NCBI RefSeq assembly: GCF_041146795.1
Contig: NC_135184.1
Coordinates: 9,104,967 to 9,168,966, forward strand
Direction of reading: 5' to 3'
Source: Maylandia zebra
Lineage: Eukaryota; Chordata; Actinopteri; Cichliformes; Cichlidae
DNA length: 64,000 bases
This document shows positions 1-64,000 of this stretch, piece after piece. Positions within the stretch are counted from its first letter, which is position 1; each line of letters begins with the position of its first letter. The position numbers were made by a program, and so were the translations under genes. The notes under the pieces were generated by a model. The model ran no database searches, was not told the DNA's origin, and was given only the letters and a program-made list of their open reading frames with translations.

Positions 1-3000
1 CCTGCGACCTAGGCTGGAAATCTGACGACTGTGGAACGTCCTTCTGATATTCGCTGTTGTAAATCCCATTGCAAAGCCTCTGAGAAGGCAACTGCTGGAC
101 GTTAGTCGACTTGCTCAGGTTAGAAGCTACATTTGGATCTGAATGGTCCGGGTACGTGTTGGAATACTCCTCTACTACACTAGAGAAGTCAGGGAACCCA
201 GTGTCAATGTCATTACCTTCAATTATGGACGACCAAATTTGATTCTCCCTTTCATCCAATGAAAATTCAGCAGCAAGTTGCGTCTGCTTCCCCACATTGT
301 GCTGGCACCCATCCTGTCTGAATGCCAGTCGATCTTCTTCCTTCTCTGTCTTCACTGTGAACTGAAGGCTACTGATGTCTACTGCACGCTGGGCAGAGTT
401 AAACGAGTCACTGAACTCTGATGGCTTCTGTCTGGCAACCTCTGGATGGGTTAACTGGTGGCCCTCTTCAAACTGCTGGTTCTCTGGAGCACTAGCAGCG
501 TTAGGGTACTGAACAGCAGAACCTGCAGGTGACAGGTGTTAGGAGACTTCAGGTAAGGGTGTGAAGTTCAATTAAGGTTTAATTCTTGCACAAAACCTAG
601 GTCTTCAACTCACCAATTGGTCCAGCAGAATCACTGATCCATAGAGCCTCATCTGGACTTTCTTCTTTAATTGTGAAGGAAACAGTTGCATCTTCAATCT
701 CAGGAAACTACACAAAAAGGGCATGGATTACCTTATTTGTTTTTCAACTTGAGAACTTCTAAGATATATGTTAATAATATAGAGATTGCAACACCAGAAT
801 CTGCCAAATTAAGTTTTATATTTCACTTCTTTTAGCTTTGTTTTCCCCTCTACAAACAACTTACTAATTATTAATCCACCCTTTTCATAACACAGCTACC
901 TGCCATAAATAGAAACACCTATGGGAGTGGTGTCACACAAACAAAGCCTCAGCAATGAAACCAAAACTATAAGATTAAGAGGTGACATTTCCGCAGCGAG
1001 GTGACATTTATCATATAACTGACACTATTAGATTAACACACAGGTTTTTGATCCACTTTTTGAACTAGTTTATCACCAGTGTCAGCTGCCCATTTTTCCC
1101 CCCATTTTTCTTTTACAATTTGTGAAAAAATATATACAACCACTAAAAGTTTCTGGATTTTTTTTGTTTAGAAAGGCAAACTTTTAATTCTTTTGGAAAA
1201 CAAAATAAAGATGACGCTTTAAGATAAAGTTACCATTTCAATCATTTACAGTACAAAAACAGCAACAGCAATTACTTTAACTGGTGTGTGAAGGCCTAGC
1301 AGAAATACAGTGAGGTCCTTCTGAGCCTCTGATTATGGGGAACTGTGCATAAAAATGCCCATAATTCCTGAAAGGTTAATGTAACAGTTTTGTTAAACCC
1401 CTTCAATTAAAGGCTGAAAGTCTGCGCTTTCACCACATCTCGATTGTTTGATCTAAAATCCACTGTACTGGTGTACAAAACTACACATCTTATATCCACG
1501 TCCAAACACTGTAACTTTTTGTAGGCTTTTCGGAAGTGTTCATCAGTCTGGGTGTGAAAATTTCTGATCACTCTAACATGAAAGATTTTTGAGAATCCCC
1601 TCAATGCAAACTCAACAGATGACCTCACATTATATCTAAGCAGTTTTTAATATGAAGTAGAACTCACAAGTAAATAAATGACTATAAGGGACCTTCTGCA
1701 GAGGCAGCGAAACAGCGCAAAACCACAACACTTCCACCACTAAACTTCACAGATGGTGAACAGTTTTTCTCATGAAAAGCCATCTTTTGTCTGCACCAAA
1801 CATGTCTACTGTTACTCCAGCCATACAGCTCTACTGTTTCTTTATTTTTCTGATGCTAACACTTTGACACTAACAGCTAAAGAATAAATGAACAAATGCT
1901 CAAGTTTTTTGCAAGACTTCTTGTTGCATCAGTCAATCTGCCCCTGGGTTGAACTGACCTTCCACGTGTGGGGGATTTTATCTCATATCATTTGGGGATA
2001 TGTTTGAATTCCCATGCTCACAGGCAATACACGTTTTCTTGTTTTATTTGTTTATTTATTTATTTTTAAATGAACACAATCTTCAGATATTGTCTTGATG
2101 ACAACCACAAACTTCAACAGCAAAGAGAACAGCAGAGCACAAACCTCACAGCTTTCAGCTGTCACTGTTAAAGGAAGCTCAAATCGCAGACGCCTAACCT
2201 GGACCTGATTTTAAGTCTAGGTGTGTGACACAGAGGGGGTAACAAAATAACTCGAGATGCAAATCTTACCCCATCGTAACCACCATGAAAGACCTACAGG
2301 TGCTATTTTGAAGGATTATTGAAATAACTTTAATTTAACAAGGAATAAAATTAACAGTTTGTTGACTTTTCTTCAAAACATTTTTTATCCTTCAATCACC
2401 ATTCTTGCTGTTACAAAGTTATCCCTTAGATGTCACTTCATGGTTGTTTAAAGGCCAGGTCTCCCTTTTAAAACATCTAAATTAAGCGGAGTTACTTTTT
2501 CCATGTAGCTGGTATGTTTTTAAACTGTGTAAACATTGAAACTTGCAGCAACATATTCATTTTATGTATGACTTCTCTAAAAACAAAAAAGTTTGTTTTG
2601 TTTGGGTTTTTTTTTTAAAAGAGCAAATGTTGTCCAAAAGGCAACAATTATTAGAGCATGTAGTAAACACAGACCTTCATATCTCTTGCAGGGTGCGGAC
2701 AGTTGCTCCCCACATCAGTTCCTCTGTCCATGTAGTTTTCTGGTTGCAGAAGGGAAGAAAAATCTCAATTTGAAAGCTCGGGCAGAGGAAAATTAGATAT
2801 TATTTGGAGGGGGAGTAAAATACCTCGAAATTCATTTACAAAAATAAGCAGAGGTTTACATAAAACACACCAGCGGTGGCTTTTTAAATCAAATTCTTCC
2901 TGCGTTTGGTTCTACTTCTACATTTAGATGCACAACACACTGAGTTGTCAGTTGGCACAAACAGTGATGGAAATCTTACCGAATCCTCGCTGCAGCTGCG

Positions 3001-3187
3001 CATTTTTGCTCTCCATCACCAGCAGTTTCCTCTTCAGCATCTCGTTCTCGCTCTGCTTTCGGGATATTTCAAGATGCAGAAACGCACATTTGTCATCGAC
3101 TAGTTTGGATATCTCTGCCACTGCTGCCTTCACCAGAACCTCCATTATTGAGGATAACTGTGTTTGAAAGGGAATGCACGTCGCCAT
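1..3187 (-). CDS. ZNF-A: teleost zinc-finger family protein, 5' part only (partial at left edge)
   Basis: Three coding pieces are visible. Exon 1 (3187-2980) encodes 69 residues starting MATCIPFQTQ with the family helix EVLVKAAVAEISKLVDD, and ends in phase 1 at a gtaaga donor. A middle exon (707-614) encodes FPEIEDATVSFTIKEE, has a tag acceptor and a phase-1 gtgagt donor. A long exon (522-1) follows a ctgcag acceptor and is open to the window edge. It encodes an acidic Q/S-rich linker with VKTEKEED near 350 and an IWSSII motif. No fingers are in view; by comparison with ZNF-D they should lie just left of position 1. The middle exon reads from phase 0 at its best acceptor while exon 1 ends in phase 1, so either a small phase 1-to-0 exon lies unseen in 708-2979 (as in ZNF-D) or a weaker in-frame acceptor at about 692 is used. 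Product is inferred to be a nuclear DNA-binding regulator; no specific name is recognised. Confidence 0.8.
708..2979. other. Intron of ZNF-A with a transposon remnant
   Basis: No convincing exon was found here, although gene structure predicts one short exon with phase 1 entry and phase 0 exit. The stretch from about 1290 to 1860 resembles teleost Tc1-type DNA transposon or MITE sequence, recognised by phrases such as a CACATCTCGATTGTTTGAT-like run and a transposase-like antisense reading at 1628-1407. The rest is AT-rich with short T runs. Confidence 0.4.
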
Positions 3188-3884
3188 GTTGACTCATTCA
3201 AAGTAATATATGCCAGGTAAATTAGAAGAATTAGTAAGTGCTTCCAAGTAGTGGTTTAAAAAATGTGAAAAGAAGCGACGCAGTAGAAAATTTTTACATC
3301 CCTGTGAGCATCATGCTAGCTGAAACCTTTCTTCCGTGTGGCGGAGGGCTTTACCATAAATACACGAATAGAGGCGCGGTGGAATAACAGGTACGAGGCC
3401 TTCATCCTTCTGAGTCATCACCCATGGGTGTTAAATTTGAGCTAAAACTGCACGCAGAAAGGAAATTGTGGGTTAGGAAATGAGATAAAGATCAATAACC
3501 AGCTCAAAGATTAGTTTAGATTCTTGTTGTATTTTATTGGGAAATATGCCACATGGTCTCAGAAAACAAGTCAGATTGTACTTACAAATACTAATTGCAG
3601 TAGTAGTAAAAACTAAAGAAAGATAGAAAAAATGTTTGAATAAAGAAAGTTCAGGAAATGTGTGCAAATGGAACAACAGACCTTCTCTTTGGGACTCCAG
3701 GACATCAGTAAAAAATTTAGAAAATACAAGAAAACATACGTGGATACCTTAATCTAGTTCATTTGCTTTTATATGAATTTGTTTGGAGACCTTTTTTCTG
3801 TGTAAGAAGAACCTGTGAAATAGATCTCTTGGTACAAATGAGTACCAGACCAATCATACCTCTAGACTAAACCCTTAACATATT

Positions 3885-4225
3885 TTTGACGGGTGTGTTA
3901 TCCTTCTGGAAGCAGCCATCGGTAGATGGGTGCACTGTGGTCATAAAGGGATGAGCAAGCAACAACACTCAGATAGACTGTGGTGTTTAAAGAAAGCTCA
4001 ATTGGTACCAAGGTGCCCGAACTGTGCCAAGGAAAGATCGACCACACTGCTACACCACCAGCAGCACTCCGAACCCCGATTTTTCCTCAGATTGTGACCC
4101 TAAAATCTGATTGTTGCAACAGAAATCAAGACTCATCCCTCATATTGTACAGTTTTGGTGAGCCTGTGTGAACTGTATCCTCAGTTTCTTGTTCTTAGCT
4201 GCCAGCACCCAGTGTGCTGTTTACA
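3885..4225 (-). mobile_element. Tc1-like DNA transposon fragment (transposase region, degenerate)
   Basis: Read on the minus strand, this resembles the catalytic half of a common teleost Tc1/mariner-type transposase gene: segments corresponding to the dipeptide-rich TVYPSSD-like region, then FQQ-like ends, interrupted by stops and indels. Two other fragments of what looks like the same family lie near 21065-21320 and 44216-44350. There are no terminal repeats or target duplications in view, so it is an old dead copy. The family is assigned from memory of teleost repeats, not from a search. Confidence 0.5.
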
Positions 4226-7200
4226 AAAAAGTTTGAAACACACAAAACAGATTTGAGAAAGCTAAATCCAGCCACTCGTGGTGCGTCACAATTAATACCA
4301 ACTTTCATTGAGACCATCTTTCACTGTCAGTTTAAAGACATTGTGGAATTGTGCCTTTACCACTGCCCTCGACTCAGAATGAAGCAGACACCAACTTCGA
4401 AGAACCAAAAGAAACACGTGCGCATTGTCACAGGGCATTTGTGGCAAGCAAAATTTAAAATGTTTATGGCTTGGTGCCACAGTTGATTGTCTCTAGAAGT
4501 AATAACTCCCTTCATAACAGTATCTCACAAGCCTTAATGTGATAACTAAAAACTCCACCTATTCATCCAAATGTGCCCACGGCAGGATCTTAAGAAACAC
4601 AACATGGCAACAACCAAAATGCCATTATTGGGGTTCAAGATCAGGGTTTTACAAACAGATCATGGTAGTCACGGTAACATCGCCCATGTTTTAAATCTTC
4701 TCATTTTAATCTCAAATACACAACTGAATTTAATTACTCTCTTATTACTTATTACTAAGCTTATTACTCCCCACAAACATGCTACACATAGAAACTGCAT
4801 AGTGATGAGTCAAATGTCCTCCAGAACTAAGGGTGGATGCTGGCATGAGATGTCAGAGAGAAAGATTCTTTACACTTAAATAGACTTGGTGTGATGTGAT
4901 GTCTGCCTCAACTAACTCACAGGCTTTGCTCATCAGCCATTCATCTTCCCAAGTCACACACTGGCCCACTTTAGAATATGCAGTTACTGTAACAGACGTA
5001 TCCAGGGATCCTAAAAATTATAAACTAGTGAGTTAGCATCTTAGTAACTGAAAAAAAAAGAAAAGAAAAAAAACGTAATGTCAAAGGTCCCATCTGTGAT
5101 TTTAGAACTTATACATTTTGTGTAAGTTAGGCTCCTTCAAGGATCCCTACAGGGTCCCAGTTTTACATTTTTTCCAAGAATATGGAAAAACTGGAAGACT
5201 AGGAGGAAGGTAGGAGATGTAACAGAATGGAGAGAAGGAAGAAATCAGCATTTGAAAGATTTAACATTTAGCAATTACTTAGACTGATCAATACGAAAAG
5301 AATCCACAACTCAAACACAGAATTTTCCATTTATTAGAAAATACAAATAAAGAAAATTATATTTTGTTATTCACATATTACGTATCCTTGAATATGTAAT
5401 CCAACTTCATGTACAAAGTGAATTTAAATCTTTCCACAACGGCCTTGGGTTTCAGCAATTGTTGATCAGCAGCCTTGTGTAATAAACCTCTGTACTAAAG
5501 TAAACAGAAAACACTTCATATAAGGAAGGGGGGAAATTATAAGAGGTTTACTTTGTGATGCACTTTTGAGAGGCATCGACACTGCAGTGGCAGGTTAGGA
5601 ATTTCATTTCCATGGGAAAAAAAAAAAAAAACCAGAAGCACTCATATGATACAAGAAATAGTTTTGTGACACCTGCCTCAGACAGTCTCTCTGTTGGCTT
5701 GGTCGGTGCTATTTTAATGGCCTCTTTAAGTCCATCTGACAATTCAGGACACTGTTGTCTATATAAAATACTCAACACTGCTTTAGTAACTAGTTTCTGG
5801 ATTATGTCTTTGACCCAGGTCATAAATAAAAATACATTTCACACAAATATCATCGTGGGTAGGTATAGGTAGTCAAACAAACAAAGAGAAACTTCAAAGT
5901 CTTTGACCATTTGAAATTCTTGATAGTCACCATAGATGTAAATGAGGTATTTAATGCACAACCTTCTCTTTGATTCTTCATCATTAACACTCATCCTTTA
6001 ATTTCTTCAAGGAAATTTTTTTTGGTTAGTGGAAAATGTCACATAATTGAAATCTTGGCTCGACTGGAAAGTTAAAGACTATCCAGCTGTAATTTGTCTT
6101 GTTTAAGACCAAACTTGCAGAATGTGGCACTACAGTGCAAGCACAAATTTCATGTAACTTTAGAAGATACTGTGATTTGAGGTTCAGTGCGCAGCCCATA
6201 AGAGGACAGAAATAAAATGCTGCAAAGCAACTATTTGAATGTCTTCAACTAAATTTAAAACTTACCTTACAGTAACTTCTACAACAGTTAAACTCTGTGT
6301 GGGTGAACTACACACCAGCCCATATCTTAAAATCTATTTTACTGATGCAAAATTAAATTATTTTACTTTAACAGCATTGGCATGATGTCTCAACCAAAGT
6401 TTAGAAAAACTGGTCCAGTATACTTGCTTCGTTATATATGCTATAGTATGGAACAGCAAATAAAAAAGCAGAACGCTAAATTTCAATGTAATGTGTTAAA
6501 ATAATGCATACACTTGTACCAATAAAAACAATCAAATATTTTCGAATTGATATGTGATAATGAGAAATGAAATCTATGTTTGTAACTATTTTCTCTATCT
6601 TTTAAAAATGTAATTCAAATGTAAAAGGACACATATTAATAGAATTTTAAAGGGCACTGCTTCTTATGTCATATGGGTTGAGGTAATGGTTGATTACAGG
6701 ACTGTACTGGCTACTATAATAAAATAAAGTACTTTTGACACAAAATAAATGTCTTTGAGTAGTTTAGATTTTTTTTAAAAATTGAAGTTCTGCACTTAAA
6801 TAACAGAAAAAGCTTTTAGTTAGTAGCTTGCAAATATCAAACATTTGTTTTTGGCCTGTTACTTTAAAAAAAAAAAAAAAAGTTAGTAACACATAAACGA
6901 ATGACAAGTCTGAGTAAATGCTCCGTTTACAGACAAGAACATCTGACAGCTTCTAATGTTTCTCACCTACAGAGACATAATGGATTCATTTGTGCAAAAA
7001 CGCTCCTGTTTTTCTGAATCAGTGAGACCAGTCCATGCACATGCAGCACTGTTTGTTCTGTCTGTGCTGCTGGTTAACTCAGGCACCAGATTTTGTTTAG
7101 ATGCTAAAATCGGTAATTTTAGCCCATTAAAAGGTGGTTTTCTAGGCTTATATAATTCACCTTTATGAAAATAAGTGTTGCAGGTGCATAAATGCTAAAA

Positions 7201-7319
7201 ATGAGTTGTTTGTGCCAACCAAAGAAACATATTTCACGTAAGATCTCAAAAGAACACGAAAGCTTGATTTCTTGAGTAGTAATGATAATTCCTGACTCCC
7301 CACTTAGTGTTACACAGTT

Positions 7320-7693
7320 AGAAATGAGCTTCCTATGAAGGGTGGCTGTCCTCTCGGGTGAGAATTTCAGCCATCTGGGAGGGGCTCAGAGTAGAGCCGC
7401 TGCTCCTCCACATGGAAAGGAGCCAGTTGAGGTGATTCGGGCATCTGACAAGGATGCCTCCTGGGCGCCTCCTGGGCGAGGTGTTCAGGGCATGTCCCAC
7501 CGGGAGGAGGCCCCAGGGCAGACCCAGGACATGCTGGAGAGAATATATCTCTCGGCTGGCCTGGGAACGCCTTGGTGTTCCCCCAGACAAGCTGGAGGAG
7601 ATAGCTGGGGAGAGGGAGGTCTGGGCTTCTCTGCTTAGGCTGCCGCCCCCATGATCCTGCAGCTGATAAGCAGAAGAAGATGGATGGATGGAT
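7320..7693 (+). mobile_element. Rex3-type (RTE) LINE, 5'-truncated old copy
   Basis: The sequence follows the 3' end of the better copy at 16987-17786 almost line by line, from the FLRRV segment through the [17 protein letters not shown] and AWERLGVPP-like regions to the GATGGATGGATGG tail. It has an internal deletion after the first 40 bases, frame breaks and a stop, so it is non-functional. Rex3 is an RTE-clade non-LTR retrotransposon of teleosts whose short tandem GATG tail is diagnostic. Confidence 0.8.
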
Positions 7694-8306
7694 TTACTTT
7701 TGCTCACATTTAAAACTTTGGGAGATACTGCTATTTTTGTATGTTGATGTTTAAGAGATCCCAGAAAAACACTTAAATATACAGCAAACAGTTTGTACTG
7801 TTATCAACTATATGACTCAAAGACTCTCTCCTCTTTTACGATTTTAAGATCTCAAGTTTTTCTTTGGATTTCCAAGATAATTATTGTAATTCAGAAAAAA
7901 AAAAACAGGTGTATTTTTGTTCTTGTCAAGTGAATGCATCACACTTCCATACTCTCAACTTTGTTTCTCTCCTCATATTAATTACACTATTGTGAAAGGC
8001 ACTCAAGAGCCCAGCACAGAACAATACAGAGCAAGTAAAGAGCAGTTGTGTTGCAGAGCAATTACACTCCTCAATCAATTCAAAAACAGATGAAGTGGTT
8101 CGAAGCACCAGGAAAACATTTCTGTGAGCACTTAAAAATATCACAGAAGTCAGATGGATCAGTCATTTTTGTGCTTGAAAAAAAAAAAAAACCTACCTCA
8201 AGATTTTGTTCTTCAGATTCAGCCTTTGAGAGTTTTACTACAAGTGTTTATATAAATAATATGAATAACTGTACTTGTGTGCTATGCTTACATATTTTTG
8301 TATATT

Positions 8307-9112
8307 TCAGTCCACATGCAGTTTAAGATGCAGTTTCAGGATGCTCATCTGGTTAAAACTCTTTCCACAGATCTCACAGCTGAAAGGCTGCTCTGTGATT
8401 TTCTCACACTGGTGTCTCTGAAATATATCGAAGCTATCAAAGCTTTGGCCACAGTTCGAGCATATGAAGCAGTTTTGCGTGGCAGACTCCTCGCCGCAGT
8501 TTCCCTCACGGTCAGTTGACGAGTTCATGTTAAATCCAAAAACACTCACTTCAGGAGTCCGGTCATTCGCTGTGTTGTAATCACTCACAGCCACCTTGTG
8601 TATGATATGCTGATTGTGTGGCTCAGGTGTGAGAGTTATATCAGAGCTGCTGGGTTGCATGCCTAAGACAGAATACTGGTCACTGAGCATCATTTCTTCA
8701 TTTTCTTTGTCTAGAAAAGGCAGATCCTTGATCGGCGACGTATATCCCTGCTGCTCACTCGCGGCTCCGGCAGCAGGACTGAGGTGATACTTGACATCTT
8801 GTAGAAGTACACAGACAGTTTGTTCAGGGGCATCGCTGCTCTTCTCAAGCCCAGACGTCCACAGCTGACTTTGATCTGGTGCTGCCGTGCCATTATCAGT
8901 CCCTACCTGACCTACAGCCTGAAAATTCTCTCCATTAGGCTCCAGCTTTACCATAACAGTTTCCTCCCTGGCCGTCTCACCGTATGTGGGGCCTGGTAAG
9001 GGTTCCTCAAAAGGTGGTAGTCCATTCTTAGATTCTGCCAAGTTCTGCAACAGTTGGTTATCAGGAAGTGTAAACATCATGTGCTGGGGCTCCAGCACAT
9101 CTGGGTTTTCTC
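8307..9112 (-). CDS. ZNF-B exon 4: linker, degenerate finger, final C2H2 finger
   Basis: Terminal coding exon. The linker carries [10 protein letters not shown] at about 8948 (SUMO-type consensus) and SQLWTSG further on. The first finger, [19 protein letters not shown], has both cysteines and one histidine but then H-x-C instead of H-x3-H, so its zinc site is altered. The second, [19 protein letters not shown] plus LKLH, is canonical. Stop TGA follows LHVD. Two in-frame acceptors 12 bases apart are possible (starts at 9112 or 9100). Confidence 0.8.
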
Positions 9113-12100
9113 CTTTCCAGAAAAAACAAGAACAGACGTTAATTAGCAGATAGTGTTAGCCAACAAATTTTATACACAATAGTGCTGGTTGTTTTCACAT
9201 ATGGATCCCATAAAGTGGAAAATACACATTTAATGGGGATATAGAAATATGATCAGCAAACCAAAAAAAACTATTCACGGCTTTCGCCGGGCTGCCACGA
9301 ACCGCTCCACAGGAAGCTGTATCACAGTTGACTCCTGGTTTCAGCATTGATAAACTTATAATATTTATCATGACCAAAACTAAATGAATTATACTGTTAA
9401 TTTGCTGTTTTTCCTAATGAATTTCTTCAGAAATAAATTTCTTACCATGTTGTGAAACCTGTGTGTCTCATTAGGAAAAAAGTACGAGTTTTTAAGCTTT
9501 AACAAAAATGCACTATTCCAGCTACCAAAACGTGTACCTGCTTTTTTCCAATCATCTATAATGTTATAGAGAATTTCGATACTTTTGCCCCTTCCTTACC
9601 ATTTCTGTGTGTCTTCATGTGGCCTTTGAGGCTACTCTTCTGATTGAAGCACCTCCCACAGATGTGGCAGCCGTACGGCTTCTCGCCGGTATGAATTCGC
9701 AAATGCCTTTCAAGGTGTCCGGCTCGCTCGAAGATCTTGCCGCAGTACGAGCAGATGAAGCACTTCTTTGGTTTGATTACCTGAAAAGATCTGCTTCTCC
9801 TCTGATGCACATGATTCATCAAGGTCTCTGTCATACTGTGTAAGCCTCCTTCTTGTGAGATCATAAGAGGGTCTGAGGATCCAAAGGGCGTTTGGGAGAT
9901 CATGGTGTTTTTGAGTTCACTGTACGGTTTTCCTGGGAAAGAGAAGGTGCTACAAGAAGCTTCAGCTGGTGGAGAGAGTAACTGAGCCATCCCGGGGAAC
10001 GATGGCATGTTTTGCTCCGAGCTGCTAAGAAATTCTGTACTGCCCATCTCAGGGTTGTTTTGTAGTCTGGGCATCCACTGCTGGCTGTCTCTCTCAAACG
10101 CTGCGAAGGTGTCGCCGAGGGTTTCAACTCCTTCTCTTGTCTGCTCGTTTCCCCCGTGAAAGAGCGGTGGCGGTGTGATAGTCTTCTCTGCAGGCTCAGA
10201 TTTAACCTGTACAGGTGTTGGCAGAATGTCCTCACTCTTAGGTAGAGCATCTTCAACGATCGCTTCTTCAGGGCGATGCGCATCAATAGGTGGATTCACC
10301 TCAGGAATCAGTTTCTGCTCAGCCACTTGGATCTCAACAGGTCCTGACTGAATACCTGTTTAAGCAGAGAGAGGAGGAAAAATAAGGTAATTCACCTTTT
10401 AAACATTGACGATTTAGAGTTTATTCTGGTTTCAGAATGGATCATCTTATATTCAATCACTACTCCTCCAATCCAGATGTCAAAGTATCTATAGATATTT
10501 GACCCCGTTGATTCAATGTTGGGTAAAAAGGTGCTTAGACAAAAAAGAAAGAAAAAAAAAAAAAAAAAGGCTCTTGCATGAATATATGCAAATAGGTGAA
10601 TGAGGCTTGTAACAAGAAACCACACTGAGTTCTTAAATAGACTAGAGAAGCACTATATTAAAGTACCAGACCATTTACAATTTACAAGTCAGTCAGTCCA
10701 CCATCTCTCCAAGACCTCCACAAACCAACTACAACCCATCTGTCAAATCATCAGTGCCACTGCTCCAAGTTCCAGTCAGTACCTTCCCCATTGTTTCAGC
10801 ATTTTCAGTGGTGGGCTTTATGCCAAATTGCTTTTAACTATAACTAATTTGTTTTAAAATATGATTTAAATTGGGTGGCACCGTGGTTAGCACTGTTGCC
10901 TCACAGCAAGAAGGTCCTGAGTTCAATTCCACCATCAGGCCAGGGTCTTTCTATGTGGAGTTTGCATATTCTCCCTGTGTTTGCGTGGGTTCTCCAGCTT
11001 CCTCCCACAGTCCAAAGACATGCAGTTAGTGGGGATAGGTTAATTGGAAACACTAAGTGGAGGAAATATGTTTTTAATGGTGCCAGCCTCATCTGAATTA
11101 AAGACTAGATTTCATTTAAAGCACACTTAAAGACCCTCCAAGAATGTGGAAAAATTTATATTAAATATAGGTTTCCTGTCCAGACTGAATATAAATGACA
11201 CAGATGTTTTTGGCCAGAATTTGGCCTGTGGACACCTCAGGACCTCCAGGAGGAACTGGAGAAAACATTGCTGGGAAAATGATGCCTGAAAACACTCAGC
11301 TCACTATCGCTGCAATTTCAGAGGTGTGGATGAAAATGGTGGTCTAAGGAGCTTGGAAAGAAAAGCGTCTGGACTTCTTTAGGTTGCTTGAAGACGTTTC
11401 ACCTCTCATCCGAGAAGCTTCTTCAGTTCTGGTGGTTGGACTAAGGTCTGCTATGAAGTCTACTGTAGTGTTCCAGTTATTTAATTAATGGATAAGTTCA
11501 TCAAAAATAAGCAAATTTCATTATTCAAAAGTCATTTTAGTCATTATTGAGGCAAAAAAAAAAAAAAAAAAAAAAAAACAAACAAAACCAAAGATTAAAC
11601 TGGTACATGTTCTCAAACTTGAGTCAGGTGTATGTCTGTGGAGTTTTGTGACCTCCAGTTTTTTGTTCAGCGCTTCTCAGAGTGTCAGTTCACACCAGAA
11701 ATGAAGTGTTTAGTCTTGTGGGTGGGGGTTCGTTGATATTGAAAACTGACCAGATTCTCGCCTCCCTAATCTGCTCTGTGCAACTTGAGGCGTCTTCATC
11801 AAAAATAGACCCGGCTCCATTTTAAGCAGCACTGAGACCTCAAGTCACTCCTACAATGCTTCTGAATCACACAGCAGCACATCTGGTGGAACTGTAATCA
11901 TCATTTTGAGTGGGTGCAATTAGCTCCAGAGGCTTCAGAGCCAGAACATGCAGCCATGTTTGGTATATTCACGGGGTTAGCAGGTTTCAACCTCACACTA
12001 CAGAAATGGTATAAAACTGCAGAGCGAGCCCCACTGGCAGCCACAGGGAAACTGAGTGTAGAAACTGCAATTAAAATTAATCATTTTGAATTTGTTTATT

Positions 12101-15100
12101 TATTGGGTGAAAGGAATATTCTGCTCACCCCTAAGTTAAATGTCAAAAAACTCATTTTTTATTGTTAATAATAACAACATTTGAGACCAAAAGTGATCAG
12201 TTGGTATGGAAAATAATGCTCCTGCTTCTTTACCATCAGCAGTTAAAGCTTTAAGCTGTTTAAAACACAAGTAGTTTAAGCTTTAGAAATTCTTTCCTTT
12301 AAACACCCGCAGGGAAGGAAACTTGCGACCCCTGCTTGACAATAATCATGATGTCGTCTATGAAGACATCTGGAAACGGTTTGGATTTGACGCCACACTC
12401 GAACACAAAGTTATGGTGGCTTACCAACTATGCTAAATACTTTGAGGGAACCCCTGAAATGATTTATTGTTTCATCTGTCTGCAAACACAGAGGGTCATT
12501 TTTGTCCTCTGTGTTGCTTGCTATGCTCTGCTAAGATCAGCAGAAAATAAGCTGAAAATTGGTTAATTGCTTAAAGGTTCGAAGGGCACTGAACATCTCA
12601 ATAGTGTCACGTTACATGCATGAACTGGGTTTCAACCTCGGTAACTAATATCCGGTGGATCTTGTACAGAGCCCGGTGGTCTTGCTCTGGGTAGCACAAA
12701 GCTAAAAATTGGCTCTACAAGGCAGGAAGGGGGACTCTGCTGTTCACTGAGACCCTTTTAAGTCACCTTCCCCTCCACTCACTCACTGTCGTCACACCTA
12801 ACCCACATAATTTTTCCTGTGCTTACTGACTTCAAACTGTGAACCAAGACTCAGAGACAGAAGATAAAAATAACACACCACAGCGTACAACTAGCTACTA
12901 ACGTGTCATGTGAGTGACATGAACCTTCAAATTAAAAGATAAAATTACTGCTTCTATATGTTTCATATAAATTACATATAATTTTAAATGTGTCTTTAAT
13001 CTTTCATTCATTCTTATAAGTAAAATCTATAATACTGTACGCTGGCAGAGAGCCAATGACCCCAGGCATCCAAGTTTGATCCTCCACAAATCCGTGAACC
13101 TCCCTAATCCTGCCCTGCTGAAGAATCGTTGAGCAATGTAGTAATTCCCCACCAACCAAACAGCCACCGGTCCTGACCTCCTTCAGTACGATAACAGAGG
13201 AGGATACTGCCTGAGTGCACACACCATTATGCAGCAACACCCTGATTTACATGTACCTCCAAAGTACTGGAGACCTCAAAACTGCCAAGTGTAACACAAA
13301 GTCTTTTGGCCCTTCTGAGAGTGACAATGATTGTGCAGTTACTGAAATATTTGAGCATGTACGACAGATGTTTTCACAACTTTTTCTCTGCTCATGTTCA
13401 GACTGTTAGAAAAGCAGAGGAGCAGCTTAACTCATTCACTGCCATTGACGTCTATAGCCGTCAATTGCAGTGAATGAGTCAATGGGTTTAACTCATTCAC
13501 TGCCAATGGCTGGCAGTGAATGAGTTAACTGGGTCCAGGGCTGCTTTCACCCTGAACCTTTTTAGTCTTTGTACAAAACGAGCTGCATGCGAGGATGTAG
13601 ACAAACGGTCTTTCATCTGTCAACGTGAAGTCACACTCGAGTTAGTTTTGGTCCCATACCTGAATGGCATTATCACCTAAAAATCAACAGTACTTCTGCT
13701 AGTAAGAAACCTTCTGAAGCAGATTTCCTGTTGCGTTAGAAGTGAGAACAGGCAGCTTCGAACCATTTTGTGACAGGTTCCCTTTTAGCGTTGTATGAAG
13801 TTCCTGTGTGAAAATAGCTCAAACCTTTATGATAAATATGGCGCTAAATGTAAGGGTCATATTTATTTCTTTTTTGTTTTGCCAAACCTGCCACCAGTAG
13901 GGAGAGCTGTCAATCAGTTTGTAGTTCTTCAGAACAATGGCTTAATCTGACAGAGCCGTTGCCTAGGACAGAGTTTGTGACTGTGGTTGATGCTCCTGAA
14001 AAACTATAATAAGAAGCTTTTGTGTTTGTCTTTGTGTCTCAAATCATCTAAACGAGCTTTCTGCACTAACCATTTTGGTCGCTTCTGAAAAGCTAATTGG
14101 TCGACATATTGTTCTTATACAAAATCTGTTTGTTTCTTTGTCTCCAACTATGCTTAAACAATCATGAGTTGAGCAACCAAACGTGGAGGACAGGTACATC
14201 TAAAGATGGAAGCAACATGGAAGATAAAAGTGAGGAGAAAACATGAATGACATTTGGTGACTTCAAGTGACTATGAGTGGGGCAGGACTCCAACATGAGA
14301 GTACGGGACCAATGAGAGTACAGGACCAATGAGAGTACAGGAAACTGTTGACTGGCATACAATCTTAGAGAGTTACCAAGGCAACCAGAACCTGGAATGT
14401 CAGCAGGTGAGCAGCTGTCAGCTTCACAGCAAAGTGCAACAAGCAAAGTGCTTTCAGCATGAACAAAGTTTATCTCTCTATCAAGTATATCATGCCATCA
14501 TGTTGCCTAGCAACCACCAAACAATAGTTAGGTAGGTATAAATGATCAATTATTCTCATCTATGCACCTATAACACCTTTTAAAAGTTTTAAGTTCACAA
14601 TAACATCTCATTTAGATCCACAAAGACTTATTCGGGCATGTCCTGTTACTTAGGAACCACCTAGCAATAGGCTAAAACGATCAATTTTTAGTATTTATTT
14701 ATCTACGACACCTATCATGATTGGACTGTGTTCCTGCATTCAAGAAATATCTCTAAAATTAGAAACACCCTGTCTCAAAGTGATGCTGAAAAACTTCTAT
14801 GCTCAACTATAGTAATTCATTTACAGGCTTTCCTAAAACATTACCTCATTACTCTCAGGAAAAAGTTATTTGTTATCCTACTTACAATACTTTCATGTTA
14901 CTCTGTAAAATAGCTGAAAAACTCTGTCTCATAATCACCATTTAACATTATACATACTCTCCTCACATGCAAGGTCTTGAAGAATCAGGCCCAATATAAT
15001 CTTAAAGACCTTATAATACGATATCACCCCAACAGAGCACGTTTCTGGTTCTTAGGGATTAAAAAGTAGAATAGGAGGCAGATCCTTCAGCTTTCAGGCC

Positions 15101-18100
15101 CCTCTTCTTCTCTTCTTAAATATTTCCTCTTTGATGAAGCATATAGTTGGGGCTGCTGAACCCTCCCTTTTTTTAATACTGCAATAGCTTGCTCATAGGA
15201 GCATAGGCATATATCAGCAAAAAAAGAAAGGAGTCATGTGTCTATACTTGCACCCTCAGAATAGTTTGCTTGTTCAGTTGTTGAGTGCTTGAAAGCATTG
15301 AAGATGAACACTGCCTTCATTTCCACAAGCTTTAACTGACCAAGTGTTTCACTGATGAGAGCTGGTTACAATCCAACTTAAAGCAACAAACCAAAAACCT
15401 CATAGTAGGAAGCATTTTACTTACATCTTCTGTGAATCTTTGTGTGCTCCTTGAGGCTGCATTTCTGATTGAACCGCCTCCCACATATCTCGCAGCGGTA
15501 TGGCTTCTCACCAGTGTGAATCCTTTTATGACGCTCGAGATGCCCCGCGCGCTCGAAACATTTGCCGCAGTACGGACAGATAAAGCCTTTCTTAAACATC
15601 AGCCTCTTTACCGTCCTCCTCCGTGCCGTGTTGTACGCATTGCGGTACAGACTATAACCCAGTAACCCACGACCAAAGTGGTTCTGCTGAAATCCACCAG
15701 AGCTGCTGCAGGACACGGCCAGCCCACTGTCCAAAGACGATTCGGGAAGACACGACAGGGAGTTCTGTCCTAAACGTAAATAATGAGAGCTGTTATGTCC
15801 AGTCTCATTTTGTGTCGTCGATCTCCACTGTCCACTTTCATACAGAGGCAGCTCTTCTCCTGGTTTGTCGGACTGTCTGCTGGCCTGTTGATTTTCCTCC
15901 TCCACAGGTTCACATTTGACCTTCACTTCAGGTACAGACAGAGTGGCGGGTCCATCATCAGCATGCACATTTTCAAGAGAGTTCTTCACATCACCAGCAC
16001 CACCCTGGCTTTCTGCAGAAAGATAAACATGCATGTTATAACTGAATTAAACCATCACTAACTTAATTCCAAAACAATTAGAAGCCGGAGGAAGTAATTT
16101 CCCCAGGATGATGGTGAGATATGTAAAATGACAGAAACAAACCAATAACATACATTAAAGAGTTGTAACTTTAATTCTTCCCCAAGATGAGAGTCAAGAT
16201 AGACATTAGTTGAATGCCATTTGTTCATCTGATTTTGTGTTTACACAACTTTTGATCTGCATTTCATGAAGTTTAATGGAGAGGTGAAGCAGTGGCAAAG
16301 GAAGAACTTGTTAAACTTTGGTCTGTTATTACGTTCTAAAAGTTTGAAAAACAGAACATTGGTCGTGGCAGAGTATGGACTCTGCACGCACCACTTTAGT
16401 TTCACATTATTCAAGTTTTGAAATCAGGTCCTTGGTAAAACTTGCAAAACTGTTACATGGCAATATCTCCAAACACTATGCACCATGCGTGAGTTTAAAA
16501 CTTTTCACAAGGTGCACAGATTTATTTTGGACCTCATAAATAGCAGAGCTAAAAGTGTTAAGTGATCCGCCTCAACAAACCAGAAGTTATTCTTGTGAAT
16601 GACGTGTAACTAATGAGATCTTGGAGAAAATGTAAATATGCCCTTTCGGATTTTGTTCAAGAATCTAATCAATCCTCTAATGATCGTGTTTCACTACCTA
16701 AATTTGGCAGGTACTTACATAGTGCTTTCATACTCTAAACGAGCATTAAACATGCTTTTTACTACAAACCTCATTTAATTCTATTTATGTACCAAATCAC
16801 AACAACAGTCGCCTCAAGGCACTTGATATTGTAAGGTAAAGAATCTACAGCAATTGACAGAAAACCCAAACAATGAAATGATCCCCTGTAAGGAAGAATT
16901 TCTGGTAGAAACAGGCTCGGTGGGGCGGGGCAGTCTCCCATAACCACACATAGTGAGTGAAAATAGGTGAGTGAAGAACAAATACTTCTGTTGGCTTCAT
17001 CGGGTGAGGGCCTCCAGCTCGCACTGGAACGGTTCGCAGCCGAGTGTGAAGCAGCGGGAATGAGGATCAGCACCTCCATATCTGAGGCCATGGTTCTCAG
17101 CCGGAAAAGGGTGGAGTGCCCACTCCGGGTCGGGGATGAGTTCCTGCCCCAAGTGGAGGAGTTCAAGTATCTCGGGGTCTTGTTCGCGAGTGATGGGAGA
17201 AGGGAGCCGGAGATCGACAGACGGATTGGGGCTGCAGCTGCAGTAATGCAGATGCTGCACCGGTCCATCGTGGTGAAGAGGGAGCTGAGTGTAAAAGCGA
17301 AGCTCTCAATTTACCGGTCGATCTACGTCCCTACCCTCACCTATGGCCACGAGCTGTGGGTAGTAACCGAAAGAACGAGATCGCGGATACAAGCGGCAGA
17401 AATGAGCTTCCTCCGAAGGGTGGCTGGCCTCTCCCTTAGAGATAGGGTGAGAAGTTCGGCCATCTGGGAGGGGCTCAGAGTAGAGCCGCTGCTGCTCCAC
17501 ATCGAAAGGAGCCAGCTAAGGTGGTTCGGGCATCTGACAAGGATGCCCCCTGGGCGCCTCCTGGGTGAGGTGTTCCAGGCATGTCCCACCGGGAGGAGGC
17601 CCCGGGGCAGACCCAGGACACGCTGGAGAGATTATAGCTCTCGGCTGGCCTGGGAACGTCTTGGTGTTCCCCCGGATAAGCTGGAGGAGGTGGCTGGGGA
17701 GAGGGAGGTCTGGGCCTCTTTGCTTAGGCTGCTGCCCCCGCGACCCGGCCTCGAATAAAGCGGATGAGGATGGATGGATGGATGGATGAAGAACAAATAC
17801 TCAACTTTGGCCTATTGTAGTATAACTAAGGGAGGATTCGGGGTTAACTGATCCAGCCCTAACTCTACGGTTTACCATAAAGGAAAAGTTGAAATGTAAT
17901 CTTAAAAATAAGAGCTGGTTCCACAGAGGATGCTTCCAATTTTACTTTTAAACATCCTAGGAATCACAAGTAAGCCAGGAATCCGAGAGACAATTGCTCT
18001 ATTGGGGTCTTTAAGATAAGACAGGGCCTGATTATTCAGACAACCCCTGCTGGTCCTGGCAGATGGCCGACCTTCCCTGAGGACATTCTGCTGGAGGTTT

Positions 18101-18945
18101 TTTCCTCTTTAAAAGGGAGTTTTTCCTTTCCACTGTCGCCAAGTGCTCGCTCAAAGCGGGTTGTTTGATTAGTGTCTTTATCTTACAATATAAAGCACCT
18201 TTGACTGTTGTTGTGTTTTGCACTATATAAATCAAATTGAACTGAACCGATGTTGTACGTGAGGAGAATTATTGTAAAATTAGATTCTGGATTTAACAGG
18301 AAGCCAACAAAGAGAGGCCAGTGTGAGAGGAACACGCTCTCTTTTTCTAGTCCCTGTCAGTACTCTCACTGCAGCCTTTTGGATTAACTGAGTTTTTAGG
18401 ACAGCCTGATAATAATGAATTACAATAGCCCAGCCTAGAAGTAATAAATGCATGAACTAGTTTTTCAGCATCACTCTGAGACTGGATGTTTCTAATTTTA
18501 GAGATACTGCGCAAATGCAAGACAGCAGCCCTACATATTTGTTTAATATTGCCCATTGACTGAGAGCTTTCAAACCATCCCTCACTCTGATGGATTCATT
18601 GGAGGAGCCAAGGATTCAACCACCCACCCTGCAATTAGCGGACAACCTGCTTTATCTCCTATGCCACAAATCCATGAGCTGTACAGCTCACTAAATATGT
18701 GAATATTAGTAATATGTAAAAGCACCACTATCTCGACTTCTTGTACATTTTGGAAAGCTACAGCGCTTAATACATTTTTAGACGACCATCCAATATAAGA
18801 TTTATGCCACAGCTGCCCTAAATTAACAGTAATTACCAAAATCAATCTGTAATGGTTAACCCACCATATCCACAAGCTCTTTTATTGAAGTGATACTTTT
18901 AATATAACTATTGTTGACATCCAATAACTTTTCAATTTGATTTTA

Positions 18946-18979
<34 letters not shown>

Positions 18980-20173
18980 AGACAATACTATTACTTTTTT
19001 AAAGTAAGATGACAAATTACTGTTATTTACTTGCATTCACAAACAAAAAATAATATTAATTTTACTGGTTAACTGTTTGATTAATTTCCGACTTCTCAAA
19101 AGGAGTCCAGTGTGCCAGCTCCAGTGTGAGTAATCAAATGTGAATTCAGTCATTTTTTGTTTTAAACTTGTTTTTGACAGATTTCTAAAATATGTTCTTT
19201 CTTGTTTTTAATGGCAGTTAAGCAATAAATACAGTAAGCACAACTGGTGCACTGAACTCATGCCCGTGTAAGTAATACTGTTTATTCTGACCTATGTGAG
19301 CAGGCGGGAGAGACTCATGAAACAAACCAAATATTTGTACCAAATGTTCTTCAAAATGAAACGAATCACTCAAAGATCTACAACAAAGTGAGAAAATAGA
19401 TTTGTGTGTTTCATATCTGTCCCCAGAAAAGGTCCACATGGCATCTGGACAAAAATCTATTTCTAAGTAACTTCTGCTAATATCTTATCGCAAAGAAGAG
19501 AAACAATTTTGTAATGCTTACATTCTTTTCTTTACACTATATAATTGCAAACACGCCAGCTCATTAAAAAGACCTATTTTGGTCCTCATGTCCTGCAGCC
19601 AAAAGATAAATGATCCAAAATGACCACTGGAACGATTTCCCATATTATTGCAGAGCAAATAAAAGCCAAAGCCTTGTGCTGGGGGATTTTTCACAACGTG
19701 GCAACATAAACATTTGTTCTTAAATTATTATTTTTTTCTCTAGAATTTAATAAAGTATTTCTCTACCTTTACACAACCCCTTTATAAAAGTTTGAAAACT
19801 GAGATTTGTGCATTTTCGTCCCTGACAAACCTTGCATCAGTGTACCAGTAAGTTGGCACCCCTCAGCAAAGAGGTGCCAGGTTAGCACGGCAGCTACAGG
19901 GTGTTGAGGTGTGGTTTAGCTCGGGTCCAGCTCACCATCTCTCCCGTGGTGGTCGGGTCTCAGGGTCACCGCCTGCTGGGTTACTCTCAGCTCGCCGTGC
20001 AGGAGCTCGATGTTGCTCTTCAGCTTCTTGATCTCGTTTTCACGCTGGCACATTTCCAGCCGCAGCACCACCATGCCATCCTCCACAACTTTGGCGATTT
20101 CTGCCACGGCTGCTTTGGACAAGGCATCAATCACGGAGGCGATCTGGGAGCGCAGAGCAACGCTGCTCAACAT
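8307..20173 (-). CDS. ZNF-B: modular C2H2 zinc-finger protein with three tandem linker-plus-finger exons
   Basis: Proposed join of four exons: 20173-19936, 16012-15425, 10355-9600 and 9112-8307, giving 795 aa. Exon 1 encodes the family helix ([15 protein letters not shown]) and ends in phase 1 at gtgagc. Exons 2 and 3 start after acceptors ctgcag and aaacag, end at donors gtaagt and gtaagg, and are both phase 1-1 with lengths of 588 and 756, each divisible by three. Exon 4 enters in phase 1 and ends at a TGA. Every exon therefore joins in frame. Exons 2 and 3 each encode an acidic linker with a VK-x-EP motif and then two C2H2 fingers; exon 4 encodes a linker, one degenerate finger and one canonical finger. 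Introns hold Rex3, L2-like and SINE-like repeats. The alternative is that the three finger exons are alternative terminal exons, or that some are skipped. Likely a nuclear DNA-binding regulator; no ortholog name is claimed. Confidence 0.8.
9600..10355 (-). CDS. ZNF-B exon 3: linker plus two C2H2 fingers (symmetric phase 1-1 module)
   Basis: This exon codes for about 252 residues. [10 protein letters not shown] lies at about 10203 and SQQWMPRL follows. The fingers are [19 protein letters not shown] and [18 protein letters not shown], joined by the canonical TGEKPY linker. Without splicing at 9600 the frame would run on to a stop at 9556 with a low-complexity tail, while the gtaagg donor after THRN is strong. 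The finger pair closely matches that of exon 2. Confidence 0.85.
10868..11075 (+). repeat. SINE-like teleost interspersed repeat with tRNA-type promoter boxes
   Basis: Begins TGGGTGGCACCGTGGTTAGC (A-box-like) and continues through CCTGAGTTCAATTCC (B-box-like), then the familiar stretch ending near AAAGACATGCAGTTAGT and GGTTAATTGG. This is a very abundant teleost repeat. A more diverged copy is at 49868-50060. Its exact Repbase name is not certain to me. Confidence 0.65.
13427..13528. repeat. Two adjacent hairpins made of one TTAA-ended inverted repeat
   Basis: The 18-base arm TTAACTCATTCACTGCCA at 13488-13505 is followed after five bases by its perfect complement at 13511-13528. A longer, imperfect pair with the same arm lies at 13427-13478. 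The arms alternate forward-reverse-forward-reverse and both outer ends are TTAA, which suggests a short MITE or fold-back element; the class is inferred. Confidence 0.75.
14725..15160 (+). mobile_element. L2-like LINE reverse transcriptase remnant
   Basis: Plus-strand reading gives [17 protein letters not shown], a signature also seen antisense at 18347-18556 ([17 protein letters not shown]). Further on a [14 protein letters not shown]-like stretch corresponds to the C-terminal part of the same polyprotein. There are many stops and gaps. Confidence 0.6.
15425..16012 (-). CDS. ZNF-B exon 2: linker plus two C2H2 fingers (symmetric phase 1-1 module)
   Basis: This exon codes for about 196 residues after a ctgcag acceptor. 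[11 protein letters not shown] lies at about 15917 and SGQWRSTT follows. The fingers are [19 protein letters not shown] and [18 protein letters not shown] with a TGEKPY linker. It ends AGAAGAT then gtaagtaa: an ideal donor that, if not spliced, places TAA in frame two codons later. Confidence 0.85.
16777..18245. repeat. Pair of inverted L2-like LINE 3' ends with nested Rex3
   Basis: At 16785-16930 the sequence reads ACCAAATCACAACAACAGTC (minus-strand LINE end). At 18060-18245 the same end occurs in the opposite orientation, from GGAGTTTTTCCTTTCCACTG to CAATATAAAGCACC and CAAATTGAACTGAAC. A further minus-oriented copy with a TTCAA-repeat tail is at 45973-46230. The two ends here form an imperfect inverted repeat about 1.4 kb apart, interrupted by the Rex3 insertion. 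Confidence 0.6.
16987..17786 (+). mobile_element. Rex3-type (RTE) LINE, 5'-truncated, with target-site duplication
   Basis: It encodes the C-terminal part of a reverse transcriptase: [54 protein letters not shown] and [14 protein letters not shown], open up to PPRPGLE and a stop. The 3' tail is GGATGGATGGATGGATG. The 15-base string TGAAGAACAAATACT flanks it at 16972-16986 and 17787-17801, a clear target-site duplication. The 800-base element lacks the catalytic core, so it is a dead-on-arrival, comparatively young insertion in ZNF-B intron 1. Confidence 0.9.
18250..18556 (-). mobile_element. L2-like LINE reverse transcriptase fragment
   Basis: Minus-strand frame reads [20 protein letters not shown] followed by [20 protein letters not shown], the well-known palm/thumb segment of L2-clade LINEs in fish, then frameshifts. 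It abuts the L2-like 3' end at 18060-18245 but in opposite orientation, so this is a rearranged or nested set. Confidence 0.75.
19936..20173 (-). CDS. ZNF-B exon 1: N-terminal family helix
   Basis: Begins [10 protein letters not shown] and encodes 79 residues before a phase-1 gtgagc donor. Core [15 protein letters not shown] is followed by a charged heptad-like helix ([20 protein letters not shown]), predicted to be coiled-coil and probably used for dimerisation. The same exon type starts ZNF-A, ZNF-C and ZNF-D, and in all four the donor is phase 1. Confidence 0.9.
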
Positions 20174-23100
20174 TATCGTGAACCGACCAAGGAGTGAAGG
20201 AGGGCTGAACTTTAAAGCCAGAGAAGCGGCTCGGTGGGTCCCACGTCAGGGAGGTGAGTTAACGGCTGCGTCTAAGCGAAGCAGGCCGATGCGGGAGCCG
20301 CTGGCTCTTCCCAGCCTGCAGGCATTTGGTTAGCCTGATGTTGGTTTTTAATGAGTACAAAGAGATAAACACTTTCTCGTTTTACGGAAGTGATGACACA
20401 CATACCGTAAAAACGCGAAGAAGAGCGCAACGCATATTGTCACCGCACTTCTGGGGCTGCTGGACCTTTTTTTGTTAAACCAAAAACAAAAAGTCTTCAA
20501 AAGACTAAAGTAGGAAGTTTACGAGAATCTAGAGAAAACATGCTATTTTCAGGTTTTATCTTAAAGGGACCATATCGCTTTACTCTTCAAGCATTTACTT
20601 ATGAGAAGTTTCCAATGTTTCCAGTCACGTCAATACAACACACACAGCAGCTGTGAGAGGAGGTTGCAGGGACCATCTATAAAGTGCAACACGACAAAAG
20701 AAATCATACACTTTCATAACATTTGAATCTGGATTAATTACAGTATGTTCATCTAAAAGTGTTGTAACCAGAGTCAGGGATTATTTTAAATTCCCACCAG
20801 TTCTATGCACCAACACAATGGAGAGCTGCTAAGTTTTAGGAACACCTGAGAGTAAAATTTATATGTGCAGGACGTGTACATATTCAGTTGAAGATTTTTA
20901 AATTTTTGTTTCGAGTAACCAGAATGGAGACGATTAGAAATGAATATATCAGAGAGACAGCTCAGGTTGGAGACAGAAAGGCAAAGTGACGTCTTCATTC
21001 TCTGCTGACCGCAGGTTTCCCCAACCTTATAAATAGTATATTTGCATGACTGAATCTAGCACCACTGACTAACAATGGGCCGTGAGATCGACGAAAATAT
21101 CAGTAGATGAGCAGTTTCTGAACTACTCAGATTAGCCTATCTAACACCAACAACCATGCTGCGTTCAAAGTCGCGTAAATCACATTTCTTCCCCATGCTG
21201 ATGCTTGATTTGAACCGATCCTGCTGACCATGTCTAAAGGCCTAAATGGATTGAACTACTGTCATCTGATTAGATATTTGAGCAGTTATACAGATGTATC
21301 TAACCATTTGAAACCCAGAGTTGAAGCTTTAAATGAAAAATGTACTTTCAATTCAAAAAAATGCAATTAACTCATTGTTGTGTTGTCTGCACTTTATTAA
21401 ACTGTTGGGAAAAAACCCCCACAAAAGACAATGAATACACACACACACACACACAATCATAATCTCTCGCGCACTTAAAAGTTTTTACTTTTTAATTAAA
21501 TGTGTGTAATTAAGATCTGACAAGTAATCTTCAGTCACATACAGTTTGTCCTGCTAATAACTACATCACAAGGGCAAATATTAGAAAAGGACCAACCATT
21601 TAATTTCTTCAGACATGTTTCAACAACAGATACCAGTATATTTTCAAGGCACTGTAATACTTCTGAGTACAGAAGTATGACAAAGTTACAAACACACCAA
21701 TCACAGTTTTCTTTGAGTATTTGTACAGTCATTGAAGAATTAAAAATTAAGAAGAAATAAGGTAGCTAAAACTTCCAAATGAAACATTTTCTTGAACAAG
21801 AATCTAAAACTGCATAAAAATGTCCCAAACACAGAAATGTCTACTAAACAGTAACACACAAATGGCTTATGGAAAAAAAAATGTTTCCACATCTGTGAAT
21901 TTGAAAGGGACCTGCAGGGTATCATCAGGCATCCATGTGCCCTGCAACTACAGTGCAATGTCCTCCCTGCACGTGGACTTAAAAGTAGTATAAAACAACG
22001 ACACACCCCAGTGACCACAGCTGTCCATGTGCGCATCCACGTGGGAGCATAATCAGCATCACGGTTAACATCAATAAACAAACCATTTCTTACTAATCTT
22101 TTCAGTTCAATGTGCCATCTAAAGAGTGCTGGTTCATATAAGTTGTTGGAGTTAACCACAGAAGCTGTTCTCAGAGAAATGAGTGCAGACACCCTCCAGG
22201 AAGCCCCTGACACGACAGGAACATCTACACTACACAGTCTGCTGGTGGTATGTTTGGGGAAACTGAAAACAAAGACCAAATATATTCCTCTGAGCCCTTC
22301 ACACGTCACCACGCTCTTGCAGTTTCAATGCCTGAGAGAATCGTTTGCTACTCAGACTGCATTTAAAGGCCATCTAATATTTATATGAGAACACAGAAAA
22401 AGAAAATCTTCCCCACCTCTCTAGTAGTTCCTACTCGCGGCATGAGAATCAATCAATAGTTGACATTTATGGAAGTTAAACTGTTAACTCTTGCATCAAC
22501 ACCAGAATGCCTTTATTTATCAGTTAGTGGTTATTTTTTAGTTTCTGTTTTATTTAATTTATTCTGTCTGTGTAGGTTGTGGTGGTTGTGGTCAAATAAG
22601 GTCAAACTTTCATAAAATGTCTTTAATCTTTAAAACTGATTAAAAGTCTGCTGCCTTTGTTTTTTGCAACATTTAGGAATTGTTACTGCTGTGGGGGATT
22701 CTAAATATCTAATTATACCTCTGACCTCACTTTTACATTTCACATCTACATCACATATGGTCGTGAAAAAGAGAATGAGCTGCCTAGTCAGAAAAATTAG
22801 ATAATAAACTCAAATTATTCATGTCCAGTTATTTACAAATCAATACCTATTATCTGTTACCCATCAATACATATTACCCACTACTATATGTTTTTTTTTT
22901 TTTTTCAAAAACACAATAATATTCCCTTAAAAGTAAATAATCTCCAGAGCAGTGCTTCTTTTTTTAGGTTAATTGTGATCATGCCATTAGGAAAAAAAGA
23001 CATAGAAACTTTTTTCAAAAATAACAGTTACGATGTTTTTTATGTTTAGATTTCCCAGGAGATGAAGTTTGTCACATTAATGGGACAAAATGTCAAATTA

Positions 23101-23340
23101 TATTAGTTTTATGTGTAATATCTCACAAAGAGGTGTGCGTCCAATGGAAAAGCAAGACAAAGCAAACGATAAATGTAATGACTCTAATGCATCTGCCCCC
23201 CTGTAATGCAAATCAGAGGGCTTTTTATGTTTCTGTTCATTCACTCCAATAAAACTGTCAAAGCACACTTGTAAAATAAAAGGTTCATGCAAATGTTCAA
23301 ACTACCGCAGTCCATCTCTGAGAGCTGCAGTATCTGATCG
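20174..23340. other. Intergenic region between ZNF-B start and ZNF-C end
   Basis: 20174-20460 is a relatively GC-rich probable ZNF-B promoter with ACGGAAGTG at 20384. 21065-21320 is a Tc1-like fragment. A CA repeat lies at 21438-21454. 21740-22312 has a 190-codon open frame without recognisable features. 22885-22906 is a T run. The right-hand part may be the ZNF-C 3' untranslated region. No gene is supported. Confidence 0.5.
21065..21320 (-). mobile_element. Tc1-like DNA transposon fragment
   Basis: The run from GCCGTGAGATCGACGAAAAT through CACATTTCTTCCCCATGCTG to CTAAATGGATTGAACTACTG resembles the N-terminal/5' part of the same teleost Tc1-like family as the piece at 3885-4225. It is degraded by substitutions, with no intact frame. 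Confidence 0.55.
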
Positions 23341-26300
23341 CTATCTTCCTTGCAGGTGGATCTCTTCATGTATTTTGAGGTTACCAAGCGCCGTGAAGCT
23401 TTTACCGCACTGCCTGCAGCTGTACGGCTCCAGCCCGCTGTGGAACCGCTCGTGTCTGAGGCAGTTGTCCTGCCTCGAAAACATCTTACCGCAGATTTTG
23501 CAACTAAACGGCCTCTCCCCGGTGTGCACGCTTTGGTGCGTCCTCAGCCGGGTCTTCTGGGTGAAAGATTTCCCACACTCGAGGCACCTGAAGCGTTTGG
23601 AGGGTTGGTGGGTGGCTATGTGTTTCTCCAATTGAAACAGGCACGAGAAACTCTTGTTGCACAAAGAGCAGACGTAGACTTTCTGATTAGGTCTGCACAC
23701 CTTCATCACCCTTTTGGCTTTAAAGACATCTCTACTCTGGTTAGGAGCGTCAGCATTTGAACTTGCTGAGATTGCTGCGGCTGTTTCCACGTGAGGCAGA
23801 GGGAGTAACGGCTCAGCTCGCAAGCAGTCACCCTGACTGCCTGCAGGGGGTGAAATACATCTGAACTCTTTAGTATGAACAGACTCTAAAGCGATGCCTC
23901 CCATACACGCGGGGTGCGTCTCTACCTCCGCTCTCACTGGCGCGCCTGCAGTTTCCTCTGTGGTAGACAGTAAAGAATTATAGGAACTTTCTGTGTTGCT
24001 CTGAGGAGAATACTGATCAGCGTCAGAGGGGAGGATCTGCATGTGCTGCTGCAACGCCACAGGGTTACTCTCAAACATGCTACAAGCAGGCCACATCAAG
24101 TCATCCTGCTCTGCCTTGAAGCAAACACCTGTTCTCGCCGTGTTGTCTTCTGTTTCGATGTTAGCAGGTTCATCCTCTGGCTCGTGCTTCACCACTGGCC
24201 AGATGTTTTGGCTCTCTTCTGTCACATTTTGGGCAGTTTTTGGTTGAAGAGACACTGCAACCATGTCCTGAGCTTCCTTTTTGTCTGCATTTAAAAGGAT
24301 GACAACCGTGTTAACACTCGATTTCAATTCTCAACCAACAAATGCAAGTCAACAGAGCATCTAACCAGTTTCACCAGTAGAAGTGTTTTAGTGCTGCTGT
24401 TTACCGGAAACGGTTAGACATGTCAGCCACAAAAGGATGCTTCCTGATAAACTCAGGTTTTACAAAGTTTAGAAAGTCCCTGATATACTGCAATAAACTG
24501 TTTTTATCTTCATAAGTTCTTGAGTTTTATCTGACTGATATATTGCTAAAAAAGATTCAGTCGGTTTAATCTGAAAATGAAATGAATGTCAAAGAAAATG
24601 AATTTCTTTGATTCATCGAATTGGACCAAGACATAATAAAAAAATATCCCAGCAGTTAGAAAGACAGTGTACAGAAATTTATATTTAACTATCTTTATAA
24701 ATGAACTACAAAGACTAAAATAAATTGTTGGTAAAGGATTCAGTCACCTATAACCTATACCTGTACATACAAATTTCGGTTGTTTATGTTTATAGGACCA
24801 CCCTGTGTCTTCCTTTTATATTTTATTTTCCCTTGCTGTAAGAGCTCTGTAACATCGAAATTTCCCATCGGTGGGATAATAAAGATTTATTCTATTCTAT
24901 TCTATTCTATTCTAATGCACTCTTGAGCCTTAACCTCACATCAGATGACCTCAGTGGGTCAGATGATAGGGTTAGGCAAGGTCTCAACGTGGTTTCACCT
25001 AAAACATCTGGAGGTAATGACCTTGGCTCATGTCATGAGGAAGTGAAGAAGCCCCTTGGATGAGGGGTGAAAGGTCTAAATGAAACAAAAAGAAATGGAA
25101 TGTGGGGCCTCCCTGCTGCTGCATTGGTGGTTCTTTGTGTCCGGGGATGGGCGTCCAGGTACGCACTGGCTCACTCCTGGTGGCTGCTTGTTGGGGCCTG
25201 GAGCCTGGGGCTCGCTTGGCCTCTGGGCTTGGGGCTCGGTCACTCTGGCACAGCTGGCTGCCGGCGGAGCTCACGGGCACGTCACTACAACCCCCCCTGG
25301 CTTCTGCTCCGCAGCTGCTGAGTGACCCCTCATCTGGGGCTCTCCTCAGCTCTTTCCGGGAGAGTGGCACGGCTGCCCCTCTGTTGGTCTTCCTTAGTCT
25401 CTTGTGCTCTGAGGGCCTCTGGATGTCTGGAGCCTGAATCTCCTCCATACCTGCTTCATGCCCTGGAGGCTATGGCCCCCCACACCCTCTAGCAGGGACC
25501 TTTAAAAGGGACCTTTTAAAACAAGTGCGTTCATGCTCACAGGTGTACACACGGGTGCTCACACACACACAAACTACACCCTTTTTGGCTCCTACCTCAA
25601 AGCACACTGTGTGCTGTCGATCCTACGTGCTGCACAATAATGTTTAATATTTAGTATTTACTGTTATATTCACATAGATCATCATGATGTTGTTTATTCT
25701 ATTGCTCTCTTTTTTTGCTTGTTTTCTCTATTTTTCTTTCTCAACAGGTGATCCAGGTCATTGATATATGTATTTTTTGTCTGTTTGTTTTGTTGGTTTT
25801 TGTTTTTTGCCCTTTATCACAGTTTCTCTTCCCCACTGTTTTTCTTTCCCTACCTCTCTTTCTCCCCTTTCATTTCCCCAGTGACGTCTGTCCCATGTGT
25901 AACAAGTGAAAATAAAATAAAATTAACACTAAAAACAAAGTGAATCAAATAGACCAATACGGCAGGGCCGGGATGGTCCATTTGGTAAAGTAAATCCTTT
26001 GGACAACTTTCTTGGCCTTTAGACAATAATTCTGATCTCAAAAGAACCAAACGGGACAGGCGCAAAAAAAAAAGTCCAGTAGCTTTCTCCTTAGACTGTT
26101 ACTGCTTGACATAAGCAGGGCATCCTCCATCTGTGCTTTTAAGTCTGGACTTTAACTTCCCTTTACTCTTTCCATTTGAAATGGATTTTCAAATGAGGAG
26201 TGGAATCACCATTTTAAATGTTATTAGTAAATCGTGGGTTTTTGAAACCATTTACTTATTTCTATTTTTTCATATTGAGTTTAAAAAAAAAGATTTTGAA

Positions 26301-27080
26301 AATTAGTTTTTTAATTTGGAATTCGAAAATAGTTTTTGAAATGAGGTTTTTATTGAGAGTTTAATTCTTTTTTTGTGAAATTCATATAAGTATTTATTGA
26401 TGGATTACTAATTAATTTTGAAAACTAGATTTTAAAATAGTGTTTTTATTTAAAATAAACTACTGAAGTAATGTATTATTTAATAATGTTTGAATAAATA
26501 CAATTATTTCAAAAATGAATTTACAAATGCAGAATTCATTATTTAAGCACAGAATTCTTTGTTTTGATGCGTGTGGCTCTTGTGGTCCTCCATTAATCAA
26601 AGCAACGTTTCAGTGTGCTTTATGAATACATTTCACTTACTAATGATTCATACTTCAGCCGAACCTAAACTTGAACCATCACAACATGACAGGGATGATC
26701 ATTTATGTTCTAATGTGCAGTAAACCTTTTTATAAGCAAAGGAAGTTAAAATTTGAGATTTTTTTGAGTAAGGTTCGTTTAGTCGGTTCCAGATGTTGCC
26801 GTTTCTTACCCGTTCGGAGCACCAGTTCCTCGGCTGTAGTCTGCGTATGTTTGGCTTCTGTAGCTGTGCTTGCGGCAGCTTCTTGAGCTTTCTTGAGCTC
26901 AGCCTCTATCAGCTTCAAACTTGCTCGGAGCTCCTGATTCTCATCTTCCCTCCGACTCAGCTCCAGGCGCAGGACCAGACTCCCGTCTTCCACCAGCTTC
27001 GTGATTTCTGCCACCGCCGCCTTCGCCAAGACGTCCATGATGGCTGCGACCTGCGCAGGAAACGACGAGGGAAAAGACAT
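23341..27080 (-). CDS. ZNF-C: two-exon C2H2 zinc-finger protein with four fingers
   Basis: Join of 27080-26810 and 24284-23341, 404 aa. Exon 1 begins MSFPSSFPAQ, carries DVLAKAAVAEITKLVEDG and a long charged coiled-coil helix to residue 90, then a phase-1 gtaaga donor. Exon 2 follows an aaatgcag acceptor and begins DKKEAQDMVA. It has a WPVVKHEPEDEP motif at about 24189, DDLMWPACS, a Ser-rich linker, and four fingers near the C-terminus: CSLCNKSFSCLFQLEKH, CLECGKSFTQKTRLRTH, CKICGKMFSRQDNCLRH and CRQCGKSFTALGNLKIH. Linker TGERPF lies between fingers 2 and 3. Stop TAG follows LQGR. Likely a nuclear DNA-binding regulator. Unlike ZNF-A and ZNF-D, no small IKEE exon is needed for frame. Confidence 0.9.
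24285..26809. other. ZNF-C intron with a LINE tail and a GC-rich likely repeat
   Basis: 24816-24915 is the 3' end of a LINE/SINE, with AAATTTCCCATCGGTGGGAT and then a TTCTA pentanucleotide run. 24930-25900 contains a GC-rich block (25090-25440) followed by CT- and T-rich sequence ending in AAAATAAAATAAAATT. I believe it is an interspersed fish repeat, and its open frames on both strands are not protein-like. The rest is AT-rich. Confidence 0.45.
24816..24915 (+). repeat. LINE/SINE 3' tail with (TTCTA)n microsatellite
   Basis: The segment ATTTCCCATCGGTGGGATAA followed by TAAAGATTTATTCTATTCTA repeats is the familiar 3' terminus of teleost non-LTR elements. The rest of the element is not recognisable upstream. 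Confidence 0.6.
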
Positions 27081-27234
27081 CCTATGACCCGAAGATTAAA
27101 CCTCAGCTATAAGCTGAACTACCAGCTGATGCATGTGGTGAGATCCAACTCCCCTGCTGTTATTTTGGTTCCCTTCCGGGAAAATGAAAAGGCGGATATG
27201 ATGTAAAACCGACGGCTGTAAAACTTCTAATAAA

Positions 27235-27337
27235 CATAATGATGATTATAAATCTCTCATAATAAACGGAGCAGTGTTCTCTAATGTGTCTTATATATAT
27301 ATGTATATATATGTGGATGTGTGTATATATATGCGGA

Positions 27338-27410
<73 letters not shown>

Positions 27411-27728
27411 ACCCAGCACGCCCCTGCGGGCGGTTTATCCTTCAAGCTCGGGTCCTCTACCAGAGGCCTGGGAGCTTGAGGGTCCTGCGCAGTATCTTAG
27501 CTGTTCCCAGGACTGCGCTCTTCTGGACAGAGATCTCCGATGTTGTTCCCGGGATCTGCTGGAGCCACTCGCCTAGCTTGGGAGTCACCGCACCTAGTGC
27601 TCCGATTACCACGGGGACCACCGTTACCTTCACCCTCCACATCCTCTCGAGCTCTTCTCTGAGCCCTTGGTATTTCTCCAGCTTCTCGTGTTCCTTCTTC
27701 CTGATATTGCTGTCATTCGGAACCGCTA

Positions 27729-27819
<91 letters not shown>

Positions 27820-27903
27820 ATAGATGTATATATGTATGTATATATAAAGACACATTAGAGAACACTGCTCCGTTTATTATGAGGGATTTATAATCATTAT
27901 GGC
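27235..27903. repeat. Long inverted repeat enclosing two TA tracts and a LINE fragment
   Basis: The left arm (27235-27292) and right arm (27847-27903) are inverted copies of about 58 bases differing by one 3-base indel and very few substitutions; both share CGGAGCAGTGTTCTCTAATG in opposite orientation. Between them lie a TA/TG-rich tract (27293-27407), a non-LTR retrotransposon fragment (27408-27735) and a second TA tract (27736-27846). The whole starts about 155 bases upstream of the ZNF-C start codon. Confidence 0.85.
27408..27735 (-). mobile_element. Non-LTR retrotransposon polyprotein C-terminal fragment
   Basis: Minus-strand frame is open and reads [20 protein letters not shown], then [19 protein letters not shown] and [20 protein letters not shown] up to LKLPGLW and a stop. 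I recognise this as the C-terminal tail of a LINE polyprotein that is very common in fish genomes; the clade is not certain. Only this 3' piece is present, with TA repeats on both sides. Confidence 0.7.
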
Positions 27904-28101
27904 TCAGGTGGTGAGGTTGGTGGGCAGGGGTGGGGTGTGTGAGAACAGTGTTTGTTTGCAGTCCGAATGGCCCCGGGAAGAAGCTGTTTGTGTCTGGAGG
28001 TGTCGACCAGAGGGCAGTGGGCCAAACAGGTAGTGAGTGGGATTCAAGGGGTCACCTGTGAAGAGAGGCAGAGGGCAGCCAATGGTTTTTTTTGTTGTTG
28101 T

Positions 28102-28132
<31 letters not shown>

Positions 28133-28600
28133 TGTTAATTACCCTCTGCTCATCCTTCCTGTTGTCAGTTGTGGCCACTGCGTACCAAACACCCAGATAG
28201 TTGGAGTCCACGCTCTCCACTGAGGACCAGTAGAAGGCTAGCAGGAGCTTCTGGTTCAGGTTATTCTTCCTTACGACGCGGAGTTATTTCAGCCGCTGCT
28301 GGACCTTATTCTTTATCTTATGGTCGACGGAGATGTGAGTGCCCAGAAACCTAAAGATGGAGACAGAATCCAACCATTCTCCCTTTATAATAAGAGGGGA
28401 ATGAACCTGTCTGTGCCTTATGAAGTCTATTATGAATTCTTTTGTTTTAAAGACTGTCAGCTTCAGGTTACAGAAGCAAAACAGAATACATGTGTGTGAG
28501 TGAGAGGGAGGCAGGTAGAAAAAGGTGAATATGTAAGGAGAAAAGGTAGTGCAAGGTGGATAAATGCAAGGGGTCAACCATCAAAAGCAATGAACAGTGA
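27904..28600 (-). mobile_element. Degenerate LINE fragment with reverse transcriptase remnants
   Basis: Minus strand 28470-28290 reads FKTKEFIIDFIRHRQVHSPL and SIFRFLGTHISVDHKIKNKV, typical of LINE reverse transcriptase; after a frameshift it continues as KNNLNQKLLLAFYWSSVESV (28280-28190). A 21-base G run lies at 28112-28132. 27904-28110 looks like further repeat sequence. Coordinates are approximate. Confidence 0.65.
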
Positions 28601-29449
28601 AGTCGAGTTATTTTTCAAGTGATTTTTGAAGCTTGAAGAAGTTATTTTAATGGTTTTTTGTATTTTGTAAGCAAATACCAGCAGCATTTTTATAACGTAA
28701 CAATAAAGGCTATTTATAACTTCAGCACCAACACTTTGTTTGCTCTGATAAAGTTTAAATAAAGAAGGATTGAAGAAGACACAGCATATTGAAAACATGT
28801 TTTATTCACACAATGCAAAACAACTTTGGATCTGTTGACATCATATTCCTGCTAAATGATATGATATAGTCAATGCATCTTTTTAAACACATTTGTATTT
28901 GGCATCAAACCTCTATTTTTATGTACACTTTTCTGTAACGAGAGAGAAAACTCGTTACTCGTGCAAACACCGAGTGTAACAGGGAGTGTATTCAATGCGA
29001 ATATTTTTTACTTTTAGATTAGCAACCCAGACTCTAGCAGTTCATCCAGATGGTTTGTCACACTGGAGCAGCACTTCGGCACTTCAGTGTTTGTCATCTG
29101 TTTCAGTTTATTCCTCTTAATATCAGGATTCAAGATGCTGACCGCGTAAATCCAACCCCAGCATCTGATTCCCTTTATATCATCTCAGCGGTCTATTCTG
29201 TTCTGGTAAATGAACGGAGAACAAATCTTCCCTTGAACAATATTTATATTAGACAACTATTGGTTATGACTGCACGTCGAGTTTATGCATTCTACAAAGA
29301 AACACAGAAACGGCTAAATCAGTTGCCTTACACAAGCAGGGCTGCTGTTGCTGTAATGTATAATGGAATAAATTCACCCCTCTATATAAGAAAATACAGC
29401 CTTTAACTCTGTGTGGGGAAAACTAGTTTGTACAATTCAAACCTCTACG

Positions 29450-32400
29450 TCACTTCCCCAGCGCGTCTGCCTCCGCCTCTCCTTCTCTCACCCTCTCTTT
29501 CTCTCTCCTCATGGTTGCAATGGCCACAGCCTCATCAAAGCACATGCTGAGGGGACTGTTTCTGACTTCGGCCCTGTCCCTCCTCACCTCTCTCTCCCGG
29601 CTATCTCCCCTGAGCTTTGGACTCTCTTTCTTCTCAGAGCCCTCGTCGCTCTGGTCTCCGTCCTTGTCCTGCTCTCCTGGGACTCTCAGCGTGTTGTCTC
29701 TCCCTCTGTCGCCGTCTCTTCTCTCTCTTTGCTGCTGCTGCTGTCGGATGGTCAGGGCGGTGATTCTGCAGTGCTGCGGCTTCGGAGGCACCACCGGCAC
29801 GGCTTTAACTTGGTAGATCTTCGGCTGTGAGGAGACCAGCGTGCTTCCGACACCCTCTAAGGGGCCGTCACTCTTCTCACTCTCTCTTCCCTCTTTCATA
29901 TCAGAGCCCATCTCTTTAAATTGGTTATCTTCACTTGGCGCAGTTTCAAGTTGCTCATCGGCTGTCTGTTTACCATCGCTCTCATTCTCTGGCTGATCTG
30001 AAAACGCTTCTGCTGTGACATGTTCCTGAGAGTCTTCCTTGCTGGCCATCTTCTCATGAGTTTCTCTCTGGGTCTCATCTTCGTTAAACTCTTGTTGCAT
30101 TTCTAAACTTGTTGGCGCTCCTTCAGCCGTCTCAACTGGTTCACCGTCTATTTCTATCATACCTTCCGTCTTCTTCGCCTCCTCTTTGTCGTCTTCCACC
30201 ATTTCCTTTGATCCGTGCTCTTCGTCCTGTTCATCTTTTACCAAATGTTCTTGCCCAACATCACCCTCCCTCTCAGACTGCGCCTTTTCCTCATCTTCTA
30301 TCACTTCAGATACAATGTCCTCAAGTTCTTCCCAAATGTCATTGTGTGTCCCACAGATTTGGGTATCCTGCTCATTGCTACTGTCGTGTTCTCTGTCAGC
30401 TTTTCCCTCTGAGGTTTCTTCCCTCATTCTCTTGTCACTTTCCTCTATTTTCAGTACAAACTGTTCACACATGTCCTCCATTTCATTGCATATCACACCA
30501 TTCTCCCCCTCCTTATTGTCTCTCTCTGTTGTACCCCCTCCATTACAGCTTCTGGTATGATTTGTTGATTCAGTTTCTTTCTGGTTCATCATTTCCTGAG
30601 ATGGACAATCGCTGTGAGCAATTTCAACTACTTCCTTCACCTCCTCAACGCTCGTGCCAGCCACAGTGCTGGATTCGTCAGCGTCCTCGGTGACTGGCAG
30701 TGGAAACTCTGTACAGCAGGTTGTTGAGGATATTTCACTTTCAGTATCTTTCATAATATCCAGATGTTCCTCTGTTTCTCTGCTGCAGATAGTTAAGAGA
30801 CAAAAACAGTTTAGACGCGTACAATATAAGTGAGACTTTAAGACATATTAACGTTTGTTTATAGAATTTTTTGAGCTCTAATTTTGAGCTTCTTCTTTAA
30901 TATTTCTTCCTGATTTAATTAAACTTGTAGCAGTTTGTTCTTGTAGCATTTCTCAAGCTGATGACACAAAGTTTAATGTATCAAAAGAGAATTCCCCTCA
31001 GTTTGTTATGATTTTCTAATGGAGGGACGGGAAGGACATGTGGTGCTATCTGCCACACTGTACTTTTAATCTTTTTCCACCAGGGGGTGCACACAGGTTT
31101 CAGGCATTAGCCTTCAAATCATCCAAGTAGTGGCCACTGTGACCACACAACTTAACTACAGGATACTGGAAAACAAATCACCACAGCAAAACAAGAGTGA
31201 AGTGATTATAGTGTCTTTTGAAAAGTGTGCAGTTCGGTTTCTTCTCCAAAATCAGCCACAAAAACATAACTGACATGTAAACCTTTTCAAGTTTATATGT
31301 TAAGCATGCTAGCACTATTTACATCTTTCTCATTCATGTGGAATAACGTTTCTCATAAGTAAGGTCAAATAGCCTGTTCACTCTCCATTCTATTTCTGTT
31401 TGGCCTTCTCAAACTCCTGAGGGAAATATCTGGGTCATTACAGTCTAAAGGTTTCACCGGCTGACTGTTGTCTGGGTATATTCAGATTATTAGGTTGCTG
31501 GACCCAGTTGCAGAGAAAGATGAAAACAATAAGGCGAGTTTAAAATCAAAATAACGAACTGAAAGATGCTCAAACATCATATGTCAGACAGGTGGTGCAG
31601 AACCTGGTCACATTCTAATTAAACATCAAGCATTTTCTGACTCACTGTTAGTGTAAAATAACAGATAAAATAGTTGTTGTTGTGCTTTTTCTGTCTGCCA
31701 GTCAGGAAAGATTAAGACAAAAATGCACATGCATGGTAACTATAATGATAAATACTAAAATCTGAGATTGTAATCAGTTGTCACCTTTGCACGTCGTTTT
31801 CCAGCTGGTCTCCTTCCTGATGAACTTTAGTTTCCTCTTGTTTTTCTATCATCTCCTTTTCATCCAGTCCATTTTTATCTTCTCTGTCGTTCACTTCTAC
31901 CTGCTCCCGCTCTCCCGTAGTTGTTTCTGTACATGCCGAATGTTCAGTTTTCAGTGACTGGCAGTCTCTTTCTTCAGAGCTCTCTATGTAATGCACAGAA
32001 ACGCTATCATGAGGGGAACTTTCCTCTCCATCAGTTTCAGGTTCCAACCCAGAGATTGTGTTCAAAAAGAAATCCGGTGGAAGGCTTTTAACGAACATGC
32101 TCTCGTCTTCCTCGCTACTGTACTCGTTATCACCAATGTCATCCCCCATAGCCTCGTCTTCAGATGAAGACTCATCCGGTCCGTGGACAGGCGAGGTCAT
32201 GTAAGGCAGGCTGAGGGATTTTGTGTGTCGACTGTGCAAGTCGAGACTGAGCGGTCTGTGTGGGTTTGACTCGCTGGGACTTTGAGGGCCTGGACGCAGG
32301 CGTGACTGTGGCTCTGGAGGACAAGGAGAAGTCTGAACTTGAGCCATTGATTCATACTCATCGTCTGAGTGACAAGGAGGTTCAACAGAGAACTCCTGCA

Positions 32401-35400
32401 CCTATTGGGGAAAAAAGAGGAACCACATTAAAAAGCTTTCACAAATACAGCGTAATACTGCTCCTGTGCAAATAACCATTTTCTTCTGCAAACCTCCAAC
32501 TTCTTATGTGCTAAGAAAGATTTGCAACCATAAAAAACACACCTGATAAGAGACACTGCAGTCCATATGGTCCATTCCACTGCAGTCCATTTGGTCCAGG
32601 AATTCAAAGTTGTCTTGAATGTAGCCAAACATATTCTGGTTGTCGCCTGCCACCTCTGTTGAGTTGAGAACATCAGAAGCATTGAACTCTCCATTATCTT
32701 CATGCTGAGTGTCCTCTGGCTGAAGCTCGGACGTCTCACTAACTTTCATTTCTGTCAATGAAACAACGATCATGAGTTAATGAGTTTCACGACTGAGTAA
32801 AATTCATTTGTTGCACTGTACTTGCAATAGTTTAATTCTAAGACAGCTGCAGAAAAACAAAGAGAAAAAACTAATTTCTGGGGAAAATACAAGCGTAAGA
32901 TTATTGGGCTTATTTTTTGACTGATTCTCAAAATGTGCTTGGAGGAAATAAATAAAAACAAAAATGCTCAAGTATTTTAAAAGACTATAGTCAAAGGTTG
33001 GGGCAAAAAAGACAGAGCAGTTGAATGGATGTCATCCTTCAGATTACCCTAATGTGGTAATTTGCACAAAACACATACAGAAGTCAGATTGGCAAGTATT
33101 TGGTATTCCTGTTAAAGGGCACCATCGAAAAAGTTGAAGGTCAAACGTTTGACCCGTTTATGAAACTTAGCAGAACTGTTTGTGGAATTTTATATAAAAC
33201 CACATTAAAACTCAGGGTTACATTACAAAAAGTCAACAAAGAGAAAAACCGCTAGTCCCCCTGGGAGTGTTTCCTCGATAGGTGCACCGGAGGTCTTGAC
33301 TATTTGTACCAAATTTTAAAGAAATCTTTGTAGTAGCAACTAAGACGTTTAAGTTTGAACCAGAAAATCAATAACTGATGTGCAAAACAGTTATTATTTG
33401 CAGTCCTTGTAAGAAAAAGTGGTCATTGTAATAAAAAAGTTCAAATTACCCATATATTCATCATCTTCAACATTTTGTTCAGCATTTTTGGCATCACCTT
33501 TGTTATCTTCTTCTGAGTTGGACAGGAGGCTTTTGGCTCGTTGTCTCTTAGGTTCATCTCCTTTCTCTTCTGCTCCTTTTTCCGTTTTCTCCTCAGCACC
33601 ACCTGCTGCCACCGAATCCTCTGTCGTCTCCACGTCTTCTGCACTGCTTTTCTCCTTTTCACTTTTCACTTCCTCCTCCTCCTTCTTGGTTTCTTCCACA
33701 TTCCATTCCATTACTCTGCTTACCTTTTTCGCTGCCTTTTCTGCTCCCGCCTTGTCACCCCCGTTTTTGTCTCTACGTTGTATGATCCTGTCAGCTCCGC
33801 CCCCTTGAAGAACCCCTAAAGCCAGGTTAGAGGTGATATGTAGTGGCACAGTAACCATGGTGGGTCCTGTGATGTGCATGGCTGCTCTCCGACCAGCTTT
33901 AGTGGATATTCCTGGAGATCTGGACTGGACAGTATCATTGCCTGCTAATCCTAAACCTTCTGGATCAAGAGCTGTGTAGGTACCCTGTACGCCTGCACCA
34001 CCGCTTACTAGCCCTGTTCCCCTGCGGTAGGTCACAGCATATTCACTGGCACCTAATCCACCTGAAGATACTGGGAGCTCAGAGACAGCCTGAGGGGTGG
34101 TAGTGACAAGGGGAGACATGCTGGTGGAAGGAGGGCGCTGGCCAGGACGCCTGGTACCTAAAAATATAATGACAAATAAGTTTAGCCTAAGTGAAAGGTA
34201 AAGTTGAGTCTAAATTTTGATATTATCTGCAAACAATAATTTGAATCAACAATGAATCCTCCAAGATTGACAGAATCAAGTTTATGCATGATTATCCATG
34301 TTGAAACACCCGACTGTGCACCTTGGGCACTGACTTGATCTCAACTAATTTCACTGGGCTGGACTGAACCATGACCTCTTGACTGTATTTGTGCTTTTGG
34401 TGCTTTTTGGAGTATTTTGAGCTTATCTAATGATGTGGCTTTCTTTTTGCTTACTTGTATTTTTAAAAAAAACCCACAAAAGGTCTGTGCTCCAGGTTTG
34501 ACAAGTGAAAATCTAGTAAAGTATACTTTTCACCAGTGTGGCAAAATATTCTCACAGCAGTTTGTAAAATAATCGTGTTTTTCCTGTTCACAAATATCCC
34601 ATTTCTATGTTCACATACTTATTCATTCTATTTGTATTTATATTAGAGGGGAGGTCTTGATGTGTTACATTTCTACCTTCTGTTTTTCAAACATGAGTTT
34701 GTGTATGTCTGATACCAACTTCATTCATGTATTTTCTGTTGTGTTTTCATTTACTCCAAACGATCTTATATGTAGGGATTTTTTCCAGGTACACAAAATC
34801 ATTTCTCTTGTTTAAGTGGAGAAAAAGTCCACATTTGGAGACTTAGGGATTGGAGGTGCCAATGGGTATTTTAGGACATTTATTTTAACTGCTCTATTAA
34901 GAGTTTGTTAGAGATTTGTTAGTTCCACATGGTGTACGGTAGGTTAAATATTAACAACAGCAGTGACTCCAGACATGCTCATAAAAGTATGGCACAAGTT
35001 TGACTATCGCATGGACAAATGGCCTGCTCAAAGTGGAGCACTTTTGAACACTGTAAATTTTCAGAATCAGAATCACGTTTTTTGCAAAGCTTTTACACAA
35101 ACGGGGAATTTGTCTTGGTGTCATTGATACAGAAACAGAATATGTAGTATTTACAGTATATATAATCTATATTTCTCTATATAAATACACTAAATAAGAA
35201 TATATACTAAATGCCTACAGATGTTAGAATATAAATTAAAAATTAAATGAAGGTTATGGGTGGGGAGGCAAAATGTAGGTAGAACATGATGTGCAAAGCG
35301 CTGTTTTGTATGTAAAACCTTAATAATATTTTAAGATTTACCGCAAGTTTCTACGTCCATTACTTTAAAAAACATAGCCTCTCCAAACTGAATGATTCAT

Positions 35401-37059
35401 TTTGATACACTCTGTACATTAGCTTCAAATTTACGCTAGCTCTCATGGGAAAAAACGAATCAGCTGGTGTCTATAAACGTTAATGGATTTTACATTTTGT
35501 CACGAGACTGGGTTAAATTCTAGCATTTTACTTTGTGCTACTTAAGATTAATTTGCATGTGTCACTCTTTGCATTGCACTGATGCAGTCTATAAATGTTT
35601 CTAGCTAGCCATTCTTGCTAGTGGTTGTAGTTAAACCGCTAGTAAATGTGGTCACTTCTTACTTCAAAATATGACTTGTAGTCACTGCTGGTAAAGTACT
35701 CTGAGACATCAGTAAGACTAGAAAAATTAAAAGCACTATATAAATACCAGCACAGTCCAAAAACTGCAATGGGGATGGCTTAATTGCTTCAAAGCGGGAC
35801 TTTACGAAATGGCATGTAAAAGTGCTTTTTTCTTCAAGACATTAGAAAACAAACTCCATTCAACTCTATTGTGTGGTGATGGTGGAAGAAGTTCCCAGTC
35901 AGCTGTTCACTATCACCAGATGCATTTAAATGAAATTTTATCTACTCGTTTTCTTCTTATACGTAAGCACTGTGAGTTCACATTTTAACAAACCTCAGAG
36001 TCTTACAGCTTAATCAAATCAAACAAATTAAATCAACATTTCAAATTCTTTATAGAAGAGTTTATATCTAAATAAATATGAAATTCACTTACTTCTTAAC
36101 ATTTTTACTGCATTTAATTATTTTTCTAAGTAACAAATTCATCATTTTAATGTTTCAGAAGACGATACCTTCATTTGGATAGGATGGGGAGCTGAGGGAG
36201 TCCATGCTTCTTGCAGGTCTCAGAGCAGGCCTTTCTTTCTCTGGAGCTGAAAAAATATAAAAATTATTTCTAAGATAAGTGAGATAATATATAGAGAGAA
36301 GCTGTTGGAACTGATCTATGGGAGACTTAAAACTGATGTCCAAAACAGCAGCCAGCAGCAACAGTTTTCTAAAAGTACATTAATAAAATGTGCCAAAATA
36401 CAAACAAATTATATTTACATTTTTAAATATTAATATTTAAAAATATGTGAGTTTGAATGTCATTTTAAATGTTGCTATTTCCTAAAAGTGAGAAGAAATT
36501 AGAAAACAAACCAAAGAGAATAAAGTTGTCAACACGCAAACCTGTTTATGGAAAAGGAGAAATTAACTTAGTAGGAATAAATGATGTGACTCATTTCTAT
36601 GTGAAGGTTTTGTACCTTTGGTTGAAGGTTTGTGTTTTCGCCGTGGATCCGGGAATCGTCCTCCAATGTTAAAGATGGACATCCACTTCCTGCCTTTAAG
36701 GGATCCTTTCCTCCTGAGGCGAGCAAGACACGCACATTTGCAAGAAGTTTATATGAAAAGAAATGTTATTTTCTAACATACAAGCATCACTTGTTCATTC
36801 ACCTGATACTCTAAAAAGTGTAAGCGACTAAGATTTTGTGTATAACGGACAGTAATGGTGACCCAGATAAAGAAATGGTTTACTCACTTGTCTGTGCCTT
36901 CAATGATGGCATGGTAAGGTCTTATGGGAAGTGGACCATCTCCTGGACTGATGTTCCCATAGCTACAAGCTGGGGTGGGAACAGGCCGGAATAAACATTC
37001 CTCCGTGTTGGGGAATGCTGATGGGGATGGGAGGGACTTCCTTCTCTCGTTTGATATGT
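29450..37059 (-). CDS. arhgap30: arhgap30 exons 7-13: basic linker and long acidic tail
   Basis: Exons 7-9 encode a Pro/Ser-rich segment and the conserved basic motif KRKGSLKGRKWMSIFNIGGR. Exon 10 (708 bases) is Thr/Gly/Lys/Glu-rich with KRQRAKSLLSNSEEDNKGDA. Exons 11-12 are Asp/Ser-rich, including SSSEDEAMGDDIGDNEYSSE. Exon 13 (1333 bases) is strongly acidic, then has VKAVPVVPPKPQHCRITALT and a five-glutamine run before a charged C-terminus ending DALGK. Likely intrinsically disordered and involved in protein binding. The several open frames on the plus strand across these exons are antisense shadows of the acidic codons. Confidence 0.9.
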
Positions 37060-40000
37060 CTGAAGAGGTCAGAGGAAAGATTTTAAGCTGTGGTACATAA
37101 GTTTATCGCCTTTCTCTGCACGTGAGTGTCTGTGGATGCACATCTGTGTTCTGACCTGCATCGGGAAACAGCTGAGGGACGTGTGTGAGAATGAACTCCA
37201 CCACGATGGACTGGACCCTGACCTCCATGAAGGCCGCAGTGCCATTGAATCCTGTCGCTTCAATGTCTTTAGACCTTTTCATACAGATTGATAGATTGGT
37301 TTACTGATTGATTATCACAACTGCAAGACATGACTATGTGCTAAAGGAGAAGAAGGAATGGATGAAAACAACAGAAGAACAAAGTGAAGCAGAAAAGGAA
37401 CAAGGAACAGGTAAGCAAAGGCAGCGGTGCACTATACAAGGTTATTGAATCGCATACAATATAAATTAAAATTACAGTAACTTTCAGCAGTTTATATATA
37501 TAGTATTTTCCCTCAGAATGAAAGCAGGTAGTGTATCCCTCAGTTCACAAGAGCACATATCTGAGACACACTGATTTTTCATTAACACACCTGAGCAGGT
37601 TGGGGGCCCAGACAATGGCCAGGTTCCTGGAGTGCATGTTGGTTTCTGACGAATACGAGGCCATTCTGACAAGATGACGCATGAGAAACTCCAGAGTCCT
37701 GTAGGACACACATGATACATGATCAGCTTTTAAATCTGCAGCCTTGTTAGAAACAGTATTATTTTACACATCAACCACATAATAATCAGTATTATCATCT
37801 GTAAATGTGGGATTAATGGTGGTTTTCGTAAAGGAAATACTGTTATTGGTCAGTTCTTTACTTTTTAATTGGTAACTGTACTGGACTTTTGGACTGTGTG
37901 ATCCAACTAAGTGAAGTATTTCAGCCATGTTGAACTGTAATGAGAGCCCAGGGTAGACCCAGGGCTTTCTTGGCTGGCTTTGGAATGCCTTGCATGCCCC
38001 TGGAGGACGAGGTGGTTAGGGAGAGAAGAGTGTCGGCATCTGTGCTTATGTTTCTACCCCACGATAATAGATGGATGATGGCGGACCAAAACCGTGCAGT
38101 TAGGTTCTGGTCTGCCAGTTCAGCCCATTTATATGTAATTAAGCAGCTTCACGGGGTCCAGTGTTATTATCTGTAAATGTACAGTTTTGTAATATTTTCC
38201 TACATGTCTTCCTTGTGGCAGTGAACTAAAATCTACATATAGAAGAATTTACTAAAGCCTACTAATCTCTGGTGAAGTAATAAAATTGAGCTGATCTGTT
38301 GTGATAGTTACTGGAGAGAAATAAAAGGAGATGCCCTCTGCTTGTGTGCAGAAATACAGGTTATTATATAGTAAAAGTGGCTGTCATTGGGATGCAGAGG
38401 GTTGTACCTGTAATGAGGTGCTGGTAGCTCTTTCAGGACATCACCGATCTTTACTAGCCTCTCCTCCTCTAGCTGGATGGCCACAGCTTCCTGTTAGGAT
38501 ATGTGTTATTTTCTGTTTTCATGCCTGTAGACCAGTCAAGGATTTTATTTTGTTTTTTTCGCATGTCTGAGATACTCACAGCAAATTTGTCATACAGCTG
38601 ATATGTGAGCAGAGGGTTGGGCAGCTCTCTGAAATAAGCTTTACACAAAGAGCTGACACAGTGGATGTCCTGCAGGTACAAATCCTTGTTCAGTTCAGGA
38701 TTTCCATCACTCTCAAACTCACCCCTGTTTTGAATGATAATAACATAATCGAATATCCATTAAAATATATGTGGATTATATTGTTTATTTACAGGTAAAG
38801 GTTGACCACACACAGACATTTTACCTGAGTTTCTGGATATTGGATGACACTCCAGACAACCTGTAGATCCCATCAACAATCCCATGATGCTCCACAAACT
38901 CACTGCAGCATCGCAGCACCAGTGGAACTGTGAGAGAAGACTCAAATGAATAACCTGGATATTGGCCTAATAAAAGCATGGAACATGTTCAATCTGTCAT
39001 CTTTAGATACAAATATTTAGATGAAACTTTATTAATCCCTCGGGTTGCTTCCTAAGGGAAATTCTGGAAATTCGGTACATATACAGTCAATAAGTCTATC
39101 AAATCTATAATTTTATAACTAAAGCATACTGATGACTTTTGACTATGAAAATTTGCCCAGTTTCAATTGGTCCACGGATCTTATTGATAATGATCCTCTG
39201 ACATCTAGAGGTTCATGCAGAGCATCAGGCATATGACTCAAAGACTCCTCGATCAAAACCTATGAAAGACTGTTGTAATGAATATAATTTCCAGGGTTAA
39301 AAACCTTTTTAAAAACTTATTTTAGGGTCAAAGTCACCACACCATTTATACTATATATATAAAACTTATATTGTGGTAGTTGAACAGGTTATTTTTAAGT
39401 ACATTTCTGTAATACTGAGATTTGACAAATACAAACATGAAACTGATTTCAGCCACAGCTTTGTTGTTGTTTTGTCTTTGCTTATTGATAGTGAGAAAAA
39501 TTAGCATACCAAACTATGACTGTGAACACAGCAAATATTCTGTCTGCTTAAAATAGTTATGTTTCCTTTGTCATTGTTGACATGTGGGCATTTAGCTTGA
39601 AGCACAGAAGTGCCAAAGACTACATGGATCCCTGAGAGGAATATTTCTGTTCTAAGGGTCACGGTTAAGTTGGCCAGGTGCACAGCAGATACCTTCCTCG
39701 TCCTTTCATCCCATTTATTGACATTATGTCCGATATTTTTTTGTTTATTTCATGTAAGTGGAAACATTACTGACAAGAAATGTGTTGCATCCCTGCTAAA
39801 ATCTTAAAATACCAGAAAATAAAACAGAAGCTGAAGTGCAAAAATCATTGTTTCTCCAGTTATAGTACCACAAAAAAGTGTTTGCCCCCATCTGATTTCT
39901 TAGTTTGTTGCATATTTGTCACAGTTATATTTTATATGTTTCAGATTATCTAACATATTCTAATATTAGACAAAGACAACCTGAATAAATACAAAATGCA

Positions 40001-41108
40001 GCTTTTAAATTGTAATTTCATTGTTCAATTGTCCCCTAAGCCTCATAATTGGCTTTGCCACCCTTGGCAACAACAACTGCAATGAACATTTGTGATCACT
40101 GCAATGAGTTTTTCACTTTGCTCTGGAGGAATTTTGGCTCACTCATGTTTGCAGGATGAATTAATAAAGCCACACTGGAGGGTTTTCAAGCATGAATGGC
40201 CAGTTTAAGGTCATGCTAAAGAATATTTCACTATGACACTCCAACACCATTATTTTGGAGTTTTTTAAACCAATCAGAGGTGGACTTGCTGGTGTTTTGG
40301 ATCACTGTCCTTCTTTTCAGCTCAACTCTGTTTGAGGTTTAGGGCATGAACTGTTGGCCAGACGTTCTCCTTGAGCATTTCTGGTAAAGAGATGGTTCCA
40401 TCAGTTACAGAAAGTCGTGCTGAAGCAGCAAAGCAGCCCCAGACCATCACACTATGCCCACTTATGACTGCTGGTCTGATGTTCTTCCAAAAAAGTCAAC
40501 CTTTGTCTCATCAGTGCCAGAATACTTTCCCAAAAGTCTTTACCTTTTTTTTTTTTACTTACCCCCAAAGTAATTTGCCCTGCGATGTCCCACGCTTTGC
40601 CCACAATGAGTCAGTCGGGGTCACATTATAAAATGATTAAGACTTTTTCAAATGTTTGACTCAGCCTGGTGTGGTTTGACAAGCAAAGTCATAATCTGAA
40701 CGTTGGCCTTCACGACTTGCCTATGCTTTTAAAAAAAAGCATAGGCAAGCACTTTACTGCAGAGTGAGATGCTAAAGAGTTGAGAAACATGAGAAATATC
40801 CCATGAAATGTGCTTAATAGCAGGTTGCTTCAGTTTAGTAACACTTCTATGACATGTTTCATTTACATGGTATAAACGGTACTTCTGCTGATGTCTGACA
40901 CCCATGTGTAAATGATTTATCTCTGCAGGATTGTGTTTAATGCAATGAAGAAAACTATGACAAGTGGAGAAAACAACAATAAGAGCAGGACATGTTTTCT
41001 AGTCAGGGTTGCTCACTTACCCTCTTGACCAGAGGTATTTAGATGCTCCAACAGATCACATCCAAACACCTTCTCTTTGTTGCCCCCTTTTCTTCGAACT
41101 CTCCTCAT
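29450..41108 (-). CDS. arhgap30: Rho GTPase-activating protein 30 (complete coding region, 13 exons)
   Basis: Join: 41108-41021, 38927-38825, 38724-38580, 38490-38408, 37698-37591, 37274-37156, 37059-36888, 36713-36616, 36246-36169, 34157-33450, 32751-32543, 32401-31785, 30782-29450. The total is 3861 bases, 1286 aa, with all phases consistent. The start begins MRRVRRKGGNKEKVFGCDLL; an in-frame stop lies upstream with no other ATG. Residues about 20-215 form a RhoGAP domain with the arginine-finger motif GIYRLSGV (R52), YLQDIHCVSSLCKAYFRELP, and NLAIVWAPNLLR. The long tail is acidic and low-complexity, as in the ARHGAP30/31/32/33 group; SSLCKAYFREL and GTAAFMEVRVQSIVVEFILT favour ARHGAP30 over ARHGAP31. 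The protein stimulates GTP hydrolysis on Rho-family GTPases (Rac1 and RhoA reported for the mammalian protein) and acts at the actin cytoskeleton. It is longer than the mammalian form (about 1100 aa). A possible untranslated 5' exon ends at 41958 (AAG then gtagga). Confidence 0.95.
34158..36168. other. arhgap30 intron 9
   Basis: AT-rich intron with no recognisable exon. 35050-35200 resembles an old LINE 3' region (AATCAGAATCACGTTTT followed by GGGGAATTTGTCTTGGTG). Nothing else is supported. Confidence 0.5.
37156..41108 (-). CDS. arhgap30: arhgap30 exons 1-6: RhoGAP catalytic domain
   Basis: Six exons encode about 215 residues. Exon 1 ends SGQE in phase 1, exon 2 supplies VPLVLRCCSEFVEHHG and the catalytic arginine (codon 38862-38860), exon 3 EFESDGNPELNKDLYLQD, exon 4 EAVAIQLEEERLVKIGDVLK, exon 5 RTLEFLMRHLVRMASYSSET with APNLLR, exon 6 SKDIEATGFNGTAAF to QLFPDA. 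All residues usually needed for GAP activity in view (arginine finger, LCKAYFRELP, N in PNLL) are intact. Confidence 0.95.
37942..38083 (+). mobile_element. Ancient Rex3 (RTE) fragment in arhgap30 intron
   Basis: The sequence AGAGCCCAGGGTAGACCCAG, then CTTGGCTGGCTTTGGAATGC and AATAGATGGATGATGG, aligns by eye with the last 140 bases of the Rex3 copies at 7320 and 16987 ([14 protein letters not shown] and the GGATG tail), with heavy divergence. Confidence 0.6.
39010..39095 (-). repeat. Probable LINE 3' end remnant
   Basis: ACTTTATTAATCCCTCGGGT followed by TTCCTAAGGGAAATTCTGGA is the reverse of the common teleost LINE terminus. No coding part is visible. Confidence 0.4.
39850..40545 (-). mobile_element. 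Degenerate Tc1-like DNA transposon
   Basis: The plus strand from GTGTTTGCCCCCATCTGATT through GGCTTTGCCACCCTTGGCAA, GGAGGAATTTTGGCTCACTC and CCCCAGACCATCACACTATG to CTTTGTCTCATCAGTGCCAG matches by memory the antisense of a well-known fish Tc1-like transposase gene, different from the family at 3885. Many indels and stops. It lies in arhgap30 intron 1. A perfect inverted repeat follows at 40716-40749. Confidence 0.7.
40716..40749. repeat. Perfect 15-base inverted repeat
   Basis: CTTGCCTATGCTTTT (40716-40730) and AAAAGCATAGGCAAG (40735-40749) are exact complements around four A residues. It is located about 170 bases past the Tc1-like copy in arhgap30 intron 1. Confidence 0.9.
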
Positions 41109-42476
41109 CTCTTCCTGTCTTCTCTTTTCACCTCACATTCAGACTGGTCCCCTCTACCCTGCTGGTGACGGTCAGGTTCACTGACTGTCTGTTCTGGATG
41201 CGTTGACCAAAATGGTTAAAGTGACGATGACTCTGATAAAACGTTGCACATTTCAGAGGTTTGACTGTGCTGCTGTTGCTTCTGTTTCCTTTGCTTCAGT
41301 GCATGTTGTTAGGTGCAGCTTGTTTCCTCTGTGAGCTGCGCTGCATTGGGGCTGTCACGTAAAATCGAGCGTTAGGACATACTTTGTTGTGTCTTCCTCC
41401 CTGCAAAAGCAGAAATGATAACGGTTTCGTTGTGGATATAGCAGTTTCACTTTTTAACAATGAACAATCTCACAGTTAAAATCAAACAAACTGCACTGAA
41501 CGCTCGCCTTGCATATGACGCCTTCACTTCCCCCTGATGCACTCAATTTATTTTCGAATGAAAGGCCACACCCTTGCATCTGTACTTCTCGTATTCACTG
41601 AAAAGAGCCCCTGAACGTTTCGCTCCAATCATGCTATAAGGTTTCTCTGAGGTGGTGGACCAACTTAAGCTTCTAATCTCCGCTCCTGCCTGAGGACTAC
41701 GCTCACTACAGAGCCCGGTCTGTCCTCCCTGCCCTCATGTCAGGGCCATCGCGGCCCTGTTCTCATTTCAGCGGAAGTCGAGCACTGAACATATAGATTC
41801 ACAGAGACGTTCAAACTCTCTCCCCACTCTCTCCATCTTCCTGACACCTGCCGCTACTCTCCTATCATCCACCACCCTCCCAATCAGTCCACGTTTTTGG
41901 AAAGACTTTAAATGTGAGGAAACAAACAAATTAAAAAGCGAACACAAGTGTTCCTACCTTCACTCTGCATCGGCACACAAGTAGCAGCATAAAACGATGA
42001 CGCAACAAACCACTAAACTTCCCCTGTTTAACTTCCTGAGTGTCTCTCCTTCTCTTGTGCTTTCTCTCTGTATTTGGCCCTCTGTTTCTCCGCCTCTGCT
42101 GAGTAGGGAAATCAGTTCATAGTATCTGTACAGTTCATCTATTTCCCTCACATGCGCTGCATTTGTCTCTCTGTGGGCCGACCTCCATCACCCTGACTGA
42201 AATAAGTAGATCTGAACGTACCTTAAAGATGAGGGATGAAATCTGATTACATTTTCTTCCATTTTAACAGTTTTACATCATTGCTACATATAAATATAAA
42301 TATAAATATCAGTACCAGCAAAGTATCACATAGGGGCTCAAGAATTATCACCGGAGTTCCACACAGCTGTCATACAAAGATTCAGTATGTCAGTGAAATC
42401 ATAAGATAAACTAAAGCTAGTCACACTGTGCCAATGAAGGAGAAGACAAACACATGAGCAAGAAAAGTAGTTCAGA

Positions 42477-42795
42477 AATGGTAAATGGCCTGTATTTATA
42501 TAGCGCTTTACTAGTCCCTAAGGACCCCAAAGCGCTTTACATATCCAGTCATCCACCCATTCACACACACATTCACACACTGGTAATGGCAGCTACATTG
42601 TAGCCACAGCCACCCTGGGGCGCACTGACAGAGGCGAGGCTGCCAGACACTGGCGCCACCGGGCCCTCTGACCACCACCAGTAGGCAACGGGTGAAGTGT
42701 CTTGCCCAAGAACACAACGACCGAGACTGTCCAAGCTGGGGCTCGAACCGGCAACCTTCCGATTACAAGGCGAACTCCCAACTCTTGAGCCACAA
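42477..42795 (-). mobile_element. tRNA-promoter SINE, minus orientation
   Basis: On the minus strand it starts near GTGGCTCAAGAGTTGGGAGT (A-box-like), has AAGGTTGCCGGTTCGAGCCC (B box) and ends AAAGCGCTATATAAATACAG GCC ATTTACC. This 5'-to-3' order and the terminal phrase belong to a very abundant teleost SINE. Name not asserted. Short overlapping open frames are artefacts. Confidence 0.75.
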
Positions 42796-42864
42796 AGAAC
42801 ACGAATGCACCACAAAGTAACAAAAGAGTCACAAAGCACTGCAGAGAAACATAAAAAGTCTAGT

Positions 42865-42867
<3 letters not shown>

Positions 42868-42927
<60 letters not shown>
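42868..42927. repeat. (TG)n microsatellite
   Basis: About 29 uninterrupted TG dinucleotides, located 70 bases past the SINE. Confidence 0.98.
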
Positions 42928-42928
<1 letters not shown>

Positions 42929-43554
42929 TACATTACACACTGTGTTGATGCTATTCTTGCAGTATCCTGTTATTTGAAATAAAGCCCTCAAAACATTATG
43001 TTTATGATGAGTTTCTGTGGACCTGCTGGGCTTTTTCCCTTTTACAGTTCATCACAGATGGTTTCTACTGTAAAAGGTTTAGTTGTAAGAATCCCTGTTA
43101 AAGCAGATAAGTGTGGAATACTTATCACACCTGATTGTTCTCCGACTGTTTTTCTCTATAGATGGTTTACCTTCCTTTACTTATTTGCATCTCTGAGCTA
43201 CAGTTTTGTAACTTCCTGTATTTTAATATGCTCCATTGCTTCTTCAGCTGTTATCGTGCAATTTTCTTGTTGTATCATCTCTAACAAATTGGCACAACAT
43301 AGTCACCACTTATAATTCACTCTTAGGTCATAAGTAATGGGTTTTATATCAGTGCTTTATGCAGTGTTTTAACAATAACCTTAAATTTGCCAGGTTGTGC
43401 ACTTGATTAATATTGCACATGTAATTGTTGGAAAATCTTTTAGTTAGTCTTGTGGATTTTAAGGTTTTGTATTTGCCAGTAGGTTATTGAGCCAGTACTC
43501 TGCAAGGCATTCCCAAAATTTATGAAGGCTGTAACTAAGAAATTACAAAGTGGT

Positions 43555-43650
43555 GGAGTACAAGAAGGACCTGGATTCACCCATCAGAGCTGGGACAGGC
43601 TCCAACCCCACTGCCACCCTGAACTTGATAACCAGAAGAAAATGGATGGA
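43555..43650 (+). repeat. SINE-like repeat tail
   Basis: CAGAGCTGGGACAGGCTCCA followed by ACCCTGAACTTGATAACCAG and AAAATGGATGGATT matches the usual 3' end of the teleost repeat whose 5' half is at 10868-11075. A second diverged tail is at 49580-49680 (GAAGCTGGGATAAG to GAACTGGATAACCTG). Confidence 0.55.
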
Positions 43651-43691
43651 TTGTTATTTCTTGCAACTTGGTCATTTTTATGGATGCCCAC

Positions 43692-43703
43692 CTGTGTGTG
43701 TGT

Positions 43704-43753
<50 letters not shown>
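43692..43753. repeat. (TG)n followed by a 36-base G homopolymer
   Basis: TG repeats at 43692-43717 lead directly into an unbroken G run from 43718 to 43753. Such runs often vary in length and may contain sequencing or assembly error. Confidence 0.95.
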
Positions 43754-43756
<3 letters not shown>

Positions 43757-44215
43757 GTGTATATTTGCTGGTTTAGCCTCAGTTTAAGACTGTGTGTTTT
43801 ATTTAAAAAACAATCTATTAATATTATCTAAATTTGATTTCTTATGTTTCTTTTCTTCTTGCCTCCTCAAGATTTTGTCTTCGTCGTGGAATTCCCCATT
43901 TAGTTACTTTCTGTTTTGTTTTGTTTTCTTAGTCATTAGTTAAACTTGTTTTGTTTTTGTTCTAATTAGTTTCAGTTGCATCTTGTTTACCCTGGTGTTT
44001 CTATTATACCTACTCGTGTGGGTTTACATAACCCCTCCTTTGTCTCTGTTAGCCTGCCTTTGTGTGTTCCTGCATCATTCACGCCATGATAGTTTTTATT
44101 TATTTATTTATTTTTACCTTAATTGCATAACTTTTTTCAGAATAATTTTATGTGATGATTAGACTATAGAGAAAAACCAGCATACAGGACAAATTAAAGG
44201 AAAAACAAGGAAAAG

Positions 44216-44350
44216 TGTGTTAGTAAGGTGCTGGGCCCCCGCATGCCCACTGATTGACTGTACAAGTCTCATGAACTCTACTGGACAATCACCATTCTTC
44301 CAAAAGATAGTATATAAAGACCAGTATAATCCTCACCATCCTATAAGAGT
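44216..44350. mobile_element. Tc1-like element fragment
   Basis: AAGGTGCTGGGCCCCCGCAT, then ACAAGTCTCATGAACTCTAC and ACAATCACCATTCTTCCAAA resemble one end of the teleost element family also seen at 3885-4225 and 21065-21320. Short and diverged. Confidence 0.45.
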
Positions 44351-45433
44351 TGATTACAGGGTGAAGCCGATCACTCATAACAACTTAATGCTTATTTGCA
44401 GTGAGCTGTTTCATCTAAGGTGGAGTGTCTCGAAGTTTGGACGAAAACTTAGGGATAAAACCTGGACAGAGAGTGGTTTATATTAGTAACTGTAACCCAG
44501 TGTTAATGATGTTTTTCTTTCTCTCTTTTTTTGTTATCATAATTTTTTCACTGCTTAAATTGTCTGTTACATTTCTTATGGCTTTCTTTCTTTCTTTCTT
44601 TTCAGATGTGTTCATAAATGCTACAGGAAGGTTAAGTCTCTTCTTAGAATAATAGTATTGAAACAGCAGAAAAATGCTCCTTTGGCCATATCAGCCATGC
44701 TACGCACACTGAAACTACAGAGAAAGGAGGAGCTTCTTTCCTTGTGGCTTTTGCGGCCCAATCACTTTAATCTTTGCACAAAATGGGCATGACAACCTAA
44801 ACCATGCCTAAAAACGAACCCTCCAAAATGTAAAAGTCATATTACACATGTAATATGTCAGACATCTGTATCTCGCAAAAAAGTCAGTTGTTGTACGTAC
44901 AGTTAAGTCCATATCTGGCTGTTTATAAAGGTAGTAGCTAGGTTACAGCATATTGTAATTGGAGTTACACATAAATAATAAATAATCATAATAAATGATT
45001 ATTATTAAAACAAATAATAATCAGTCACCCGCAATCACACCTGCTACACGCGCAGTGCGCTTGTATGTAATAATTACGGTAATAGCACAACGTCACTTGT
45101 GGCTGCAAGTGAGTTTGGTGTGTCGTTTAAGTACTTCCTGTAATGGTGGAAACTACATTTTTAAACACGCACAGACGCATTTATCAGCTTGTTGTTTTTT
45201 GCATGAATTTTCTAGGAGGATTCAGTCGTGACCGTCTGTCTGGATCACAGAGGTACTAAAAACAAGCGTCCCTCTAGCATACGCGGAAGAACCTGCAGAT
45301 ACTTCTGCCGCTGTGCTTCGGTGATGGATGCACTGCTCTAATACTTTCACACAGATTCACACACAGCACGCGTAGACGTGTGCAGCTTAAAACGTTTATT
45401 TGTGCTGTAACAAGGAGCCGAAACCAGTGCGAG

Positions 45434-48323
45434 ATGGAGAGCTGCGACTTCCAGAGTCAGCTGCTGTCCGTCATGGAAGTCCTGGCCAAGGCGGCTGTAG
45501 CTGAGATAAACCGGCGTGTGGACCAGAGCTGCACGGTGCTCAGGCTGGAGGTGAGCCAGAGCCGGCGGGACATCGACCTGCTGAAGAGCAAGTGTGAGGT
45601 GATGGAGGCAGAGCTGAGGAAGAGCCGGATGAGGGCCAGGAGAAAAGGTGGGGACACCTGCCTGAGAGATGCTGAGGAGTCACGTCTTTGTTGTTTATAA
45701 CTGACAGTTTTGTGTGATCTTCTCTCTTAGTGTTTAACAATCCATCAGCGGGGAGATTCTCTCCTCTGGTCAAAGTAGTTCTCAACAAAGAAACTCAGAG
45801 CTCACATTGGGACACACCGGTGGAAGCTCAGGCTCCAGATCAACCCCAGCAGGTAGGATACGGCTATTATACCAGTGCACCATATTATCCCATTCATAGA
45901 AGTTCCAGAAGTGAGAGTGAGAGACAGAGCCTTTAACTAGAAGAGCCCAATCCCCTTGTGGAACCAGCTCCCAGACTGGGTTCAGTTCAATTCAATTCAA
46001 TTCAGTTTTATTTATACAGCGCCAAATCACAACAACCGTTGCCTCAATGTGCTTTATATTATAAGGTAGACCCTACAATAATATATACAGAGAAAAACCC
46101 AACAAGCATATGACCCCCTATGAATGGCAACAGTGGGAAGGAAAAACTCAATTTTAACAGGAAGAAACCTCTGGCAGAACCAGGCTCAGCGAGGAACCAG
46201 TTGCTTTAAGGGAGTTTTTTTTTTTTTAAACCTATATCCTTAAGATAGAAACACGGGAAAGTAAATTAGAATATATGTAATAATTATTTTATATTGACTC
46301 GTAAGTACAAAACTTTATAACTTTGTGATGTTAACCTTATTTAACCTCATTGTAGATGGGCTAGAGCTCTACTAGCACAACTTGCATATAAGCACTGATG
46401 CATTTGCTTGACCACGCAGTGCATGTGTCATCTTATTTAAGCACTAACCCTGAGCCTGCTGTTGCAGTGTGCTGAGGCCGTGGAGCTTGCTAATGGGCCT
46501 GATCACATACGGATCAAAGAGGAGTGTGCAGAAGAGGATATGTGGAAAAATGATGCAGAGGACAGACCGAGTGAGTCCACACCTTTAATAGTGAAGAAAT
46601 AAAACAATGTGATGTTTAAGAGGGACTTTTCGTTCAAGCACAAGGAATACTTCACTTTACTCAGATAAGCTGTAAAGGTAAATAAATGCACTGTTTATAT
46701 ACAGGTCATAAGATGAGAAGCCTGAGTCTGAGTACAAATTAATATGTATGTGTGCTAATGTGCACCAGAGCTGATGCTACACACATGGTTCAGTTTACAG
46801 ACAAATTATTGTCTAGGTTTGCAGTTTAACAGCATTGCACTGAATTCAAAGCCCAGGATATGATCTGATAAGAATTACAACTATAAATTAATTTCAAATG
46901 AGCCAAATTGTTATTTGCCGACTATAAATCAGGGATGTCAAACTCAGAAGCCAAGTGGGTCAGACCAGTGAAACTTCCCTTTCTATTGGTGCAAAGAGGT
47001 TTAACTGCCCATTTAATCCCTGAGATATCACAATATGAGGAAAAAGAAGCACAACTTTACCTTTACTTTCAATATATGATAAAGAAATGCTGCTCTGCTT
47101 AATAAAATAATAGTTTAATTATTACTTAATTACATTGGTGTAATATGGATAGCCACAGGGAAGAGCTTTAATAGTAGGGCAAGCTGTCAAATTTATGAAA
47201 ATACAGAAATATATGAAAATAAATATGAAAAATTTACACCCTCCTTTACATTTTCCAAAGCTGTCCAGTGGGGTGACTCTGGAGACTTGGCCTTATGTTT
47301 GACACCTTTGCTCTAAACGATTAAAGGTTTTATTAAAGGCATCTCTCTGGTAATGTGCTCTCTTTAGTCTCTGGAGCCGAGCATCAGCCGTATTTCGACA
47401 CAACAAAACCTGCCCAAGGCGACAGCTTTGCGGAGCTTTACCACTCGGCTGAAAACCCGGCCCTCTCTGAAGATCTGGTTTCCCAAGTAGACGGCTACAG
47501 CATTTTCCCAGAACAGCAGCTGAACAGCGGCCAAAATGATATCGAACTCGTAGTGAAACACGAGAAAGAGGAAGAGGCGGATGAGGACGCAGCTCCACTC
47601 GGTTCAGCCCACACGTTTGTGACAGAGACAGCTGAGGGGCAGCTGTGGCCATCCAGCGTGTGCAGAGACACGGGGGACCCAGGTGTCCCGTACACCGGGC
47701 AGCAGTTTGAGCAGATTCCTGCTGCATTTGCATCTTCAGCCCTGTTGCATTTGGAGGATGTGGCACCCAGAGTTCACTCTGTTGGGAAATTTAATTCTGT
47801 TGTGCTGAGTTCCGCACGAGTGAAAAGACGAGGCAGAAGTTTGGGATGTAAGAGGCCACAGTCAGAGGAAGGACAAAACTCTGCATCTCAGATTAACTCC
47901 ACAGATCCCACCTTGATTCCTCAACAGTTACAGAGCTGTACTCAAACGAGTAATCCAGACGAGGGCCAGACTGGGCCGAACCCCGCAGGCCCCTTCGCCA
48001 CACACAGAGTTGGAGGCAGTTTGAGCCTGGCGAGGAGGATGAGGACGCCCTGGAGGTCCGGGCTCGGCGAGAAGCGGTTCAACTGCACGTACTGCGACAA
48101 AAGCTTCACCAGGTTCAGCCAGCTCAAAGAGCACCTGAGGAGTCACACGGGCGAGAAGCCGTTCAGCTGCATGCAGTGCGGCCGGAGCTTCACCAAACAG
48201 TGCAACCTCATCAGACACGCGGTGGTCCACAGCGGGGAGAAGCCCTACGAGTGCTCGCTGTGCGGGAAGTGCTTCACCCAGCGCTCTAGCCTCAAGTCTC
48301 ATCAGAAAACAGCACACTTATAA
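45434..48323 (+). CDS. ZNF-D: four-exon C2H2 zinc-finger protein with three fingers
   Basis: Join of 45434-45647, 45731-45852, 46468-46570 and 47368-48323; 1395 bases, 464 aa. Exon 1 starts MESCDFQSQL and holds EVLAKAAVAEINRRVDQ plus a coiled-coil helix. Exon 2 (phase 1 to 0) encodes VFNNPSAGRFSPLVKVVLNK. Exon 3 (phase 0 to 1) encodes HIRIKEECAEEDMW. Exon 4 has an acidic linker with ELVVKHEKEEEADED at about 47556 and EGQLWPSSV, a basic stretch (VKRRGRSLGCKR) and three C-terminal fingers: CTYCDKSFTRFSQLKEH, CMQCGRSFTKQCNLIRH and CSLCGKCFTQRSSLKSH, linked by TGEKPF and SGEKPY; the last ends H-x4-H. Stop TAA; an AATAAA lies at 48584. It is the only member of the family here on the plus strand. 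Likely a nuclear DNA-binding regulator; no ortholog name claimed. Confidence 0.93.
45973..46230 (-). mobile_element. L2-like LINE 3' end with (TTCAA)n tail
   Basis: CAGTTCAATTCAATTCAATT leads into TTTATTTATACAGCGCCAAA and TCACAACAACCGTTGCCTCA, then AGGAAGAAACCTCTGGCAGA. It is the reverse of the LINE end seen at 18060-18245. It lies inside ZNF-D intron 2. Confidence 0.65.
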
Positions 48324-51300
48324 TGTTTATTTTATACAACCGCTGCCCGTGTGGAGAACTTAATAATTGGTTTTGTTTTTGTGATGTTACATATACACAT
48401 AATTTTAGACTGAGTGGTACAGAATTATAAAACTACAGTCAAGTTTATGGCCCGGCTAATGTGTTTCCATCAGGCGCCACACAGGCTGCATGGAAAAGAT
48501 GGATTGTGGAAAGTTGTTATTAAGTGTTTTATCTTTTTGTTTTGTTTTTTTTTTTTAGCCAGCTGTGGTGAGTAAAGGGTGGAAATAAACTCATCAACTC
48601 CTCAAACATGCCCCGTATAACACATCTGTTTTACTCCAACTAGGAACAAATTTATTCAGTGAGACATAAACTCAGTGTTTATGAAATGTTTATTGAGGTC
48701 ACAAACCGAGTAAAACTGAGTTCTTTTTTTTATAGTCGCCCTCTACTGGCTTTTAAAAAGAATGCAGGTTTAAAGCACTTCTCCAATGGCTTAAAATTCA
48801 GACCTGAAGCATATGTCAATCTTTCATATACAGTCTGTGATCAGACTGCAGAACTAATGCTAGCTTCAGTCCTTTTAATCACTGGTTTCAAATCACCTTA
48901 AAGACTCATGAAACGTAGCTTTATGTGTTAATCCATCAGCCTTAATGAGAGGCTAATGAAAAGCTAAAGAGGCTTTCTACCTGCCATTCTTCTCTCTTCA
49001 TCTTCAACCGTGTTGTTGTTCCTAAATTACCAATTTCATATTCATTGCCTTTGTTATTACATGTAACTTATGTTAATTTAATCCTGATAAGTTTTTCCCT
49101 GCGGAGCCCAAACTGCAAATTTGAAAAGTAAATAAAGTTGCTCTGCATTTGAACTTGGTCCTTGAACACATCTTTGAACACATCTCAGCCCTATCAGAGA
49201 TTAGATCGGTGTCTGGTGTTTCCATTAAACATCAAAGTTACTTGTGCTGGAGGTAAATCAAAGAAGTACCAAAAAACTGATGGGCCGTCAGAGGGTAGAA
49301 GAAGAGATTGTCTGGCTCTAACAAAAGCAGTAATCCCTGCACCCCCCTCCCCTCCCATTTTGTTGTTTTTACATTTTCAAGCACAATGTCAGTGTTTTTA
49401 TAAGCTGGAAATCATTTGATTATAAATTAGGTATGTTTTAAATAACTTCTTACAACTGCAAACTAAAGTAGGAACTGTGGTATGTTTAAACCTCTAGGTT
49501 ACATTTTTACAAACAGTCAATCGAGGATTAAGTTTGATTTGAATTTTATTGAATGTTACTGGTCATAAAACAGAAAGGCGACCTCTGCAGGCCGTACCCC
49601 GCCTCCCACCCTGTGAAGCTGGGATAAGTCTCTCGGCCTATGACCCTGAACTGGATAACCTGCAGATGGACGGCTGTTACAATAAATACATTTCAGTAAA
49701 CTGAAAGAAATGTAACCAGATTAGACTTGAAGGATTTTGGAAAGTGTCAGAACTGCTTTATTTAAATATATGACTCATGAGAATTAAACTAACCATCTTT
49801 TGGCATCGCTTGTCTTCAGTCTCCGGGCATGGAAATCAAATTGGGAAGTTTCATTTATTTTAGAAACAGATCTCGCTTAGGATGGTGCAGTGGTCAGCAC
49901 GAATGTCTCACAACAAGAAGGTTCCTGGGTTTGAATCTGTCTAGAGTTTCAATGTTCCCATGCTGCCCGTGTAGCTTCAGGTACTCTAGCTTCCTCCTCC
50001 AACTCAGTGATGCTTGTTAGGGTTATTGGTGATTATAAACCGATTAAAGACTGACTGGTTGACCTTTTCTGAAAGCTAAAATAGGCTCTGGAATCTGAAG
50101 TGTGAGTTCTGAGGGTGACGGGAGTCATCCTGAAGTAAGACAAGAAAAACTCAGGCAAACTTGTTATTCAATCAGAAAAACAAAAAACATCTTAATCTGT
50201 ATTCAACAAGGCAAGTACCACAAACATTTTACACAAATATACAAAGGTAAGACATTACTTTTTTCAATATAAATATGAAATTAGATCTTTTATCCTGTAA
50301 AACTGTGATAAAAGTTGCATAGAGGAGTAGTGATAGGACAGGACTCTATATATCACTCTATGTGTGCATTTTAGTTCTTATTAGAGGGATCAGACTGAGA
50401 TCAGCAGAACGCAACAAAAGCCACACAAAGGAAAAAATATCGGCGTTGATGTTCAACACTATGAATCTAATCTTTATGAGCCATTTAGTTTGTACACAGA
50501 GCTGTTCGGATAGACATTTACAAGGATTTTAATACTCATTAAGGTGGAGATGGAAAAACTAAAGACGACTGATTCAAATCAGACATTCAGTGGAGTGTCA
50601 AGTACAACAAGTCACAGGGTCTCATAGTTCATTAAACAAAGCGAACCAAATGTTAGCAGCTTTAAAAAAATCTGTACTGTACGCTGTAATTATTCAGTTT
50701 TACCAAATAACAACTGCATTTATTTGCGGCACTTCCTGTTGCCTAAATGTTTTCCCTCCACTAGAGCAGAAAGTCACCATGAAAGACTTTGAAACTCCAG
50801 GTTATGATGTTAAACTGGAAAACATATTTACACCCAATCATCAACTGAGTCCTTTAAGTAAAGTGATTTCAGTATCAGCAATGTTAAAACAATACCACCA
50901 TGAAAAGTTTCTGACAACGCACAAATCTGTAAGGACTGTTTGATAACACTGTTTGTATGACTTACAGTAATCCTGTTTTTTTTTTATAAGTCTGACATAA
51001 GACCCGTCTTTCTATAGTTTACCAACATTTGCTACAATTATCAACCTTAAAGTGGATTTAATTATGCTTCAGTAGCTTCATCCTGTAATACTTAATCAGA
51101 AGAGTAAAGTGGGAAGCAGGTTGTTACTTCAAACCCATCACACACTGGATGGTTCGTCTGCTAGTAGAAGCACTCAAATATTATGGACGGATTATTTAAT
51201 ATTATTATTTTATCTTCTTTTTTTCCCTTCTTCTTTTTTTTTTTTTTTTTTTTAAATCAGTGGTGAGACTTGGCAAACTCAGAAGTGATAAATTTTTGGA

Positions 51301-52545
51301 GTACGTACAAATCTAGATGCGGGAATTTTTGGAAGGATTTATCACCAGCGAGAGATGGCGAAAAACTGGAAACTTTGCATCAAAACTTTACATGATCAAA
51401 ACTGGGAGACAGAGTTGTGATATATTTTTGAGATGTATATGAAGCTAGATCCAGATATCCTTCTGAATCCAGGGATAATTCAGTGCATAGCGTGGAAGGA
51501 TTTTCAGCCTTTGTCGTGGTATGATCTCAGATTTGGCTTTTTATTTAAGTTTTGCTCTTTAAAATTTGCATCGTGTGGCTTTAAACTTGTCTTGAGTTGG
51601 AACACATCCAAGTAAATAACCTGTGTTTTGGCTTGCTTCTTTTTTGGAGGGACTGTTTTGGAAATCTGGCCTGACAGATGTACAAGACATTTATTACAAT
51701 ATCTATGTTTGCCTACAGAGGGTAGAAATAAAAAATGCTTAGACTGGCTGGCTTTCGTTTGACTAGTTTATCTCTCCTCTTTTTTCTGTACTTTAAAGTT
51801 AGCGGGCTAAAAAATGTCAAAAGAACAAGAAATGTTCCTGAAAGATTTCAGTCGCCTGACACCAGGTTGTTTTTTTAAATTGGCAGGAATGAGCAGTGAG
51901 GAACCACCCTTTTCCCAATTTCACAGAGAAATCACTGACAAACCCTTAACTCTGTCACCCTTTTTCTCCTGGGGGAGAGATTAAACATCGGTCTCGTGAG
52001 TGCTTTTAGGCACGTTCTCATCTGAATATCAGCGTACGGTCTTGTAAATCTGATGCGGGGGTTTTTGATTCAGTATAAGCATTTGTTTCTCAATGAACAC
52101 AAAAAGTATCAAAACCTAAACACAACACAATGGCTCTTCAATACCTCTCCTCATAGACAAAACACTGACTAGAGGAAAAAGAAAAAAATCTACATCTCAC
52201 AATATTAAATACAAACAACCTTTTCAGAAAAATAATCTCTATGCAGAGGGTCCGTTGTGTTGATAAAAAGCTTTTTGTGCTATTGCTGACTTTCACACCT
52301 GGGTGGAAACTTTGAACAATAATTATTTATCCAAATCAAGTGTGCTTGATTGAGTCAACAGGTGATACATTCACTTGAAAGATCACAATCAAGTGATTTT
52401 TCCTTTTATCTTTTATTCTCCAAAAAAATTTGAAATGTGTCCAGTCTACTTTTAAAAGCCGTTTTCGGCTGCCTCTGTGGAGTCAGAGTCCTCCCCGCTT
52501 TCTTTTCCACCACCTCAGTGTGTTGACGCATTTTGCGCGGGTGCA
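48324..52545. other. Intergenic region and probable 3' UTRs between ZNF-D and tesk2
   Basis: 48324-48600 is the probable ZNF-D 3' UTR. 49868-50060 is a diverged SINE-like repeat (GGATGGTGCAGTGGTCAGCA onward), with a related tail at 49580-49680. A T run lies at 51233-51252. Part of 50150-52545 is probably the tesk2 3' UTR, but its end is not decided. No other gene is supported. Confidence 0.5.
49868..50060 (+). repeat. Diverged SINE-like interspersed repeat
   Basis: GGATGGTGCAGTGGTCAGCA, CTCACAACAAGAAGGTTCCT and GGGTTTGAATCTG correspond to the A-box, spacer and B-box of the repeat at 10868-11075. The remainder is strongly mutated. Confidence 0.55.
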
Positions 52546-63660
<11,115 letters not shown>

Positions 63661-64000
63661 CTACAGGAAGAGAAAGACACATCTATAAATTAACTGGTAA
63701 ATATCAGATTATTTTTAAACAAGATTTACATTCAGATCTAAAATAACCCTGAACAAAGTAGGGCACAGAAAATTGCTTTTAAAATGCTGAAGCTCGAGAA
63801 CAGACAACGTGCAATATGGTTTCAAAATGTGCGGAAGAACAAATTATTTCATATTATTGGTATTACTGAACCAGGAACTGCTTTACTATGCTTGAAAAAC
63901 AAAGCATTTCCTTCCTACACAGGTCATTATAACAGTGAGATGGGGAGATATCAAATTCCTTTCAGTGGAATTAGATAGAGTTGGTGTGAATACTCCAGTC
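63661..64000. other. tesk2 intron reaching the right edge
   Basis: The sequence upstream of the YINGGNLEQ exon is intronic up to the window edge; no earlier kinase exon was found within it. An open frame at 63784-63978 on the opposite strand has no support. Confidence 0.5.

Follow-up and report, generated by a model that had tools for sequence, protein, structure and literature searches.

Introduction

A minus-strand locus of the cichlid Maylandia zebra, here called ZNF-B, raises the question of how a zinc-finger gene comes to hold three exons in a row that each encode a linker followed by C2H2 fingers. The usual account of C2H2 genes is growth through fingers added within one exon. The locus lies in a 64,000-nucleotide stretch of contig NC_135184.1, the whole of which is referred to as the window and supplies the coordinates used here. 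A sequence-only reading had proposed that the gene grew by repeated duplication of a complete linker-plus-finger exon. With moderate confidence, we favor a more restricted history, in which ZNF-B is a single gene with four exons and belongs to a clustered C2H2 family of fish genes that open with a long-helix exon, an internal finger exon was duplicated long ago to give exons B2 and B3, and B4 is the terminal exon.

Exon structure of the ZNF-B locus

The exon bounds, the lengths of B2, B3 and B4 (588, 756 and 806 nt) and their GT donors and AG acceptors were found where the sequence-only reading had put them, and so were the phases, with all three finger exons entered in phase 1 and B2 and B3 left in phase 1 (Table 1). 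When exon 1, B2, B3 and B4 were spliced in silico, an open 795-aa frame was obtained on the minus strand, and all introns of this model are phase 1. The exons of ZNF-B are real as sequence features, and we infer that all three finger modules are contained in one main product of 795 aa.

Table 1 Features of ZNF-B and of related genes in the window.
Feature	Position	Strand	Description
ZNF-B exon 1 (B1)	19936..20173	-	holds the start codon and a helical N-terminal region of 79 aa; donor gtgagc, phase 1
ZNF-B finger exon B2	15425..16012	-	VKCEP linker and two canonical C2H2 fingers; ends in T before donor gtaagt
ZNF-B finger exon B3	9600..10355	-	VKSEP linker, two canonical C2H2 fingers, donor gtaagg
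ZNF-B terminal finger exon B4	8307..9112	-	acidic VKLEP linker, one non-canonical and one canonical finger, stop
B2 segment similar to B3 in DNA	15417..15593	-	blastn; just upstream of finger 1 to 8 nt beyond the donor
B3 matching segment	9592..9768	-	blastn
Gene A exon 1	26810..27080	-	same helical region, phase-1 exit
Gene A finger exon	23341..24284	-	VKHEP linker, four canonical fingers; with exon 1, 404 aa
Gene C exon 1	45434..45647	+	same helical region, phase-1 exit
Gene C finger exon	47368..48323	+	VKHE linker, three canonical fingers; 464 aa for the gene when two small exons are included
Gene D helix exon	2980..3187	-	profile match; remainder would fall beyond the window

The stop-to-stop frames of B2, B3 and B4 measure 209, 267 and 282 aa, respectively. 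Among 300 simulated 12.5-kb intron-like sequences the longest frame had a median of 125 aa and a maximum of 214 aa; the frames of B3 and B4 exceed the longest frame of all 300 simulations, and that of B2 falls within the simulated range. Scored with a splice matrix, the donors of B3, exon 1 and B2 ranked 4, 7 and 16 among the 710 GTs of the minus strand between 8000 and 20500. Both donors that had been called strong are present, although that of B2, whose -1 base is T, is good and short of outstanding, and ranks lowest of the three donors in ZNF-B. The CpG values in 500-nt bins were highest in the exon 1 bin (0.87), with the B2 bin next (0.74) and then one over a repeat (0.72), and we regard this profile as uninformative.

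B2 and B3 as ancient duplicates

The finger regions of B2 and B3 share 42 of 52 residues, whereas the other pairs compared, each over 51 positions and with gene C outside the comparison, share 23 (B2/B4), 24 (B3/B4), 23 (B2/A), 22 (B3/A) and 20 (B4/A). Taken singly, the first fingers of B2 and B3 agree at 22 of 25 positions and neither agrees with any other finger, those of gene C included, at more than 14 of 25. The second fingers agree at 17 of 25, compared with 13 of 25 between the second finger of B4 and each of them, and 14 between B3 and the third finger of gene C. At the DNA level, a blastn comparison of B2 against the B3, B4 and gene A loci gave one significant match, to B3 over 177 nt at 74% identity; a second B2/B3 match covered 16 nt (E 0.46). 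A Nei-Gojobori (NG86) estimate over the 52 finger codons yielded a dN of 0.14 and a rough, saturated dS of 3.1, indicating that the duplication is old and that both finger pairs have been constrained. The fingers of B2 and B3 are shown to be under purifying selection.

The resemblance extends to the exon border. In an alignment anchored at the donor, 45 of 60 exon bases, 5 of 6 donor bases and 11 of 34 intron bases were alike, and behind the last finger both exons have GTAAG at the same codon (tgt aag in B2, ggt aag in B3). This shared position favors an internal exon copied along with its donor over two independently formed last exons. For the linkers, the alignment score of B2 and B3 was 59 against a shuffle mean of 32, with 3 of 2000 shuffles scoring as high. 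Among the ten linker pairs tested, low counts were also obtained for A/C (16/2000) and B3/A (31/2000), so this weak similarity is not limited to ZNF-B. Since blastn gave no DNA-level match between the B2 and B3 linkers, the copying of the whole exon is argued from the weak protein similarity of the linkers together with the shared borders. Judged by these comparisons, B2 and B3 are clear ancient copies of one another.

B4 gave a different picture. Its linker scored inside the shuffle range against both B2 (1023 of 2000 shuffles as high) and B3 (533 of 2000), and it was similar to none of the four other linkers tested. Its fingers are as distant from those of B2 and B3 (23-24/51) as the gene A fingers are (22-23/51). 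The regular finger pair that had been attributed to B4 was not recovered by the C2H2 pattern, which found one canonical finger of two; the first finger keeps both cysteines and the first histidine, with a lysine in place of the expected last histidine. In Pfam, zf-C2H2 passes for one stretch and the related zf-C2H2_4 for two. Duplication of a whole exon is supported for B2 and B3, on the evidence of fingers, donor site, phase and weak linker similarity. For B4 it finds no support in either the linker or the finger comparison, so the proposal that the three exons arose by repeated copying is not borne out. The reading had itself named unrelated linkers as the outcome that would count against it, and this outcome was found for B4 and not for B2 and B3. 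Likewise, B2 and B3 are closer to each other than to the other family exons, whereas B4 is not. B4 may be an older relative of the two, and it is assigned to ZNF-B by splice sites and proximity alone.

Direct repeats at 7320-7655 and 17398-17744, which are 91-92% alike in two aligned blocks, flank B2-B4. We rejected them as the route of the B2/B3 duplication, being far more alike than B2 and B3 and lying outside all three exons. Recombination between them could remove all three finger exons. The repeat at 17398-17744 overlaps a 263-aa frame at 16967-17758 (+) that looked reverse-transcriptase-like by eye and had no match in Pfam.

A local family of helix-exon C2H2 genes

A profile built from the helix exons of ZNF-B, A and C was run on the window. 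It recovered its three source exons and a fourth, assigned to gene D, and three further matches had E values of 3.5 to 5.6, one of them inside the B3 fingers. Phase-1 exit is common to the four helix exons. They have a KAAVAEI core, and the alignment of the three source exons holds 20 invariant columns. The exon-1 peptide was predicted as a single helix over residues 2-71 with a mean pLDDT of 91, from an input of three sequences only. No Pfam family scored above its cut-off on the helix exons. Searches of viral contigs with the exon-1 peptide and of prokaryote genomes with B3 returned no confirmed relatives, as expected of a fish gene; in a PDB search B3 had 151 matches, of which the 60 listed are other C2H2 proteins.

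The linker-plus-finger exon is not peculiar to ZNF-B: the neighbors A and C also carry a VK-x-E linker ahead of fingers, and all five finger exons (B2, B3, B4, A and C) combine such a linker with phase-1 entry. A and C contain one finger exon each, compared with three candidates in ZNF-B, which otherwise shares the helix exon with a phase-1 donor and the VK-x-E finger exon. A phase-1-entered exon with a VK-x-E linker and fingers is hence the local pattern, and the oddity of ZNF-B is that it has three.

Between the helix and finger exons of gene C lie two probable small exons (45731-45852 and 46468-46570, +), the second with a further psi-K-x-E motif, IKEE. Adjoining gene A exon 1, at 27260-27890, long inverted repeats are formed by a pair of AT-rich repeat tracts separated by about 330 nt. 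Elsewhere in the window, a partial RhoGAP domain at 38469-38759 (-; Pfam E 8.5e-11) perhaps belongs to a gene extending further on the minus strand, and a weak finger-profile match at 34375-34569 (+; E 0.003), without a match in Pfam, is probably due to chance.

Linkers and VK-x-E motifs

The reported VKxEP motif is indeed present in all three ZNF-B linkers. The motif was chosen post hoc, after being noticed in the linkers, and it arose in 0.16-0.56% of shuffled linkers (5000 shuffles each), compared with 9-20% for the looser psi-K-x-E. The description of the linkers as acidic applies to B3 (net charge -10) and B4 (-24) but not to B2, whose net charge is 0. A synergy-control motif has the pattern P-x(0-4)-[VI]KxE-x(0-3)-P. 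When the linkers of B2, B3, B4 and gene A were compared with it, all except that of B4 agreed.

Exon skipping and the B2-B4 junction

The lengths and phases had suggested that any finger exon could be skipped freely. The reading frame is indeed preserved in every exon combination, but each combination forms a new junction codon. Because the last base of B2 is T and the first two of B4 are GA, an in-frame TGA forms when B3 is skipped. The predicted products are 795 aa with all exons, 599 aa without B2, 347 aa with B4 only and 275 aa without B3. The stop arises with the B4 acceptors at 9112 and 9109 (three bases in), whereas the acceptor at 9100 (cag, 12 nt in) reads through; free skipping of B3 with B2 kept was rejected for the first two acceptors only. 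As for the proposed products of one, two or three modules, B4, B3+B4 and B2+B3+B4 are possible in principle, while B2+B4 is excluded with the acceptor originally chosen. A product with B2 alone could come from the junction stop or from a retained intron. The case illustrates that matched phase by itself is insufficient for free exon skipping.

T is the sole base able to begin a stop codon, and B2 alone ends in T among the seven exons of the local family with a phase-1 exit. By equal base counting, a T followed by a stop-making pair is roughly a 1-in-20 accident. According to the usual junction rule for mRNA decay, a stop in last-junction position escapes; no further junction would follow that of B2 and B4, which places the TGA outside the rule, and the 3' untranslated part after it would be long. 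The TGA might even act as a splicing switch, in which inclusion of B3 would give a three-module regulator and its omission a complete one-module competitor that shares the DNA preference and, for want of a later junction, would escape junction-dependent decay, but we consider such a role very improbable.

Alternative arrangements of the finger exons

An arrangement of alternative last exons, as in Drosophila lola, would have the helix exon joined to one of the three finger exons, which would then end the protein. All three acceptors accept the same phase, and genes A and C each finish with their finger exon. A TAA stands two codons beyond the B2 donor, so B2 could also serve as a last exon; retention of the intron would end the protein at 277 aa after B2 and at 345 aa after B3. 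An ATTAAA lies about 240 nt past the B2 stop and about 320 nt past the B3 stop, while AATAAA and ATTAAA are both absent within 1.5 kb downstream of B4, where the variants TATAAA, AGTAAA and CATAAA occur. However, ATTAAA is frequent locally (16 sites across the 15.5 kb scanned) and such hexamers are uninformative because the sequence is AT-rich. The similarity of B2 and B3 also includes a donor at the same aligned codon and stops there, and last exons need neither feature. We therefore regard alternative last exons as rather unlikely.

Improbable, too, is an arrangement of tandem genes, in which B3 and B4, or B4 by itself, would be separate transcription units whose helix exon was lost or whose start exon went unrecognised. 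The four helix exons in the window make the family a clustered one, the 5-kb intron ahead of B3 offers room, and B4 has diverged. Against this, the helix profile gave no significant match between B2 and B4, introns 2 and 3 included, and its single match in this interval up to E 10 lay in the B3 fingers (E 3.5). Both B3 and B4 also carry AG acceptors (unscored) behind pyrimidine-rich stretches and in the right phase, and only 487 nt separate the two exons. That B4 is a decaying remnant retained only as untranslated sequence is most improbable, for despite its non-canonical first finger and a linker unmatched among the four others, its 282-aa frame is longer than anything simulated and VKLEP persists along with a canonical last finger.

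Proposed function of the four-exon gene

Under the favored model of a single four-exon gene, an internal finger exon would have been copied together with its phase-1 borders, VK-x-EP linker and donor, giving B2 and B3. The predicted helix would probably join subunits and oligomerise the protein. B2 and B3 share the first-finger recognition helix RAGHLER, and the second helix is nearly identical. Their fingers would probably recognize the same short site twice, with variable spacing between the copies, and the VK-x-E motifs would probably act as SUMO sites that dampen cooperative activation; such damping would matter for the type of protein that has two equal reading heads. B2 and B3 point to another route of growth than fingers added within an exon, namely a linker-plus-finger exon copied whole, with both finger sets under strong selection. 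Such a duplication may yield a protein that recognizes one site in two separated copies.

Comparison with known systems

Our literature search found nothing on this helix exon or on a gene so built; most subscription journals lay outside the search, and we make no claim of absence from print. Several known systems share single traits with ZNF-B. The ZAS/HIVEP (Schnurri) proteins have two far-apart modules, each made of two consecutive C2H2 fingers plus an acidic part and a Ser/Thr-rich one, and single modules bind GGGGNNNNCC-type sites (PMC3048431). Separated finger pairs are likewise seen in B2 and B3, where the B2 linker has no net charge; compared by description, ZNF-B differs in that the linker stands ahead of the fingers, a single phase-1 exon makes up each module and a helix exon opens the gene. 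Basonuclin (BNC1) resembles ZNF-B in its finger pairs spaced along one protein, but the third module of ZNF-B has one canonical finger. Basonuclin is not known to have a helix exon or a series of VK-x-E linkers.

In the FiNZ-ZNF genes of cyprinids, the finger exon is preceded by a short exon for an N-terminal domain (PMC10547256 and PMC11620358). FiNZ is a cyprinid sequence of 28 aa with one finger-array exon behind it, whereas ZNF-B has three finger exons and a predicted helix of about 70 residues. Drosophila lola joins a common N-terminal region to several zinc-finger C-terminal exons (PMC1947980). It combines a BTB domain with alternative last exons; no BTB match was found in ZNF-B exon 1 with Pfam, and B2 and B3 have donors. 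For steroid receptors, PMC3373386 describes synergy-control (SUMO) motifs that damp activation from several sites. The same pattern occurs in the B2, B3 and gene A linkers, with B4 outside it and SUMO modification predicted from the sequence alone. Taken together, ZNF-B is a modest variation that combines known traits in its own way.
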